A stretch of DNA of 64,000 nt, from contig NZ_CP053840.1 of assembly GCF_013201665.1 (NCBI RefSeq), positions 2,294,001-2,358,000 on the forward strand, read 5' to 3'. Below the pieces are notes generated by a model. The model was not told the DNA's origin. It searched no databases and was given only the letters and a program-made list of their open reading frames with translations. The position numbers and the translations under genes are program-made. How positions within the stretch are numbered: position 1 is the first letter of the stretch; each line of letters begins with the position of its first letter. Below, piece by piece: positions 1-64,000 of the stretch. This DNA comes from Arcobacter venerupis (GTDB taxonomy: Bacteria > Campylobacterota > Campylobacteria > Campylobacterales > Arcobacteraceae).

Positions 1-1446
1 AGATTCCATAACAGCAGCTGCTGCTCCTAATTCTGGGTTAATATAACAAAGTCTAGTATTACAATCAGCACTCATTGATAATGCACGTCCTGTCTCTTTG
101 ATTCTAATAGATGAACCATCAAGTTTTCCTGGACCTTTGATTGTATTTGTTTGAACCATTGAATCATATTGAGAATAAACCCAAGATTTATCAACAACTT
201 CCATATCAGAGAATAAATCATCAAATGCAACTTGATTTGAAATCTCTTTATCTAAAGTGATATTTTCAATTCCATCTAAATAAGCTGGTTTTGCAGTTGG
301 TCTATCTAAAATAGGAGCTTGTTCAGATACTGGTTGAACAGGAACTTCAGCACATTTTTCACCATGCCAGAACAGTTCCATATTTCCTGTATTTGTAACT
401 TCACCAATTACAGCAACATCAAGTTCCCATTTTTCAAAGATGTCTATAACACCTTGTTCACAACCTTTTTTAGCACAAATAAGCATTCTTTCTTGAGATT
501 CTGAAAGCATAAAGTCATAAGGAGTCATTCCCTCTTCCCTTGCAGGAACTTTATCTAAATGCATAATCATTCCAGAACCTGAACGTCCTGCCATTTCAAA
601 TGAAGAAGAAGTAAGCCCAGCAGCTCCCATATCTTGAATACCAATAATTAAATCAGCTTTAAATAACTCTAAACAAGCCTCTAAAAGTAGTTTTTCAGTA
701 AATGGATCTCCAACTTGAACAGTTGGTCTTTTTGATTCAGAATCTTCTGTGAACGCAGCACTTGACATAACTGCTCCACCAAGACCATCACGACCTGTTT
801 TAGAGCCTACGTACATTACAGGATTTCCTAAACCTTCTGCTTTTCCTAAGAAAATTTCATCAGATTTTGCAAGTCCAATAGTAAATGCATTTACAAGATT
901 ATTTCCAGCATAACACTCTTCAAAAGTAGTTTCTCCACCAATTGTAGGTACTCCCATACAGTTACCATATCCACCAATACCAGCAACAACACCTCTTAAA
1001 AGAAATCTATGTTTTTGTGCAGTTTCGCTATTTCCCTCAATTGAAGCAAATCTAATTGAATTCATATTTGCAATTGGTCGAGCACCCATTGTAAATACAT
1101 CTCTTAAAATTCCTCCAACTCCAGTTGCAGCACCTTGGTAAGGTTCAATAAAACTTGGATGATTGTGTGATTCCATTTTAAATACAGCAGCATATCCATC
1201 ACCAATGTCAATAACACCGGCATTTTCACCTGGACCTTGAATAACCCAAGGAGCTTTTGTTGGGAAACCATTTAAATATTTTTTACTTGATTTATATGAG
1301 CAGTGCTCAGACCACATAGCAGAGAAGATACCAATTTCTACATAGTTTGGTTCTCTTCCTAAAATTTCTTTGATATTTTCAAATTCTTCAAGTGTTAAAG
1401 AGTGAGCAAGTGCTATCTCTTGAAGGTTCATCTCTTGTTTTTGCAT
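1..1446 (-). CDS. purL: Phosphoribosylformylglycinamidine synthase II, 5' part only
   Basis: The gene runs off the left edge, so only the N-terminal 482 codons are present. The product is the large FGAM synthase subunit of purine biosynthesis: FGAR + glutamine + ATP to FGAM, working with PurS and PurQ. The protein starts [20 protein letters not shown]. It shows the family hallmarks [15 protein letters not shown], the [12 protein letters not shown]/substrate motif, [16 protein letters not shown] and a [17 protein letters not shown] segment. The ATG at 1446 is preceded by AAGG at a suitable distance; an in-frame ATG at 1431 is less likely. Sure of family; regulation is not visible. Confidence 0.96.
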
Positions 1447-1509
1447 CTTTCGCCTTAAAATATGGTTGTTATTTAGGGCGATTATATCTAAAAAGAGTTA
1501 AATTTTATT

Positions 1510-2469
1510 TTAATCTTCCGATAGAATTTTTACTTGATTATTTGCTATCTCTAAAAATAGCTCTTTTTTTCCATAGAATCTAACAGCAGGGCTTAAATAT
1601 TCTTCATCCATTAATACTTTGTACATATTCTTTCCTAATGAATTTGGATAAGGAGAAACATCCATATTTGAAAATCTAATTGTTTTTTGCTCTTTTTTTG
1701 CAAATATTGAATTTTTTTGTTCTTTAAAAGCATTAAAATCACTTTTATCTGCTCTTTTAAAATCATTTGAATAAAAAGATAAATATTCATCAATATTAGA
1801 ATCTTTCCATGCATCTTTCCATTTATAAATAGTACTAAATATTAATGCCATATCTTGTTTTGTTGCTTTTTTAAATTCATTTTCACTTGTTAATAAAATT
1901 GTTTTATTCAAATCTATTTTTTTATCTAATTCTTCCAACTCTACATTATCTAATGCAATACAACCTTTAGTGAAATTTTCTCTTTGAGCATTAAAAGGCA
2001 TACCATGAATCCAAATTCCATAACCTTGTTTATCCAAACTTCTATCATAAACATTCGGATAAGAAGTTACAAGTGCAAATGGTCCATAAAAACTATCTAA
2101 GCCTACTTTTTTTTCAATTAGTTCATAAGCACCAATAGGAGTTTTTTTATCACCTGCTGTAAATTTATCCCCAAAGTTTTCACCAGTTATAACTCCATGT
2201 CTCAATAATAATTTATAATCATTACCCTCTTTTTCAAAAAGTGCAACTTCTGCTTGATCTTTTTGAGCTAATATTATATATTTTTTGAATTCATAATACC
2301 CATAATCTACATTCTTATCTTGAAAATACTCTTGCCAATAGCTTATATCTTTTAATCTGTTTTCTATTTCTTTTTCTACAGAATTAATACCTTCATATCT
2401 ATATAATTTTATTAAATCTTGTGCATATATATTAAAAGAAATTAATAAAAAAATTATTAATTTTAACAA
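1510..2469 (-). CDS. pgp2: Csd6/Pgp2-like L,D-carboxypeptidase (YkuD fold plus NTF2-like domain)
   Basis: 319 residues with a Sec signal peptide (MLKLIIFLLISFNIYAQ) for periplasmic export. The YkuD/L,D-transpeptidase domain carries the catalytic motif HGMPFNAQ...TKGCIALDN near residues 155-175, with the nucleophilic Cys in the TKGC context. The C-terminal ~110 residues (WKDAWKDSNIDEYLSFYS onward) look like the NTF2-like domain found in Helicobacter Csd6 and Campylobacter Pgp2. Those enzymes trim tetrapeptide to tripeptide stems and maintain helical shape. Translation starts at TTG 2469, supported by GGAGGA five bases upstream. It is divergent from the Csd3-like gene. Family assignment is strong; shape-determining activity is inferred from relatives. 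Confidence 0.85.
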   Translation of the reverse strand: MLKLIIFLLISFNIYAQDLIKLYRYEGINSVEKEIENRLKDISYWQEYFQDKNVDYGYYEFKKYIILAQKDQAEVALFEKEGNDYKLLLRHGVITGENFGDKFTAGDKKTPIGAYELIEKKVGLDSFYGPFALVTSYPNVYDRSLDKQGYGIWIHGMPFNAQRENFTKGCIALDNVELEELDKKIDLNKTILLTSENEFKKATKQDMALIFSTIYKWKDAWKDSNIDEYLSFYSNDFKRADKSDFNAFKEQKNSIFAKKEQKTIRFSNMDVSPYPNSLGKNMYKVLMDEEYLSPAVRFYGKKELFLEIANNQVKILSED

Positions 2470-2506
2470 ATATTCCTCCGTGATAATTTTTTAAGTTGGG
2501 GCATTG

Positions 2507-2512
2507 TATAAT
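2507..2512 (+). promoter_or_regulatory. Putative -10 box (TATAAT) for the csd3/pgp3-like gene
   Basis: A perfect TATAAT lies 36 bases before the ATG at 2549 in the 79-bp gap between two divergent genes. There is no convincing -35, which is usual for Campylobacterota sigma-70 promoters. Confidence 0.5.
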
Positions 2513-2548
2513 GTTTGCCCTAATTATTTAATAAAAAGTGAATAAACT

Positions 2549-3736
2549 ATGAAAAAAATCATCCTAACAATTATTATATTTTTTAATTTTTTATACTCAG
2601 CTCAAGTTGAAGAACTAAATTGGCCAAGAGGAGAAAGTTTTTTAACTTTTTTAGATAAATACTCCATTTCTCAGAAATTATATTTTGATTTAGAGAAAGA
2701 AGACCAAGAATTATGTTCAGAAATAACAGCAGATAATAGATACTATTTATACACTGATGACGATGGAAAACTAAATCAAGTTTTAATTCCAATTTCAGAT
2801 GATATTCAAATACATGTTTACAAAGACAATAAAAATGAATACAAATTTGAAACACTTCCAATAAATTATACAGAATATACTGAACTTATTGCAATTGAAA
2901 TCACTGAATCTGTATCTCAAGATATAGCTAATGCAACTGGTGATGTTACATTAGCAGCAATGTTAAAATCAGTTTTTTCGCAAGGTGTAAATTTTAGAAA
3001 AATGAAAAAAGGTGATTTTATTGCCTTAGAATATTCACAAAAGGTTTACCTTGGACGACCATTTGGAATGCCTGATTTAAAAGCTGCAATGGTTGAAATT
3101 GCAGGAACACCTTTTTTTAGATTTAAAAATTCAAAAGATGATAAATATTATGATGAAAAAGGAACGGGATTTAGTAAATCTTATTTTTTCCAAATTCCTA
3201 TAAATTATACAAGAATCTCTAGTCAATTTACAAATAAACGTTGGCATCCCGTTCTAAAAAGATTTAGAGCACATTTAGGTACAGACTTTGCAGCTCCTGT
3301 TGGAAGAACAATATACGCAGCAGCAGATGGAAGAATTGAATTTTCTGGTGAAAAGGGTGGTTATGGAAAAACTACAATAATAAATCATAATAATGGTTAT
3401 AAAACACTTTATGCTCATCAAAGTAACTGGGCAAAGGGCATTTCACAAGGTAAAACTGTTAAAAAAGGTGAATTAATAGGTTATGTTGGAACTTCTGGTC
3501 TTAGTTCTGGCCCGCACTTACATTTAGGTTTATATAAAAATGGAACTGCTGTTGATCCCTTATCTGTAATTACAAAACCAAATGTTGATGGATTAGATGG
3601 CAAAGAAAGAGCTAGTTTCCTTGCAAATACAAAAATAATCCAGAAAAAATTTGAAGATCAAATAAATAGTAAAAATAGAACTATTCCTACAAAATTAGAT
3701 AGAACAACAGATAGAAGTGATGTAAATATATTATAA
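2549..3736 (+). CDS. Csd3/Pgp3-like M23 (LytM) D,D-endopeptidase/carboxypeptidase
   Basis: 395 residues, close to Helicobacter pylori Csd3 (about 400). A signal peptide (MKKIILTIIIFFNFLYSAQ) is followed by an inhibitory/N-terminal region and a LytM domain at about 225-340. Zinc ligands are visible as HLGTDFAAP (His, Asp) and GPHLHLG (HxH). Csd3-type enzymes cleave D-Ala-mDAP cross-links and stem pentapeptides in the periplasm. It pairs divergently with a Csd6/Pgp2-like gene, so both arms of cell-shape peptidoglycan trimming sit together. A MerR regulator follows 14 bp downstream. The enzyme family is certain; the Csd3 orthology is likely from length and layout. Confidence 0.88.
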   Translation: MKKIILTIIIFFNFLYSAQVEELNWPRGESFLTFLDKYSISQKLYFDLEKEDQELCSEITADNRYYLYTDDDGKLNQVLIPISDDIQIHVYKDNKNEYKFETLPINYTEYTELIAIEITESVSQDIANATGDVTLAAMLKSVFSQGVNFRKMKKGDFIALEYSQKVYLGRPFGMPDLKAAMVEIAGTPFFRFKNSKDDKYYDEKGTGFSKSYFFQIPINYTRISSQFTNKRWHPVLKRFRAHLGTDFAAPVGRTIYAAADGRIEFSGEKGGYGKTTIINHNNGYKTLYAHQSNWAKGISQGKTVKKGELIGYVGTSGLSSGPHLHLGLYKNGTAVDPLSVITKPNVDGLDGKERASFLANTKIIQKKFEDQINSKNRTIPTKLDRTTDRSDVNIL

Positions 3737-3750
3737 TTTTAGGAGTTAAA

Positions 3751-4092
3751 ATGGCTTTACTTGATAATGATAAAGATATTCTTCCACTTAGTAGCATTTC
3801 TGAGCTTTTAAGTGCAAAAATTAGAACATTAAAAATGTATGAAGAAAAAGGTTTATTACCTCAAAAGAATCAGAAAATCAAAAAACTATACTCTATTAAT
3901 GATGTTAAAATAATTGCATTTGTACACTATCTTGCAAATATAAAAAAAATAAATGCAAATGGAATTAAATATATTTTAGAAATGATAAGTGAAAATATGG
4001 ATGAACAAAATAGAAATGTATTTTTAGAAATTGTTGAATCAAAACTAGAAAATGTCTCAGGAAATGAAATCCAAGATTTAGAATCATTTTAA
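3751..4092 (+). CDS. MerR-family transcriptional regulator
   Basis: 113 residues. The N-terminal half is a MerR winged helix: ISELLSAKIRTLKMYEEKGL, then a variable turn and LYSINDVKIIAFVHYLANIK. A short dimerisation helix (GIKYILEMISENM) and acidic tail follow. There is no Cys-rich metal-binding C-terminus, so it is closer to HspR-like or effector-free MerR proteins than to metal sensors. A good ribosome site (AGGAG) precedes the ATG, and the gene starts 14 bp after the M23 peptidase, suggesting co-transcription. Its target is unknown; the ectoine operon begins 240 bp downstream, but nothing shows it binds there. Confidence 0.8.
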   Translation: MALLDNDKDILPLSSISELLSAKIRTLKMYEEKGLLPQKNQKIKKLYSINDVKIIAFVHYLANIKKINANGIKYILEMISENMDEQNRNVFLEIVESKLENVSGNEIQDLESF

Positions 4093-4254
4093 TATTAATC
4101 TTTAAATACTAACAAACTCTCAATTTAAATCACAAAAAATCATATTAATAATCTCAATTGTAAAATTCCCTATATAGCCTAATAAATCGATATTACTTAT
4201 ACTTTTCTTAGTTGTAATTTATTAAATTTTAAGTTTCAAATAAGTATTGTTTGT

Positions 4255-4300
4255 TATAGTTTTACATATCAAATGTAAAATAATTACATATTAAATGTAA
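4255..4300 (+). promoter_or_regulatory. Ectoine operon promoter with two tandem palindromic operators
   Basis: A -10-like TATAGT (4255-4260) is followed at once by two copies of TTACAT-N5-ATGTAA, at 4262-4278 and 4284-4300. The first extends to TTT/AAA at 4261-4279. The two centres are 22 bp apart, about two helical turns, so dimers would sit on one DNA face. Placement just downstream of the -10 suggests repression. The cognate regulator is not identifiable here; no MarR-type EctR gene adjoins the operon. Confidence 0.55.
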
Positions 4301-4334
4301 ATAATTTTCATAATTTATGATAATAAGGACTTAA

Positions 4335-4832
4335 ATGAACTCCAGTATTTTATTTAGAAAACCGCAAAAAAATGACGCAAAAGAAATTGTTAACTTAATC
4401 CAATCAAGTGGAACTCTCGATTTAAACTCCGAATATCTCTATTTACTTCAATCAACTCACTTTAATGAAACTTGTAGTGTTGCTGTTTACAACAATGAGA
4501 TAATAGGTTTTGTTTCAGGCTATTTAGTTCCAAATGAAGAAGAAAAACTTTTTATTTGGCAAGTTGCAGTTTCTAGTAAATTTAGAGGTCAAAATTTAGC
4601 ACTTAAAATTATTATAGACATATTTAATAGAAATAAGTCAAAAAAAGTTATTAAATATATCCTATCAACAGTATCTCCAAGCAACAAATCTTCACAAAGA
4701 GTTTTTGAAAAAGTTGCAAACCATCTAAATACAAAAATAAAAAATAAAACTCTTTTTTCAATAGATGATTTTATAGATAGCCATGAAGAAGAAGTTCAAT
4801 ACTCAATTGGACCAATAGAATTCAACAAATAA
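4335..4832 (+). CDS. ectA: L-2,4-diaminobutyrate N-gamma-acetyltransferase
   Basis: 165-residue GNAT acetyltransferase that makes N-gamma-acetyl-diaminobutyrate, the second dedicated step of ectoine synthesis. The typical EctA start (FRKPQKNDAKEIVNLIQSSG) is present. The acetyl-CoA-binding stretch WQVAVSSKFRGQNLALKIII is followed by STVSPSNKSSQRVFEK, as in the family. The ATG has AAGGAC upstream. First gene of a five-gene unidirectional cluster ectA-B-C-D-ask with gaps of 1-33 bp, so a single transcript is likely. Confidence 0.95.
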   Translation: MNSSILFRKPQKNDAKEIVNLIQSSGTLDLNSEYLYLLQSTHFNETCSVAVYNNEIIGFVSGYLVPNEEEKLFIWQVAVSSKFRGQNLALKIIIDIFNRNKSKKVIKYILSTVSPSNKSSQRVFEKVANHLNTKIKNKTLFSIDDFIDSHEEEVQYSIGPIEFNK

Positions 4833-4865
4833 TTACAAAAAATAAAAGAACAAAAAAGGTAAAAA

Positions 4866-6146
4866 ATGAGAATATTTGAAAATTTAGAATCAGAAGTAAG
4901 AGGTTATATTAGAAGTTTCCCCACAATATTTAAAAAAGCAAAGGGCGCAATATTAACAGATGAGCAAGGGGTTGAATATATTGACTTTTTTGCAGGAGCA
5001 GGAACTTTAAATTATGGACATAATAATGAACATATAAGTAAAGCATTGATTGAATATTTGCAAGAAGATGGAATTGTTCATGGTCTTGATATGGCGACTA
5101 CTGCAAAAAAAGAGTTTTTACAAACTTTTGAAAATTTAATATTAAAACCTAGAAACCTTGAATATAAACTCCAATTTACAGGTCCAACTGGAACAAATGC
5201 TGTTGAAACTGCATTAAAACTTGCACGTCTTGTAAAAGGAAGAAGTAATATTGTTGCATTTACAAATGGTTACCATGGACTTTCACAAGGTTCATTAGCA
5301 GTTACAGGAAATAATGAATATAGAGATGAGAGTTATATTTCAAGAACAAACGCAACTTTTATGCCATTTGATGGATATTTTGGAGATATGAATACATTGA
5401 CATATTTTAGAAAATTTCTAGAAGATGGAAGTAGTGGTGTGGATTTACCAGCTGCTGTTATACTTGAAACTATTCAAGGTGAAGGTGGAATAAATGTAGC
5501 TTCAAAAGAGTGGTTGCAGGAACTTGAAGCAATTTGTAGAGAGTTTGATATTTTATTAATAATTGATGATATTCAAGTTGGAAATGGAAGAAGTGGAGAG
5601 TTTTTCTCTTTTGAATTTGCAGGAATAAATCCTGATATGGTAACCCTGTCAAAATCAATTGGAGGAGGACTTCCAATGGCTTTATTATTATTCAAGCCAC
5701 ATTTAGACCAATGGAAACCTGGAGAACACACAGGAACATTTAGAGGAAATAATCTTGCATTTGTTGCTTCAAAAGTTTCACTAGATCATTATTGGCAAAA
5801 TGACAACATTTCTAAAGCTGTATTTTATAAAGAAATTATTTTAAAAGAAGCTTTAGAAAAAATTGCCCTTAAATATAAAGATGATTATGAAATTGAAATT
5901 AGAGGAAGAGGATTAGTTTATGGTTTTGAAATAAAAAATGATAAATCAATGGCTAGTGATATTTCTGCTTTTGCATTTCAAGAACAATTAATTATCGAAA
6001 CTTGCGGAAGTGAAAACCAAGTTGTTAAATTTTTACCTCCTTTATTAATTGATGAAGAATTACTAATTGAAGGACTTAAAAGATTTGAAAATGCATTGGA
6101 TAGATTAGTGCAAGAAAGAAAAAATAATTTAAAAGGAGAATTTTAA
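4866..6146 (+). CDS. ectB: Diaminobutyrate-2-oxoglutarate aminotransferase
   Basis: 426-residue class-III PLP aminotransferase that converts aspartate-semialdehyde plus glutamate to 2,4-diaminobutyrate. It opens with the EctB-typical ESEVRGYIRSFPTIFKKAKG. It contains FTGPTGTNAVETALKLAR (phosphate-binding loop), IIDDIQVGNGRSG (PLP Asp) and LSKSIGGGLPMA (Schiff-base Lys). Length matches the family. It sits between ectA and ectC, whose ATG is one base after this stop, so translation is probably coupled. Confidence 0.96.
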   Translation: MRIFENLESEVRGYIRSFPTIFKKAKGAILTDEQGVEYIDFFAGAGTLNYGHNNEHISKALIEYLQEDGIVHGLDMATTAKKEFLQTFENLILKPRNLEYKLQFTGPTGTNAVETALKLARLVKGRSNIVAFTNGYHGLSQGSLAVTGNNEYRDESYISRTNATFMPFDGYFGDMNTLTYFRKFLEDGSSGVDLPAAVILETIQGEGGINVASKEWLQELEAICREFDILLIIDDIQVGNGRSGEFFSFEFAGINPDMVTLSKSIGGGLPMALLLFKPHLDQWKPGEHTGTFRGNNLAFVASKVSLDHYWQNDNISKAVFYKEIILKEALEKIALKYKDDYEIEIRGRGLVYGFEIKNDKSMASDISAFAFQEQLIIETCGSENQVVKFLPPLLIDEELLIEGLKRFENALDRLVQERKNNLKGEF

Positions 6147-6147
6147 A

Positions 6148-6543
6148 ATGATAGTTAGAGATATAAGAAAAGAAGTAATTGGCACACAAAAAGAAGTTTT
6201 CGCAAAAAATAATCAATGGGTTAGTAGAAGGATGTTATTAAAAGATGATGGAATGGGATTTTCATTCCATGAAACAATAATAAAAGCTCATACAAAAACC
6301 CACATACACTACCAAAATCATCTAGAAGCAGTTTATTGTGTTGGTGGTGAGGGAAAGATTGAAGATTTAAAAACAGGAATAACCCATGATATTTATGATG
6401 GTGTAATGTACGCTTTAAATAACCATGATGAACACTATTTATATGGTGGAAATGTTGATATGAGGTTAATATGTGTATTTAATCCTCCGATTAAAGGAAC
6501 TGAAAATCACGATGAAAATGGTGTTTATCCATTAGAAGACTAA
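6148..6543 (+). CDS. ectC: L-ectoine synthase
   Basis: 131-residue single-domain cupin that cyclises N-gamma-acetyl-diaminobutyrate to ectoine, a cytoplasmic compatible solute. Family features are the start MIVRDIRKEVIGTQ, the HYQNHLEAVYCVGGEGKIED cupin core and the C-terminal FNPPIKGTE...GVYPL. Its ribosome site (AAGGAG) lies inside the end of ectB. Length and motifs are normal. Confidence 0.96.
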   Translation: MIVRDIRKEVIGTQKEVFAKNNQWVSRRMLLKDDGMGFSFHETIIKAHTKTHIHYQNHLEAVYCVGGEGKIEDLKTGITHDIYDGVMYALNNHDEHYLYGGNVDMRLICVFNPPIKGTENHDENGVYPLED

Positions 6544-6560
6544 TATAAGGAGGAAATTAT

Positions 6561-7454
6561 ATGAAAGATTTATATCCATCAAGAGCAAAAGAAGAAAAAA
6601 TTATAAAAAGAGTTGATAAAACAGTTTATTCAAAAGAAAAAATAGGTAACTACTCTTTAGATGAAAAAGAATTAGAAGTTTATGAAAAAAACGGTTTCAT
6701 CATTATTCCTGAAGCCTTTTCAGCAAAAGAGATAAAAAAATTTAGACAAGAATTAAAACAATTGGAATTAAATGAAAAGCTTTGGAAAAAAGAAGAGTTT
6801 ATCTCTGAGCCAAATGATAATAAATTAAGAACAATATTTAATCAACATCTATTTAGTAAAATTTATAAAAAATTATCAAAAGACCCAAGAATTTTAGATA
6901 AAGTCATGCAAATATTAGGAAGTGATGTTTATATTCATCATGGACGAATAAATGTCAAAAGAGCCTATCAAGGAAAATCTTTCCCATGGCATAGTGACTT
7001 TGAAACTTGGCATAGTGAAGATGGCTTGCCAAACTGTAGATGTTTATCAGCTTGGATTATGCTAACGGATAATACTCAATTTAATGGACCACTATATTTA
7101 ATCAAAGAGAGCCACAAAAAGTTTGTTTCATGTAAAGGAACAACTCCCAAAGATAATTATAAAAAATCTTTAAAAAAACAAGAGTATGGAGTTCCAAGTA
7201 TTGATGCTATAAAACAATTATCTAAAAATGATAAGCTTGTTTCAGCTATTGGAAAAGCTGGTACTCTTGTATTACATGATGGGAATATCCTTCATGGAAG
7301 TGCTGATAATATCTCTCCTGAAGATAGAACTAATATTTTCTTTGTTTATAATAGTGTAAAAAATACTCCTGTAAAACCTTTCGCTTCCAAATCTCCTAGG
7401 GCAGATTTTTTATGTTTAAAAGATTTTAAGCCTTTAAAAGTAAATAAGGATTAA
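6561..7454 (+). CDS. ectD: Ectoine 5-hydroxylase
   Basis: 297-residue Fe(II)/2-oxoglutarate dioxygenase that turns ectoine into 5-hydroxyectoine. The EctD signature is intact: FPWHSDFETWHSEDGLP supplies the first His and Asp iron ligands, and LVLHDGNILHGSADN supplies the distal His. The start has GGAGG upstream. Its presence means the cell can make the more protective hydroxylated solute. It is followed after two bases by the operon's own aspartokinase. Confidence 0.95.
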   Translation: MKDLYPSRAKEEKIIKRVDKTVYSKEKIGNYSLDEKELEVYEKNGFIIIPEAFSAKEIKKFRQELKQLELNEKLWKKEEFISEPNDNKLRTIFNQHLFSKIYKKLSKDPRILDKVMQILGSDVYIHHGRINVKRAYQGKSFPWHSDFETWHSEDGLPNCRCLSAWIMLTDNTQFNGPLYLIKESHKKFVSCKGTTPKDNYKKSLKKQEYGVPSIDAIKQLSKNDKLVSAIGKAGTLVLHDGNILHGSADNISPEDRTNIFFVYNSVKNTPVKPFASKSPRADFLCLKDFKPLKVNKD

Positions 7455-7456
7455 AT

Positions 7457-8821
7457 TTGATAAAAGTATGTAAATTTGGAGGCAGTTCGGTAAAAGATGC
7501 ACTTCAAATTGAAAAAGTCATAAATATAATAAAAGAAGATCCAAAAAGAAAAGTAATAGTTGTTTCAGCCCCAGGACGTGATGAAACTTTTGATGAAAAG
7601 ATAACTGATCATTTGTTAAATATTGCAACAAATGGTATTTATTTCCAAGAGCAACAACTCGTAATCTCAAAAAAAGAGTCTTTAGATTCAGTATTAAATA
7701 AATTCAAAAAACTATCTAATGACTTACAAATTGATGGGAAAAATATACTTTTAGATTTACAAAAAGATTTAGAAAACTGCCAATTAGAAGCAGATGAAAG
7801 AAAAGCTTTTTATCTTTCAAGAGGTGAGCATTATAATGCTAAAATCATCTGTGAATATATGAATAAAAGTAAAATAAACACTAAACTAATGCTTCCTGAA
7901 GAGTTTGGATTTATACTAAGTAATGATTATACAAATGGGAAAATATTAGATATAACTTATGAAAATATTAGAAATAATTTTGATATAACTTCAGATATTA
8001 CATATATAGTTCCAGGTTTTTATGGAATTAGTAAAAATAAGAAAATTGTTGTTTTAAGTAGAGGTGGTAGTGATTTAACAGGAGGAGAACTAGCCTTTGC
8101 ACTTGATGTTGATATTTATGAAAACTGGACAGATACAAATGGTGTTTATGAAGTAGATCCCCGTGTTGTTGATGATGCAAATGTAATAACAAGACTTACA
8201 TTTAAAGAGTTAAGATTACTTAGCTCAAAAGGTTTTAATGTTTTTCATTTTAATGCAATGCTAAGTTGTAAAAAAGGAAAAATTCCCATAAATATCAGAA
8301 ACACAAACAATCCAACTCACAAAGGAACTCTAATCTTAAGTGAAAGAGTTCCAATGGAAGACGTAGTTGGAATTGCAAAACTTGATAATATGGCACTTAT
8401 TCATATTCAAAAAGATATGTTAGGTGAAGAGATTGGTTTTAGCGCTAATTTGTTAAAAATTTTTAGTGAATTTAAAATTAATACTTATCACTATCCTACA
8501 GATAAAGATGATATTGCAATTCTTGTAGAACAAGAAGATTTAAAAGGTAAGATAAATAATCTAAGAAGAAAAATTGAAAAAGAACTAAATACGGATAATC
8601 TTTATGTTACGTATAACTTATCAATTTTAACTTTAGTTGGGATTGGATTAAAAGAGAACTCTTTTGTAATCGTTGATGCAATAACTGCATTAAAACAAAA
8701 TAATATCCCTTTTGATATGTTTGATATGAGTCCTTCAAAAATATCTTTTCATATAGGTGTAGCTCAAAATATTTCTGATGTAGCTTTAAAAACTCTTCAA
8801 AATGAACTATTAAAAAAATAA
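7457..8821 (+). CDS. ask: Ectoine-operon aspartate kinase (Ask_Ect)
   Basis: 454 residues. The kinase domain begins VCKFGGSSVKDA and contains VLSRGGSDLTGGELA. The C-terminus has two ACT-type regulatory domains (VGIAKLDNMALIHIQ... and LSILTLVGIGLKENS...). Specialised aspartokinases in ect clusters feed aspartyl phosphate into ectoine synthesis and usually escape lysine/threonine feedback; that property is inferred from context. Translation starts at TTG 7457, five bases after ectD's start-to-stop frame ends, with AAGGA at 7446-7450. Last gene of the operon. Confidence 0.92.
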   Translation: MIKVCKFGGSSVKDALQIEKVINIIKEDPKRKVIVVSAPGRDETFDEKITDHLLNIATNGIYFQEQQLVISKKESLDSVLNKFKKLSNDLQIDGKNILLDLQKDLENCQLEADERKAFYLSRGEHYNAKIICEYMNKSKINTKLMLPEEFGFILSNDYTNGKILDITYENIRNNFDITSDITYIVPGFYGISKNKKIVVLSRGGSDLTGGELAFALDVDIYENWTDTNGVYEVDPRVVDDANVITRLTFKELRLLSSKGFNVFHFNAMLSCKKGKIPINIRNTNNPTHKGTLILSERVPMEDVVGIAKLDNMALIHIQKDMLGEEIGFSANLLKIFSEFKINTYHYPTDKDDIAILVEQEDLKGKINNLRRKIEKELNTDNLYVTYNLSILTLVGIGLKENSFVIVDAITALKQNNIPFDMFDMSPSKISFHIGVAQNISDVALKTLQNELLKK

Positions 8822-8843
8822 ATCAATAGAAATTCTATTGATT
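8821..8843. terminator. Hairpin after the ectoine operon
   Basis: AATCAATAG / CTATTGATT arms overlap the ask stop and run up to the remnant folE stop codon. The T-tract is weak. In the pre-insertion arrangement it would have sat between convergent ask and folE. Confidence 0.5.
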
Positions 8844-8891
8844 TATTTATGAAGTGATTGGGCAACTATTGATAAAAACTCATCTTTTGTT
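8841..8891. other. attL: remnant 3' end of folE (51-bp direct repeat)
   Basis: This stretch matches 33501-33551 at 48 of 51 positions, with no gaps. Read on the minus strand it still encodes the last 15 residues of GTP cyclohydrolase I ([15 protein letters not shown]) plus stop. All three mismatches are synonymous. The right-hand 21 bases (8871-8891) are identical in both copies and are the likely crossover region. Bases 8841-8870 would then be the original chromosomal folE end. Confidence 0.85.
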
Positions 8892-8907
8892 TTCAATATA
8901 TTTACAA

Positions 8908-8984
8908 CTAACTATAACTATTCACAATTATCCTATTTTACAGACTTCTTTATTTACTTTCTAACTATAATTAGCTACAATTAT
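8908..8984. repeat. Two 24-bp direct repeats 53 bp apart, candidate integrase arm sites
   Basis: CTAACTATAA-N6-ACAATTAT occurs at 8908-8931 and again at 8961-8984, with 18 of 24 positions identical and a start-to-start distance of 53 bp (about five helical turns). Between the att repeat and the integrase gene, such repeats typically serve as arm-type sites; that role is inferred. Confidence 0.55.
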
Positions 8985-9004
8985 TTTTAATTATCTACAG
9001 AATC

Positions 9005-9040
9005 CCACACTTTTTTATAGGAAAATCTCAAAAAGTGTGG
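9005..9040. repeat. Left-end hairpin CCACACTTTTT / AAAAAGTGTGG
   Basis: Perfect 11-bp arms flank a 14-base loop, upstream of the integrase. Nearly the same palindrome occurs near the right end at 33422-33456. It may be an element-specific protein site or a terminator. Confidence 0.6.
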
Positions 9041-9062
9041 ATATAGTAAAAAGGTGCTAAAA

Positions 9063-10358
9063 ATGGCTACTTATAATCCTTTTAAAATAAAACTATCAAA
9101 TGGTACTGCTTCAGGAATGTATTTACTTGCAAATGAAGATGAAATAAAATTTGATAAAGATGGGAATACAAAAGCTCCTAGTGCAAGAGCATATAGAATT
9201 CAAATAGAAGTTGAAGCTATTTATAATAATCAAAGGAAAAGAGGTAAAAAATCTTTTAGTGTTCCACAGGGAACATCAATAATAAAAGCTGTTCAATCAC
9301 TTCAAGGTAAGAAAAATGAAATGATTAATGCACTTAAAAGTAAAGGTACTTTAAAAATTGAAAAAGTAACTTTTTCCGATATGAAACAAACTGATGGAAA
9401 TTTTCATACTTGTTGGTTATCTTACTATGAAACACAATTAGCTACAGATAAAATCAAAAAATCTACTTATGACTTATATAAGAATACACTTAATACATTT
9501 TTAAAGCCTTTGCATAAAATGAAAGTAAAAGAAATTACAATTAGAGATGTTCAAAATATTATAAACAATGCACTAAGTAATAAAAAAGCACCTGCCACAA
9601 TATCAAGAATCAAGCCTACGGTAAAACCTTTATTAGAACATTACGATGTAATTTTGAATTGGAAAAAGTTAATTGAACCAAAAGTTGATAATGAAAGAAA
9701 ATATAGGAAATCTAAAGAAGAAACTAAAGAAATAATTAATAAGTTATTAAATTATGGACATCCTGAAATAAGAGCTATTTTTCATTTCTCATTAACTGGA
9801 AGAAGAATATCAGAAATTTTAGCTTTAAGATATGAGAATATAAACTGGAATACTAATACATTTTTAATACCAAAAGAAAATGTAAAAACCAGAAAAGATA
9901 TTCAATTTAAACTTAAACCACCACTAATAGAAGCTATTAAATCAAGAGGAAAAATAAAAAAAGATGGACTAGTATTCTCACTAACTAGTAAATGGGTACT
10001 AGTACACTTTAAAAGATGTATGGCAAGTTTAGGTATATATGATTTACATTTACACGATTTAAGAAGTTTGGTCGCACAAACTGCGCTTGATAATGGAGCA
10101 AATATTTATGATGTATCTGCATTATTAGCACATTCTAATATTGCTACTACTGAAAAAAGATATGTTGATAAGAATAAAGACCATGCTCAAAAAGCACTAG
10201 ATAAATTTACTAGTGCAACAGCACTATTATTAGAAGAAGAGATAATTGATGTGGAAGTTGCAGAAAATAAATTTTTAGCTATAAAAAAACTTTATCCAAA
10301 TGCGTCTGATGAGCAAATTGAAAAAGCTATATCGGTATTAGTAAATTCGGATAATTAA
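9063..10358 (+). CDS. Tyrosine recombinase/integrase of the folE element
   Basis: 431 residues from the ATG at 9063; an upstream in-frame GTG at 9054 is less likely because AAGGTG at 9051-9056 is placed as the ribosome site for 9063. Domains: an N-terminal arm-binding region with SFSVPQGTS, a core-binding SAM-like segment (about 125-200), and a catalytic domain. Catalytic residues are visible: Arg in SLTGRRISEIL, HDLR, His in LLAHSNIATT and the nucleophile Tyr in EKRYVD. It lies 170 bp inside attL and reads inward. It probably catalyses integration into the 3' end of folE. Confidence 0.93.
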   Translation: MATYNPFKIKLSNGTASGMYLLANEDEIKFDKDGNTKAPSARAYRIQIEVEAIYNNQRKRGKKSFSVPQGTSIIKAVQSLQGKKNEMINALKSKGTLKIEKVTFSDMKQTDGNFHTCWLSYYETQLATDKIKKSTYDLYKNTLNTFLKPLHKMKVKEITIRDVQNIINNALSNKKAPATISRIKPTVKPLLEHYDVILNWKKLIEPKVDNERKYRKSKEETKEIINKLLNYGHPEIRAIFHFSLTGRRISEILALRYENINWNTNTFLIPKENVKTRKDIQFKLKPPLIEAIKSRGKIKKDGLVFSLTSKWVLVHFKRCMASLGIYDLHLHDLRSLVAQTALDNGANIYDVSALLAHSNIATTEKRYVDKNKDHAQKALDKFTSATALLLEEEIIDVEVAENKFLAIKKLYPNASDEQIEKAISVLVNSDN

Positions 10359-10536
10359 ATAAATTTAAAATGAAAGTTAAAATATCAATCTTCGAAAGAA
10401 ATAAACTATAGATAACTTTCTTATAAGTGATTTTATAAATATATTTCATATCCTTCCATTTTGGAATTATCTAAAATTTAAGTTAGTCTGAAGTTCCAAC
10501 GTAGTGAATTTTATAAAATAGATTATTTATATACTT

Positions 10537-10671
10537 TTATTTCTCTATAAGCAATTCAATTATCTTTTCAAGTCTTCTTAAAGAGACATTTCTAGGGGCA
10601 TTTATTAGGAAATTTCTTTTTCTACATTTAATATTGATTTTGATCCCATTTCTAATATAACCTCTATACAT
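10537..10671 (-). CDS. Hypothetical 44-aa basic protein
   Basis: Small open frame MYRGYIRNGIKINIKCRKRN... ending RRLEKIIELLIEK. The frame stays open about ten codons upstream without another ATG, so it could instead be the tail of a decayed longer gene. There is no clear ribosome site. It sits alone in the 507-bp gap between the integrase and the DUF3883 gene. Function unknown. Confidence 0.3.
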   Translation of the reverse strand: MYRGYIRNGIKINIKCRKRNFLINAPRNVSLRRLEKIIELLIEK

Positions 10672-10783
10672 ACTTTTACTTGGAAGAAATGAAGAATTAT
10701 ATTATGTATTTATTAGACTGATTGGATTATTAGTTAGTACTTTGATAACATAACCTTTAGTTAATTTAATTATTTGAAATTTT

Positions 10784-10818
10784 ACTAACATAGCCCTTAG
10801 GAGCTATGTTAGTTTTTC
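10784..10818 (+). terminator. Rho-independent terminator
   Basis: An 11-bp perfect stem (ACTAACATAGC / GCTATGTTAGT) with an 8-base loop is followed on the plus strand by TTTTT. It ends plus-strand transcription from the integrase side, facing the convergent defence operon. Apart from this and the small minus ORF, 10359-10865 shows no recognisable gene. Confidence 0.75.
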
Positions 10819-10865
10819 AATTAATTTTAAACTGAGTAATTCTAATGTTCTATATAATTTATAGA

Positions 10866-12212
10866 TCAGTTAATTATATCCATACTATTAAAATCTACTT
10901 TAACTCTTATTGTATCAATTGTCCAAGAGTTTATTAAATTTTTACATTCAAAGTATTCATAGAGTACATCATTTAATAAAAGATCATATATCTCACCATC
11001 TTTTACTACTTTAACTAAATAATTTTCCATATGTTCGTAAGCAAATTCTAATTCAGATTTTGAAAAGTATATTTCGTTCCCACTGGTACTCTTAACTTCA
11101 ATATATACTAATTCTTGACCTCTTGTTGAAAGTAAATCAAAGGGAGCATATTTATCAAAGTTTTTAGAGTAATGTATTAATTGTTCTAATTTATTATTTA
11201 TTTCACTAAATTTCTCAAAACCTAGCTGTTGACCTAATTGATTTGCTAAAACCTTTTTATTAACTTCTTTAATTATTTTATTATAAACAAGTACTTCAGC
11301 ATTTAAACCGTTTTCAATTTGTTTTTTATATTTTTCAATCAAGTCATCATTTTTGTAATTTTTAGAAGATAGACTAACTGTAAAATCATTACTTTTTTCT
11401 ATATCATCCAACTCAAGAACATACGCAGTTTTACTTATTCCAGATTTCTTACAAAAATCAAATAAGTTTAGCTCAAAACCTATTTTATCTTTTCTGATTG
11501 ATAATATATCTTCATCGATTGTATTTTTATTCACTTTTTCTAGATAGTGTTTAACTATATTTTCTTTACATGATGTATCAACGATAGGTTCATAAATATC
11601 TGGATTAAATAGATAATTTAACATATGTCTTGAAGATAATTTTTGCATATTTTTGAAATTTTCATCTGAGATTTCTTTCATCAATTTATACAAATCTATA
11701 TTATTAATAATTTCCTGAGGATTAGTTTTAGTATCAATATATTGTTTTATAAAAAAATAAATAAAATTAATATCATAATAAATGTATTGTGACAATAACC
11801 CATAACTTGCAATTCCACTGTATTTTAATACAGTATTTTCTAAATCATCATGATAAAATTCTCCAAGATATTCTTTTATTTCAAAAGATTTTGTGGAGTT
11901 CTTTTTATCATGGATTGGGTAATTATACAGCCATACAACACAAGCAAAAAAATGTCTAAATTTTTCACTTGAATTCTTTAACTGTTTTAAATACTTACTA
12001 ACACTTTTAAGTTTCGAATCATCATAGTTTTTTATTACTCTTTTTTCAAACTCTTCAAAAACTTCATTATTATCAAACAACTTAATATTTGGATTAAAAA
12101 AAGATACACCTTTTTCAAAAAATGCTTCTTTATATTTTAAGAACTCATCATAAACTAAATTATGATGTTTTATATCAAACATTTTTTCATTGGTAAGTAA
12201 AAATCTAGCCAT
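10866..12212 (-). CDS. DUF3883 domain protein, last gene of the five-gene defence-like operon
   Basis: 448 residues. The C-terminal ~110 residues match DUF3883, a PD-(D/E)xK-like nuclease fold: FDLLSTRGQELVYIEVKSTS followed by FSKSELEFAYEH. The IEVKST motif supplies the expected acidic/Lys active-site pair. The N-terminal ~330 residues are helical and not recognised; a coiled-coil-like stretch covers about 280-330. It starts 6 bp after the GHKL ATPase stop, so it is translated with it. Family members often occur in restriction or anti-phage loci. Nuclease activity here is inferred from the motif only. Confidence 0.75.
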   Translation of the reverse strand: MARFLLTNEKMFDIKHHNLVYDEFLKYKEAFFEKGVSFFNPNIKLFDNNEVFEEFEKRVIKNYDDSKLKSVSKYLKQLKNSSEKFRHFFACVVWLYNYPIHDKKNSTKSFEIKEYLGEFYHDDLENTVLKYSGIASYGLLSQYIYYDINFIYFFIKQYIDTKTNPQEIINNIDLYKLMKEISDENFKNMQKLSSRHMLNYLFNPDIYEPIVDTSCKENIVKHYLEKVNKNTIDEDILSIRKDKIGFELNLFDFCKKSGISKTAYVLELDDIEKSNDFTVSLSSKNYKNDDLIEKYKKQIENGLNAEVLVYNKIIKEVNKKVLANQLGQQLGFEKFSEINNKLEQLIHYSKNFDKYAPFDLLSTRGQELVYIEVKSTSGNEIYFSKSELEFAYEHMENYLVKVVKDGEIYDLLLNDVLYEYFECKNLINSWTIDTIRVKVDFNSMDIIN

Positions 12213-12218
12213 GATTTT

Positions 12219-14177
12219 TTACTCTTCTTTTGAGTGTTCTAAAACTAAACTTTCTAAATCTTTCCATTTAGATTGTTTTAATTTATGGTTCAGATCATCT
12301 ATTTTTTTGGTATATCTTAGTCTAGCTGCATTTATTATCTCATCCCAACTTTTAGGAACTATTGTTAACCCATCAGTTTCTAAGCTACCCATTGTAAAAA
12401 CATTTTCTGTCTTAGTATCAGATATAGCAATTGCATAAATTTTCTTTTTATCTCCAACACCATATTTTTTATTGATTTCATTAAGCGTTTTTACATATTT
12501 ATCCATTATCTCATTAACAATCTTTTGACTAATTTTAACTTTTGGCTTTTTAAGTTCGATGATATAAATAATATTGTTTTTATCAATAGGTATAAAAATA
12601 TCAGGAACTTTATTTGTTTTATGTTCACTAATAATTTCTTCAAGTTCAGCAGAATCAAATTGATACATTTCTTGTTCTGTTAAAATTGTTTTCAGTGATA
12701 CATCACTTGATATATCTTTATAAGATATATTTTCAAATTCCTCTCCAAATATCCATAAGTTTTTATCTACTACATGATGAAGCATCGTTCTTTCTTTAAC
12801 TGAGCCTCTTCCTTTACCATTTACTAGTTCCGAAAAAGTATTTAAAAAATCTACTCTTTTTATGTCTTTTTCTTTTCCTGAAATAGCTCTTATCATTCCA
12901 TAGTTTTCTTCTACATATCTTAGTTTGTCATTATCATCCGGCTTTAATTTCAAAATAGTACCAATATTACTTAAATAACTTTCTGGCGCTTCTTTAAGCA
13001 ATGTATCAATAAGATTTACAATGATTGACTTAATATCATCAGATAGATTTTTACCACCAAATTTTTCTATAAAAGGCAACATAACTGCATGATAAGCTCT
13101 TGTAGTGATTTCATCTTGACTTAATTTTAAGAATCTAAGATATTCATCGGATACTTTATCAATCTTACTTTTATAAATATTTATCAATACACTTTCTAAA
13201 TAAAATGTTATCTCTGATCTTAGCTTTTTGATAATCTTATCTGTAAGTACATTGCTATAATCGTCGCTATCTTCTATGTAATCAATATTGTCAAAATATT
13301 TTGATTTTACGATGATTGAATGGTTTTGTTTGAAGCTTGAAAATGCAAGTTTATTTTTTCCAGATGGTGCAATTGCTTTTAATACATTTTTATCATCAAA
13401 AAAAAGTACATGCTTTTGTCTATCTGATTTAAGTTTTACATGGTTATTCCAGATATAAAAATCAACAATAAAACTATAACTTAAATCTTCATTTTCAATA
13501 GTAACCTTATACTCTTTGATAATTTTTTCAGTATATTGTTCTATTTTTATTAAATCATCATTTACATAAATATTTATACTTTTAGAAGCTATTCTATCTG
13601 CAAAAAATGAGATAATTTCATTTTTGATGTCATCTATATAATTTTCTATATTTTCTTCATCAATAGTTAGCTGTTCTCTTGATAAATCTTTAAATTGAAT
13701 CAATGTTGTATAAGGTTGTTTGATTTTTGTAATAATTTTTTCTGTTGTTGACTCATTGAAAATTTTAATTTTTTCTCTATCTTTACATTGAAAAGATATT
13801 TTATTTATTTGTTGATTCTTCTTTGTAAATATTGCAACATTATCAGGTGATTTTGTCAAAGTAAGATATGTATATCTTCCTTTTCCTCTTCTTCCATAAT
13901 TTGTTTTTTCTTGCTTTGTAGAAACTCTATATTGGCAAAAAACATTTTCAAATTCATTTGGATCTGTTGGAATACCTTCCCCATCATCTGCAATATCAAG
14001 ACAAAAATAATTATGAGTTAATAAATACCCTTTATCTTGCTCAGGATAAATATAAATATAAATATTTTTACATTTAGCATCTATTGCATTTGCCACAGCT
14101 TCTCTGATTGCAGAATCAGATTTTTTAATATCATTTTTAATAGTTTTAAAAGTTACTTTTGTATCAAATATTCCCAC
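12219..14177 (-). CDS. MORC-like GHKL (Hsp90-type) ATPase
   Basis: 652 residues. The N-terminal GHKL ATPase shows the N-box REAVANAIDA (about 25-34), the G1 box DIADDGEGIP (about 68-77) and a glycine-rich lid GRRGKGRYTY (about 102-111). This resembles MutL/MORC rather than histidine kinases. The middle is helical. The C-terminus contains PDIFIPI...IYIIELKKPK, which looks like a PD-(D/E)xK nuclease core with the ELK motif. MORC-like ATPases in restriction-modification operons were described by Iyer, Abhiman and Aravind (2008). It starts directly after the OLD-type gene stop. Expected role: ATP-gated clamp or remodeller on phage DNA, inferred. Confidence 0.78.
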   Translation of the reverse strand: MGIFDTKVTFKTIKNDIKKSDSAIREAVANAIDAKCKNIYIYIYPEQDKGYLLTHNYFCLDIADDGEGIPTDPNEFENVFCQYRVSTKQEKTNYGRRGKGRYTYLTLTKSPDNVAIFTKKNQQINKISFQCKDREKIKIFNESTTEKIITKIKQPYTTLIQFKDLSREQLTIDEENIENYIDDIKNEIISFFADRIASKSINIYVNDDLIKIEQYTEKIIKEYKVTIENEDLSYSFIVDFYIWNNHVKLKSDRQKHVLFFDDKNVLKAIAPSGKNKLAFSSFKQNHSIIVKSKYFDNIDYIEDSDDYSNVLTDKIIKKLRSEITFYLESVLINIYKSKIDKVSDEYLRFLKLSQDEITTRAYHAVMLPFIEKFGGKNLSDDIKSIIVNLIDTLLKEAPESYLSNIGTILKLKPDDNDKLRYVEENYGMIRAISGKEKDIKRVDFLNTFSELVNGKGRGSVKERTMLHHVVDKNLWIFGEEFENISYKDISSDVSLKTILTEQEMYQFDSAELEEIISEHKTNKVPDIFIPIDKNNIIYIIELKKPKVKISQKIVNEIMDKYVKTLNEINKKYGVGDKKKIYAIAISDTKTENVFTMGSLETDGLTIVPKSWDEIINAARLRYTKKIDDLNHKLKQSKWKDLESLVLEHSKEE

Positions 14178-15860
14178 TTATACGCCTTTTATTTCTAAAA
14201 TTAAATCAAATAATTTTTTGAATCCATTAAACTTTTCTTTTGAAAACTCTTCACACTTTGTTGGTAAATCGTGTTTTATTTGTTTTGCAATATTTGGATA
14301 ACTTTTAAATGAATCATCATATTTACCTATGATCTCATTAGCCATATCATTAATAATTGCAGCTTCAAAATAATCTTCAACTAAAAAATTATTATTAAAG
14401 TAATTGTCTTTTTTAGGATATACAACAACATACATATTTTTTAATTTTTCATATGTAAATGTGTTAATATCTTTATCCTCTTGAAAAACTTGTTTTAAAG
14501 CTTTTTTACCAGCATCATCTCTATCTAACAATGCTAGAATAGTTTGATTTTCTTTTGGTATAAATTTCTCAATAAAGTGTTGTAAACTATCTGTACCACC
14601 TATTGGTATATACTCAAATTTTAAAGTTGGATAATCTGTACTCAATTTATTTAAAGCAATTTTTATATACTCAATATCAGTCTTTCCTTCTACTAGTAAC
14701 AAATCACTATTTGAATTTAATATTATCTGCTGTTGAGTATAACTCATAGTATTGCCAGAAATTTCTTTCAATATTTCAGCTTTTTCACTTCCCTTACTCT
14801 GCCCATTTTCTAAATATTCCAAGTGATTATCAAATATATTCATTAATGTTGGTGAATGAGATGTAAATATTAAATTTTTGTGTTTATATTCTTCTAACAT
14901 ATTTTTAAGTTGGAGTTTATTTGCTACATGTATATGCGAGTCAGGTTCATCCAATAAAACAAGAGTTTTTCGATCTACTAAAAATTCTAAAATTGCTCTG
15001 ATTAAAATTTGTTTTTTCTGCCCTTCACTTAAATCTTCTGTTGTTAACTTTGTATTAAAATTGATTGTTATATTGGTAATAAGATCTGATTGTGAAGCAG
15101 AAATTAATTTTATAAATAATTCATATTCATACTCAATAACAAAAGTTTTAAATTCTTCAAAAGATATACTTATTATGTTGTTATTGTCTGGATTTAATCT
15201 TCTAACAAACTCTGTAATCATATTAGATTGATATTTACTCAAGTTGTTGGCATTAAATGTAAAAACAATATTTTCAACAGAAACAATACCTAAATTGTTT
15301 GATATAAAGTTCTGATTACTTTCTAATTCAGATAATAAAAATACAATTAATGCTTCATTCCAATAATCACTATCTATATAAAAAAGCTTTTGTTCAGGCA
15401 AGCTTCTCAGGTCATTATTTTTAACAGAAGTTATAAAATCACTATATGAATGTTTGTAGTATGTATCCCATAATCTTGTCTCTTCTCCACTATAAGAAGC
15501 TATTACTTTTGAAGGGAACCATCTATCTCCACTATCAATGAAATCTTTTTTCAATTTTTTTATATCATTTATATAAAAACCATATGTTCCATCAATAAGC
15601 TCAATTTTAATCTCTGTACTTGGCTCTTCACCCATAGAATATTCAATTACATAGCTAAAAGTAGGTTTTCTTTGTGGTGTTCCTATTTTATATAACCCAA
15701 TAAATATAGCACTAATTGCTTCTAATACATTACTCTTACCACTTCCATTGTTTCCTATTAAAACCGTTATGCCATCTTTATTTGTAAAGTCTAAATGAAA
15801 CCATTCATCCGCACCAGTTAGATTTTTAAAAGCTTTAATTTTTAAACTTTTAAGCTTCAT
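14178..15860 (-). CDS. OLD-family ATPase/TOPRIM nuclease
   Basis: 560 residues from ATG 15860. A TTG at 15878 is possible but would deepen the overlap with hsdS; GAGAG precedes the ATG. The ABC/SMC-type ATPase has Walker A LIGNNGSGKSNVLEAIS, signature LSEGQKKQ, and Walker B VLLDEPDSHIH. The C-terminal TOPRIM has LLLVEGKTDIEYI and ALLDRDDAGKKA, giving the catalytic Glu and DxD. OLD nucleases cut DNA in an ATP-linked way, and several are phage-defence effectors. It overlaps the end of hsdS by 11 bp, so it is coupled to the methylase/specificity pair. It likely acts as an effector here, since no HsdR is present (inference). Confidence 0.85.
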   Translation of the reverse strand: MKLKSLKIKAFKNLTGADEWFHLDFTNKDGITVLIGNNGSGKSNVLEAISAIFIGLYKIGTPQRKPTFSYVIEYSMGEEPSTEIKIELIDGTYGFYINDIKKLKKDFIDSGDRWFPSKVIASYSGEETRLWDTYYKHSYSDFITSVKNNDLRSLPEQKLFYIDSDYWNEALIVFLLSELESNQNFISNNLGIVSVENIVFTFNANNLSKYQSNMITEFVRRLNPDNNNIISISFEEFKTFVIEYEYELFIKLISASQSDLITNITINFNTKLTTEDLSEGQKKQILIRAILEFLVDRKTLVLLDEPDSHIHVANKLQLKNMLEEYKHKNLIFTSHSPTLMNIFDNHLEYLENGQSKGSEKAEILKEISGNTMSYTQQQIILNSNSDLLLVEGKTDIEYIKIALNKLSTDYPTLKFEYIPIGGTDSLQHFIEKFIPKENQTILALLDRDDAGKKALKQVFQEDKDINTFTYEKLKNMYVVVYPKKDNYFNNNFLVEDYFEAAIINDMANEIIGKYDDSFKSYPNIAKQIKHDLPTKCEEFSKEKFNGFKKLFDLILEIKGV

Positions 15861-17163
15861 TAAAAATCTCTCTTTCAAATTCTTCTAAAGATAATAATTT
15901 ATTTAGTATAGATCTTTTTTTCAATTCTTTATTCTGTTCTTTTATATTATCAATAAAATTGCATAGTTTATTTTGAACTTCTAAATTAGGTATAGGAATT
16001 TCCAAGTTTTCTAAATCAGGTTTTGAAATTTGTTTAAATGTTGATCCTTTTGCTTTTGCTATTATTTCATTTTCGAATAATTCTAAAATATTTAATAAAT
16101 ATTTGTTTGAAACTAAATTCTCATTAGCTCTGATTGCGCATACCCCTCTTCCCAAAAAATAACTATCATTTACGATAAAAGGTTTACCAATGGTTGCTCG
16201 TACTAAATATAAAATATCATTTTTTAATGTAATTTTATTTGAACTCTTTATATAACGTTTAGAAATTATTGTTTCATTTTTTATATCTGAGGCTCCACCT
16301 ATAAATTGATAACCTTCTCCAACATTATTTAACTCAGTACTTTTAGGTGAACTTCCCATAATAATAAATGAAATATCTTTTAGACATTTTAATTCATATT
16401 TTGATTTCATTGCATCTAAATTTAATAAATCAGAATAGCTCCAGCTTTTATTAATAGCTGAATATTTTAGAAAATGTAATAATTCAACTTTTCTATTATC
16501 TTCATTTTGTGTTATACCTAGTTCATTAATTAAATGATTTTTTATTATTAAATGATTTTTTTTAAACTCCAAAATTTGATTATTTGATAATTCAATTTTA
16601 TTTTTATAAGAATTAACAATATTTCTTTGTTCTTCTAAAGTAGGTAATGGTATTTGTACCTCTAAAAACTTATTTTCATTTATTCTTTGTCTCCCAGTGG
16701 TACCGCTACTAGAACTTTGTGCAAAGTTCTGAAATTTTTTAGTAGTTGTTAATAAGACTAAAAAATATGGTTCAATTTTTGTTGTATCTATATTATAAGC
16801 AAAAAAATCTGCTGTAATAATTGCTTTATCCACTTCTTTTGTAGCTAATCCAAAAGCACCATTTCTTGCATCAATTTTTGATAATAAGAACTGTCCTTCT
16901 TCAATAAGAAACTGTTTTTTAGTACCAATGTTTCGTCCATATTCCTTATCTCTTACAAAAACACCTTTATTATAAAGTTTGATAGTAACTCTTTTATATT
17001 CTATATCATCGTCAACTAAAATTTGTGTTTTGTTTCTCTTTAGAAATGTTCCAATTTTCTCAAGTTTAAAATTTTTATTATATTGAAATTGACTATCTAA
17101 AAGATGTGAAACGCTCCAATTTGATAATACTGAGAATTTTGAAAAATTCAGTAATTTACTCAT
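15850..17163 (-). CDS. hsdS: Type I-like specificity subunit (HsdS)
   Basis: 437 residues with two target-recognition domains separated and closed by conserved helical spacers: IPLPTLEEQRNIVNSYKNKI near 175-195, and IPIPNLEVQNKLCNFIDNI near 390-410. It should direct the adjacent methylase-nuclease to a bipartite site. Its start lies one base after the methylase stop, and its end overlaps the OLD gene. TRD content is variable, so the recognition sequence cannot be read from the protein. Confidence 0.92.
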   Translation of the reverse strand: MSKLLNFSKFSVLSNWSVSHLLDSQFQYNKNFKLEKIGTFLKRNKTQILVDDDIEYKRVTIKLYNKGVFVRDKEYGRNIGTKKQFLIEEGQFLLSKIDARNGAFGLATKEVDKAIITADFFAYNIDTTKIEPYFLVLLTTTKKFQNFAQSSSSGTTGRQRINENKFLEVQIPLPTLEEQRNIVNSYKNKIELSNNQILEFKKNHLIIKNHLINELGITQNEDNRKVELLHFLKYSAINKSWSYSDLLNLDAMKSKYELKCLKDISFIIMGSSPKSTELNNVGEGYQFIGGASDIKNETIISKRYIKSSNKITLKNDILYLVRATIGKPFIVNDSYFLGRGVCAIRANENLVSNKYLLNILELFENEIIAKAKGSTFKQISKPDLENLEIPIPNLEVQNKLCNFIDNIKEQNKELKKRSILNKLLSLEEFEREIFNEA

Positions 17164-17164
17164 T

Positions 17165-19471
17165 TTAATTCCATAACTTATTAGTTTTTCTATACTCTGT
17201 ATAGATTTTTAGAAGTTCAATAAGTTCATTATCTGTTTCTGCACCAGTTGTTGTTATACCAGCTTTTTTAATATCACTTATTGGAATTTCATAGTCAAAC
17301 TTTTGTTTTATAATTTCTTTAATTTCATTCTCTCTTTTTGTTTCAAGCTCTTTTAGTTCAGCATTTTTTATTTTCTTATCAATTGCACTTAAAGCTTCTT
17401 TACCCCTTAGTTTTAAAACTTTTTTTATTGAATCAATATCTTTTACATATTTTGCTTTTATATCTTTTGTAACTTCTTTTTTATTAGTTTCATATTCTCT
17501 AGCTTCTTCTTGTGTAAACTTTTTCAAAAATACTAAACTTGTTTTTACTGTAGCTCCTGAACTTATAAATATATCTTGTGGCATTGATACTATTAAAAGT
17601 ATTTTTGCTCTACTTTCAAAATATTCTCTTGCATTAGAAAGATTTGAGCTGTTTAATACACCTTCTGGAAGTACGATTCCCATTCTCCCACCTGGTTTTA
17701 GTAAATCCAAGCATCTCTCTATAAAAAGAACCTCTGTTGCTCCACTTCCTAAATCTCTTCCTACTTTAAACAGATTTCTTATTGGTTCATCAATATTATC
17801 TGTAACTTGACTCATTTCTTTTAGATATTGCTCTTTTACTATATCTAAATGTTTTTCTTTATCATAAGTTTCAGTATATCCAGCTCTTACAAAAAGCTCT
17901 TTTGAATATTTATTAACATAATTATCTATGATAGTTGGGTTTGTATATTTTGAATCTTGTTCTACAAGTGGATATTTTTTATCAAGATTTGTACCAAATG
18001 GAGGATTAGTAACAATTACATCAAATCTATTATGAAAAATACCATTTACATTTAAAAGCCCATCATTATGGTGAATACCATTATGCCCATCTCCGTGCAT
18101 AATCATATTCATTTTAGAAACTCTTGCCATTCTAGGGTTTGCATCTGTTCCAAAAATAGATTCATGAGATAGTTTTCTAATTTTTTCTTCTTGCTCTGCA
18201 TTTACCGTTGTTAAAAATACTTCATATTGTTTATTAAGTTCTTCATCATCAATATTTTCAAGTTCTTGCCCAAAAATCTCTTTTTGTTTTGCTTTTTTTA
18301 ATTCGATATAATAATTATCCATAGTTTTTTTGATACTCTCAAAAGTTTTTATCAAAAATCCACCACTACCCGCACAAGGATCACAAATAAGCTCATTTTC
18401 TTTTGGTTCTAATAAATCTACAATAAAATCAACCAAAACTCTAGGAGTAAAGAACTGTCCAAGTTCACCTCTAAAAGTTCTACCTAAGAATCTTTCAAAA
18501 GCTATACCTTTTACATCTGCACTTGTTGAAGTAAGATTGTAGATTTCAAGTTCTTTTACTATCTGCTCAAAACTTCGTTCTCTCAACTTGATTTTTTCAT
18601 TTTCATCAAAAATATTATCTGTTAAAAATTCTTTTTTAACATCTTCAAAAAGTCTTTGAATATATGAAGTTTCAGTTTCACTAGCACCCCTAACCATATT
18701 CCATGCTTCTTTTTGTTTTTCGAATTGCTTTAAAGAAAAAATTGATTCTTGCTTTGGATTTCTTTCATACATAATTTTAATAAATAGAATTTTACTAATC
18801 TCATCAAATGATGCTTCTGGAGATAATTTATCATTGTTTCTAATAATGTTATGACATTTATGTAGTAGTTTAGCAAATTCATCACCTGTAAACTCTTTTG
18901 TTTTAGCTAACGATTCTTCAAGCTTTTTATCATCTTGAATCGTATCAATATGTGGAATATCATTTACAGGTTGAAGTTTTAGTGGTAATTCTTCTTCTAC
19001 TGTTTTATAAACTTGTAATTCTTTTCCGTTTGAGATGGCGAATAGTTTTGCTCTACTCCATGTTGCATAATTGTAACCTTGATAACAATCTTCAACTTTT
19101 AGTCTTAAAGTATCTGCTTTAAGTTCTACAACTAAAAATGCAGTTTTTTTCTTTTTCTTTTCTTCTTCATTTTTCCAAACAACTATGTCAGCGCTTGCTC
19201 TTCCTGTACCTCTTTGCGAAGTTGTAAGTTTTACTTCTTCATCCATTTGAGAAAGTGAATAACCATACTCATTGATAAGTTTACAAATAAACTCTTGTCT
19301 TACTATTTCTTCTGGTTGCGTATCAAGATATTTATTCCTAATAGCTGAAAATATCTGCTTTTTTGTACTATCTTTGTATTTTGGACTTAGAATTGTTTTA
19401 ATAGTTTTCTTACCAGTTTTTTCATCTTCTATTACTATATCATCTGTTTCAAATAACTTATCGTAGTTCAT
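17165..19471 (-). CDS. Fusion of HsdR-N-type nuclease domain and HsdM N6-adenine methylase
   Basis: 768 residues. The N-terminus (about 50-160) is a type I restriction N-terminal nuclease domain: ASADIVVW (Asp95), FLVVELKAD (Glu117, Lys119) and QGYNYA (Gln131), a PD-(D/E)xK arrangement. The rest is a HsdM-type N6-methylase with motif I DPCAGSGGF (about 364-372) and motif IV NPPF (489-492). No helicase/translocase follows, so the layout recalls BcgI-like enzymes, in which cleavage and methylation share one chain plus a separate specificity subunit. First gene of the five-gene operon. The start ATG is 96 bp downstream of the helicase gene. Methylase activity is well supported; nuclease activity is inferred from the motif. 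Confidence 0.88.
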   Translation of the reverse strand: MNYDKLFETDDIVIEDEKTGKKTIKTILSPKYKDSTKKQIFSAIRNKYLDTQPEEIVRQEFICKLINEYGYSLSQMDEEVKLTTSQRGTGRASADIVVWKNEEEKKKKKTAFLVVELKADTLRLKVEDCYQGYNYATWSRAKLFAISNGKELQVYKTVEEELPLKLQPVNDIPHIDTIQDDKKLEESLAKTKEFTGDEFAKLLHKCHNIIRNNDKLSPEASFDEISKILFIKIMYERNPKQESIFSLKQFEKQKEAWNMVRGASETETSYIQRLFEDVKKEFLTDNIFDENEKIKLRERSFEQIVKELEIYNLTSTSADVKGIAFERFLGRTFRGELGQFFTPRVLVDFIVDLLEPKENELICDPCAGSGGFLIKTFESIKKTMDNYYIELKKAKQKEIFGQELENIDDEELNKQYEVFLTTVNAEQEEKIRKLSHESIFGTDANPRMARVSKMNMIMHGDGHNGIHHNDGLLNVNGIFHNRFDVIVTNPPFGTNLDKKYPLVEQDSKYTNPTIIDNYVNKYSKELFVRAGYTETYDKEKHLDIVKEQYLKEMSQVTDNIDEPIRNLFKVGRDLGSGATEVLFIERCLDLLKPGGRMGIVLPEGVLNSSNLSNAREYFESRAKILLIVSMPQDIFISSGATVKTSLVFLKKFTQEEAREYETNKKEVTKDIKAKYVKDIDSIKKVLKLRGKEALSAIDKKIKNAELKELETKRENEIKEIIKQKFDYEIPISDIKKAGITTTGAETDNELIELLKIYTEYRKTNKLWN

Positions 19472-19567
19472 ATATCTTCTTTAGTATGGTTTTTTAATAA
19501 CAATCATTTTATCTAAAATATAATTTACATATTGTGAATATAGAAAAAATAATTTTATCCATAATTA

Positions 19568-22261
19568 TTAACTATTCATTTTAGATGCCAATAATGCTAC
19601 ATCTCTTTTATTATTTCTTTTTTCTAAATTCTTTAAAATTTTATTTTCAACTTCAGGAGACCAATATATTTTTAATTTTTCTTTAGCACGTGTTATCGCT
19701 GTATAAAAGATATTATGACTAATCATTTCTTCTACTTCATTACTTATAACTATTTTTACTGAATCATATTCTAAACCTTGAGCCTTATGAATTGAAACAG
19801 CGTAAGCAACCTGAAATGGAACAACTGCATCAGAAGAATCATCATCTTCATCTGTATTCTTATACATATTAACCTTAAAACGAATTATAGAATTTCCATT
19901 CATTGAATTTTCAATTAGTTCAAAATCATAAAGATCATTATCCATAGCATTGATAGTTTTATCTATTTCAATATCAAATTGAATCATATCTCCAAAAAGT
20001 TTGATTTCAATAATTTTTCCTTTTAGATTATTGTATATTGATGGACCAAATCTCTTTGTTTCGTTAAATAAAATAGGATCATTTACTTTATAAATATGAT
20101 CTCCCCATTTTATTGGGTTATGCATGTTATTTGATTGTAAAAACTTATTAATATTATTTATACCATAAAGTCCATCATAATTTAAACATAAAATTATTTC
20201 ATCATCTTCAAAATTCTCAAATATTGATTCATCTAATTTTACAGAATAACCATTTCTAGCCATATGCTCTAAAATATCTTCATCTATATTTCTTACTTTT
20301 CTCCATAATTCTAATAATTTTTCATTACTACTTCGATATGGTTTTGTCAATTCAGTTGTAGAATTCTCAGGTATAAAATTTTGAGCTATGTTAAACCAAT
20401 TACCGAAATTTATTGATTCTATTTGAAAGACATCCCCCACTAAAACCAGTAATTTAAAAGTTGCTTTATTTAAAATTTTTAACATATCAGCATTACTAAT
20501 CATACTACACTCATCAATAATCAATAAATCATATTCAGTTGAAGTTCTTCTTTCTGCTAAAAATTTTGCAATTGTTTTATAATCACAATTTGAAGCATAT
20601 ACTTTTCTTTTTAAATTATCTATTGCAGGATTGGTAATAGTTAAATATAGTTTTTTTCGTTCATTAAAAAAATTAGATATATGATTTATAATAGTAGATT
20701 TTCCCGTTCCTGCTGAACCATATATTAAAGCAACTGTCGAATTTTCAAACATTTGAATTAAAGATGTTTTTTTATCATCACAATCAATAGGATGCGTTGT
20801 ATTTTGTAACCAAGAAATAACAGAATTTGAGTAATTCTTAATGCCCTTAGAAGATAATTCTTTTAACATCTTAATTATGTCTATTGTATCTTCCTCATAT
20901 CCTCTAATATAAATGAAATTTTTATATTCTTCTAATTTACGATGATTATGTTTTGGAAGATAAAGTTTACTATTATATATTTTTATCAAATCATCAACGT
21001 TAGTAAAATTAATAATATCACTTTTTAGTGTAAAGAGTTCTCCTTTAACTTCTATATTATTTTTTATAAATCTTGCAAATAATTCATGCTCACGATTAAT
21101 AGGATTGATACTATCAAATAAATCATAACTTTTAGGATTGTGATTTTTTAAAGAAGTATTAAATGGCATTTGATCAAAAGGAATACATCCCCAGTCAAGC
21201 TTTAAATTTGAGAGATGCTTACAATTTTCAAAAGAATATTGTGATTTAATAATTTTATTATTGAGTTTATAAAGTAAATATTCAATTACATTATTTCCTG
21301 ATAAATTATTTTTTATTAATATTCTACATCTATCTAAAATATTAAATAAATTTACAAGCTTCAATTCAGAAGTTATTCTGTTCTTTATAATATTATAATT
21401 CATATCATCAAACTCAATTAATTCTACTAAACTTAAACTGTTTTGGGTTAAAAATATCATTAAGTTTTGGTATTCTTTATTTCCACTTTGTATTTTGGGA
21501 AACATACCAAATATTTTATTAAAATTATTTAATTCACATGGTCTAATAGAAACTTCCCAATTGTCTATAATATTTATAGGCATACTTTTACCTAATACAT
21601 TAATATTTTCTGTACAAATATGCAGTTTAACAGCATAATTGGGTAATATATCAAGCTTTGTAAAAGCTATAATCCTATCAAATTTACTTGAATAATCATT
21701 AGCTCTAATAAATGTTACCTCGTAATAAACTTCCTGATTTATGAAAAAAGGTTTTATTTTGTGAATGTAATATCTTTCATTATCAGGATTTTTAACTCTA
21801 AGTTGATTGATTTTTTTTGCAATTTTTTCATAATATTCTTTAGTCGTAGAATCAATATTAATAGGGAATTTATCTATATTTTCAAGTACATCCAAATTAA
21901 ATGTATTTTTAAGATAAGCTTTTATTTTTAATAAATATTCATAATACTTTAACATTAGTCTTTCTGAGTTTTCTTCATCAAGAGTATAATGAGATGCAAC
22001 AGGTTGCAAAAATTTGTGGAATTTATTCAAAAATTTAAACTTTGCAGTTGAATTAACATAAACTAATGCTTTATTTATATTTTCATATTCAACTTCTATA
22101 TCTTGACCATTACTATATGCTTTTAATGATACATGTTCAACAAAGTTTCTAAGCTGTGACATAATATTTTGAGATAAAAAACCTCGATCAGAATTATAAT
22201 TATCTATATTTTTATCAATAACCTGATTTATTGTAATAATAGCTATATCAATTTTTTGCAT
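19568..22261 (-). CDS. RecD/Pif1-like SF1B helicase with a HEPN-like N-terminal motif
   Basis: 897 residues. The C-terminal ~400 residues form an SF1 helicase: Walker A LIYGSAGTGKST (about 513-523), Walker B LLIIDECSMIS (about 579-589), and a UvrD-C2/RecD-type end with SIHKAQGLEYDSV and FYTAITRAKEK. The N-terminal ~500 residues are not recognised overall. They begin with a helical segment containing LRNFVEHVSLKAY (Arg38, His43), which fits the R-N-x3-H form of the HEPN RNase motif. It lies between the TerB/HNH module and the methylase operon, all on one strand with gaps of 61 and 96 bp. Probably a defence helicase. The HEPN reading is tentative. Confidence 0.75.
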   Translation of the reverse strand: MQKIDIAIITINQVIDKNIDNYNSDRGFLSQNIMSQLRNFVEHVSLKAYSNGQDIEVEYENINKALVYVNSTAKFKFLNKFHKFLQPVASHYTLDEENSERLMLKYYEYLLKIKAYLKNTFNLDVLENIDKFPINIDSTTKEYYEKIAKKINQLRVKNPDNERYYIHKIKPFFINQEVYYEVTFIRANDYSSKFDRIIAFTKLDILPNYAVKLHICTENINVLGKSMPINIIDNWEVSIRPCELNNFNKIFGMFPKIQSGNKEYQNLMIFLTQNSLSLVELIEFDDMNYNIIKNRITSELKLVNLFNILDRCRILIKNNLSGNNVIEYLLYKLNNKIIKSQYSFENCKHLSNLKLDWGCIPFDQMPFNTSLKNHNPKSYDLFDSINPINREHELFARFIKNNIEVKGELFTLKSDIINFTNVDDLIKIYNSKLYLPKHNHRKLEEYKNFIYIRGYEEDTIDIIKMLKELSSKGIKNYSNSVISWLQNTTHPIDCDDKKTSLIQMFENSTVALIYGSAGTGKSTIINHISNFFNERKKLYLTITNPAIDNLKRKVYASNCDYKTIAKFLAERRTSTEYDLLIIDECSMISNADMLKILNKATFKLLVLVGDVFQIESINFGNWFNIAQNFIPENSTTELTKPYRSSNEKLLELWRKVRNIDEDILEHMARNGYSVKLDESIFENFEDDEIILCLNYDGLYGINNINKFLQSNNMHNPIKWGDHIYKVNDPILFNETKRFGPSIYNNLKGKIIEIKLFGDMIQFDIEIDKTINAMDNDLYDFELIENSMNGNSIIRFKVNMYKNTDEDDDSSDAVVPFQVAYAVSIHKAQGLEYDSVKIVISNEVEEMISHNIFYTAITRAKEKLKIYWSPEVENKILKNLEKRNNKRDVALLASKMNS

Positions 22262-22322
22262 ATTTTGTCCTTGAATAATTTAGATATATTTTATGTTTCA
22301 AATAACTTTTAAATAATATTTA

Positions 22323-23927
22323 TTAATATGAAAGTTTTTGAAGTAACATTTCTACATTCTCAAATTTCTCATCTGTTTGTTTTATAAGTTCTTGAATTGC
22401 ATCTTTATCATTTTTCTTTTTGTCAATATAATAAACCGTCATAGTAACAGCAAGTCCTGTTATTGCACCAACAAAAATTGTTGTTAAAATATCAGAAAAT
22501 GGTTCTAAAACTACAGAGCCTTTTATTAGTGTATCTATATATTGTTCAGCTATAACACCCAAACTTATAATTAATCCACTAGCAACTACTTTTTTGGCTT
22601 CATGCATAGCTTCTTCATAAGTCATATTTTCAGGTGGGAAAATTAACATTTTAACAGCTCTAAATAATGAATAAATACCTTCTCTAATTATTCTTACAAC
22701 TCTTTTTCCTGTAGTTACAAACATATTAATGGCTGTAGTTACAAGACTTGATATAAATCCAGATAAAAAACCATCTTTAAATGCAATTGCTACATCTTTC
22801 CATTTTGCTTGAATTTTTAAAGCAATATTTTTAAGTCTCTCTTTTAAAACCATAAAAAATCTATCATCTTCAAATCCATTAGAAAAACCATTTTTATAAA
22901 TATCTAAAATTTCATCAAATAAAGCAGTAAAGAATTCAGTCATAACAAGACCTATAGCTTGCTGCATACCCATTTTTGAACCTTCATTTAATCCAGCAAC
23001 TGTTGTAGCTTTTGCAAATTTACCACTTGTATAGTATTCTTTATTAATTTTTTTGTCTATTTCTTTTCTTGCTATTTCATCTGATTCTAAAGCTTTTTTA
23101 TTATCAATTTTTGATAACTCTTCAAGTTTCCTTAACTCATTTTGTTCTTGCGGAGATAAATCAATTTTTGATTTTAATTCATCTATTTTTTTTATTCTTT
23201 CATCTTTTTTATTCAAAAATGTTTGCATATCATAAGCTTTTTTAGAACGATTATTTGTCGAAGTTGTTGGTTTTAAGTTAGTCTCGGTATTAGCCAAAAC
23301 TTTTCCATCTATTTGAGCTAAAATTCTTCCTGCATCATCATGAATTTCTTTTGCTGATTTAATATGGTCTAGATCATTACTTTCATTTTGATTAAGCTTT
23401 TTATCAGTCATATAATCAACTGCATTTCCATCCTTCCTACTTTTAGAATATTTTTTATTTATATTAATATAATTTATATCTTTATGATATACATCACTAT
23501 TATACTCACCTCTATTTTCATAAGCTTTTTGTTCATCTTCTGTAGCATAAATTCCATCCCTAACATTATGAACAGTATCTACATTTCCACCAACTTTATC
23601 ATAAGCAGCTACTATTTTACCAAGACCAAAAGGTGTTACAATAGAATTAATAACCTCTTTTCTACAATCAATAATCAATTTATCAAATCTTTCTTGATTG
23701 AAATCTTTCTTAAATTGTTCTAAAAATTCTTTTGCTTCATTCTTTGAAACTGTAAAATTATATTTAAAATCATAATGTTCATCAATATTTTTATATGCTT
23801 GTTCAACTTTATTCTCATCAACTTCTGAATTTAGAAATTCATTAACTAGTTCTTTATCTATAGTTTCATACACTGAAATACTTTCTATTATTTTCTTTCT
23901 TTTTTTAAATCTATCTACTCTATCCAT
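22323..23927 (-). CDS. Membrane protein with an HNH-like nuclease signature
   Basis: 534 residues, family not recognised. After a charged N-terminus, residues 185-230 read DLDHI (Asp187-His188), NLKPT (Asn217) and NNRSKK (Asn226, Lys229), spaced like an HNH endonuclease core (DH...NL...NxxK). A charged helical linker (230-300) follows. Then come amphipathic and hydrophobic segments, with likely membrane helices at about 385-403, 449-466 and 481-500, and a short helical tail. A nuclease tethered to the inner membrane is the simplest reading. It follows TerB by 77 bp and precedes the helicase by 61 bp. The function is inferred from motif spacing only. Confidence 0.6.
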   Translation of the reverse strand: MDRVDRFKKRKKIIESISVYETIDKELVNEFLNSEVDENKVEQAYKNIDEHYDFKYNFTVSKNEAKEFLEQFKKDFNQERFDKLIIDCRKEVINSIVTPFGLGKIVAAYDKVGGNVDTVHNVRDGIYATEDEQKAYENRGEYNSDVYHKDINYININKKYSKSRKDGNAVDYMTDKKLNQNESNDLDHIKSAKEIHDDAGRILAQIDGKVLANTETNLKPTTSTNNRSKKAYDMQTFLNKKDERIKKIDELKSKIDLSPQEQNELRKLEELSKIDNKKALESDEIARKEIDKKINKEYYTSGKFAKATTVAGLNEGSKMGMQQAIGLVMTEFFTALFDEILDIYKNGFSNGFEDDRFFMVLKERLKNIALKIQAKWKDVAIAFKDGFLSGFISSLVTTAINMFVTTGKRVVRIIREGIYSLFRAVKMLIFPPENMTYEEAMHEAKKVVASGLIISLGVIAEQYIDTLIKGSVVLEPFSDILTTIFVGAITGLAVTMTVYYIDKKKNDKDAIQELIKQTDEKFENVEMLLQKLSY

Positions 23928-24004
23928 AAATTACTCCAATAAATTTTATTTTTAAAATATTTAAAACATAAATTTTAAGAGATAGATGTTTCTACCTCTT
24001 AAAA

Positions 24005-24712
24005 TTAAGCTGCAAATCTTGCTTTCAATTCTATAATAAATTTATTTTCTGTATCATCTGATTCAGGTTTATAATTAATCATTTTAATTGAACTATTAAA
24101 AGCCTCTAAAAATGCTTTTTCTTTTTCATGAATAAATCCATCTGCTTCAATAACAAGCTCAATTAGATTTTTTATACTTTCATAATTAGATTCACTAACT
24201 CTTTCTAAATACTTCATAGCCTCATTAAAAGAAGGTGGATTATTTTTAAATTCTTCAATTTGTGTAACTATGTGTTGAGGATAATTTAAACTTGCCATTC
24301 CCCCAACAAATTCATTTATTTCAATCAATTCTTCACTAGAGATCTCTCCATCAGCATTAGCCACAGCCATTCCCATAGCAGTTGAAGCAATAATATAATT
24401 AAAATATTCTTTATCTCCTTGAAATTGAGAAATAGCTTTTTTTAATTCTTCCTCATACTTTTCAGCTTTTTTGTTTAGTTCAGCAATTTTTTCATTCTTT
24501 GCTTGCTCTTCTTCTTCCTCTTTTCTTGATAATACATATCCAACACTTGCTCCCGCTGCTCCTGCGGCACCTGCTGCTGCAATTGCACCTGCCCCCGTTA
24601 AAGAAGCTGCTAAAGTTGCTGCACCAAATATTGAACCACCACCCGTAAATGGTGCTGCTGCTACGGCACCTATACCTAATACTGCTAATCCTAAAATCTT
24701 ACCAAATCCCAT
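24005..24712 (-). CDS. TerB-like protein with glycine/alanine-rich membrane N-terminus
   Basis: 235 residues. Residues 1-60 are a run of Gly/Ala-rich hydrophobic segments (glycine-zipper-like), followed by a charged coiled coil (64-92). The C-terminal ~120 residues are TerB/DjlA-N-like, with paired acidic loops VANADGEISSEEL (about 117-129) and IEADGFIHEKEK (about 188-199) that could bind a metal. TerB-type domains are common in stress and phage-defence islands. The gene lies between a small membrane-anchored protein and the HNH-membrane protein, all on one strand. The biochemical role is unknown. Confidence 0.7.
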   Translation of the reverse strand: MGFGKILGLAVLGIGAVAAAPFTGGGSIFGAATLAASLTGAGAIAAAGAAGAAGASVGYVLSRKEEEEEQAKNEKIAELNKKAEKYEEELKKAISQFQGDKEYFNYIIASTAMGMAVANADGEISSEELIEINEFVGGMASLNYPQHIVTQIEEFKNNPPSFNEAMKYLERVSESNYESIKNLIELVIEADGFIHEKEKAFLEAFNSSIKMINYKPESDDTENKFIIELKARFAA

Positions 24713-24813
24713 TTTTTATCCTTTTAATATTATTTAATTCTCTTAGATTTTCCAGAATATGAAAACTATTTAAAATATTTCAATTCTAAAGTATAAATCT
24801 TTTAAAACCTTGA

Positions 24814-25449
24814 TTATTTATCCTCCTGTATTGATGAGATAATATTATTAAACTTAACAACTACATCTTCAGTTACAGAATCATTTACACAAACTTTTTG
24901 AATAAATCTAGCAAGTGAAAAAGCCTCTTTTAGAAGCTCTTTCTCTTTGATTCTAAATTTTTCGTAGTTTGTTTCTTGTTTGATTATTTCAGCAAGGTGC
25001 ATTACAATATCTCCAAGCAGATTATTTACTTTAAAAAGTAAATCGGTTGTTACTTTAATATTATGCTGAGCCATTTCATCATAGATTTCTTCACCATAAG
25101 TTTTTGAGTTAAAATCTACTTCTTGATATTCAATTTTTCCTAAATCTATATTTTCTATTTTTGTATACAAAGAGATAAAATCTACAAAAGAATCATGATA
25201 AACCTTTTTTTTCATATGTTGTAAGTTATCTAGGTTGATCTCTTCTTCCACTTGATATTTATCTTCTTCATCTCTAGTAGAAAAAGAGTAATTATCCAAA
25301 GCTTCAGTTTTTGCTTCGAACCATTCTTGAATAGATACTAATCCATCTTCAATTTTTCCATCAATTTCATATTGATTTTCTTCATAAACTCTTTTTGCAA
25401 CATAACCCACACCTAAAACAGCCATTCCACCTAAAATAATTGGTAACAT
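24814..25449 (-). CDS. Small membrane-anchored helical protein, unknown function
   Basis: 211 residues. One N-terminal membrane helix (LPIILGGMAVLGVGYVAK) is followed by a mainly helical acidic domain. No catalytic motif was recognised. It starts 32 bp downstream of the WYL regulator and precedes the TerB gene, so it is probably a structural or sensory member of that module. The hydrophobic N-terminus lacks a cleavage site, so it should stay in the inner membrane. Confidence 0.6.
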   Translation of the reverse strand: MLPIILGGMAVLGVGYVAKRVYEENQYEIDGKIEDGLVSIQEWFEAKTEALDNYSFSTRDEEDKYQVEEEINLDNLQHMKKKVYHDSFVDFISLYTKIENIDLGKIEYQEVDFNSKTYGEEIYDEMAQHNIKVTTDLLFKVNNLLGDIVMHLAEIIKQETNYEKFRIKEKELLKEAFSLARFIQKVCVNDSVTEDVVVKFNNIISSIQEDK

Positions 25450-25481
25450 ATTAATCTCCTAATATTTTAATTTAGAAAATT

Positions 25482-26375
25482 CTAACATTGGCTTTGGACA
25501 GGTTGTGTCCTTTTTATATAGCCATTTAAAATATTGTTCAGTTTTTCTACTAAATCATTGGGAGAGAGAATTTGAATATAAGGAATCCAATATTTAACTA
25601 GATTTATTATTTCATCCTCAAAAGCAATTTTTGTTAAAACTATGAAATACTGATCATTTTCCTCAACTATTTTCATATTTGATAAAACTTTTTTTCTTAA
25701 AAAGTAATCTTTTGCACTATTATCTATTTTTAGCTGTACTTCTTTTAATTTATTAGAAAACCAATTTATTTCATCTTTTTCTATCTCTTTTAAAAGTTCA
25801 GAATTTAGATTAAATTTATCTTCTTTAGTTTTTAGGTTCTCTATTTTTGTAAAAGAATATGTTTTTAATTTTCCACTATCATTTGCACATAAGTACCAAA
25901 CACCATTTGAGTTTATAAGTTTATATGGCTCAACTATTTTTTCTTTATCTTTATAAAGAAACTCTACAACATGATGATTGATTATTGCACGACTTAGTTT
26001 TTCAAAATCATCTTTTTTATTTTCAATCATTTCAAAACCACTATTTTTTACTAAAAAAACTTTATTAATTTTATTTTCTAAAATCTCTGTTAAAAATTGA
26101 TTAGTAAGAGTTGGATATAGGGATTTTATACCACTTATAGTAGCAAAGTTTTTTATATCTTCAAGATTTAGTTTTCCTAATGCATACTCATGAAGAGAAT
26201 ATAAGTTTTTTTCTTTTTTTATTGGAATATAAATAAATCTTTCATTTAAATCTCTACTTATAGTTTTTGTAGTTGTACCAAATTCTAAAGCCAACTCTTT
26301 TAATGTGAATTTTTCACCATTGTTTAGTTTTGTAAGGATATATGCTAATCTTTTTGCTAATAAATCGTGAGCCAT
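25482..26375 (-). CDS. WYL-domain transcriptional regulator
   Basis: 297 residues. The N-terminal helix-turn-helix (NNGEKFTLKELALEFGTTTK, then TISRDLNERF) is followed by a WYL domain with EPYKLINSNGVWYLCAND, the WYL ligand-binding motif, and a C-terminal extension. WYL proteins such as BrxR and CapW repress defence genes and sense nucleic-acid ligands. It is first in a same-strand row of defence-like genes, so it is the likely switch for that row. No operator could be pinned down. Confidence 0.85.
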   Translation of the reverse strand: MAHDLLAKRLAYILTKLNNGEKFTLKELALEFGTTTKTISRDLNERFIYIPIKKEKNLYSLHEYALGKLNLEDIKNFATISGIKSLYPTLTNQFLTEILENKINKVFLVKNSGFEMIENKKDDFEKLSRAIINHHVVEFLYKDKEKIVEPYKLINSNGVWYLCANDSGKLKTYSFTKIENLKTKEDKFNLNSELLKEIEKDEINWFSNKLKEVQLKIDNSAKDYFLRKKVLSNMKIVEENDQYFIVLTKIAFEDEIINLVKYWIPYIQILSPNDLVEKLNNILNGYIKRTQPVQSQC

Positions 26376-26457
26376 TTTTAAATCCTATGGATAATTATAA
26401 ATATTATATCTAATCAATTGACTCACAAATGACTCATTTTTAAATTCTTTTCTAAAA

Positions 26458-27309
26458 TCAATATAACTTATAGCTTTTTAGATTATTTATAAATCTTTCT
26501 ATTTTCACAACATCTGGCTTTAATCTATATTTATCTAATCCCATTCTATAGATATCTCTTTTACTCACTCTACTATAACTATTATATCTATCAACAATTA
26601 TTTTTTTTTCATAAATATTTTGAAAATACATCACTGTATATCTATCTAATGCATTAATAATCATTGAAAAGTTCAACTCATTATTTAAAAAAAATAGTTT
26701 TTGTAATTTTAATTCAAACCTAGTCAAAGGATATATAAGATTCTCTTTTTTTGCTTTATTATATACATAAGCTCTTTGAGAATTATAGGTTAATCTACTT
26801 TTTGATATTTTTTCTATATATACAGTATCTCCATTGTAGAAACTATGATTTACTAGATGGTACTCAGTTCTTGGTAGTTTTGTTGTACAAATTGCAAGAA
26901 TATTATCTATTTTTGCACTTATATCTAAGCACACATCCAACTCTGTAAACATATAATCAATATTAAATGTATTTAGTATTCCACAAGTTGCAAATAAACA
27001 ACCTTTACTTAAATTATCTAGTATTCCTATATAAGATTTTAAACCTGCAAAAGACACTGCTACATAATAATTTGTATCATACTGTCTTGTAAATTTATTC
27101 AAGATAGGGTTCATCCCTAGTCTAATTATCCCTAGTCTATTATTGTTAAATAATATTTCTTTTTTTTTTGTAAAAATATTATCTTTAATACAAACTTTGT
27201 TATATTCCCCTATGGCTCTAGCTATCATAAAGCTTATGCCTTGCTGTTCTTCTAAACTATTACAATCTATTTGGATACTTACTGTATCTATCTCTGTACT
27301 ATATGTCAT
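26458..27309 (-). CDS. Rep_trans-like replication initiator of the element
   Basis: About 283 residues if started at ATG 27309, which has GGAAA upstream; the frame stays open to ATG 27369, but that start lacks a ribosome site. The pattern DTVSIQID..., TELDVCLDIS and YNSQRAYVYNKAKKEN...RFELKLQK resembles the replication initiation factor family (Rep_trans) of rolling-circle plasmids, filamentous phages and some integrative elements. The region 27370-27534 downstream of the HTH gene could hold an origin, but no nick site was recognised. Suggests the element can replicate after excision (inference). Confidence 0.6.
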   Translation of the reverse strand: MTYSTEIDTVSIQIDCNSLEEQQGISFMIARAIGEYNKVCIKDNIFTKKKEILFNNNRLGIIRLGMNPILNKFTRQYDTNYYVAVSFAGLKSYIGILDNLSKGCLFATCGILNTFNIDYMFTELDVCLDISAKIDNILAICTTKLPRTEYHLVNHSFYNGDTVYIEKISKSRLTYNSQRAYVYNKAKKENLIYPLTRFELKLQKLFFLNNELNFSMIINALDRYTVMYFQNIYEKKIIVDRYNSYSRVSKRDIYRMGLDKYRLKPDVVKIERFINNLKSYKLY

Positions 27310-27511
27310 ACTTGTTTCCATAATATAAGATAGAGATTGAAAGATAGTTTTAATGATTATTATTAGCATATAATATATGAATATATTAAACCTATTTTTT
27401 ATAATTTGGTGTAGTATTTTTATGCATATTATACAAACTAAAAAATATCCATATTTACTAATATTTTTATCTCTTCAAATATAGGAAGTTAAATAAAAAA
27501 AATATCGCAAG

Positions 27512-27546
27512 AATATAGCCTAAACCAAATAGGCTTAGGCTATATT
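27512..27546. terminator. Hairpin at the end of the recombination operon
   Basis: A 12-bp stem AATATAGCCTAA / TTAGGCTATATT overlaps the stop codon of the 71-aa HTH gene. T-rich sequence occurs on both sides, so it may work in either direction. Confidence 0.6.
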
Positions 27547-27750
27547 TTTTGAAGGATAAGTATTTGACTCTAAGTATCTAATTAGCTCCTTTCTTGATAT
27601 ATGAATTTTTTTTCCAATTTTAACAACTTCTAAAAAACCATTATAAATTAGTTTTTTGGCCATATTTGTTTTTATTATTCCAATATCCTCAACTTCTTTC
27701 AGGTTGAATAGTATTTTTTGTGGAAGTAATGAATCATAATTAACATCCAT
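27535..27750 (-). CDS. Excisionase-like HTH protein (copy A)
   Basis: 71 residues with an excisionase/AlpA-type winged helix: FNLKEVEDIGIIKTNMAKKL, then EVVKIGKKIHISRKELIRYL. About two thirds of residues match the protein encoded at 30832-31059 on the opposite strand. It is the last gene of the minus-strand recombination operon. GGAG for this start lies across the stop of the preceding 49-aa gene. Likely a directionality factor or repressor of the element; which copy does which cannot be told. Confidence 0.75.
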   Translation of the reverse strand: MDVNYDSLLPQKILFNLKEVEDIGIIKTNMAKKLIYNGFLEVVKIGKKIHISRKELIRYLESNTYPSKNIA

Positions 27751-27752
27751 TT

Positions 27753-27902
27753 TTAACTCCTTTTTAGTTTGTCAAGTTTCTTTTTGATTTTATGTTTAAT
27801 TCTTCTATTTTCACTAGTTAGCGATAGTAAAAACGCTAATCCTTGTTTTGTCCAATCTTTGAAACCTTTTTTAGCTTCATTTTGAATATAAATATTTTTC
27901 AT
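27753..27902 (-). CDS. Hypothetical 49-aa lysine-rich protein
   Basis: MKNIYIQNEAKKGFKDWTKQ followed by a hydrophobic stretch and a basic tail. Its ATG overlaps the TGA of the DUF2958 gene (ATGA), and AGGAAA precedes it at proper spacing, so translational coupling is evident. Only two bases separate its stop from the HTH gene. Function unknown. Confidence 0.6.
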   Translation of the reverse strand: MKNIYIQNEAKKGFKDWTKQGLAFLLSLTSENRRIKHKIKKKLDKLKRS

Positions 27903-28204
27903 TTGAATTTCCTAATAATCTCTAATGCTGTTGGCTTAAATGATATATCCCTTTCAACACCTAATCCTAAAGCTCCTTTTATAGATTCTATTTCTTTTAA
28001 AGAGAAATATCCAAGTTCACTTTCAAATCCAACAACATAACCATAACAAGTAGATTTATCCTCTTTTGAGATTTCTATTATGTACCATGTCCATTGTGCA
28101 TCAGGAGTAAAAAGTTTAATTTGGCAAATAGGATTTAAACTTCTTTCTGTTTCGTATAAATCAGGAATATTTTCTAAAATAGATTGTGGAATTAAACTAT
28201 TCAT
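27899..28204 (-). CDS. DUF2958 domain protein
   Basis: 101 residues matching DUF2958: IPDLYETE, WTWYIIEIS, GYVVGFESELGYFSLKEI and a VERDISFKP end. The family is common in plasmids, ICEs and prophages, next to recombination and single-strand DNA genes. Its function is unknown. The ATG overlaps the Rad52 stop region, and its stop overlaps the next small gene, so it is an internal gene of a tightly packed operon. Confidence 0.8.
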   Translation of the reverse strand: MNSLIPQSILENIPDLYETERSLNPICQIKLFTPDAQWTWYIIEISKEDKSTCYGYVVGFESELGYFSLKEIESIKGALGLGVERDISFKPTALEIIRKFK

Positions 28205-28947
28205 TAAGCTGCTCCTTGTTCTATCGCTTTATACCAAGTCTTAGACTTACTATCAAACCTAAAGCCGCAAGCTTTAATTGAATCTTTCTTACTAAATATA
28301 TCATCACCAGTTACAATTAAAAATCCATTATTTTCTACAATATTTAATCCTAGATTGAAAAGAGATTGATATTCATATTGGTTAAAAGAAGAATTATTTT
28401 GTTGTGTATTTCTTGTTTGATTTGGATTTTGATAAGGTTGTTGCTGTTGTTGGTTATTCTGTGGTTGTCTTTGATTATAGTTTTGGTTTTGATTCTGCTG
28501 ATAAGCACTATTTTGATGATTCTTTGTTTTATCATAAAGTGAATTTCCAAACTGATTCCCAAAGCTTCTAAAACATCTTTTAATTGCATCTGTTACAGCT
28601 TCTTTGGCTGCACCCTCATGAGCATCTGCCAAAGATTTAGCAACACCAGTTCCAAATCCTACATCTTGTCTATTTACATCTAGTGTATGATTAGTATTAT
28701 GAATTTGAATTTGTACTACTGCTTTATAGCAAACTACATTATTTTGGTTTTGATTAAGCTCTTGTGATACTTGATCTAATTTTGAAATAGAATAAGACCA
28801 ATTACCAAATCCAAATACTTTATTTGCAGTATCTATAACATCAAATCCTTCAATATATGAAAGATTGATATTTCCTTTTTCTCTTGTTTTTATTCTATTA
28901 CTATCTAGTTCTTGAGTTAAGATAGTTAATTGGTTTTTATCAAACAT
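28204..28947 (-). CDS. Rad52-family single-strand annealing protein
   Basis: 247 residues. The N-terminal ~130 residues fit the Rad52/Rad22 fold: YIEGFDVIDTANKVFGFGNW, then GTGVAKSLADAHEGAAKEAV and DAIKRCFRSFGNQFGNSLYD. A Gln/Asn-rich linker (about 140-195) leads to a small C-terminal domain ending GFRFDSKSKTWYK. Such proteins anneal complementary strands in phage and element recombination. TAAGGAG precedes the start. The low-complexity linker is typical of a flexible tail that recruits SSB. Confidence 0.88.
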   Translation of the reverse strand: MFDKNQLTILTQELDSNRIKTREKGNINLSYIEGFDVIDTANKVFGFGNWSYSISKLDQVSQELNQNQNNVVCYKAVVQIQIHNTNHTLDVNRQDVGFGTGVAKSLADAHEGAAKEAVTDAIKRCFRSFGNQFGNSLYDKTKNHQNSAYQQNQNQNYNQRQPQNNQQQQQPYQNPNQTRNTQQNNSSFNQYEYQSLFNLGLNIVENNGFLIVTGDDIFSKKDSIKACGFRFDSKSKTWYKAIEQGAA

Positions 28948-28957
28948 AATTTACTCC

Positions 28958-29590
28958 TTATGCTACTAATTTTTGAGATTGATAATCTTTTATTTGTTCT
29001 TCAATAACCAAGATATCATCTGTTTCATTTGCTTCTATTTCAGTATTATTTGCAGATGTTCTTTTGGTATTAACTTTTATTTTTGCTGGAGTTGAAATTG
29101 TAATTGGTGTAACTTCTACAAATTTCTTTAGCTCTTTTTTTCCCTCTTTGGTTTGCAGGGCTTTTTCAATAGCTGCATAATCAACTGAAAATTTCACATA
29201 TCCAAGATTTATTACTGCATTTTCATCTTTGATTAGAATTTCATCTTTGGTTTTACTTGTTGCATTTGTTAGAGTTAGAGAACTAATGATATTTCCATCG
29301 ATTCTATCTATTCCATTCTCTAAAAATACATTTGCAGTTAGTTCTTTGGCTATTTCAAGTGCTGAATTTAGTTTCTTTTTTAAGGCTTGTAAATCTGATA
29401 TATCAGAAGTTAAAGTATCAATTTTTGATTTGATTTCATTTAGAGATAAACCTATATAATCTGCTCTTTGGTAATATGGTTTTGAAGTATCTTCTAAAAC
29501 TGATTTTAGATAATCCTTGAAGTGAGAATTTGTTTTATTCTCACCAAGGTATTCTATTTGAGTTTGGAGTTGATAATTTATTAGTTTCAT
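28958..29590 (-). CDS. Gp157-like coiled-coil protein
   Basis: 210 residues. A central coiled coil (about 50-100, LNEIKSKIDTLTSDISDLQA) is followed by a small domain with DEILIKDENAVINLGYVKF and a DYAAIEKALQTKEGKK helix. This resembles Siphovirus Gp157-type proteins, which accompany phage recombinases. It lies 10 bp upstream of the Rad52 gene and in operon with it. Role unproven; possibly a host-nuclease modulator. Confidence 0.6.
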   Translation of the reverse strand: MKLINYQLQTQIEYLGENKTNSHFKDYLKSVLEDTSKPYYQRADYIGLSLNEIKSKIDTLTSDISDLQALKKKLNSALEIAKELTANVFLENGIDRIDGNIISSLTLTNATSKTKDEILIKDENAVINLGYVKFSVDYAAIEKALQTKEGKKELKKFVEVTPITISTPAKIKVNTKRTSANNTEIEANETDDILVIEEQIKDYQSQKLVA

Positions 29591-29600
29591 TTTTTACTCC

Positions 29601-30416
29601 TTATGCAGCAACTAGATAATTTGAATCTTTGATACTTGCTATCTTTTCTGCTATATCCCAAATACCTTTATTTACTTCTGTGTCCTTAGAAATTGATGTG
29701 ATTTCTTTACTTGTGAATCTTCTTTTTGTATCTTTGTTGATACCTTGGATATTTCCTCTTAAAAGGTTTTCTTGGATTACATTTAAAACTGTGTAAAGGT
29801 CATCTTTTGAGTCTTGTTCTCTATGAGGAATTAGTAAATCATTATGATTGATTTCTAGGTGTTCTTCAAATCTTAGAGGAATTGAGTATTTTGCAAATGA
29901 TTCTTTTTCACTTTGGTTTAGTGTGATTGATTCTAGTTTTTCTATTTTTTGCATTAGTTTTGGTTTGATAGCTGTTATATTAGCAACAGCATTTGATACA
30001 TCATTATCTCTTTCACCAAGGTGTTTGATTTTATAGGTTTCAAATACGCTATCTGAGATAACTAGACCATTTGCACATACGAATCTGAAAATACCTGCTG
30101 AAATTGAGAAAGCTTTACTTCTATCATGGCTATTGAATAGTAAAAGTTCTACTGCGTTATCTTTTGGATTGAGTAAATCTTCAAAGTGTCTGAATCTAAC
30201 ACAATGTTGTTGGAAGCCTTCTTTTTCTTCATCTCTTACATTAGCAACTGCAACATTAACTGGATACCAATTATTTGCTCTTATTTCTTCAATTACATCT
30301 ATTGTTGGAATGAAGTGGTATTTATCACTAACTTCACTATGTGGTTCTTGAGTGAACAAAGTTAGAGCTATACTATTTAGTTGCTCATTGCTTAGTGGTT
30401 TTATTTTTACTGACAT
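29601..30416 (-). CDS. DUF932 (phage/plasmid-like) protein
   Basis: 271 residues with the DUF932 pattern: VRFRHFEDLLNP, LLLFNSHDRSKAFSISAGIF, RFVCANGLVISDSVF and a helical C-terminus. Common on plasmids and integrative elements, of unknown biochemistry. AAGGAT precedes the ATG. First large gene of the recombination operon, followed by Gp157, Rad52 and DUF2958. Confidence 0.82.
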   Translation of the reverse strand: MSVKIKPLSNEQLNSIALTLFTQEPHSEVSDKYHFIPTIDVIEEIRANNWYPVNVAVANVRDEEKEGFQQHCVRFRHFEDLLNPKDNAVELLLFNSHDRSKAFSISAGIFRFVCANGLVISDSVFETYKIKHLGERDNDVSNAVANITAIKPKLMQKIEKLESITLNQSEKESFAKYSIPLRFEEHLEINHNDLLIPHREQDSKDDLYTVLNVIQENLLRGNIQGINKDTKRRFTSKEITSISKDTEVNKGIWDIAEKIASIKDSNYLVAA

Positions 30417-30447
30417 TTTTTATCCTTTTTATATTTTAATTTTTTGC

Positions 30448-30528
30448 TTATTCGTCTAAATCTTTAATCACATCTTTAAGTGCTGTTGCTACAGCTATAA
30501 CTATTGATAACACTGCTAAAGGTGACAT
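30448..30528 (-). CDS. Predicted 26-aa hydrophobic peptide
   Basis: MSPLAVLSIVIAVATALKDV then an acidic end: one membrane helix followed by charges. It begins two bases inside the end of the 55-aa gene and precedes DUF932 by 31 bp. The ribosome site is weak. Could be a toxin-like or leader peptide; evidence is position only. Confidence 0.35.
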   Translation of the reverse strand: MSPLAVLSIVIAVATALKDVIKDLDE

Positions 30529-30529
30529 A

Positions 30530-30697
30530 TTAAGCTCTTACAATTAGTGTAAACCAACTATTATTTATTGGCTTAAAAATATTTACTAAACCTTTATTTT
30601 TTTCAAAAAGTTTAACTTTACATTCATCTAGAAGCTTCTGATTTATCTTTTTTGGAAGTGTAGATACTCCATGATTGAATTTCTCTAATCTTTGCAT
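30530..30697 (-). CDS. Hypothetical 55-aa protein
   Basis: MQRLEKFNHGVSTLPKKINQ... ending NNSWFTLIVRA. A strong GAGGAG sits seven bases before the ATG, which supports real translation. It heads the minus-strand recombination operon, opposite the divergent HTH gene at 30832. Unknown function. Confidence 0.6.
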   Translation of the reverse strand: MQRLEKFNHGVSTLPKKINQKLLDECKVKLFEKNKGLVNIFKPINNSWFTLIVRA

Positions 30698-30805
30698 TCA
30701 AATCTCCTCATAAATTTTTTACAAAGCTCTTGCCTTGTCTATCTTTATGATATGTGATTGAAAAAAATTGGAATTCAAAATAAAAATTTATTTAAAACCT
30801 CTTAT

Positions 30806-30820
30806 GTGAAAAATATTCAC
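30806..30820. promoter_or_regulatory. Palindrome GTGAA-N5-TTCAC before the HTH gene
   Basis: A perfect 5-bp-arm inverted repeat ends just before the ribosome site (AGGAG) of the excisionase-like gene, in the divergent promoter region 30698-30831. It could be an autoregulatory operator. Confidence 0.35.
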
Positions 30821-30831
30821 AGGAGTTAAAA

Positions 30832-31059
30832 ATGTTTGAAAAATACGATATGTTAATACCACAAGGTGTAATCTTTAATCTTAAAGAAATTGAAGAAATG
30901 AAAATTCTCAAGACTGACATGGCTAAGAAATTGATTTATAATAATGAACTAGAAGTTGTAAAAATAGGGAAAAAGATACATATTAGTAGAACTGAATTAA
31001 TTAAATTTTTAATTGCTAATACTATTGGAGCTAATGAAAGTAAAGAAGGTTTGGAGTAA
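30832..31059 (+). CDS. Excisionase-like HTH protein (copy B)
   Basis: 75 residues, paralogous to the gene at 27535-27750: FNLKEIEEMKILKTDMAKKL and EVVKIGKKIHISRTELIKFL. It is divergent from the recombination operon, so it is placed like a phage repressor/Cro or an excisionase facing the early operon. AGGAG precedes the ATG, and a strong terminator follows 15 bp after the stop. Confidence 0.75.
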   Translation: MFEKYDMLIPQGVIFNLKEIEEMKILKTDMAKKLIYNNELEVVKIGKKIHISRTELIKFLIANTIGANESKEGLE

Positions 31060-31073
31060 TGAACTTAAATCAA

Positions 31074-31112
31074 ATATTACAAGGCTAAAATAGCCTTGTA
31101 ATATCTCTTTTT
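31074..31112 (+). terminator. Rho-independent terminator
   Basis: A perfect 14-bp stem (ATATTACAAGGCTA / TAGCCTTGTAATAT), 3-base loop and a CTCTTTTTTT tail, directly after the HTH gene. Confidence 0.9.
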
Positions 31113-31113
31113 T

Positions 31114-31245
31114 TTAATTTTCAATATCTATTCTTCTTTTTATTCTAAGTTGACAAGTATTAAAGTAAGATTGCATAACTTTATAAATACAATAAGCTTC
31201 AAATGAAATATTTTGAGTAACTATAATTAATAAAAGATGATACAT
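31114..31245 (-). CDS. Possible 43-aa protein
   Basis: MYHLLLIIVTQNISFEAYCI... with a basic end RIKRRIDIEN. The frame continues open upstream without an ATG (SEILTSLL before the Met), so it may be a fragment. No good ribosome site. The rest of 31060-31627 holds the terminator, a second hairpin at 31550 and otherwise AT-rich sequence without genes. Confidence 0.25.
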   Translation of the reverse strand: MYHLLLIIVTQNISFEAYCIYKVMQSYFNTCQLRIKRRIDIEN

Positions 31246-31549
31246 TAATAGACTTGTCAAAATTTCTGAAATTAGATTTGCTAAAAACTTAACTAAAAAA
31301 TAAATTTAAAATATTTATCCACTAACTAAATTATAAACTATTCTATTCCTAAATAAATATTTCTTGATTTTCATAACTGCTATTAAAATATAAAAGTAAA
31401 AATTTTATATTATAAGGGTAAAATATTTTTATCTATATTTAGTTCAATAAACAAAAGAATATATAAAAAAATCAACTAGCACTTGAAAAGAATCTTAATA
31501 GGATTTAATTAGGATTAACTTGGATAGGCATCGGGATTTAGGGAGAATA

Positions 31550-31583
31550 AGAGTAGGTTTAAAATATAAATCTACTCTTTTTA
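31550..31583 (+). terminator. Orphan hairpin with T-tract
   Basis: AGAGTAGGTTTA pairs with TAAATCTACTCT (one G-T pair), followed by TTTT on the plus strand. No plus-strand gene precedes it, so it either ends an unannotated small RNA or blocks read-through into the convergent gene. Confidence 0.5.
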
Positions 31584-31627
31584 GAAGAATTTTTAGTACA
31601 GTTTTGAAAAGGGAAAATATATATTAT

Positions 31628-33268
31628 TTAGAAAATTTTATATCGTTTTTTTCCATTATATTTTGATTCATCTTTTGGAGTTATTTTAAACATTTCATAT
31701 TCTTGTTTTAAAATATCCAAGAGATAACTATTTTCTTCAAAAATAATATCATCATTAATAATATTAAAATACTCACTAAGTATAGGCTGTGCAATCATAT
31801 CTTCTTCAAAATTGTATAGCAGTTCATCATATAACTCTTTATTTTCTACTAATATTTTATTAAAGAAAAGAATTTTTTTATATTGAATAGCTATCACAAA
31901 TTCTCTAATTTTTTTGTTTAAATCATTTGTATAGATAATTCCATTTAACATATTTCGTAAATTTATATACTCTTCTTTCTGTTGTAATTTATATACATCT
32001 TGTTTAATATCAAAAAAATTAGAACTAGCTAAAAGATTAGAAAAATTAAATAAATCTGCTTGCATATTTTCTATTAAAGATATTTTATCTATATTCATTT
32101 TTTTTAAAATTGTTTTTAAGTTTTTTACTTTTATTACTATACATTTTGAATAAATATCTTCTAAAGCTGGATGAGGATTATTTTTAGAAGAAGTAATAAA
32201 CAATTCTCCCCATACATAAGTTTCATTATTTAAAATTGCATTGTCAGCAGTTATTTTATTTGGTCTTACAATATCAAATATAAGTTTACGAACTCTTTTA
32301 GACTTTAAATTAGCTTCTGATAAATTTTTAACATGATAAAATATTTTGTCTTCTATAATTTTTGCATCTACTTTTTTATCTAAAAGTTTATCATCTATTG
32401 TAGAAAAATATTCATCTTTTGATGAAAAAAGAGGTTTTATAATTTCATTTATGAAAATATCTATTGAGTTTTCATCTCCTATTAAAACAAAAGCATAATT
32501 TGATTTAAATTTACTTTTATGAAAATTTACTAACACTTTCATTAAAATTCCAAATGAGTCATTATCTTCTACTAAATACTCAATAAAAGTCTCAATTGTA
32601 GAATTTCTTATTGGTTCAATTTTTATTGTATTTTGAATTGGAATATTTATAGAAAGAGGAGTATATACAGTTGAGTTAAATAAATTCCTATATTGAATAT
32701 TTTGTATAAAAAACCACTCTCTATTAAGTAATGGATAAAAAACATCATCTCTTATTATTGGAATGAGATTTCTTACGAAGATTGGATAATTATCTATAAT
32801 CACATCTTCTATTTTTTCATAAATTTTAATATGATTTGGAAAAAATAGTTTTAATATCTCTTCATCATTATTACATTTTATTCTATTACCATAACTATCT
32901 AATCGATAATAAATTGAATTACCACTCTCATTTTTCCAAATATAAATACCTTTAAAATTAAGATTATTTATGCTAGAGGAATGAAAAAAATTAACATCTT
33001 GAAAAAATCTATTCTTTTGAAAATCATTCATCGCTAAATTGTATCTTATTGCATCATTATTTTGTCTAATCTGATTAATCTTTGAAAAAGTTACTTCTTG
33101 AAGATTAATATGTCTATCTAGCGATTTACCTATATTTAAATGTTCATTTGTCATATGCTGGTCATAACTATTTAAATCTTTTCTTAAATCATTACTGTTA
33201 TCAACAAATTCTCCTCGTTTGACTTTTTCTTCTGCTGGTTTTGGTAAATAGCTTTTATTCTCATCCAT
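31628..33268 (-). CDS. Degenerate SF3/D5-type helicase-like protein
   Basis: 546 residues, not confidently assigned. Residues 258-281 (FVLIGDENSIDIF then INEIIKPLF) line up with the Walker A region of phage D5/DUF5906 primase-helicases, where FVLxGxxGxGKS...xExxKPLF is usual. Here the Gly-Lys-Ser is replaced (DENSID). Residues 354-366 (GELFITSSKNNPHP) resemble sensor 1 of the same family. It may be an inactive derivative that binds but does not hydrolyse ATP, or a regulatory protein. It lies alone near attR, reading away from it. A C-terminal helical region (400-546) is not recognised. Confidence 0.5.
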   Translation of the reverse strand: MDENKSYLPKPAEEKVKRGEFVDNSNDLRKDLNSYDQHMTNEHLNIGKSLDRHINLQEVTFSKINQIRQNNDAIRYNLAMNDFQKNRFFQDVNFFHSSSINNLNFKGIYIWKNESGNSIYYRLDSYGNRIKCNNDEEILKLFFPNHIKIYEKIEDVIIDNYPIFVRNLIPIIRDDVFYPLLNREWFFIQNIQYRNLFNSTVYTPLSINIPIQNTIKIEPIRNSTIETFIEYLVEDNDSFGILMKVLVNFHKSKFKSNYAFVLIGDENSIDIFINEIIKPLFSSKDEYFSTIDDKLLDKKVDAKIIEDKIFYHVKNLSEANLKSKRVRKLIFDIVRPNKITADNAILNNETYVWGELFITSSKNNPHPALEDIYSKCIVIKVKNLKTILKKMNIDKISLIENMQADLFNFSNLLASSNFFDIKQDVYKLQQKEEYINLRNMLNGIIYTNDLNKKIREFVIAIQYKKILFFNKILVENKELYDELLYNFEEDMIAQPILSEYFNIINDDIIFEENSYLLDILKQEYEMFKITPKDESKYNGKKRYKIF

Positions 33269-33421
33269 TAATATAATCTCTCTTAAAAATTAAAATGTAG
33301 TCTGTATTATTACATAAAAGAAATATTATTTAGTCCACAATTTTTTATTTTTAAACTCTAGCATTAAATGTAACTAAAATTGTATTCAATTTTTTTGATT
33401 TTATGTAAGTAATATAGAAAT

Positions 33422-33456
33422 CCACACTTTTTTTAAAAAATATTAAAAAAGTGTGG
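33422..33456. repeat. Right-end hairpin CCACACTTTTTT / AAAAAAGTGTGG
   Basis: 12-bp arms with an 11-base loop, 45 bp from attR. The arms and flanks (AGAAATCCACAC...GTGTGGATA) match the left-end palindrome at 9005-9040. Confidence 0.6.
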
Positions 33457-33500
33457 ATAAAAAAATGTATTAAATATTTATATAGTATCTATAATATGGG

Positions 33501-33551
33501 ATTTATTTATGAAGAGATTGAGCAACTATAGATAAAAACTCATCTTTTGTT
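33501..33551. other. attR: element-supplied 3' end of folE
   Basis: Right copy of the 51-bp repeat. It contains the folE stop and final 15 codons now in use. Relative to attL it differs at three positions, all synonymous. Confidence 0.85.
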
Positions 33552-34075
33552 GTTTTATTAGATTTAAATAATCCTCTTAATGCTGATGTAACAGTAGTTG
33601 AACAAATCTTTTCAACTCCTCTCATTTCCATACACATATGACGTGCATCAATCATAACAGCTACACCTTTTGGTTTTAAGTGTTCATTTAAAGCATCACA
33701 AATTTGCTCAGTTAATTGCTCTTGAATTTGTAATCTTCTTGCAAATATATCAACAACTCTTGGTATTTTTGACAAACCAATAACTTTTCCATTTGGAATA
33801 TACGCAACATGTGCTTTTCCAATAATTGGCAACATATGATGTTCACATTGAGAATAGAACTCTATATCTTTTACCACAACCATTTCATCATTTGTTGAAG
33901 TAAAAAGAGCTTTTTCAATTATCTCTTTTGGGTCTTGTTTATAACCACTACACATAAACTCATAAGCTTTTCTTACTCTTTTTGGAGTATCAATTAAACC
34001 CTCTCTTGTTATGTCTTCTCCAACGTGCTCTAACATTTTTTTTATAGCATTTTCAAATTCTATTTCACTGCTCAT
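33503..34075 (-). CDS. folE: GTP cyclohydrolase I
   Basis: 190 residues, type IA enzyme that converts GTP to dihydroneopterin triphosphate for folate or queuosine-type pathways. The zinc and catalytic motif [19 protein letters not shown] and [15 protein letters not shown] are intact, as is [19 protein letters not shown]. The last ~10-15 codons come from the inserted element but encode the same residues as the remnant at 8841-8891, so function is preserved. It sits 39 bp downstream of corA. Confidence 0.96.
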
Positions 34076-34114
34076 TAATTATTTATCCTTTAATTTTTTA
34101 TATTATTTCTAATA

Positions 34115-35068
34115 TTAAATCCAACCTTTTTTCTTAAAAATTAAGATTGGTGTAATTGATGCAATTATCATAAATACAATAGATAATACATATCCATATT
34201 GCCAATGTAATTCAGGTATAAAATCAAAATTCATTCCATAAATACTTGCAATTAATGTTGGGGGAAGAAATATAACATTTACAATCGTAAATATTTTTAT
34301 AACCTTATTTTGCTCAATACTTAAGATACCAATAAAGATATTTTGTAAGTAATCAAGTCTTTCAAAATTAAAATTTGTATGGTCAATTAATGACTTAATA
34401 TCTTTTAACATAATTGGCAATTCTTGTTTATCATCCACAAATTTTTGTGATTTTAAAAGTGAATTTAATATTCTTTGTTTATCCGTTAAGTTCTCTCTAA
34501 TTTTCATATTTAAATCTTCAAATGTAGAGATTTTTTCAAGAATTTCTTCATCATCATTTGAATAATCTGTAAATACGTGTTTTCTAATTTTTGTTATCTC
34601 TTTTGATAAATTTTCAATTGTATCTGCATCAGCATCAATTCTAATATCAATAATTTGACAAAAAATTGAGTAACCAGTTTTAAATTCTCTTGGTGAGATC
34701 AAAAGTTTTTTTGTAAAAGTATTAAATGTTTCTAATTTTTTATATCTAACTGAAATTAAAAGTGTTCCTTGTAAAATAAAAGAAACCGTTTCATTGAATG
34801 CTGATTTATTATCATTTATCAAGAAGTAACTATTTATTTCTATTCTATTATTTTCTTCCCAGTATCTAGAACTCAGCTCAATCTCTTCTGTCTCTTGTTT
34901 TGTGGGAAATTCCATATCAAACATACTTTCTACTGCTCTTATTTCCTCTAAGGTAGGAAGAAGCATATCAATCCAAATTACACTATTTTTATCTTCATTA
35001 TTCTCAAAAACATCTACTCCCTCAATAACACTAAGTTTATTTCCTTTTTTGATGTAACAGTTAATCAA
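34115..35068 (-). CDS. CorA-like magnesium/divalent cation channel
   Basis: 317 residues. A large N-terminal cytoplasmic domain is followed by two C-terminal membrane helices, the first ending in the YGMNF signature (GMN selectivity motif), with a basic end KKKGWI. The family forms pentameric Mg2+/Co2+ channels in the inner membrane. Gene is between the secretion-like cluster and folE; functional linkage to either is not evident. Confidence 0.9.
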   Translation of the reverse strand: MINCYIKKGNKLSVIEGVDVFENNEDKNSVIWIDMLLPTLEEIRAVESMFDMEFPTKQETEEIELSSRYWEENNRIEINSYFLINDNKSAFNETVSFILQGTLLISVRYKKLETFNTFTKKLLISPREFKTGYSIFCQIIDIRIDADADTIENLSKEITKIRKHVFTDYSNDDEEILEKISTFEDLNMKIRENLTDKQRILNSLLKSQKFVDDKQELPIMLKDIKSLIDHTNFNFERLDYLQNIFIGILSIEQNKVIKIFTIVNVIFLPPTLIASIYGMNFDFIPELHWQYGYVLSIVFMIIASITPILIFKKKGWI

Positions 35069-35080
35069 AGTAACTCCTTT

Positions 35081-36274
35081 TCAAACTTTTATCATATTTC
35101 CCATATCCCATATGGGTATAAAAATCCCCAACACAACCCAAAGTATTAAACCCATAATAACAATCAAAAATATTGGTTGTATCAGCGATGTGAGTAAATT
35201 TATATTATCATTAAATCTATTTTTGTAAATCTTTTTTATTTCCTCTATTGTAATACTCAAAGAGTTTGAAACTTCTCCTGTATTTATAAGATTTAAAACT
35301 ACATCATCAAATATTTGTGTTTCTAAAAAAGAGTGATTGATACTTTTTCCATTTTGTAATAAATTATCAATCATGGATATTTTATCCAATAGATATTTGT
35401 TTTTTAATAAAATTTTTGAGGAAATGAAAGCTTTATGAAATTCATAATTTGATTTCAACATAATATCTATAACTAAAAAGAGTTTATATAATTGCATATT
35501 TAAATATATATCTTTTATTAAGAATATTTTTGAAATAAAAAGCTTATGAATAAAGTACTTAAAATGGACATTTCTCTTATATATTAAACTAAAAAATATA
35601 AAGAACCCAAGAAAAATAAAAAAAATAATTAAGGAATAGTTTTCAAAAATATATTGAGTTCTTAGTAACATTTTGGTTGCAAAAGGAAGTTCATTTGTTG
35701 TTTGTGCAAAAATCATTTGGAATTTTGGAATTACAAAAATAAATATTGATATTAAAGAGAAAATAAAAGAGATTATTAAAACAAGAGGATAAGCCATAGC
35801 TTTAAAAAAAGCTTTTTTTATTTCAAGATTTTCAAGTAACAAACTACTTAATGCTTTCATATTTAATGCAATATTTCCACTATCTTGGGATATTTTTAAA
35901 AAAGCTGGAATTAGATAATTTATTTTGAAATCGCTTAAATTCTCTTCTATCTCTTTTCCATTTGAAAGAGTATATTTTATAACTTTTAAGAATTCTAAAA
36001 TATTTTTGTCTTTTTTATTTTTTATCAAAATATCAAGGGCGTCACTGATATTTATATTTGCTTGTAGCATTAGATTTAATTCATAAAAAAGCAAATTTAG
36101 TTTTTTTTCATTTACTCTTTTTTTTATAAAAAATTCAAATTCAAAATAGTTTTTATTCTCTTTTATTTCAATTATATTTGAGGGTAAAATCTCATTTGCT
36201 AGATTTTTTGTTTCTAAAATCAGCTCTTTTATTTCGTTTTTATCTTGATACTTTATTTTATATTTTTTCATCAA
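35081..36274 (-). CDS. GspF/PilC-type inner-membrane platform protein (CtsF-like)
   Basis: 397 residues with the T2SS F fold: a cytoplasmic helical domain (about 75-165), a membrane helix near 165-190 (PLVLIISFIFSLISIFIFVI), a second long hydrophobic region near 215-232, and a third at the C-terminus (IFLIVIMGLILWVVLGIFI). In Campylobacter jejuni the homologue CtsF works in natural transformation. It overlaps the ATPase gene by four bases (ATGA), so it is coupled. No prepilin or secretin gene lies in the window. Confidence 0.82.
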   Translation of the reverse strand: MMKKYKIKYQDKNEIKELILETKNLANEILPSNIIEIKENKNYFEFEFFIKKRVNEKKLNLLFYELNLMLQANINISDALDILIKNKKDKNILEFLKVIKYTLSNGKEIEENLSDFKINYLIPAFLKISQDSGNIALNMKALSSLLLENLEIKKAFFKAMAYPLVLIISFIFSLISIFIFVIPKFQMIFAQTTNELPFATKMLLRTQYIFENYSLIIFFIFLGFFIFFSLIYKRNVHFKYFIHKLFISKIFLIKDIYLNMQLYKLFLVIDIMLKSNYEFHKAFISSKILLKNKYLLDKISMIDNLLQNGKSINHSFLETQIFDDVVLNLINTGEVSNSLSITIEEIKKIYKNRFNDNINLLTSLIQPIFLIVIMGLILWVVLGIFIPIWDMGNMIKV

Positions 36275-37632
36275 AAGCTTGCAACTTTATAAACTTCTTC
36301 AAGTGAGGTCTGATTTTGTTCTACTTTTTGTTTGCCATCATCTAAAATAGTTTTGAAATTTATTCTTGTAAGATAATTTTTCAGCTCATTTATATCTGAT
36401 TTTTTAAATATCATTGAAGATATTGTCTCATCCACTTTTAAAATCTCAGCTATTGTTGACCTATCATAATATTTTGTATAGTTACACTTTGGGCACCCAA
36501 CTGAGCCACAAAATTTACAATAATTCAAGACTAATCTTTGAGCCATTACAAGTTTTAAAGTACTTGAGATTAAAAAAGGATCAGCTTGTAAGTCTATTAG
36601 TCTAAGAATCGTCTCAACAGCACTATTAGCATGAATACTAGCAATCACTAAATGTCCAGTCAAAGATGCTTGTAAGGCAATATCTAAAGAGAACTTATCT
36701 CTAATTTCTCCAATAAAAATGATGTCAGGATCTTGACGCAAGATATTTTTTAATACAAGTTCAAAGCTCAGACCAATTTTACTATTAATTGGAATTTGAC
36801 AAATAGAATCAATTTTATATTCAATTGGATCTTCAACTGTAATTATCTTTTTTTCTTCACTATCTAACTCTTGTAAAATTGAATATAAAGTTGTAGTTTT
36901 TCCACTTCCTGTGGGTCCTGAAATCAAAATCAAACCTTGGGTTAATTTTAGGGTTTTATTTAAAATTTCAAGTAAGTTAGTGGATAAACCTAAAGTTTGC
37001 AGATTTTTATTTATATTTTTATTATCCAAAATTCTTAAAACTATAGATTCAGCTTCAAGGGTTGGCATGGAAGAAACTCTAAAATCATATTTCTTATTTT
37101 CTATATTTAAAGAAAATCTGCCATCAAGAGGAAGACGAACTTGTGTCATATCTAAATTTGAAATTAATTTAATATAAGAGGAAATTAGTTTAAAAAACTC
37201 GCAACTAAAAGCAAAAAAAGTTTTTAATCTTCCATCAATTCTAAATTTAAATAAAACCAACTCTTTATATTGTTCAATATGAATATCGCTTGCTCGTAAA
37301 TCTATAGAAAATGAAATTAACTCTTCTAAAAACTTATCAATATATTTTTCAAAACTATTTTGTGAAATTGCTTTAAAAGCATAAGAATATAATAAAATCT
37401 TTTTATTTATGTGACTTAATAAAAAAAGAAGTTCGAACTCATCTATTTGTACAAAACTAAGTACTTTATTAAAATCATTTTTTATTGTTTCTACTTTTGA
37501 ACTTTTACAAACAGCAACTTTTATACTTATATCATTTTCATAAATTGGAAGAATCTTATTATTTATAAAGTAATTTTTATCATACTTTTCAAATAAGGAA
37601 TAATCAATTAAGCTTTTTAAGATAGTCTTCAT
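36271..37632 (-). CDS. GspE/PilB-type secretion ATPase (CtsE-like)
   Basis: 453 residues. Walker A LISGPTGSGKTTTLYSIL, the Asp box IITVEDPIEY, Walker B-like QDPDIIFIGEIRD and the His box LTGHLVIASIHANSA are intact. A zinc-binding CKFCGSVGCPKC tetracysteine follows near the C-terminus. It powers pseudopilus assembly at the inner membrane. The order E-F with two single-pass proteins upstream resembles the cts transformation locus of C. jejuni, so DNA uptake is the favoured role. comM lies about 4 kb away. Confidence 0.9.
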   Translation of the reverse strand: MKTILKSLIDYSLFEKYDKNYFINNKILPIYENDISIKVAVCKSSKVETIKNDFNKVLSFVQIDEFELLFLLSHINKKILLYSYAFKAISQNSFEKYIDKFLEELISFSIDLRASDIHIEQYKELVLFKFRIDGRLKTFFAFSCEFFKLISSYIKLISNLDMTQVRLPLDGRFSLNIENKKYDFRVSSMPTLEAESIVLRILDNKNINKNLQTLGLSTNLLEILNKTLKLTQGLILISGPTGSGKTTTLYSILQELDSEEKKIITVEDPIEYKIDSICQIPINSKIGLSFELVLKNILRQDPDIIFIGEIRDKFSLDIALQASLTGHLVIASIHANSAVETILRLIDLQADPFLISSTLKLVMAQRLVLNYCKFCGSVGCPKCNYTKYYDRSTIAEILKVDETISSMIFKKSDINELKNYLTRINFKTILDDGKQKVEQNQTSLEEVYKVASF

Positions 37633-38323
37633 TTTCTAACTCTAATTTTATTTTTCTATTCTCATTTTCTAACACTATATAATTCCTTTCAATTTTTGTA
37701 AGTTTAAAATCATCAATCTTTTCATCTTTTTTAACCCAAGTATCATTTATAAAAGCATAGTCTGAGATGATTCCATTTATTTTATATTCTATTGATTTTT
37801 CATTATTTGTTTGTATTTTAGGTTTTATCTCTTTGATTATTTGTTTTTCTGTTTTTTTGATATAAAACTTATTTAAATCAACATTTACTTCAAATAGATA
37901 ATTTTCTGAATCTTGTTTATTTAGTGTAAAAAAAGTTATATTTGTAAAGTTATTAAGAGTTTCAATTGTTGTAATAAATCTTTCTATATCTCCAATTTTT
38001 GCTTTTGCTTTAATAAAAAGCACTTTTTTATTATTTGTAATATTGAATATGACTATTTGATTTTTTAAAGCATAATCTTGAAGATTTGAAGAAAAATCCA
38101 AAAAAGACTCATTAAACTCTTTTTTAGAATATTCATCAAAATTTATATTGGATTTCATTTGTAAATCATCTTTTACATATATTGAACAAAGATAATAAAC
38201 AAAATATAAAAGCAATAATGGTAGTAAGAATAACTCAATTTTAGTTTTTATACTACTAGAAGTAAATTTTTTATTTAGAAAATTTAACATAAATTGTCGA
38301 TTCATAAATTTTTTCATTTTCAA
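37604..38323 (-). CDS. Single-pass secretion protein with GspC/PilP-like C-terminus
   Basis: 239 residues. One membrane helix near 30-48 (ELFLLPLLLLYFVYYL) is followed by a periplasmic region. The last ~50 residues (YKINGIISDYAFINDTWVKK, then DFKLTKIERNYIVLENE) fit the small beta domain of GspC/PilP proteins, which contacts the secretin. The middle resembles the ferredoxin-like fold of GspM/PilO. It overlaps the ATPase gene by 29 bp and the upstream gene by up to 53 bp; internal Met codons at positions 7 and 12 may be the true start. Possibly the CtsR or CtsX counterpart. Confidence 0.6.
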   Translation of the reverse strand: MKMKKFMNRQFMLNFLNKKFTSSSIKTKIELFLLPLLLLYFVYYLCSIYVKDDLQMKSNINFDEYSKKEFNESFLDFSSNLQDYALKNQIVIFNITNNKKVLFIKAKAKIGDIERFITTIETLNNFTNITFFTLNKQDSENYLFEVNVDLNKFYIKKTEKQIIKEIKPKIQTNNEKSIEYKINGIISDYAFINDTWVKKDEKIDDFKLTKIERNYIVLENENRKIKLELENEDYLKKLN

Positions 38324-39155
38324 AATAGTTTAAATCATGAGAAATTAATCTTGTTTTTAATTCATTAAAAAAAGAGTAAATATCAGATTTTGAACTTGAA
38401 CAAATAACTACTTTTGCTTTATCAACTCTATATTCAAAGGTTTTCAAATTTAAATTGTATTTTTGTGCTAAATTCATAAATTCACTAAAATCAGAGGAAA
38501 AAGAGACAAAATAATGCTCATTTTTTATTTTTTCTATACTATTTTGAGAATTTACTTCATTGAAGTTTTCACTATTCTTTTTATAACTTATATAGAAATA
38601 TATAGAGAAAAGTATAAGTATTAAAATATATATTAAATAAATTCCAAAAGAAAAATCTTTTTTGCTATTAAAATTTAAAAGCTCATTTTTAAATGATTTT
38701 TCTAAATAACTATTTTTCAACTCTTCTAAATATATTTCATCAATAATTTTAAAAGTATCCACTTTTATAGAAAAAATCTTATTTATATATTCAACTAAAT
38801 CATCAACTAAAATTTCAGATTCCAAGGTTTGATAATAGTAAAACTTTCCATTTTTATATAAACAAAAGAACTCTTTTGTAATGTATAAATCAAAACTTGC
38901 TAAGTCTTTTTTGTTTATGTAAAACTGGTTAAATATTTGAAATATTGTATGTTTATAATTATTTGGGAAAATAAGAATTTGGTATTGTTTTAGTTCATTA
39001 ATGAAATTTATATGTACAAAATCATCTTTATTAATATTGTGTTTATTTAATTTAAGTGAAGTAAAAATAAATTTTTTTATATTTTTATTATCTATCTCTT
39101 CAGAAACATCAATTGCAATAGATTTTATTTTATTTGAAAGAATAAAATTTAACAT
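38271..39155 (-). CDS. Bitopic GspL/PilN-like protein of the secretion cluster
   Basis: 294 residues: a cytoplasmic ~170-residue domain, one membrane helix at about 172-190 (FGIYLIYILILILFSIYFYI) and a periplasmic alpha/beta domain (about 210-294). This topology matches GspL/PilM-N type platform components. First gene of the four-gene set with the GspC-like, E and F genes. Sequence similarity is too weak to name it; cytoplasmic ATPase-binding and periplasmic dimerisation are inferred from the layout. Confidence 0.55.
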   Translation of the reverse strand: MLNFILSNKIKSIAIDVSEEIDNKNIKKFIFTSLKLNKHNINKDDFVHINFINELKQYQILIFPNNYKHTIFQIFNQFYINKKDLASFDLYITKEFFCLYKNGKFYYYQTLESEILVDDLVEYINKIFSIKVDTFKIIDEIYLEELKNSYLEKSFKNELLNFNSKKDFSFGIYLIYILILILFSIYFYISYKKNSENFNEVNSQNSIEKIKNEHYFVSFSSDFSEFMNLAQKYNLNLKTFEYRVDKAKVVICSSSKSDIYSFFNELKTRLISHDLNYFENEKIYESTIYVKFSK

Positions 39156-39263
39156 ATAAATCCAACTTAATATAATATTTTTTATTATTAAGTTAGTATA
39201 TAAAATTATTGCTTAAATTAATTAGTAAAATTTAAAATTATTTAGTTGTAATAAAATAAGTAA

Positions 39264-39283
39264 AAAGAGGGGGATTCCTCTTT
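39264..39283 (-). terminator. Terminator after era
   Basis: Read on the minus strand, AAAGAGG / CCTCTTT closes a short stem directly after the era stop and is followed by TTTTT. Confidence 0.8.
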
Positions 39284-40167
39284 TAGAAAGTCACATCGTA
39301 ACCTAATTCTTTTAAACCTTGTCTATTTTTTGTCCAACCTTTTTTGATTGAAACAAAAAGTTCAAGATAACATTTTTTGCCAGTTAATTTTTCAATTTTA
39401 AGTCTTGCATCTTTTCCTATTCTTTTAATAGCTGTCGCATCTTTTCCAATAATCATACCTTTTTGAGTACCTTTTTGTACAATTATTGTAGCTTTAATAA
39501 CATCAACCCCTGGCTTTTCATCAACTTTATTTATCATAACATCAGTTTCATAAGGTATTTCATCACTAATATTATCAAAAATTGACTCTCTAATAAATTC
39601 TTTAAAAAGATCTCTCAAATGTTCAGTTGTCATAATTTCAGGGTCAAATAAATAAGGATGAACAGGCAGATGTTTTACAACATCATTTAATATATCAGAT
39701 TGTTTTGTCTGTTTTTTAATTGAAATTGGAATAATTGCTTCATATTTATCACTATATTTTTCATATTCTTTCATTTTTTCTAAAACTTCAGCATTTGATA
39801 CAAAATCTATTTTTGTAAGTAATAAAATATGTTTTACACCTTTTTTATTTTTTACTAAGAAATCTTCATAGTGTGAGACTTTGTCTGTAACTGGTGCTAA
39901 AAATAAAATTAAATCACAATCACCCATAGCTTTTAATGCTTCATCAAGCATAAATTGATTTAATAGTTTTTCTGTTTCGTGGATACCAGGAGTATCCACA
40001 AATACAATTTGATCATCATTGTGCATTACAATAATATTTGATCTTTTTCTTGTGGCATTTGCTTTATGTGAAACCATCGCAATTTTTTCGCCAACAAGCC
40101 AATTTAAAAGTGAACTTTTACCCGCATTTGGTCTTCCTACTACTGATACGTATCCGCATTTTGTCAT
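39283..40167 (-). CDS. era: Era GTPase, 16S rRNA maturation and 30S assembly
   Basis: 294 residues from ATG 40167, which has AGGGAT five bases upstream; the frame is open 19 codons further, but that extension is not family-like. G motifs are GRPNAGKSS, DTPGI, and TKID. The C-terminal KH domain contains GMIIGKDATAIKRIGKDARL. Era binds the 3' end of 16S rRNA during small-subunit assembly. It sits 102 bp from comM, likely the same transcript. Confidence 0.96.
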   Translation of the reverse strand: MTKCGYVSVVGRPNAGKSSLLNWLVGEKIAMVSHKANATRKRSNIIVMHNDDQIVFVDTPGIHETEKLLNQFMLDEALKAMGDCDLILFLAPVTDKVSHYEDFLVKNKKGVKHILLLTKIDFVSNAEVLEKMKEYEKYSDKYEAIIPISIKKQTKQSDILNDVVKHLPVHPYLFDPEIMTTEHLRDLFKEFIRESIFDNISDEIPYETDVMINKVDEKPGVDVIKATIIVQKGTQKGMIIGKDATAIKRIGKDARLKIEKLTGKKCYLELFVSIKKGWTKNRQGLKELGYDVTF

Positions 40168-40269
40168 TTTTATCCCTTTGTAATCAATACGAAGTTTTTC
40201 TTCGCAAAATCTAATTTTTTGCATTATACAATAAAAATAGACTTTTTAAAAACTATCTCTAAGTTTGAT

Positions 40270-41793
40270 TTATCTTCTTCTAAAATTTAAGCTTTGCAAT
40301 AAATCATTTTTTTTAATAATCTCATTATCATTTAAGTCAGATATAGTTCTTGCAACTTTTAAAACTTTGTTTATACTTCTAAATGAGAGTTGATAATTTA
40401 TTCTTGCTTTTTCAAGAATAACTTTTGATTCCTCATCTAAAATACAATACTTTTTTATCTCTTCTTCATTTAGTTTTCCATTTAACTCTTTTTGTCCTCT
40501 ATTTTTTTGTTTTATGAAAGCTTTTAAAATATTTGAATGAAGCTCTTTTGAACTTACAATATTTTTGTTATCACTAAAACTATCATTCATAACTACATAT
40601 AAATCAATTCTATCTAAGAAGGGTTCACTCAATCTATTTTTATATCTTTGAATTTCTAGTTCATTACATCTACACTCTTTCAAACTTGAAAGTAAATTCC
40701 CACAAGGACATGGATTCATAGCAGCAATAAAAATAAATTTAGTTTCATACATGATTTTACTATTTACCCTTGAAATTAAAATCTTGTTATCTTCAAGTGG
40801 TTCTCTTAATGCTTCTAAAATTGATTTTGAAAAGTGTGGTAATTCGTCAAAAAATAAAATTCCGTTGTTGCTTAAAGCAATTTCTCCCATTTTTGCATTT
40901 ACACTTCCCCCTCCAAAAATTGAGGATTTTGTGGAACTGTGATGTGGCGAGCGAAAAGCTCTAATTGGAGAAAAATCAACCTCTTTAAAATCCAAAGCTT
41001 GGAGTTTTGCTTTTTCTAAAATCTCTTCCAAACTCATAGGAGGCATAATATATTGTAATCTTTTAGAAATCATAGATTTCCCACAGCCAGGACTTCCCTC
41101 AAAAATTATATTATGATTTCCTGCTGCACTTATTAAGGCTGCATATTTAGCCATCTCTTGACCAATAACATCAGAAAAATCATCTTTATAGATTGTCTCA
41201 TAATAAAATTTTTCATCCTTTATTTTTAGTGTTTTATACTCTAAAATCTTTTTTTGGAATAAAAAGTTCTCTTTATTTTTTGATTTAGTAAAAGTTATTG
41301 CTTCTTCTAGATTTTTTACTTTGTATATTTCTAAATTTGGAATATTTGATAATTTTTCTGCACTTATTTCACATACCAAAACTTTTTTAATAATATTTTG
41401 TTTTACAAGAGATAAAATAATTGGAAAAATAGAACTAGTATCTTTTATATTTCCATCAAGTGCCAGCTCGCCAAAAAAATATATATCTTCAAAATCAATA
41501 TTTTTTTCTTCAAAAAGTGCAATTTGTAAAGCAATTGCTAAATCAAAATGAGTTCCTTTCTTATTTATTTCAGAAGGTGAAAGATTTACTGTAATTTTTA
41601 GTGGTGGAAATTTAAAGCCATTTGTTAGAAGTGCAGATTTTACTCTATCTTTTGACTCGCTAATACTAGTACTTATCATTCCTACTATTGTGAAGGTTGG
41701 TAAGCCTTTTGTAAATGTTGATTCAACGTCAATACTAATTGCATCTAATGTCTCAAGGGAAGCTGATTTTATAATTTTCATAATTGATACCAT
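40270..41793 (-). CDS. comM: ComM-type Mg-chelatase-like AAA+ helicase
   Basis: 507 residues: an N-terminal Lon-protease-like domain (ASLETLDAISIDVESTF..., KITVNLSPSEINKKG) and an AAA+ core with Walker A FEGSPGCGKSMISKRL and ILFFDELPHFS, plus the zinc-binding AMNPCPCGNLLSSLKECRC. ComM drives branch migration when transforming DNA recombines, which fits the nearby Cts-like cluster. Start may be the Met at position 5 (41781). The C-terminal helical bundle ends LNFRRR. Confidence 0.93.
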   Translation of the reverse strand: MVSIMKIIKSASLETLDAISIDVESTFTKGLPTFTIVGMISTSISESKDRVKSALLTNGFKFPPLKITVNLSPSEINKKGTHFDLAIALQIALFEEKNIDFEDIYFFGELALDGNIKDTSSIFPIILSLVKQNIIKKVLVCEISAEKLSNIPNLEIYKVKNLEEAITFTKSKNKENFLFQKKILEYKTLKIKDEKFYYETIYKDDFSDVIGQEMAKYAALISAAGNHNIIFEGSPGCGKSMISKRLQYIMPPMSLEEILEKAKLQALDFKEVDFSPIRAFRSPHHSSTKSSIFGGGSVNAKMGEIALSNNGILFFDELPHFSKSILEALREPLEDNKILISRVNSKIMYETKFIFIAAMNPCPCGNLLSSLKECRCNELEIQRYKNRLSEPFLDRIDLYVVMNDSFSDNKNIVSSKELHSNILKAFIKQKNRGQKELNGKLNEEEIKKYCILDEESKVILEKARINYQLSFRSINKVLKVARTISDLNDNEIIKKNDLLQSLNFRRR

Positions 41794-41906
41794 TTAATAA
41801 TATAATAAAAAAATATATTATCTTTATTTTAATTAAAGAGCAAATGACTAAATGCACTTTTTAACTTCACTTGCTATAATAGGCAAAAAATTAGGATTAT
41901 TAAAAA

Positions 41907-42287
41907 ATGTCATCACTTATAAATTGCCCAGAGTGCAATCATGAAATATTATCAAGATTAGGAACAGTTTGTCCAGAATGTGGATATACAGTAGGATATT
42001 TTAATGGAGATAAAAAAAGAAAAATTTATGGTAAATTTTTTGCTTTAACAGTTTTTGTTCCATTTATATCATTTATAACAATATTATTCGCTTCACAAAA
42101 CAAATATAGTATGTATGTGGGAATAGCTTTTTTCTTTTATTTAGCTATTAAATCTTGCCCTTTATTATTTAAAGATATTTTTCTTACAAAATTTGAAAAA
42201 GTATTTTTTTGGGGAATTTGGATTATTGCAAATAGTTTAATATTTTCAATGATTTTTAATGTATTAAGAAAGGGTTTTGAAGGTTAA
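41907..42287 (+). CDS. Zinc-ribbon membrane protein, unknown function
   Basis: 126 residues. The N-terminal zinc ribbon CPECNHEILSRLGTVCPECG is followed by three hydrophobic helices (about 45-62, 70-85, 100-118). AGGATT precedes the ATG. It is convergent with def and divergent from comM. Proteins of this build are common and uncharacterised; the zinc ribbon should face the cytoplasm. Confidence 0.7.
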   Translation: MSSLINCPECNHEILSRLGTVCPECGYTVGYFNGDKKRKIYGKFFALTVFVPFISFITILFASQNKYSMYVGIAFFFYLAIKSCPLLFKDIFLTKFEKVFFWGIWIIANSLIFSMIFNVLRKGFEG

Positions 42288-42289
42288 AA

Positions 42290-42327
42290 AAAAAGTAAAG
42301 ATATAAGATTTATCTTTTATCTTTTAA
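42290..42327 (-). terminator. Terminator between def and the zinc-ribbon gene
   Basis: Read on the minus strand, AAAGATAAAAGAT pairs with ATCTTATATCTTT (one mismatch) across the def stop, followed by a run of eight T. It may serve both convergent genes. Confidence 0.65.
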
Positions 42328-42825
42328 CTTTTTTTTCCACTCTTTTTCGAATTTTTTTCTTTTGATTATTGATAAATTTTCAATAAATAAATGCCCTGAA
42401 AGATGCTCCATTTCATGTTGCCATGCAACGGCTAAGAAATCTTCACATTCCATTATTTGTTTATTTCCATCTCTATCAAAATATTCAACTATAATATGTT
42501 GTGCTCTTGTTACATCTTCTGAATAACCTGGAACACTTAAACAACCCTCAGTAAATATCTGGCTCCCATCTTTATGAGTAATTACAGGATTAATAGCTTC
42601 TATTAATTCATCTTTTTCTTGAATGTCTTCTTCATTTGGAAGATTTATAATTAATACATTTGAAGGAATTGATATTTGAATTGCTGCTAGTCCAACACCA
42701 CCTTCAGCCATCATAGTATCATACATATCATCTAAAAGAGTGTGCAATTCAGCGTCGAATTGCTCCACATCTTTTGACTTTAATCGAAGTAATTTATTTG
42801 GATAAGTTATAACTTCTCTAATCAT
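42310..42825 (-). CDS. def: Peptide deformylase
   Basis: 171 residues, removes the formyl group from nascent peptides. The three family motifs are intact: GVGLAAIQ, EGCLSVPG (metal-binding Cys) and HEMEHLSGH (metal-binding His pair and catalytic Glu). Third gene of tig-clpP-def, with gaps of 10-16 bp, a protein-biogenesis operon. Confidence 0.96.
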   Translation of the reverse strand: MIREVITYPNKLLRLKSKDVEQFDAELHTLLDDMYDTMMAEGGVGLAAIQISIPSNVLIINLPNEEDIQEKDELIEAINPVITHKDGSQIFTEGCLSVPGYSEDVTRAQHIIVEYFDRDGNKQIMECEDFLAVAWQHEMEHLSGHLFIENLSIIKRKKFEKEWKKKLKDKR

Positions 42826-42837
42826 TAATAATATTCT

Positions 42838-43422
42838 TTATTTATGTTTTGCTATAACTTCATCAATTAAACCATAAGCACAAGCTTCAGTAGCACTCAT
42901 GAAATTATCTCTATCCGTATCTTTTTCAATTTTAGCAAGGTCTTGCCCTGTTTGATCAGCAATAATAGCATTTAAAGAATCTTTCATTCTTTGAATTTCT
43001 TTTGCTTGAATTTGAATATCAGTTGATTGCCCTTGAGCTCCACCTGATGGTTGATGGATCATTATTCTAGAATTAGGTAAAGAGTATCTTTTTCCTTTTG
43101 TTCCAGCAGATAATAAAAATGCTCCCATAGATGCAGCTTGACCTATACAAATAGTACAAACATCAGGTTTGATATAATTCATAGTATCATAAATTGACAT
43201 ACCACTTGTAATTACTCCACCTGGAGAGTTGATATATAAATAGATATCTTTATCTGGATCTTCAGCTTCTAAAAAAAGTAATTGTGCAACAACTGTAGAA
43301 GCTACTGCATCATTTACCTCTCCACTTAACATAATAATTCTATCTTTAAGAAGTCTTGAATAAATATCGTAACTTCTTTCCCCTCGTCCACTTTTCTCAA
43401 CTACATATGGTATATAACTCAT
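42838..43422 (-). CDS. clpP: ATP-dependent Clp protease proteolytic subunit
   Basis: 194 residues from ATG 43422, with AGGA six bases upstream; a TTG two codons earlier is too close to it. The catalytic triad is visible: Ser in [14 protein letters not shown], His in [10 protein letters not shown] and a downstream Asp near [27 protein letters not shown] is typical. It forms tetradecamers with ClpX/ClpA. Between tig and def. Confidence 0.97.
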
Positions 43423-43438
43423 AATCAATCCTATCTTA

Positions 43439-44740
43439 TTATTTTCCTAATTTTTCATCTAATAATTTAGATATAACTTTCTCTTCAATCATAGACATTT
43501 TAATTGCAGGTAGGTATCCAGCTTCTTGGTATTGTTTTACAACATCTTGTGGATTTTGTCCCATTTGCATTGCCTCATAATAAAGAACTTGCATAACTTC
43601 TTGATCAGACACTTCTACATTTTCAGCTTTTGCTAACGCATCAATAATGAATGTAGCTTTTACAGAATTAACTGCATCTTCTTTTAATTCATTTCTGATT
43701 TCTTCAACTTTAGATTCATCTTCTCTTAATACAGAAATTTCTTCTTCAGTCATTGTTCTTACTTTATTATTTAAAGCATAATTAATCTCTTGATCAACTA
43801 CAGAATTTGGTAATGCAAATTCTATTCTCTCAACTAAAGTTTCTAAATATGCAGGTTTTAATTCTTCTCTATAATATTTACTCATAGATTCTGCTTTGAT
43901 TTGCTCTTTAATTTTTTCTCTTAAAGTGTCAATTGTTACATTTTCTTCACCTGGTAACATTTTTTGTGCAAATTCGTCATTTAATTCAGCTGCAGCTTTT
44001 TCTTGAATTTCATGTAAAGTTACTTTAAATGTAGCTTCTTTTCCAGCTAAGTTTTTTGCTTGATAAGATTCTGGGAAAGTTACAACGATATCTTTTTGTT
44101 CTTCATATTTCATACCAATAACTTGTTCTTCAAATCCTGGAATAAATGAACCAGAACCTATTTGTAATGGATATTTGTCAGCTTTTCCACCTTCAAATGC
44201 AATACCATCAACAAAACCTTCAAAATCGATAACAGCATGGTCACCATCTTTTGCAGCTCTTTTTCTTGCAATTTTTTCTAATGGTGCAGAAGATTTAGCA
44301 ATTTCTTCTAATCTTGCATCAATATCTTTTACGTCTATTTCTTTATCTTCAACTGCTGGAATTAAAGATTTATAATCACCTAAATCAATAATTGGTTTAC
44401 AAGCAACAGAAATTTCTATCTCAATAGAACCATCTTCTTTTTTATCAAATTTTGAAATTGTTGGCTCACCAATTAAATCAGCATTAGCAATATTTAATTC
44501 TTTTAAAGCATCATTTAAAATTTTTCTTAAAGCATCTGCTTCTGCATCTTCTCTTAATTTATCTGCAAATCTTTGTTTTACAACAGCTACAGGAACTTTT
44601 CCTTTTCTAAAACCTTGAACATTCATAGTTTTAGCAGCTTGTTTTGCTACTTTATCTAAATTTGCTTCTATTACTTCTTTTGCGATAGTTGCAGTTATTA
44701 CAGCATTTGCACCATCAACTCTATTTGCGCTAAATTCCAT
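43439..44740 (-). CDS. tig: Trigger factor, ribosome-bound chaperone and prolyl isomerase
   Basis: 433 residues. The ribosome-binding signature [16 protein letters not shown] is near residue 45; the FKBP domain ([20 protein letters not shown]) spans about 150-240; a helical arm region follows. First gene of a tig-clpP-def cluster. Length and motifs are ordinary. Confidence 0.96.
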
Positions 44741-44870
44741 TAAATTTACTCCGATTGTTATAATTTTAACGCTGATTTTAGCTAAATATTACTAAGTCTT
44801 TAATAAAACATTGATTTTTAAGAGTGTTGATAAAAGATTTATATGAGTTTTTTGTTGTTTTTAGTATAAA

Positions 44871-44900
44871 AAATCAAAAGATTTAATAATCTTTTGATTT
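44871..44900 (-). terminator. Terminator overlapping the ppk2 3' end
   Basis: AAATCAAAAGATT / AATCTTTTGATTT, 13-bp stem, 4-base loop, followed by TTTTTTA on the minus strand. It includes the last codons of the downstream ppk2 gene. Confidence 0.8.
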
Positions 44901-46013
44901 TCTCATTTGAAGAAGTTCTTTCTGAACAGAGATATTAATCTCTTCATTTGCATCGAAATCTAGTGAATAATTTCGTCCATCATAATCAACAGAATTTAAA
45001 ATTATTTTCATAGCTTCAAGTCTAGCTTTGTGTTTATCATCACTTCTTACTATATGCCAAGGTGCAGATCTTGAAGTTGTACGTCTTAACATCTCATATT
45101 TTTTTTCTGAGAATTCATCCCACAAATCTTGAGCTTGCATATCAACTTCAGAGAATTTCCATTGTCTTAATGGATCTTCAATTCTTCTATCAAATCTTCT
45201 TTTTTGTTCTTCTTTTGAAACAGAAAAATATAGTTTAATTAGAATCATTCCTTGTCTAACTAAATCTTGCTCGAAATTAACAATATCTTCCATAAATATT
45301 TCATGTTCTTCAGGTGTACAAAATCCAAAAATTGGTTCAACCATCGCTCTATTATACCAAGATCTGTCAAATAGAACTATCTCTCCACCTGTTGGAAAAT
45401 GTTCAATATATCTTTGTAAAAACCACTCATTTTTTTGTGTTTCAGTTGGTTTCCCAAGGGCTACTACTCTATAGTGTTTATTATTCATATATCTAGTTAT
45501 TCTTCTAATCGCTCCACCTTTTCCAGAAGCATCTCTTCCTTCAAAGATAATAATCATTCTTTTATTCTCTTTTTCAAGCCAATTTTGAAGTTTTATTAAC
45601 TCAATTTGATATTTTTTCAAAGCATCTAAATCATAAATTTTTTGAACTCCTTCAGATAAAACATGAGAGTTTAATTTTTTATAATCACCTATAATTGATT
45701 TTAATAATTCATTTTCTTCTTGTAATTTTTTTAAAATTTCATTATCTTTAGCTAACAAGTTATTTTCCTGTAAATTAATTTTTTCTTCAACTATTTCTTC
45801 GGATTTTTCTAAAATAGACTCTTTAAATGATTTTAGTAACTCAAATGCATCTTTTCTAGTTAAATTATCTTTTTTTGAATAACCTAATACTTTTACATAT
45901 CTCTTTTTATCATGCTGAAATCTTGCTATATATTTATTCCCATATTCAGGATGACTCTCTTTAGAGATATACAATCCACTATAATTTGTTCTTTCAAAAT
46001 CACCTAAATTCAT
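44883..46013 (-). CDS. ppk2: PPK2-family polyphosphate kinase with an N-terminal arm-like domain
   Basis: 376 residues. The C-terminal ~250 residues are PPK2: Walker A IIIFEGRDASGKGGAIRRI, VLFDRSWYNRAMVEPIFGFC lid/Walker B region and PWHIVRSDDKHKARL. These enzymes move phosphate between polyphosphate and nucleotides. Residues 10-62 (SGLYISKESHPEYGNKYIAR... to RKDAFELLKSFKE) look like the arm-type DNA-binding domain of tyrosine integrases, joined by a coiled coil (65-115). That extension is unusual for PPK2. It starts three bases after the second ppk2 gene. Confidence 0.92.
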   Translation of the reverse strand: MNLGDFERTNYSGLYISKESHPEYGNKYIARFQHDKKRYVKVLGYSKKDNLTRKDAFELLKSFKESILEKSEEIVEEKINLQENNLLAKDNEILKKLQEENELLKSIIGDYKKLNSHVLSEGVQKIYDLDALKKYQIELIKLQNWLEKENKRMIIIFEGRDASGKGGAIRRITRYMNNKHYRVVALGKPTETQKNEWFLQRYIEHFPTGGEIVLFDRSWYNRAMVEPIFGFCTPEEHEIFMEDIVNFEQDLVRQGMILIKLYFSVSKEEQKRRFDRRIEDPLRQWKFSEVDMQAQDLWDEFSEKKYEMLRRTTSRSAPWHIVRSDDKHKARLEAMKIILNSVDYDGRNYSLDFDANEEINISVQKELLQMRKSKDY

Positions 46014-46016
46014 CTA

Positions 46017-46955
46017 TTATAACCTCGCAAATTTATTGTCTTGTTCCATATTTTCTATTTCTTCTGTTCCACTAATTAATATCTCATTTTCAATTTCAAA
46101 TAGATTTTCATCAGTTTTATTTACATAATTCACTTGAGATAAAATATGTCTTATACAATTTAATCTAGCTCTTTTTTTATTATCACTCTTAATTACAGTC
46201 CAAGGAGCAAGATCTGTATTAGAAGCCATTAACATTGAAAATTTTGCAATTGTGTATTTATCCCATAAATTTTGAGACTCTTTATCTACAGGAGAGAGTT
46301 TATACTGTTTTAGAGGGTCAATCTCTCTTTTTTTAAATCTGCTTAATTGTTCTTTCTTAGAAACTGAAAAATAAAATTTAAATAAAATAATTCCAGATTT
46401 TACTAACATTTTTTCAAATTCAGGAACTTCTCTTAAAAATTCATGGTGTTCTTCAGTTGTACAAAATCCCATAACAGGCTCAACACCTGCTCTGTTATAC
46501 CAAGATCTATCAAATAAAACTATTTCACCTGAACTTGGAAGATATTGAGTATATCTTTGAAAATACCATTGAGTTCTTTCTATATCACTAGGTTTTTCTA
46601 AAGCAACAACTCTTGCCCCCCTAGGATTTAGATGTTCGGTGATTCTTTTAATAGTTCCACCTTTTCCAGCAGCATCTCTACCTTCAAAAATCATCAAAAT
46701 CTTTAAACCTTCTTCTTTAACATGATTTTGAAGTTTTAAAAGTTCAATTTGAAGTTTTGTTAACTCTTTTTCGTACTCTAAAGTTTCTTCTCGTACCCAA
46801 ATCTGAACTTTTTTAATTCCGTTTTCTTCTTTTTTTTCTAGCTCTTCTTTTTTTCTATTTTTATTTTTATAATTATGTTTTATTGGTTTCTTACTATCAA
46901 TAACTTCCATATCTGAAAATTCATGATCAATAATATTTCTTTCCTGTCCAGTCAT
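46017..46955 (-). CDS. PPK2-family polyphosphate kinase, second copy
   Basis: 312 residues. The PPK2 core has LMIFEGRDAAGKGGTIKRI, ALEKPSDIERTQWYFQRY, VLFDRSWYNRAGVEPVMGFC and PWTVIKSDNKKRARL. The N-terminal ~55 residues are charged and differ from the neighbour's arm-like domain. Tandem paralogues suggest different nucleotide preference or a hetero-oligomer. It lies nine bases downstream of nspC, so polyphosphate and polyamine genes share a transcript. Confidence 0.92.
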   Translation of the reverse strand: MTGQERNIIDHEFSDMEVIDSKKPIKHNYKNKNRKKEELEKKEENGIKKVQIWVREETLEYEKELTKLQIELLKLQNHVKEEGLKILMIFEGRDAAGKGGTIKRITEHLNPRGARVVALEKPSDIERTQWYFQRYTQYLPSSGEIVLFDRSWYNRAGVEPVMGFCTTEEHHEFLREVPEFEKMLVKSGIILFKFYFSVSKKEQLSRFKKREIDPLKQYKLSPVDKESQNLWDKYTIAKFSMLMASNTDLAPWTVIKSDNKKRARLNCIRHILSQVNYVNKTDENLFEIENEILISGTEEIENMEQDNKFARL

Positions 46956-46963
46956 TTAATCTC

Positions 46964-48121
46964 CTATGAAAGTCTCATTTTGTAATCATTATAACCAAAG
47001 TTTTTTACAATTTGATAACATTCATCATTATGTTTTATTACAATTGATGGTAATTTTATACCATTAAAAGTTGTAGTTTTAACCATTGTGTAATGAATCA
47101 TATCTTCAAAAATGATTTTATCCCCTACTTCTAAAGGTTCATCAAAAGAATAATCTCCAATAATATCTCCAGCTAAACAAGTATTTCCACCTAATCTATA
47201 AGTATACTTTTTTTCACCTGCAAGGCCTGAGTTTCTTACCATTGCTCGATATGGCATTGCAAGAGTATCAGGCATGTGAGCTTCAGCTGATGTGTCTAAA
47301 ATAACTAAATCCATACCATTATTTATTACATCAAGAACAGTTCCTACTAAATATCCAGTTTGCCAACCTATAGCTTCACCTGGTTCTAGATAAACTTTTA
47401 GATGTGGGTATCTTGATTTAAAATCTTTTAAAAGTTTAATTAAGCCCTCAACATCATAATCAGCTCTTGTGATATGATGACCACCACCAAAATTTACCCA
47501 TTTTAACTTGTCGAAATATTGAGAGAATTTCTCTTCAAAAGCTGCTAATGCACCTTCAAGTGCATCAACATTTTGTTCACAAAGTGCATGAAAATGGAAA
47601 CCATCTAAATACTCTAATAAAGACTCATCAAAATTTGCTTTTGTTGTTCCCATTCTTGAAAATGGTGCACAAGGATTATATAAATTTACTTCAACAGATG
47701 AGTATTCAGGATTTAATCTAATTCCTAATGATGTTTTTCCATAAGCTTTATCTTTATATCTTTTTAATTGATTAAAAGAGTTAAAAACAACATGATTTGA
47801 TATTGAAATAATCTCATCTATTTCATCATCTTTAAAAGCAGCAGAATAAGTGTGAACTTCTCCACCAAACTCTTCTTTTGCTAAGATTGCTTCATGAAGT
47901 CCAGATGCACAACATCCTTTTAGATATTTTTTGCATAAATCAAAAGTTGACCACATTGCAAAACCTTTTAATGCTAAAAGAATATTTACATCTGCCTCAT
48001 CTTGGATTCTTTTTAGAAGAATTAAGTTTTTTTCTAAAAGTTTTTCTTCACATACAAAACTTGGACTTGGTAGTTTATCAAAACTATCTACTATTATATT
48101 ATTAGTCTTCAAGTGGCTCAA
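46964..48121 (-). CDS. nspC: Carboxynorspermidine/carboxyspermidine decarboxylase
   Basis: 385-residue PLP decarboxylase of the alanine-racemase fold. [20 protein letters not shown] supplies the Schiff-base Lys; [24 protein letters not shown] and [11 protein letters not shown] are family motifs. It finishes spermidine (or norspermidine) synthesis through the alternative Campylobacterota pathway, after the synthase at 48412. The start is non-ATG (TTG 48121 or TTG 48112) and overlaps the rubredoxin gene; AGGA lies just upstream. Confidence 0.93.
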
Positions 48122-48266
48122 AATCCTCTTTACTTACACCACAATCTGGGCATTCCCAATCTTCTGGTAAATCTTCAAATGCAGTACCTGCCTCAATTCC
48201 TGAATCAGGATTACCAATAGCTGGATCATAAATATAATCACACGCTGTACAAATATATTTTTTCAT
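48102..48266 (-). CDS. Rubredoxin
   Basis: 54 residues, [20 protein letters not shown] onward. The two iron-binding CxxC pairs, CTAC (Cys6, Cys9) and CPDC (Cys39, Cys42), are intact, as is the conserved [21 protein letters not shown] precedes the ATG. It sits between the two polyamine genes and overlaps nspC by about 20 bp. An electron-carrier partner is not evident in the window. Confidence 0.93.
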
Positions 48267-48304
48267 CACAAACTCCTCTTATTAAAATAGATAAATTAAA
48301 AGAT

Positions 48305-48403
48305 TTTTTTCATAATCAAGGCGGAAGAGAAATTTTACAAAGGAGTTTACATTAGTAAATGAGTTTGTAAAATCTTCTATTCCAACGCTAAGTATGGAAA
48401 AAA
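48305..48403. repeat. REP/MITE-like palindromic element of about 99 bp
   Basis: Long imperfect inverted repeat: TTTTTTCATA...GGCGGAAGAG...ATTTTACAAA on the left pairs with TTTGTAAAAT...CTTCTATTCC...TATGGAAAAAA on the right, with inner arms TTTAC / GTAAA around a short loop. It fills the gap between rubredoxin and the synthase gene. It may be a miniature element or a structured intergenic repeat; copy number cannot be known from one window. Confidence 0.6.
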
Positions 48404-48411
48404 GAATTAAT

Positions 48412-49605
48412 TTATAGTTCTACAATTTTCCAAGGAAGACCTTGAGTCATTAATTCTTCCATAAATGGTTTTGCATCAAATTCTTCTATGTTAAATACAC
48501 CTTTATTTTTCCAAATGCCTTTGTAAAGTAATTTAGAACCAATCATTGCAGGAACTCCTGTAGTATAACTTACAGCTTGTGCTCCTGTTTCTTTATAACA
48601 CTCTTGGTGGTCACAAATATTGTAGATGTAAACTTTTTTTGCTTTTCCATCTTTAATACCTTCGATAATACAACCGATATTTGTTTTTCCAACAGTTCTT
48701 GGCCCAAGGCTTGCAGGATCTGGTAATAATGTAGTTAAGAATTCAATTGGAGTAATCATTACACCTTTATGCATAACTGGCTCAATTCCTAACATTCCAA
48801 CATTTTGTAAACAATTCATGTGTTGAATATAAGCATCTCCAAATGTCATAAAGAATCTAATTCTTTTTAAACCTTTGATATTTTTAACTAATGATTCTAA
48901 CTCTTCGTGGTATAAAAGATAAGAAGCTTTTACTCCAACTTCTGGATAATCATGGTCAACTCTGATTTCTAAAGGCGTAGTTTCAATCCATTGTCCATTT
49001 TCCCAATATCTACCATTTGCAGATACTTCTCTTAGGTTAATTTCTGGATTAAAGTTTGTAGCAAATTTGTAACCATGGTCACCAGCATTACAATCCATAA
49101 TATCTATAGTGTGAATTTCATCAAAAAGATTTTGTTGAGCATAAGCACAAAATACTCCAGTTACACCTGGGTCAAAACCTGAACCTAATAATCCCATGAT
49201 TCCAGCTTCTTTGAATTGGTCATTTCTTGCCCATTGTAATTTATATTCAAATTTTGCTTCATCAGGATGTTCGTAGTTTGCAGTATCTACATAATCAACT
49301 CCACATTTTGTACAAGCGTCCATAATTGTTAAATCTTGATAAGGTAACGCTACATTTAGTACTAATTTTGGATTTACTTTTTGAATTAATTTTGCTAATT
49401 CATCTACATTATCAGCATCAACAGAAGCTACATCAATTTGTACTCCTTGATTTTTTAAAATATCAGCAGCAATAGATTCACATTTTGAAACTGTTCTTGA
49501 TGCTAATGTAATCTTTTCAAAAGTGTCGATGTTCATTGCACATTTAACAGTGGCTACTCTACTAACTCCACCTGCTCCGATAATTAAAATACCTTTTTTA
49601 CTCAT
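48412..49605 (-). CDS. Carboxynorspermidine/carboxyspermidine synthase
   Basis: 397-residue saccharopine-dehydrogenase-like enzyme. The Rossmann start GILIIGAGGVSRVATVKCAM, DYVDTANYEHPDEAKFEYKL and GFDPGVTGVFCAYAQ are typical of carboxynorspermidine dehydrogenase. It condenses aspartate semialdehyde with a diamine using NADPH. With nspC it forms the alternative spermidine route. It also draws on aspartate semialdehyde, as does the ectoine pathway. Confidence 0.92.
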   Translation of the reverse strand: MSKKGILIIGAGGVSRVATVKCAMNIDTFEKITLASRTVSKCESIAADILKNQGVQIDVASVDADNVDELAKLIQKVNPKLVLNVALPYQDLTIMDACTKCGVDYVDTANYEHPDEAKFEYKLQWARNDQFKEAGIMGLLGSGFDPGVTGVFCAYAQQNLFDEIHTIDIMDCNAGDHGYKFATNFNPEINLREVSANGRYWENGQWIETTPLEIRVDHDYPEVGVKASYLLYHEELESLVKNIKGLKRIRFFMTFGDAYIQHMNCLQNVGMLGIEPVMHKGVMITPIEFLTTLLPDPASLGPRTVGKTNIGCIIEGIKDGKAKKVYIYNICDHQECYKETGAQAVSYTTGVPAMIGSKLLYKGIWKNKGVFNIEEFDAKPFMEELMTQGLPWKIVEL

Positions 49606-49792
49606 TATTCACTCCGATATATTTTTATGTATTTATTGTACTATTTTTAAATATAAGAATGGATAAAATAGTTTAAAATTACCATTTAGTAACAATTTGA
49701 TTACAATTAACATTGATTTTAAATGGTTGTGGTCAAGAATTTAAATATGCTTTTAATATTAAATGATTATAATTCCAAATGTAAATACTTAT

Positions 49793-50179
49793 GGGGAAGT
49801 TTTGGCTTCGATTAGAGTATTTTGATTTTAGTTGCATGTCGGTCTGAGCATATCGTTAATCGGCTCAAAAAAATGTTTAAATGCAAACAATAACACATAT
49901 ATGCCTCAAAGGGTTGCAGCTTAATTAGCTCCCCTGTTTCTTAATTGAAACGGGCATTGCTTCACCTACAGATTAGCTGTTAGAGTAGGGTTTGAAGTAT
50001 AACAAAACAAACAGATATATCTTGATAATTATCTTTTAAGTCAAGACTAATAAATAAAAGATCGTTTATTTAAAGTTTAGTTGTACTTTATTTAAATTAA
50101 ATCAAACTACTAAAAAGCATGTATAGATATTAAAGTCAAATATTTTAAGACACGGGTTCGAACCCCGTCTTCTCCACCA
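49793..50179 (+). ncRNA. ssrA: Transfer-messenger RNA (tmRNA)
   Basis: The 5' end GGGGAAG pairs with CTTCTCC near the 3' end, including the G3-U70 pair that marks alanine acceptors; a CCA end is encoded (50177-50179). A T-arm with GGTTCGAACCCC is present at the 3' side. The tag frame begins at GCA 49883 and reads ANNNTYMPQRVAA, stop TAA at 49922-49924. Length 387 is normal. The tag keeps the Campylobacterota ANN start and AA end but differs in the middle from the familiar ANNVKFAPAYAKAA type. tmRNA rescues stalled ribosomes. Confidence 0.95.
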
Positions 50180-50183
50180 ATAC
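50171..50183. other. Left att repeat of the ssrA island
   Basis: TCTCCACCAATAC, spanning the tmRNA 3' end including its CCA. Confidence 0.65.
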
Positions 50184-50296
50184 ACAATCCAAAAAAAACT
50201 TAAAAAATCTAAAAAGTACCAAAAATTGCCACTTTTTACCTCTTTTATAAACAATACCGTACAATCAATAATCAGTTCTAAAACTTTTAGGGATAT

Positions 50297-50676
50297 ATTA
50301 ATTTTAAAAACAAACAATGGATAATTCCAGTTCTTAGAATTAAAACAAAAACAAAATTTATATTTTCATTTGTAAATCAAGTAATTGAGATATTAATAGA
50401 AGTGCAATAATTCATGGGAATTGGTAAATATGTATTTCCAAGCTTTAGAAGTTAAGATAGACCTATGAGTGATAATACACTAATTAGAGCATTAAGAAGA
50501 ATGGGCTATACAAAAAGAGCAATGTTTTCAACAATAGCCTATGAAAATATAAATAAAAACCAATGAAGTAGTGTGAAGTTATCAAAGCTTTATTAGCTCA
50601 TAAAGAGACTAATAAAGTTAAAGAGGCTTATAATAGAGAAACTTATAAAGATGGAATGAGAAAATTAATTAATTAA
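50297..50676 (+). pseudogene. P4-type tyrosine integrase, decayed C-terminal half
   Basis: Reading frame 2 shows NFKNKQWIIPVLRIKTKT, then after a stop KYVFPSFRS, another stop, then DRPMSDNTLIRALRRMGYTK. After a shift of frame comes VIKALLAHKETNKVKEAYNR. These are the hallmarks W-IP-R-K, FPS-RS, PMSxNTL-ALRRMGY and LAHKE-N-V-AYNR of P4 integrases. Two in-frame stops, one frameshift and loss of the HGFR segment make it non-functional. It lies next to ssrA, the usual target of such enzymes. Confidence 0.85.
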
Positions 50677-50700
50677 TTAATTATCTTTCAAAGCTATAGT

Positions 50701-52527
50701 TTATATTAATTTTAACTTTAAATTTTTTATAAGTTCATCAAATAATGGAAAATTAGATTTCCAACTAGACTTTTGGAATTTTATTTCTTCAGAAACAAAA
50801 ATCTTAAAATTATCAATAATAAATTTTAGTTGTTTTTTATCCTCTTTTAGTTCTTCTCGATTTTTAATTAGATATATTTTTATTTGTTCTACAATTGGCT
50901 TAGATTCATCTATCTCTAAAGAGATATCATCACCATAACTTTTTTTATAAAATTCATTAAATTTCCCCTGAATAAAATTCTTTCCTAAAAAATCTTCAAT
51001 TGTACAATCACTAATTGCTTTAGGTACAAGGTCATTTAACGTGTAAACATTTCCAGAATTAAATATTCCTCTTAGTTCTAAAATATTTTCTTTATATTTA
51101 TTTCCATCTTTATCCCCATCAACTAAAACCATAATATCTATTTCTTCTTGATTAAACTTTGAAGCTACTAATGTGATATTACTCCCCCGACTATTTGTTA
51201 TTCCACATTCTATTTTTTCCATTTCAAATAATTTGTATAAAATTAATCTATCAGAAGCTCCCTCTACTAACAACCTTTTAGATACTAATAAGTCTTTAAA
51301 AATATTAATTCCAAAAGCTTCAAATAAAACTTCATCGTCTCTAAGATCATCATATGAATTAATTCTTTTTTTTATTGTATTTGCAAATTTATCTTTTTTT
51401 ATTATTATATGCCTTTCTTTGTTTATTTGATCAATAATAAAAGGAGAATGAGTAGATACAAATAGAAAATTATATTTTCCTATTTCAAGCAATTCTTTTC
51501 CCAAATCTCTAATTCCAGAAGGATGTAAATGAATTTCAGGTTCATCAATTAATATTAATCTATTAATTTTATCATTTTCTTTTGTTTCGATTGATAAAGA
51601 TAATATCAAGGAAATAAATTGTTTGAAACCATCACTTCTGGTTGACATATTATAAAAATTGTGTTTATTTTCTTCTCCATCATCTTTTATAGAAATACTA
51701 CAAATTTTACTATCTGAAATATCCATTTCAAATATTATATTATGATTCCATATTTTTTTTACATACTCCGTTGTTTTAGTTGATAATTTACTTTTCAATC
51801 TACTTACAATTTGTCTATTACCTAAAGAATTAATAGTAATATTTATTTCTTCGTATGTTTTATAACCAGCAAGTGTAAAAATATTTTTTAAAGGAATATT
51901 ACTATCTGGATTTTTTTGAAAATCTTTTAAATTAACCTCTGATATTAAATATTCATCTGAAGGTCTCCAAAAGGAAACTAATGGCTCATTTTGTTCGATA
52001 ATTTCAAATATTAAATCATTAAAATGCTTTAAAATTTCTTCTTCCGTTACTAACTCTGAATCAACTGTATGATAATCAAACAATTCAAATACTTGAGGTT
52101 CAAGTTTTTTAAGATACAAATTCTTATTCAAAACTTTTAATTTATAATTATACATATATTCAAATTCAATAGAATCATTTTTCATGAAAACATTTTTTTC
52201 AATATCAATTATTTCAAATTCTAATTTATATTTACCAATAATTTTTTCATTAATCTTTTTTAAATAAATATCCTTATTTTCAAATTTTAGAAAATAATAT
52301 AAATCTATAAATTCTTTATCTTCATTTTTTTGATTACTTAAAAAAAAATAATCATTATCCTTGTTTGCAGGACAATTAAAATATGATAATGCTTTTAAAA
52401 TATTAGTTTTACCAACTTCATTAAGCCCTATAAAATAAGTAGTGTAACTATCAGCAATTTTTTTAACATCGATTTCTAAACTATTTATAGACTTAAAATT
52501 TTCAATTAATACCTTTTCCAGAATCAT
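50701..52527 (-). CDS. OLD-family ATP-dependent endonuclease
   Basis: 608 residues. The SMC-like ATPase has Walker A FIGLNEVGKTNILKALS and Walker B LILIDEPEIHLHP. The C-terminal TOPRIM has LLVEGASDRLILY and VLVDGDKDGN, giving the metal-binding acidic residues. Related to the OLD gene of the folE element in plan but not closely in sequence. It stands alone without an adjacent UvrD-type partner, so it is not a Gabija pair. Apparently intact within a decayed island, which suggests selection for phage defence (inference). Confidence 0.85.
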   Translation of the reverse strand: MILEKVLIENFKSINSLEIDVKKIADSYTTYFIGLNEVGKTNILKALSYFNCPANKDNDYFFLSNQKNEDKEFIDLYYFLKFENKDIYLKKINEKIIGKYKLEFEIIDIEKNVFMKNDSIEFEYMYNYKLKVLNKNLYLKKLEPQVFELFDYHTVDSELVTEEEILKHFNDLIFEIIEQNEPLVSFWRPSDEYLISEVNLKDFQKNPDSNIPLKNIFTLAGYKTYEEINITINSLGNRQIVSRLKSKLSTKTTEYVKKIWNHNIIFEMDISDSKICSISIKDDGEENKHNFYNMSTRSDGFKQFISLILSLSIETKENDKINRLILIDEPEIHLHPSGIRDLGKELLEIGKYNFLFVSTHSPFIIDQINKERHIIIKKDKFANTIKKRINSYDDLRDDEVLFEAFGINIFKDLLVSKRLLVEGASDRLILYKLFEMEKIECGITNSRGSNITLVASKFNQEEIDIMVLVDGDKDGNKYKENILELRGIFNSGNVYTLNDLVPKAISDCTIEDFLGKNFIQGKFNEFYKKSYGDDISLEIDESKPIVEQIKIYLIKNREELKEDKKQLKFIIDNFKIFVSEEIKFQKSSWKSNFPLFDELIKNLKLKLI

Positions 52528-52603
52528 ATTTCTCCAATTATAATAATATTTTTTGAAAACTATTATAACTTAAAATATATTGAATTATCTCAAGAAGTTG
52601 TAA

Positions 52604-52771
52604 ATTATAACGAACATAATAATTCAAGGTAAAGTAATAGATTGCTACGAAGAACCAATCTACATAAATAAAGAATTAGGTGCTGTGCAATTACTAGCAA
52701 ATCAAAAGTTAAATAATGGTGTTTCAAAAAAAGAATTAGTTGATATAACAATATATGAAATATATAAATAA
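52604..52771 (+). pseudogene. Open remnant without a start codon
   Basis: Open frame reading IQGKVIDCYEEPIYINKELG and ending VDITIYEIYK. No ATG/GTG/TTG start precedes it in frame before a stop. Probably the tail of a lost gene. Family not recognised. Confidence 0.4.
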
Positions 52772-52934
52772 AACTTTGCCACTATCAAAAAAAGATAAAT
52801 ACTTTAATGCTTGGTATTGCAAACATAGGATTATTAGATTTAATTGTAGTAGAACTTTAGCACCACTAAGCCTATATAGACTACTACATGAAAAGTATAT
52901 ACAGATAAAAGGGGAACCATCCCTTAAACAGTGA
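52755..52934 (+). CDS. Hypothetical 59-aa protein of the ssrA island
   Basis: MKYINKTLPLSKKDKYFNAW then basic residues and LYRLLHEKYIQIKGEPSLKQ. It overlaps the end of the preceding remnant and ends 16 bp before alpA. No ribosome site is obvious, so it may also be a fragment. Confidence 0.4.
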   Translation: MKYINKTLPLSKKDKYFNAWYCKHRIIRFNCSRTLAPLSLYRLLHEKYIQIKGEPSLKQ

Positions 52935-52950
52935 AAGGAAAATAAAAACA

Positions 52951-53121
52951 ATGACTAATTTTTTGAGAATAGTAGATGTTATGAAAAAAACAGGAATAGC
53001 AAAAAGTACAATTTGGTTATGGATTAGTGAGGGCAAATTTCCTAAACCTATTAAATTAAGTCCTATAATTACAATTTGGGAAGAAGAAAAAGTTGATAAC
53101 TGGATGAAAGAAAAGTTGTAA
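52951..53121 (+). CDS. AlpA-family regulatory protein
   Basis: 56 residues with the AlpA/MerR-like fold: FLRIVDVMKKTGIAKSTIWL, WISEGKFPKPIKLSP and a final WEEEKVDNWMKEK helix. AlpA activates excision genes in P4-like islands, which matches the P4-type integrase remnant nearby. AGGAAA precedes the start. Short but well conserved. Confidence 0.85.
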   Translation: MTNFLRIVDVMKKTGIAKSTIWLWISEGKFPKPIKLSPIITIWEEEKVDNWMKEKL

Positions 53122-53133
53122 AATATTTTATGA

Positions 53134-53139
53134 TATAAT
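53134..53139 (+). promoter_or_regulatory. Putative -10 box for the MNT/HEPN pair
   Basis: TATAAT 33 bases before the mntA ATG, followed by AAGGAG at 53158-53163. Confidence 0.5.
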
Positions 53140-53171
53140 CTTATAGAATAAATTTTAAAGGAGATATAACG

Positions 53172-53471
53172 ATGTCAAAACCAATTGATAAAACAAATAT
53201 CTTAAATTATTTAAAAGAGCATTATTCTGAATTCAAAAATAAATATAATGTTGAACAGATAGGACTATTTGGAAGTTATGCAAGAGATGAAGCGACAGAA
53301 AATAGCGATATAGATATTTTTGTAAAAATGAAACCATCATTATTTGATATGGTAGCAATAAAAGAACAAATAGAAAATGACTTGGATAGAAAAGTAGATA
53401 TTATAAGAGAACATAAAAATATTAAACCAATATTTCTTAAAATGATTCAAAAAGATTTAATATATGCATAA
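53172..53471 (+). CDS. MntA-type minimal nucleotidyltransferase
   Basis: 99 residues. The nucleotidyltransferase motif GLFGSYARDEATENSDIDIF (GSYAR-x7-SDID) is intact, with a third acidic residue in RKVDIIRE. In HEPN/MNT toxin-antitoxin pairs, MntA AMPylates and silences the HEPN RNase. The last residues overlap the start of a HEPN-like frame, so the pair is coupled. The partner is shortened (next entry), so this antitoxin may be a leftover. Confidence 0.88.
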   Translation: MSKPIDKTNILNYLKEHYSEFKNKYNVEQIGLFGSYARDEATENSDIDIFVKMKPSLFDMVAIKEQIENDLDRKVDIIREHKNIKPIFLKMIQKDLIYA

Positions 53472-53628
53472 TGAACAAAAAGAGATGATTATTTCTACAC
53501 TTGAAGATATTAAATACTATTTAGAACTAATTCAAAAAAGAGCAAAAAATATCAATTCAAGTGATGATTTCTTAGAAAATGAAAACGGACTTGAAACTAC
53601 AATTAAAATAATAAAAGATATAAAATAA
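53464..53628 (+). pseudogene. Truncated HEPN (DUF86-like) partner of MntA
   Basis: 54 codons: MHNEQKEMIISTLEDIKYYL and an ELIQKRAKNI helix, ending TTIKIIKDIK. The opening resembles HEPN toxins of this type, but the usual length is about 110-140, and the RNase motif RX4HXY that should come later is absent. No continuation in any frame was seen downstream. Likely a dead toxin. Start ATG 53464 overlaps the mntA end by 8 bp. Confidence 0.6.
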
Positions 53629-53751
53629 AAATTTATTTTGATAGATATTCTTTTTGAATTCAATCTCATCAAATGGGATTGAATCAAAAAATTTATCTAG
53701 CATCTATTTTTCACGGTAATTATTACGGTATTTTAAAATTCATTCAAATTA

Positions 53752-53774
53752 AAAGCCCTAAAAAATAGGCTTTA
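53752..53774. terminator. Hairpin near the right edge of the ssrA island
   Basis: AAAGCCCTA / TAGGCTTT with an A-rich loop (one bulge). No strong T-tract. The rest of 53629-53797 is AT-rich with two ACGGTA motifs (53713, 53725). Confidence 0.4.
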
Positions 53775-53797
53775 GAATAACTTTGGATGGAGCACAT

Positions 53798-53810
53798 CTC
53801 CACCAATACT
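53798..53810. other. Right att repeat of the ssrA island
   Basis: Second copy of TCTCCACCAATAC, identical over 13 bases to the tmRNA 3' end. Sequence on either side differs. Confidence 0.6.
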
Positions 53811-53826
53811 TTTTATAAAAATAGAT

Positions 53827-53849
53827 ACCCTAAAAAGGGTTTTCTTTTT
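53827..53849 (+). terminator. Terminator, probably the original one of ssrA
   Basis: ACCCT-AAAA-AGGGT followed by TTTCTTTTT, 17 bp beyond the right att copy. Removing the island would put it just after tmRNA. The remaining gap to 54041 shows no gene. Confidence 0.7.
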
Positions 53850-54041
53850 ACTTTATTTGTTAAATATTTCACAATTAATATATCTTTATTTTTTATCCCT
53901 TATTTCATTAATTCATCTTTTGTAAATTTAAATTTTCTTCTTCACTTAAACTCTTATGTATAAAACCCTATAGTAGCTTTTTATTTTTTTTTCTATTTTT
54001 TTTAGTACATCAAAAAAAATATATTACAAAACAACTTTTAA

Positions 54042-55247
54042 TTATGCTTTTTCTTTTTTATATGTATAAAATGCTGTTACACTTGCCATAAGTGTGGCAA
54101 CTGCTAAAATGATTGCACTAAACACAAAGGTAATTTCATAACCGTAAATATCAAAAAGTAAACCTCCACCTGCTGCGCCTACTGTAATAGCCAATTGTAC
54201 AATTGCAACCATCAATCCTCCACCAGCCTCTGTATCGTTTGGTAAAGTTTTACTAAGCCATGTCCACCATGCAACAGGAGCTGATGTTCCCAAAAGTCCC
54301 CAAAAACTCATAAGAATAAATACAGCTAATAAAGAATCTCCAAAATAAAGAAGAGAGATAACAATCAACATCATTAAAAAAGGAATGACAATGAGTAAAC
54401 TATAAAGTCTTGTTTTTAAAATATTCCCAATAATAAAAGTTCCTATAAGACCTGATAAACCCATAGCTAATAAAATAAGTGATAGTGTTTCAACATCTAC
54501 ACCTGTGTGTATTTCTAGAAAAGGTCTAAGATAAGTAAATAGTGCAAACTGTCCCATGAAAAAGAACATGGTTGAAAGCATTCCTAAAGTTACTTTCCAT
54601 TGTTTTAAAAGTTTAAATACACTACTGAGTTTTGGTCTATGTCCATATGAATGCCGTGCAGGCAAGTGTGGCATACTTTTATATTGCCAGACAAAAGTAA
54701 TAACAGCAACTGGAACAATACAAAAAAATGCACCTCTCCAACCAATAATTCCACCAAGATAACTTCCTAATGGTGCTGCAACTGTAGTTGCTAAGGCATT
54801 TCCACCATTTAAAATAGCTAATGCCTTTGGTACAATTTCTTTAGGTACAAGACGCATAATTGTAGCAGCTGACATAGACCAAAAACCACCAATACAAATA
54901 CCTAAAACAGCACGGCCAATCATTAGTATATTTGAATCAGGAGCAAATGCAACCATTATTCCTGATACACCCATTAAGGCTGTAAAAAAAAGCAATACAC
55001 TTCGTCTATCTGTATGTCCAATAATTGATGTAATAAAAAGGCTCGTAACTAATGCAAATAGCCCTGATATTGATATAGATTGTCCCGCATGACCTTCTGT
55101 GATTGCTAACTCAGCGGCTATTGGTGTTAGTAAACTTACTGGCATAAATTCTGATGCAACTAAAACCATTGCACATAATGACATCGCCCAAACTGCTCCC
55201 CAAAGTGGAATAGTAGACTCTTCATTAATTTTTATTCTTTTCTTCAT
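54042..55247 (-). CDS. NepI-like MFS efflux transporter
   Basis: 401 residues with 12 predicted membrane helices. The stretch FMPVSLLTPIAAELAITEG, IIGHTDRRSVLLFF, GRAVLGICIGGFWSMSA and TIMRLVPKEIVPKALAI closely follows the purine ribonucleoside efflux protein NepI of E. coli. Substrate in this organism is unverified. Last gene of a minus-strand operon behind the dehydrogenase and cyclophilin-like genes, opposite an AraC regulator. Confidence 0.82.
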   Translation of the reverse strand: MKKRIKINEESTIPLWGAVWAMSLCAMVLVASEFMPVSLLTPIAAELAITEGHAGQSISISGLFALVTSLFITSIIGHTDRRSVLLFFTALMGVSGIMVAFAPDSNILMIGRAVLGICIGGFWSMSAATIMRLVPKEIVPKALAILNGGNALATTVAAPLGSYLGGIIGWRGAFFCIVPVAVITFVWQYKSMPHLPARHSYGHRPKLSSVFKLLKQWKVTLGMLSTMFFFMGQFALFTYLRPFLEIHTGVDVETLSLILLAMGLSGLIGTFIIGNILKTRLYSLLIVIPFLMMLIVISLLYFGDSLLAVFILMSFWGLLGTSAPVAWWTWLSKTLPNDTEAGGGLMVAIVQLAITVGAAGGGLLFDIYGYEITFVFSAIILAVATLMASVTAFYTYKKEKA

Positions 55248-55307
55248 ATCTTTCCTAATGATATTTTATAATTTATTTATTATGTGAATTTATATAATGT
55301 AAATGAA

Positions 55308-55757
55308 TCATTTAGATTCAAATATAATAGTAACCTCATCCAAACCAAGAGCTTCTTCTAAACCATTAAGGTCATCAATATGACCTATTTTGGTATAACT
55401 ATATGGTGTAGGAAATGTTTTATAAAAAAGTACTAAAGTATTTGAACTCCATATCATCAAATCCCCAGAATGTATAGTTTTAGGTTTTGATGAGTTTGTT
55501 GGTAAGTTATGTGAAAAATCAAAATATTTTTCATTTCCATTTAGTTCATTCATGTTCAATGTAAGTGGTAGCATCTTTTTTAATTCTTTAACTGTTTCAT
55601 TTTCATCTAGTGTTGCAATAAACACTTTTGAACCTATTGTAATTTTAATTTTATCACTCATATTCTCTTCTTTCTGTTTTATTTCATTTGCAGATATTCC
55701 CATAAAACTTTGCGAAAATAGTAATATTAAAAAAATGACTGATAGTTTTCGCTTCAT
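55308..55757 (-). CDS. Cyclophilin-like fold protein with signal peptide
   Basis: 149 residues from ATG 55757. Residues 1-22 (MKRKLSVIFLILLFSQSF then MGIS) form a Sec signal. The core, beginning MSDKIKITIGSKVFIATLDE at 55661, is a cyclophilin-like (DUF369-type) domain ending GHIDDLNGLEEALG and VTIIFE. In most relatives the protein starts at about that internal Met, so export is an added feature. It sits between the dehydrogenase and the exporter. The function of the family is unknown. Confidence 0.7.
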   Translation of the reverse strand: MKRKLSVIFLILLFSQSFMGISANEIKQKEENMSDKIKITIGSKVFIATLDENETVKELKKMLPLTLNMNELNGNEKYFDFSHNLPTNSSKPKTIHSGDLMIWSSNTLVLFYKTFPTPYSYTKIGHIDDLNGLEEALGLDEVTIIFESK

Positions 55758-55775
55758 TCTTGATACCAAAAAAAT

Positions 55776-56939
55776 TTAAATTGTTGCTGTATCAATTACG
55801 TATCTATAACGTGCTTTTTTATTTTCAACATCTTTCCAAGCTTGAGTTATCTCATGAGCTTGAATAATTTGAATTTCAGGTAATATTTTATTCTCTGCAC
55901 AGTAATTAACAAGTTCTTGAGTCTCTTTCATTCCTCCAATAAGTGAAGCATTAAAGTTAACTCTACTTGCTGATAATCCAAGATTATTTAAAGTGATTTG
56001 GAAATTCTCAGGCATACCAACTTGAGTGAAAAAACCGTATGGTTTTACAACAGAAGCATATGCTGCCACATCAAATTGATAGGGGATTGTAGAAATCATA
56101 TAATCCATTTGTCCTAGATATTCTTCAAATTTTTCATTACTATCAACTACAATTACTTCTTTTGCTCCAAATGATTTAATATCTTTAATTTTATCTGCTG
56201 ATGTTGTGAAAGCATAAACCTCTGCACCTTTTGAAACTGCTAGTTTTACAGCCATATGCCCTAATCCACCAATTCCTGCAACTGCAACTTTATCACCCTT
56301 ATTAATATTAGCCTTCATAATTGGCGAATATGTAGTAATTCCTGCACAAAGAAGTGGTGCAGCTTCTTGGAAACTGATATTTGAAGGAAGATGCACTGCA
56401 AAATGGTCTCTTACAACAATATGAGTTGAATAACCACCTTGTGTAATTCCACTTGGTTCTCTTTTATCTGGAAATCCATAAGTAAACAATGTATCTGATT
56501 GATACTGTTCTTCATTTTCACAAGTAGTACAGCCATCAACCATACAACCAACACCTGCTCTATCTCCAACTTTAAAATTAATCACATTTTTTCCAACTTG
56601 TATAACAACACCTGCAATCTCATGTCCTGGAACTTGTGGATATTGTTGTTTTCTCCAATGTCCTTTTTCTTGATGAATATCTGAATGACAAATACTTGCA
56701 GCCTTAATCTCAATTAAAATATCATTATTACCTACTGCTCTTCTTTCAAACTCCCATGGTTTGATTACACCTGATTCATCAAATGCAGCGTAAGCTTTTG
56801 TTTTTATTGTTTTATTCATTATATATCCTTTTTCATTTGCTAAAATATCTGCTGGCTTATAAAAAACTAAACCTGCACCAAGCATTGCCATTTTTTTAAT
56901 AAAGTCTCTTCTTAATTGTTCATTTTTAAAATATTTCAT
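55776..56939 (-). CDS. YahK-like zinc alcohol dehydrogenase with Tat-type extension
   Basis: 387 residues from ATG 56939, or 347 from an internal ATG at 56819; both have good ribosome sites (AAGGTG, AAGGAT). The longer form carries a twin-arginine motif LRRDFIKK and hydrophobic stretch, so it may be exported. Catalytic zinc ligands are Cys84 (SICHSD) and His106 (PGHE), then Cys in LLCAGITTYS. The NAD(P) site is AGIGGLGHMAVKLA. Only two of four structural zinc cysteines remain (DGCTTC, then EEQYQ instead of EQYC). First gene of the operon; AraC gene divergent. Confidence 0.85.
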   Translation of the reverse strand: MKYFKNEQLRRDFIKKMAMLGAGLVFYKPADILANEKGYIMNKTIKTKAYAAFDESGVIKPWEFERRAVGNNDILIEIKAASICHSDIHQEKGHWRKQQYPQVPGHEIAGVVIQVGKNVINFKVGDRAGVGCMVDGCTTCENEEQYQSDTLFTYGFPDKREPSGITQGGYSTHIVVRDHFAVHLPSNISFQEAAPLLCAGITTYSPIMKANINKGDKVAVAGIGGLGHMAVKLAVSKGAEVYAFTTSADKIKDIKSFGAKEVIVVDSNEKFEEYLGQMDYMISTIPYQFDVAAYASVVKPYGFFTQVGMPENFQITLNNLGLSASRVNFNASLIGGMKETQELVNYCAENKILPEIQIIQAHEITQAWKDVENKKARYRYVIDTATI

Positions 56940-57030
56940 AGGTACACCTTTTCATCTTCATAAATAAAGCTTTATTTTATATTATAGTTAACATAATAAA
57001 AATTAACTAGAACATTAATCCATACTACTT

Positions 57031-57130
57031 GCCTAATTCTATAGATTTATAATATTTAATTTTTTATTTGGATAATTAGGCATGAATTTTAGAGTTTTTA
57101 TGTAGTGATATTGTTGATATTCTTATATAA
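57031..57130 (+). promoter_or_regulatory. Divergent promoter region with inverted repeat
   Basis: GCCTAATT (57031-57038) and AATTAGGC (57074-57081) form a spaced inverted repeat. A TATAAT box lies at 57125-57130 before the AraC gene. It could be a binding site for that regulator. Confidence 0.35.
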
Positions 57131-57157
57131 TTTATCTATAAATAAAAGGATTAAGGT

Positions 57158-58039
57158 ATGGGTAAAGCTTTCGAAGAATATAGGAATGAAATGATTAATT
57201 TAATTACTAAATATAAATTTGAAGGCGATTTCCAAAGTCAAATCCCAAATCTTGATTTTTATTTTTCTAAAACTCTTTCAGAACAAATCAGTATTATGTA
57301 TGAACCTTCAATTTGCATAATACTCCAAGGTGCGAAAGATGTAATTTTTGCTAACAAATTATATAACTACAATGAAAAAGATTATTTAATATCTTCAACA
57401 CATTTACCTGCAAGAATAAGAATAAGTGAAGCTTCAAAGGAAAAACCTTATATATCATTAAGAATAAAATTTAGCCTTAAAGATATTCATGAAGTACTTA
57501 AAAATATAAATTCTCCAATAATACAAATTGATACACAAGCCGAAAAAGGTTTATGTTTTAATGAAATAAATATTGAATTCTATGAATCAATTTACAGACT
57601 TGTTAAATTATTAGAAAGAGAAAAAAATGATATTGATTTTTTATATCCTCTTATGATTAAAGAAATTCTTTTTAATTTACTTAAAAGTAAATCAGGATAT
57701 TTCATTAGAAAATTTTCAATGGAAGGAACAGTATCAAATAAAATTGCTCAAACAGTTAGTCTAATAAAAGAGAATTTTGATAAAAAACTAAATATAAAAG
57801 AATTAGCAGATAATATTGAGATGAGTGAATCTTCTTTGTATCAACATTTTAAAACTATTACATCAATGTCTCCTATTCAATTTCAGAAAAAACTTCGTCT
57901 TGATGAAGCAAAACAACTTTTACTTTTACAAAATAAAGAAGTTCATGAAATAGCATTTCAAGTAGGATATGAAAGTCCTTCACAATTTAGTAGAGAATTT
58001 TCAAGAATGTTTGGGATGACACCTAGTTCAATGATTTAG
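57158..58039 (+). CDS. AraC-family transcriptional regulator
   Basis: 293 residues. The N-terminal AraC_N-type effector domain includes YEPSICIILQGAKDVIFANK. The C-terminal double helix-turn-helix has LNIKELADNIEMSESSLYQH, TSMSPIQFQKKLRLDEAKQL and VGYESPSQFSREFSRMFGMT. Divergent from the dehydrogenase/cyclophilin-like/exporter operon, and a probable activator of it, as in similar arrangements across proteobacteria. AAGG precedes the ATG. Confidence 0.9.
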   Translation: MGKAFEEYRNEMINLITKYKFEGDFQSQIPNLDFYFSKTLSEQISIMYEPSICIILQGAKDVIFANKLYNYNEKDYLISSTHLPARIRISEASKEKPYISLRIKFSLKDIHEVLKNINSPIIQIDTQAEKGLCFNEINIEFYESIYRLVKLLEREKNDIDFLYPLMIKEILFNLLKSKSGYFIRKFSMEGTVSNKIAQTVSLIKENFDKKLNIKELADNIEMSESSLYQHFKTITSMSPIQFQKKLRLDEAKQLLLLQNKEVHEIAFQVGYESPSQFSREFSRMFGMTPSSMI

Positions 58040-58346
58040 AATTATATTGGTAATAATTTTTAAATTCTATAGCAATTAGAGTAAAGCCCTAGATATAGGC
58101 TTAATACAACTTTTGATGATAGTTGTAATTCTAGAAAAAGGTTCTAGATTGTTAACAAAAGAAAAAAAAAGCATTTTTAAATTTCCAAAATACTTAAGAA
58201 AATTTTCATATATACTTACTAAAGATTTAAAATAATTCTAAAAATTTTATATTTATATTACTTTATTTCCAATCTTTTCCTTGCATTTAGAAAAGTAATG
58301 ATAATTAAGTGCTATAATTCGCCAAACTCAAGAAAAAGGAATTAAA
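58040..58346. other. Gene-free gap of 307 bases
   Basis: AT-rich. It contains a small hairpin (AGCCCTAGATATAGGCTT near 58087) with no T-tract and a homopolymer A run. No gene seen. AAAAGGA at its end is the ribosome site of yaeQ. Confidence 0.6.
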
Positions 58347-58877
58347 TTGTCCACAAAATCGACAATCCATAAAGCATTTTTGAATATTGCTAACATGGAT
58401 ACGAATTATTATAATGAACACAATTTAACACTAGCTTTACATCCTAGTGAAACTGAATTACGTTTAATGGTACGAATTGTTGCATTTATTTTAAATGCTA
58501 GTGAAGACTTAGTATTTTGCAAAGGTATCGCAGAAGACGATGAGCCTGATTTATGGGAAAAAGATTATGGTAATGATATAAAGTTATGGATAGATGTAGG
58601 TCAACCAGATGAAAAAAGAATCAAAAAAGCCTGTAGTAGATCTGAAAAAGTAATCATTTATACTTATCAAGAAAATATGTCAATTCCTTGGCTTAAACAA
58701 TTAGAAAAAAGTATTAATAGATTTAAAAATCTTTCTGTTATTCACCTTGAACTTCCAGAAGATATTGAAGATTTAGTCAAAAGAAGTATGACTTTACAAT
58801 GCAATATTACAGATGAAGAGTTAACTTTAATTACAGACAATAAAAGTTTAATTGTTACTCAAAAACACCATAATTAG
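58347..58877 (+). CDS. yaeQ: YaeQ family protein
   Basis: 176 residues from TTG 58347 with AAAAGGA upstream. Family landmarks are HPSETELRLMVRIVAFIL, DEPDLWEKDYGNDIKLWIDV, GQPDEKRIKKACSRSEKV and VIHLELPED. YaeQ has a compact PD-(D/E)xK-like fold; its activity is unknown. A clear terminator follows. Monocistronic. Confidence 0.92.
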   Translation: MSTKSTIHKAFLNIANMDTNYYNEHNLTLALHPSETELRLMVRIVAFILNASEDLVFCKGIAEDDEPDLWEKDYGNDIKLWIDVGQPDEKRIKKACSRSEKVIIYTYQENMSIPWLKQLEKSINRFKNLSVIHLELPEDIEDLVKRSMTLQCNITDEELTLITDNKSLIVTQKHHN

Positions 58878-58884
58878 AATTATA

Positions 58885-58937
58885 AAAGATATTTTTAATA
58901 TCGATTTGAATCGATACTATAAATATCTTTCTTTTTT
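58885..58937 (+). terminator. Terminator after yaeQ
   Basis: Outer arms AAAGATATTT / AAATATCTTT and inner ATCGATT / AATCGAT, followed by CTTTTTT on the plus strand. It lies between two convergent genes. Confidence 0.85.
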
Positions 58938-59100
58938 ATTCTGTTGCTTCATGAATAGCTTCTTTCGTAGAATCATAGGCTTTCCCAGTAGTTTCTTTCG
59001 TTGCTTTCCATGCATCACTACTATCTTTTTTTATACCATACCATGTTGCACAACCTTGAAAAGTAAGCAATAAAATAATTAATAATATAGATTTTTTCAT
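58936..59100 (-). CDS. Small lipoprotein
   Basis: 54 residues: MKKSILLIILLLTFQGCATW with lipobox LTFQGC, then a short polar helix-rich tail (SSDAWKATKETTGKAYDSTK). Expected to be lipidated at the Cys. Similar small Thr/Lys-rich lipoproteins are often entericidin-like or stress-related; no specific function can be given. Confidence 0.8.
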   Translation of the reverse strand: MKKSILLIILLLTFQGCATWYGIKKDSSDAWKATKETTGKAYDSTKEAIHEATE

Positions 59101-59215
59101 TATAAACTCCAAATTTTTTATATTTATGTTGTTATTTTATCTTAGAAAAAATTAAAAACAATTTTTTAGGCTTAATATGATTTTAGATACAATTCCAAAA
59201 AAAATTAGGATTATT

Positions 59216-60367
59216 ATGAGTGAACAAATAGAAACATCTTTATGCCATATTGCATCTTTTGCACCTTTTGAAGATGTAAGTGGTGCTTCACATTTTCCAA
59301 TTTACAACACTGGAACATTTGATTTAAAAAAACAAACTGGCGATAAAATTTATGATTATACAAGAAGTGATAATCCAACAAGAGAAGTTTTAGAAAACCT
59401 ATTTACTCACGTAGAAGGAGGAGCTGGATGTGTTTGTACGCACACAGGAATTGCTTGTGTATCTTTATTATTTGAAACTGTTTTAAAAGCAAACTCTCAT
59501 ATTTTAGTGGAAGCTGATTGTTATGGTGGAACTTTTAGATTATTGAAAATCTTTAAAGAAAAATACAATATAACAGTTCATTTTGCAGATTTTTTAGATT
59601 TTGAAATGTTAGAACATATCTTAAAAACAAATCCTATTGATTTAGTTTTATGTGAAAGTCCAACAAATCCAGGACTTAAAATCATTGATTTAAAAGAAAT
59701 TGCACAACTTTCTCATAAATATGAAGCTTTATTTGCTGTTGATAATTCACTTGCAACTTTTATTTCTCAAAGACCTTTAGATTTAGGAGCTGATTTTTCT
59801 TTATTTTCAACTACAAAATATATTTCAGGTCATGGAGCTGTAGTTGCTGGGGCAATAGTTGCAAAAACTAAAGAGTTATCACAACAAATTCACTACTATG
59901 CAAATGCTCATGGAAGAAGCCAAAATCCAATGGATGTGTATTTAATAACTCTTGGAATTCCAACACTAAAAGTGAGAATGGTTGAACATGAAAAAAACTC
60001 TATTATAATTGCAAAATTCCTAGAAGAGCAAGATTACATAATAAAAGTAACTCACCCTGCTTTAGAATCTCATCCTCAATATGAATTAGCAAAAAAACAG
60101 ATGAAATTTATTCCAGGTGTTTTTTGTGTAGATTTCAATAGTGTTGAATTAGCTGAAAAATTTATTGAAAATACAAAAATATTTGGGGAAAAATGTTCAT
60201 TTGGAAGTCCAGATAGTAGAGTTGAAATTCCTGCAAAAATTTCCCACGCATCTTTTTCAAAAGAAGAACTTGCAGCTATTGGGATTAGTGATAGTACAGT
60301 TAGATTTTCTATTGGTTTAGAAAGTGTAGAAGATTTAATAGAAGATATAAAACAAGCTGTAAAGTAG
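59216..60367 (+). CDS. Cystathionine gamma-synthase / O-acylhomoserine sulfhydrylase family enzyme
   Basis: 383 residues from ATG 59216 (AGGA five bases upstream); an ATG at 59177 would add 13 unconserved residues. PLP enzyme of the Cys/Met metabolism family: DYTRSDNPTREVLENLFTHV, CESPTNPGLKIIDLKEIAQL, and LFSTTKYISGHGAVVAGAIV with the Schiff-base Lys. It forms cystathionine or homocysteine from activated homoserine; which one is not decidable from sequence. The next gene is a larger relative 11 bp downstream. Confidence 0.88.
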   Translation: MSEQIETSLCHIASFAPFEDVSGASHFPIYNTGTFDLKKQTGDKIYDYTRSDNPTREVLENLFTHVEGGAGCVCTHTGIACVSLLFETVLKANSHILVEADCYGGTFRLLKIFKEKYNITVHFADFLDFEMLEHILKTNPIDLVLCESPTNPGLKIIDLKEIAQLSHKYEALFAVDNSLATFISQRPLDLGADFSLFSTTKYISGHGAVVAGAIVAKTKELSQQIHYYANAHGRSQNPMDVYLITLGIPTLKVRMVEHEKNSIIIAKFLEEQDYIIKVTHPALESHPQYELAKKQMKFIPGVFCVDFNSVELAEKFIENTKIFGEKCSFGSPDSRVEIPAKISHASFSKEELAAIGISDSTVRFSIGLESVEDLIEDIKQAVK

Positions 60368-60378
60368 AAAAACGAAAA

Positions 60379-61878
60379 ATGAACCAAAGCCTTTTTAATC
60401 CTATTCCTTGTGGGCAAACGCTACCAGTTAATAACATTCATGCAGTTTCTGTTTCAATGCCAGAACTACAAGATGTTATTGATTATGAAGAACAAACTCC
60501 AGAGATTTTAGAAAAAATTACAAGTGCATATCCAAGATTTATTATGCATCCATATTTGAAAATTTTGGCGACTTTTATAAAAGAGAAATACAAAGTTTCA
60601 AATGCCTATGAAGTTGTACTTTTAAGTTCACAAAAAGCTGTAGATGTTGTAAGTTGCAAATATTTCATTCATAATAAAATAGAAATAAATGAACCTTTTG
60701 GAGTGATTTTAGTTCAAAATGGAACGTCACAACTGCAAAAAGTTTTAAAGTTTATTCAACATGTGGGTTATAACTTATCTTCAAGATTAGCTGAAGATTA
60801 TCTATTTGATGTTGGTTTATTAAAAGGTAAACACAAAGAAGAGTTAGATGATAAAGAAATTGCTTTTGATAATGTAATTTCATCACTTGCAAGTGATTAT
60901 AAGCAACCACAAAAAAATATTTGTTTAACTCCCTCTGGAATGAATGCAGTTTATTGTGCCTTAAGAGGATTAAGAACTATTCAAAACAAAAATGGCAAAA
61001 ATAAACTAATCCAACTTGGATGGTTATATTTAGATACTATGAATATAGTCGAGCACTATTTTGATGAAAATAAAATATTTTATGATATTAATAATTTGGA
61101 TATTGTTGAGGATTATTTAAAAACTAATGGTCATACAATTTCTGCAATAATCACAGAAATTCCAACAAATCCACTACTTCAAACTGTAGATTTACCAAGA
61201 TTAAAAAATCTGTGTTTAAAATATAATATTGTTTTAGTAATAGATGCAACTTTTGCAACACCTTTTAATATGAACTTAAAACCTTATGCAGATATTTATG
61301 TGGAATCACTAACAAAATTTGCAAGTGGAAATGCTGATGTTTTAATGGGAGCTGTTATTTTAAATGAAAATTCTAAAATATCTGCAATATCTCAAGAGTT
61401 TTTCAAACACGCCGATATGCCATATATAAAAGATATTCAAAGACTTAGTTTTGAGATAAGAAATTATGAAAAAAGAATGAAAACTATCTCGGAAAATACA
61501 AAAAAATTAGTGGAATATTTCAAAAAGACTGATTATATTGATGAGATTTTTTATTGTTTAAATCCTAAATATGCTTCAAATTATCAAAAACTTATGATTG
61601 ATGAAAACTCATATACAGGAATTGTATCAGTGACTTTTAAAAAAAATTTTAGAAAAATATATGATAAGTTAAATTTTGCGAAAGGTCCTAGTTTAGGAAC
61701 TGAATTTACACTTTTAATGCCTTATACTTATCTTGCACATTATGATTTGATTACATCACAAAAAGGTCAAGAATTTTTAAAGCAAATTGGACTTCCTGTT
61801 GAATTACTTCGTATTTCTGTTGGATGTGAAGATATAAATGAAATTATAAAAGAGTTTGAAAGAGTAAAAGAGATTTAA
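60379..61878 (+). CDS. Long-form Cys/Met-metabolism PLP enzyme
   Basis: 499 residues. The PLP domain is C-terminal: LTPSGMNAVYCALRGLRTIQ (about 185-205), TEIPTNPLLQTVDLPRLKNL and YVESLTKFASGNADVLMGAV with the Lys. An N-terminal ~180-residue extension is found in fungal-type cystathionine gamma-synthases (STR2 group) rather than in MetB. It is 11 bp after the shorter paralogue, so the two probably form one methionine-pathway operon with different substrates. Specificity is unassigned. Confidence 0.8.
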   Translation: MNQSLFNPIPCGQTLPVNNIHAVSVSMPELQDVIDYEEQTPEILEKITSAYPRFIMHPYLKILATFIKEKYKVSNAYEVVLLSSQKAVDVVSCKYFIHNKIEINEPFGVILVQNGTSQLQKVLKFIQHVGYNLSSRLAEDYLFDVGLLKGKHKEELDDKEIAFDNVISSLASDYKQPQKNICLTPSGMNAVYCALRGLRTIQNKNGKNKLIQLGWLYLDTMNIVEHYFDENKIFYDINNLDIVEDYLKTNGHTISAIITEIPTNPLLQTVDLPRLKNLCLKYNIVLVIDATFATPFNMNLKPYADIYVESLTKFASGNADVLMGAVILNENSKISAISQEFFKHADMPYIKDIQRLSFEIRNYEKRMKTISENTKKLVEYFKKTDYIDEIFYCLNPKYASNYQKLMIDENSYTGIVSVTFKKNFRKIYDKLNFAKGPSLGTEFTLLMPYTYLAHYDLITSQKGQEFLKQIGLPVELLRISVGCEDINEIIKEFERVKEI

Positions 61879-61887
61879 TCTTTTACT

Positions 61888-62550
61888 CTAAAAAACCAAC
61901 TTATATCCAACACCATACTCTGTAACTAAATATTTTGGATTAACTCCATTATCACCAATTTTAATTCTTATATTTTTTATATGATAATCAAGACTTCTAT
62001 CACTTTGAATTATTGAAGATAAACAAGTCAATAAAAAATCTCGCTCCAAAACTCTATTTTTATTTTCTATTAGATATTTCATAATTTCAAATTCTGTTTT
62101 TGTAAGTTTCAAAAGTTTATCGTTAAATGTAATTGAATCATCTTCTAATACAAATATATTTTTATTTACTTTTTCTGTAAATACTGAAATATTTTTTAAT
62201 TGAACCCAAATTCTAGCTTCTAATTCTTCTGGATCTATTGGTTTTACCATATAATCATTTGCTCCAAATTTAAAAGCTTGAAGTTTTGTATTTTTATCAG
62301 AATAAGCACTTATTACAATTGCTGGAATATTTATTTTGTTTATGTTTAAAAACTTTAAAACTTCAAAACCATTAAAATCAGGAAGATTAATATCTAGAAG
62401 AATCAAAGAATAACTTTCAAATTTAATATTTGAAATTGCAGTTGTAACGGTGTTAGCAATATCAACTTTAAAATCATATTCTGCCAAAAAATCTTTAATT
62501 AATATTGCACTACTTTCATCATCTTCAATTAATAAAATATGATATTTCAT
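61888..62550 (-). CDS. OmpR-family response regulator
   Basis: 220 residues. Receiver domain with acidic pair in LLIEDDESSA, phosphoacceptor Asp54 in SLILLDINLPDFNG and Lys in YMVKPIDPEE. The C-terminal winged helix shows KLTKTEFEIMKYLIENKNRV and RSLDYHIKNIRIKIG. Divergent from a sensor gene 163 bp away, which is its probable partner. Confidence 0.94.
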   Translation of the reverse strand: MKYHILLIEDDESSAILIKDFLAEYDFKVDIANTVTTAISNIKFESYSLILLDINLPDFNGFEVLKFLNINKINIPAIVISAYSDKNTKLQAFKFGANDYMVKPIDPEELEARIWVQLKNISVFTEKVNKNIFVLEDDSITFNDKLLKLTKTEFEIMKYLIENKNRVLERDFLLTCLSSIIQSDRSLDYHIKNIRIKIGDNGVNPKYLVTEYGVGYKLVF

Positions 62551-62713
62551 TCAATTTTTCCCTTACATTCTACTCATATTACTCAGATTTTAACATTTAT
62601 TCACTTAGATTTATGCTGTATGATTATAACTAACTTTAATATTTAAAGTATCTGTATAAAAGGTTATTATATTATAATACATATACTTTTTAAACCTATT
62701 CCCAAGGAGAATA

Positions 62714-64000
62714 ATGAAATATTTATTATTCATTTTTATTATTACAAATTTCTTATATTCAGATAACTTAAACCAAATTTCAATTCAATTAAAGTGGAAA
62801 AATCAATTTCAATTTGCTGGTTTTTATATGGCTAAAGAGTTAGGTTATTATAAAGAGGTTGGATTAGATTTACAAATTAAAGAATTTGAAAAAAATATTA
62901 ATATACAAAATGAAATACTTACAAATAAAAGTAATTTTGGGATAGATGATTCCTCTTTAATTTATCACAAATTAAATGGAGCTGATGTTATTGCCCTTTT
63001 CCCAGTTTTTCAATCTTCACCTATAACATTAATTACTCAAAAAGAGTTTACAACTTTAGACTCTTTAGAAAATAGATATATTGAATTTTCAATAAATGAG
63101 TTAGAAAACATATCAATAAAAGCTATTTTAGCATCCCATGAAATTAAAGTTCATCAAACATCTCACTCTTTTGATGTTGATAAATTTATTTCAAAAAAAT
63201 CAGATGGAATGGTTGGTTACATTTCAAATCAACAATTTTATTTAGACGAAAAAAATATTAAATACAATGTTTTTAATCCAAGAGAATTTGGTTTTGATTT
63301 TTATGGAGATATGGTTTTTACCTCAAATGAGTTTGCAAAAAACAACCCTAAAATCGTAAGTGATTTCATGAATGCTTCTAAAAAAGGTTGGGAATATGCC
63401 TTTTCACATATACCAGAGACTATAGATTTAATTATTCAAAAATATAACACTCAAAATAAATCAAAAGAGTCTTTACTTTATGAAGCAAATAGTTTAAAAG
63501 AGTTAAGTGGATATGGTAAAAATTTTGGAGAATTTAAAGAAGAGAGAATGACGGAAATAAAAAATTTAATTGCCTTATTATTTCCTCAAAAATATAAAGA
63601 TCTAAGTTTAGATAATTTTATATGGGATGAAAAAAAAGAGCTTAAAAATTATTATTTAGCAAACTATTTAAAAAACAATAATACTGTTAATGTTTGTTTA
63701 CTTGATAATCTCTTTCCGATTGATGGAGTTGATAATGGTAAACTCACTGGTATTTCAGGGGATATTTTAAATAAAATTGCAATTGAATATAATCTAATAC
63801 TCAAGCCCGTTCAATCAAAAAATATAGAAAATCATTTTGAAAATGTATTAAATGGCAAATGTGACATTGTAACAATCGTAGTAGAAAATTCAAACAAACA
63901 ATATAAAGTAATTAATCGAAGTAATTATTATTTAGAATCAAACTTAGTTATTGTTACAAAAATAGATAAACCTTTTATGGAAGATAATCATTTTTTAGAA
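62714..64000 (+). CDS. Periplasmic-binding-domain sensor protein, cut by the window end
   Basis: 429 codons visible. A signal peptide (MKYLLFIFIITNFLYSDN) is followed by an NMT1/THI5-like binding domain (IQLKWKNQFQFAGFYMAKEL, GYYKEVGLDL). A second solute-binding domain begins near 330 (VNVCLLDNLFPIDGV, GKLTGISGDILNKI). This double-sensor layout is typical of Campylobacterota hybrid histidine kinases or diguanylate cyclases, whose output would lie beyond the edge. AAGGAG precedes the ATG. Paired with the divergent response regulator. Confidence 0.85.
   Translation, partial: MKYLLFIFIITNFLYSDNLNQISIQLKWKNQFQFAGFYMAKELGYYKEVGLDLQIKEFEKNINIQNEILTNKSNFGIDDSSLIYHKLNGADVIALFPVFQSSPITLITQKEFTTLDSLENRYIEFSINELENISIKAILASHEIKVHQTSHSFDVDKFISKKSDGMVGYISNQQFYLDEKNIKYNVFNPREFGFDFYGDMVFTSNEFAKNNPKIVSDFMNASKKGWEYAFSHIPETIDLIIQKYNTQNKSKESLLYEANSLKELSGYGKNFGEFKEERMTEIKNLIALLFPQKYKDLSLDNFIWDEKKELKNYYLANYLKNNNTVNVCLLDNLFPIDGVDNGKLTGISGDILNKIAIEYNLILKPVQSKNIENHFENVLNGKCDIVTIVVENSNKQYKVINRSNYYLESNLVIVTKIDKPFMEDNHFLE

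What the first reader, a model, noticed from the sequence alone, without database searches (positions are those of the whole stretch)
22323..26375. WYL / membrane anchor / TerB / HNH-membrane protein module
Four same-strand genes with gaps of 32-101 bp. The 534-aa protein has a DH...NL...NxxK pattern (187-229) suggesting an HNH nuclease, then membrane helices. TerB carries a glycine-zipper-like membrane N-terminus, and a third protein is membrane-anchored. A WYL repressor heads the row. A membrane-tethered nuclease under WYL control would be a new defence design.
Basis: partly seen in the sequence, partly recalled or inferred. Interest (0 to 1): 0.72.

Follow-up and report, generated by a model that had tools for sequence, protein, structure and literature searches.

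The report
Membrane HNH nuclease with swappable sensors
A small bacterial gene cluster encodes what looks like a nucleic-acid-cutting enzyme built into the cell membrane next to membrane proteins that may be sensors; relatives of the enzyme in many bacteria sit beside different known phage sensors, which suggests a modular way of attacking viral DNA as it enters the cell.

Summary
In detail: four minus-strand genes (WYL regulator, 211-aa membrane protein, Gly-zipper/TerB protein, 534-aa protein) with gaps of 32, 101 and 77 bp. The 534-aa protein is very probably an HNH-type nuclease: H188, N217 and N226 are kept in 92 of 92 aligned proteins that have the column, and the domain model (pLDDT 94) retrieves mainly HNH-type nucleases, each match weak. 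Its C-terminal half is a conserved helical, membrane-like region. It is already in PADLOC-DB (2023) as candidate PDC-M40B; no paper on it turned up in the library searched. The genes are co-inherited: the four-gene set recurs in five other Campylobacterota loci. New here: the partner varies while the nuclease stays. Partners are TerB with a Gly-zipper, TerB fused behind JukA (Juk) or BnzA (Bunzi), JukA or BnzA without it, or a PDC-M09A coiled coil; the nuclease's tails differ with the partner. 365 of 5426 complete E. coli genomes carry most of a related locus. Likely function: a membrane sensor recruits a membrane-bound nuclease to sites of phage DNA entry, under WYL control. Fold and membrane parts are well supported; sensing and recruitment are inferred; nothing is bench-tested.

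The parts
25482..26375 (-). WYL-domain transcription regulator, 297 aa
   Evidence: WYL 6.4e-10 (above cut-off), HTH_11 and HTH_DeoR just below cut-off, WCX 0.013; PADLOC WYL 3.1e-31
24814..25449 (-). 211-aa protein with N-terminal membrane segment; its N-terminus is like that of PDC-M09A partners
   Evidence: hhalign of six orthologues against ten PDC-M09A-type proteins: 95.5%, E 1.5e-8, over about the first 100 residues only; no family
24005..24712 (-). Partner, probable sensor: Gly-zipper membrane N-terminus, coiled coil, TerB domain (residues 108-204)
   Evidence: PF05099 1.6e-7
23971..24006 (-). Hairpin with 16 pairs starting in the TerB stop codon, before the nuclease gene
   Evidence: z -4.5; strong hairpin in 7 of 8 folded TerB-nuclease gaps
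22323..23927 (-). 534-aa HNH/membrane effector (PADLOC PDC-M40B)
23628..23927 (-). N-terminal tail of the effector, residues 1-100: likely partner-docking region (differs with partner type)
23559..23591 (-). Motif GGNVDTVHNVR, residues 113-123, role unknown
   Evidence: G113, G114, V116, T118, N121 in 9 of 9. The 92 of 93 is biased, since the scans searched for this motif
23241..23420 (-). HNH core, residues 170-229 (D187 H188, N217 L218, N226)
22431..23024 (-). C-terminal helical, membrane-like region, residues 302-499, with N401 and R415 kept in 68 of 68
19568..22261 (-). Neighbour, probably not part of the module: 897-aa RecD-like helicase PDC-S53
   Evidence: in the five relatives with the full gene set no such gene directly follows the nuclease (L017 and L096 hold little sequence beyond)

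Best explanation
A phage-entry defence module. The TerB protein (and probably the 211-aa protein) sits in the inner membrane through its Gly-zipper or hydrophobic N-terminus and detects phage genome entry or an entry-made membrane structure. It holds or recruits the 534-aa effector through the effector's N-terminal tail. The effector is embedded in the membrane by its C-terminal helices and cuts DNA at the entry site with its HNH domain. WYL tunes transcription, and a hairpin between the sensor and nuclease genes probably keeps the nuclease scarce. Shown by computation: HNH motif and predicted fold, conserved membrane-like region, co-inheritance, partner exchange with proteins of known phage-defence systems. 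Inferred: sensing, docking, DNA as target, site of action, direction of WYL control.
For: HNH: H188, N217, N226 in 92 of 92, D187 D in 87 and E in 5; domain model pLDDT 94 with strand-strand-helix carrying DH, N and N; by my reading of labels 43 of 50 rows of its VIA list are HNH-type nucleases or Cas proteins, best Vvn Z 6.1, also Cap5, Gme HNH, BrxU; weak profile hits to GmrSD_C in 9 of 68 and endonuclease VII in 6 of 56, best 1.3e-5. Membrane. Co-inheritance: L013, L014, L017 in the window's order, L015 and L096 with WYL last. Sensors: JukA N-terminal to a TerB-like end (hhalign 97%, E 8.8e-11); BnzA over 1-526 N-terminal to zipper plus TerB (L020); BnzA beside a nuclease whose residues 10-132 match BnzB at 3.2e-9 (L045). 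Tails go with partner. Defence context: type I R-M and PDC-S53 in the window, I-E CRISPR in two E. coli islands read, single Hachiman, Mokosh, Lamassu and R-M genes near relatives (no control).
Against: No structural match is strong alone (Foldseek best E 0.25; VIA Z at most 6.1), and many rows are copies of Cas9. The helices of the C-terminal half are only moderately hydrophobic (means 0.2 to 1.5), so insertion is likely but not certain. The tail-partner link is confounded with ancestry: 42 of 43 PDC-M09A rows lie in one clade of 46. No same-strand WYL was found near about half the relatives. The window's TerB protein matches neither JukA nor BnzA. No complex was modelled and there are no phage data.
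Confidence: 0.5

Rival explanations
1. The membrane half is the true effector: like JukB it opens pores in the phage-made vesicle or the inner membrane, and the HNH domain is auxiliary (trims or only binds DNA).
For: N401 and R415 are kept in 68 of 68 in the membrane-like region, more than an anchor needs; [quoted passage not shown]
Against: The HNH residues are as conserved (92 of 92). No JukB match appeared for the window protein in PADLOC at E 0.1, though I did not confirm that the library holds a JukB model.
Confidence: 0.2
2. Abortive infection: on activation the nuclease cuts host DNA or RNA and stops or kills the cell rather than sparing it.
For: HNH enzymes can have several nucleic acids as target (recalled); VIA rows include CBASS Cap5; the hairpin before the nuclease gene and WYL control suggest that it is dangerous to over-make (inference).
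Against: Membrane tethering and the link to JukA, which is said to rescue the cell (recalled from the Juk preprint abstract, not read here), point to local action.
Confidence: 0.22
3. Not a host defence but an exclusion or maintenance function of the mobile elements that carry it.
For: Found in 73 plasmid records and 7 records of four Aeromonas jumbo phages; the window has an integrase at 9054-10358.
Against: All 468 E. coli places are on chromosomes; neighbours include defence genes; some partners are proteins of known phage-defence systems. Exclusion of rival phages by an element would still be a kind of phage defence.
Confidence: 0.1
4. The four genes plus the 897-aa helicase and the type I R-M genes are one large composite system.
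For: All on one strand with short gaps.
Against: In relatives with the full gene set no such helicase directly follows the nuclease.
Confidence: 0.05

Closest known systems
PDC-M40 (PADLOC-DB 2.0.0 candidate)
   Same: The 534-aa protein matches PDC-M40B at 4.3e-68 over residues 71-504
   Different: No window partner matches another PDC-M40 model at E 0.1; a PDC-M40C match sits beside the relative in viral contig L092. I saw no PDC-M40A model in any output
Juk (jumbo phage killer, JukA/JukB)
   Same: Sensor plus recruited membrane-active effector (PMC13282480); JukA is the N-terminal part of the partner in the Enterobacterales relatives scanned
   Different: Window partner has no JukA match; effector is an HNH/membrane protein without a JukB match
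Bunzi (BnzA/BnzB)
   Same: BnzA is the partner in L045 and is fused to the TerB partner in L020; the L045 nuclease begins with a BnzB-like stretch
   Different: No BnzA or BnzB match in the window's four proteins
Shango and Dionysus (TerB-containing systems)
   Same: TerB protein in phage defence (passages of PMC10250203, PMC12926258, PMC10952713 seen); Dionysus is said to prevent vesicle formation
   Different: Shango has helicase and ATPase partners; Dionysus proteins were not compared here
WYL proteins fused to HNH or TerB domains (Makarova et al. 2014)
   Same: The same domains in combination (PMC4012209, passage seen)
   Different: There fusions in one protein; here separate genes, with a membrane half on the HNH protein
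GmrSD/BrxU, CBASS Cap5, Cas9 HNH domain, Vvn
   Same: HNH/His-Me type fold by weak matches; that Vvn and Cap5 belong to it is recalled
   Different: None is known to me with such a membrane half (recalled)

Membership tests
HNH (His-Me finger, beta-beta-alpha metal) nucleases | Catalytic (D/E)H, N and N/H signature conserved | tested here: met
   D187 87 D + 5 E; H188, N217, N226 92 of 92 (L040 lacks the region); 9 of 9
HNH (His-Me finger, beta-beta-alpha metal) nucleases | Beta-beta-alpha fold around these residues | tested here: met
   strands 184-188 and 218-222, helix 223-229, pLDDT about 97-98; 43 of 50 VIA rows are HNH-type nucleases or Cas proteins by my reading, each Z at most 6.1; Foldseek none at E 0.001
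HNH (His-Me finger, beta-beta-alpha metal) nucleases | Profile match above a curated cut-off | tested here: not met
   no HNH model for the window protein; GmrSD_C in 9 of 68 members, best E 0.0049; cut-offs for these members were not shown
HNH (His-Me finger, beta-beta-alpha metal) nucleases | Metal-dependent nuclease activity | not testable with these tools
   needs purified protein
PDC-M40 | PDC-M40B protein | tested here: met
   4.3e-68
PDC-M40 | Other PDC-M40 proteins alongside | tested here: not met
   no PDC-M40 match of the WYL, TerB or 211-aa proteins at E 0.1; an A model was not seen, so only C is known to have been in the library
Juk | JukA sensor | tested here: not met
   for the window's TerB protein; matched in L004, L022, L028, L030
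Bunzi | BnzA and BnzB | tested here: not met
   for the window; BnzA matched in L020 and L045, BnzB N-terminus in the L045 nuclease
TerB proteins | PF05099 above cut-off | tested here: met
   32.1 bits, cut-off 24.4
WYL regulators | HTH plus WYL domain | tested here: met
   WYL above cut-off; HTH models just below theirs

The most novel reading that the evidence does not exclude
Juk, Bunzi and the TerB-type modules are faces of one modular immune family in which interchangeable phage-entry sensors (JukA, BnzA, Gly-zipper/TerB, PDC-M09A coiled coil) dock onto the tail of a common membrane-embedded HNH nuclease, so that the nuclease is already in the membrane, or in the membrane of the phage-made vesicle, when DNA arrives and can cut genomes that are shielded from cytoplasmic nucleases.
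Probability: 0.3. Interest if true: 0.82.

Novelty: new variant of a known kind. Interest (0 to 1): 0.62.

Why it matters
If right, it joins two named systems (Juk, Bunzi) and several unassigned ones by actual gene fusions, gives a sequence-level reason to look for sensor docking on the effector tails, and offers an answer to how bacteria reach phage DNA that is shielded at entry. It is directly testable: 365 of 5426 complete E. coli genomes have a place covering at least 80% of a related three-gene locus (425 have any match), so phage assays in a K-12 strain are simple.

Tried and rejected
Rejected: that the pattern is chance. Rejected: cobalamin adenosyltransferase and chemotaxis protein, the labels that some records put on the nuclease and its partner; no profile that I ran supports them. 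Rejected: MscS-like channel from sequence (E 3.7 and worse). Rejected as noise: a Cas6 match of the window nuclease (0.0022). Discounted: LeoBC matches of 30 of 67 partner-type neighbours; the one of the window protein is 1.2e-5 over its Gly-rich and coiled part. Foldseek gave no match at E 0.001 for either model. The viral-contig scan with the single protein found no relative; with the alignment, two.

Paper searches: 'PDC-M40' and 'PDC-S53' held by 0 papers; HNH/TerB/antiphage/membrane/WYL; JukA/JukB; Bunzi/BnzA/TerB/HNH; jumbo phage killer/JukA/YaaW; cobalamin adenosyltransferase and defence terms; PDC-S/phage defence candidate/PADLOC; Bunzi/Juk/TerB/BnzB/JukB; membrane-anchored nuclease terms. 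I saw listings, and passages of nine papers; none of what I saw describes this module. The Juk preprint is not held and I did not look up the Bunzi primary paper, so absence from print is not shown.

Cautions on counts. Of 210 genome loci found, 80 were kept by the tool; they were sought by the GGxVxTxHN motif, so its conservation in them is partly by construction, while the HNH residues were not in the pattern. The 93 proteins hold near-copies. Partner labels were typed by hand: L026 and L027 (JukA) and L032, L038, L066 (TerB) were labelled by likeness to neighbours and not scanned as whole proteins; L025 is 99% identical to L004. Tail lengths use the first start codon after a stop, so N-tails can be too long. 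L040, L071 and L093 (broken, short or cut) were dropped before the tree. The iterated profile linking the 211-aa protein to PDC-M09A may have drifted; only about the first 100 residues are supported. rests on a shallow alignment (Neff 1.4). The 92 flanking proteins come from 15 loci, chosen by hand among the 183 of at least 180 aa; the table shows 25 of 127 families, and there was no control set. On the tree 'changes' are gains or losses: JukA needs 2 in 7 rows; BnzA needs 2 in 2 rows, which shuffles match always.
Full report
WHAT IS THERE. On the minus strand lie WYL 25482-26375, a 211-aa protein 24814-25449, a TerB protein 24005-24712 and a 534-aa protein 22323-23927, with gaps of 32, 101 and 77 bp. 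WYL and TerB are confirmed by Pfam. The window's 534-aa protein has no accepted Pfam or NCBIfam family and no PHROGs match at E 0.1 but matches PADLOC's candidate PDC-M40B at 4.3e-68. The next gene in the row is an 897-aa RecD-like helicase, PDC-S53 (1317 bits), followed by a methylase and a specificity subunit of type I R-M.

FAMILY. Relatives of the 534-aa protein: 73 plasmid records, 40 of Klebsiella; 7 records of four Aeromonas phages of about 260 kb; 210 loci in genome contigs of which 80 were kept; 2 viral contigs; 26 of 397 genomes of the class; 2 of 60 near relatives, the window's own included. They span Pseudomonadota, Campylobacterota, Bacillota, Spirochaetota, Bacteroidota and others. 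This patchy spread, often on mobile DNA, fits defence genes. Of 5426 complete E. coli genomes 425 match a WYL/partner/nuclease query at 95% identity or more, 365 with a place covering at least 80% of it, all places on chromosomes. In the two E. coli loci read (ES1, SWHEFF_58) it lies next to a complete type I-E CRISPR-Cas locus, with an integrase and tRNA-Phe a few genes further on.

IS IT AN HNH NUCLEASE? In 93 aligned proteins, window included, H188, N217 and N226 are each invariant in the 92 that have the column (L040 lacks the region); D187 is D in 87 and E in 5; K229 is K in 72 and M in 18. In the first, independent set D187, H188, N217, L218 and N226 are invariant in 9 of 9. The whole-protein model has mean pLDDT 82 with most blocks between residues 120 and 310 at 90-98; the domain alone has 94. 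DH sits at the end of strand 184-188, N217 just before strand 218-222 and N226 in helix 223-229, the HNH order. Foldseek's top two hits are Cas9 HNH domains, but at E 0.25 and 0.5. VIA, a second look at Foldseek's own list, ranks Vvn endonuclease first (Z 6.1, 118 residues, rmsd 4.1), then mainly Cas9, with Gme HNH, CBASS Cap5 and BrxU; by my reading 43 of 50 rows are such nucleases or Cas proteins. Five of the 43 (7el1, 4l0k, 7eni, 7enr, 7enh) have labels that name neither Cas9 nor HNH, and that Vvn and Cap5 are of this fold is recalled; the other 7 rows are unrelated. Read without gaps, H188 falls about one residue from SpCas9 H840 in row 7s4x (54-188 against 807-907; the label of 4zt9 names H840A in nuclease-inactive Cas9); this is a rough check, since the alignment has gaps. 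Sequence profiles give weak support: GmrSD_C in 9 of 68 (best 0.0049) and endonuclease VII in 6 of 56 (best 1.3e-5). Together the fold claim is good although each match is weak alone; activity is untested.

MEMBRANE HALF. Residues 302-533 are predicted as long helices at pLDDT about 60-88. Family-averaged hydropathy peaks near 397, 451 and 475-493; the window's strongest segment is 480-498 (mean 1.98). N401 and R415 are invariant in 68 of 68, with G326, G390, T397, T405 and T406 in 63 to 67. This is more than an anchor would need and leaves room for a pore-like role.

PARTNERS. In Campylobacterota the set is co-inherited: L013, L014 and L017 have WYL, 211-type, TerB, nuclease in the window's order; L015 and L096 have 211-type, TerB, nuclease, WYL (the L096 WYL by resemblance); L016 has WYL-TerB-nuclease and L002 TerB-nuclease-WYL without the 211-type gene. 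Over 93 loci I classed the partner as TerB type in 29, PDC-M09A type in 44, JukA in 7, BnzA in 2, other or none in 11 (labels set by hand, see Tried and rejected). Three findings carry the weight. In Enterobacterales relatives L004, L022 and L030 the partner begins with JukA (about 230 residues, 1.7e-57 to 3e-61) and goes on with a part that matches the TerB-type partners (hhalign 97%, E 8.8e-11, from L004, L022, L025, L027). In L020, an Arcobacteraceae MAG, one 776-aa frame is BnzA over 1-526 (6e-115), then a Gly-zipper, then a TerB end (BLAST to the window TerB protein 5e-22). In Salipaludibacillus L045 BnzA (1.2e-125) lies before the nuclease with overlapping ends, and the nuclease's residues 10-132 match the N-terminus of BnzB (3.2e-9) while the remainder is PDC-M40B. 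L028 has JukA with no TerB-like end found. On the nuclease tree JukA needs 2 changes and BnzA 2, gains or losses.

TAILS FOLLOW PARTNERS. With TerB partners, 29 of 29 nucleases have an N-terminal tail of 84-196 and a C-terminal tail of 35-67 residues; with PDC-M09A partners the N-tail is 24-73 and the C-tail 103-111 in 42 of 44, the exceptions being the contig-cut L018 and the short L071; JukA rows have 73-90 and 45-46, BnzA rows 67/47 and 154/26, and the 11 others are mixed. But 42 of 43 M09A rows on the tree lie in one clade of 46, so this is mainly one old switch and not 44 independent cases. Still, with the BnzB-like start of L045, it makes the tails the likely docking sites.

EXPRESSION. 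A hairpin with 16 pairs starts in the TerB stop codon. Gaps between TerB and nuclease genes give z -3.6 to -7.9 in 7 of 8 Campylobacterota loci folded (not L012, z -0.1); L013/L014 and L015/L096 are alike in sequence, the others differ. L002 and L094 have gaps of 8 and 26 bp with no room for such a stem, and the Vibrio locus L019 shows none. Five other gaps in the row or its relatives give z between -1.9 and +1.0. I read it as a partial terminator or stability element that lowers nuclease output. WYL protein BrxR near defence genes is a repressor (PMC9122601, passages seen).

HOW IT PROBABLY WORKS. Review PMC13282480 (passages seen) states that JukA detects early phage proteins at the entry vesicle, that effectors are diverse, and that JukB is recruited by JukA and forms pores there; it also says that Dionysus prevents vesicle formation, and PMC12926258 (passages seen) calls Dionysus a system with a TerB homologue. 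By analogy, the window's Gly-zipper/TerB protein is the sensor and the 534-aa protein a recruited, membrane-embedded nuclease. The JukA fusions are the reason to borrow this mechanism; that TerB senses the same thing is a guess.

VERDICT. Real, conserved and co-inherited; nuclease fold and membrane region well supported; defence role likely, with the nuclease already a listed candidate; mechanism a reasoned proposal. The partner exchange with JukA and BnzA is the part a specialist should find surprising. I did not find it in what I saw of the papers searched, but the Juk and Bunzi primary papers were not read, so it may be partly known.

Noticed in passing
window 23971-24006; same place in L013, L014, L015, L016, L017, L096: Strong hairpin between TerB and nuclease genes, place kept while the sequence differs in most; z -3.6 to -7.9; absent in L012.
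   Followed up: partly
window 23559-23591 (residues 113-123): GGNVDTVHNVR motif, invariant at five positions in 9 of 9; role unknown. The wider count is biased by the search pattern.
   Followed up: no
E. coli chromosomes, e.g. L114, L115: 425 of 5426 E. coli genomes match a WYL/M09A/nuclease locus (365 over 80% of it); the two read lie beside type I-E CRISPR-Cas near an integrase and tRNA-Phe.
   Followed up: partly
L007 and Aeromonas phages D3, D6, D9, LAh10: Phages of about 260 kb carry the nuclease; in LAh10 (L007) with an M09A-type partner, possibly for use against rival phages.
   Followed up: partly
window 17165-19471: Type I-like methylase with an N-terminal HSDR_N_2 domain (8.3e-23); none of the ORFs of 150 aa or more between 8000 and 15849 looked like a separate HsdR.
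   Followed up: no
window 10866-15878: Three minus-strand genes: NOV_C protein, HATPase protein with a weak restriction-type end, and AAA ATPase with a weak OLD-like TOPRIM match; perhaps further defence genes.
   Followed up: no
window 19568-22261: RecD-like helicase PDC-S53, nearly full-length match of 1317 bits; no paper held under that name.
   Followed up: partly
window 27899-30416 and 9054-10358: DUF2958, Rad52, Gp157-like and DUF932 genes and a phage-type integrase suggest an integrated mobile element.
   Followed up: no
public annotations of relatives: The nuclease is often labelled cobalamin adenosyltransferase and its partner chemotaxis protein; nothing here supports these names.
   Followed up: partly
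L040: In an uncultured Helicobacter the nuclease gene is split into two frames.
   Followed up: no
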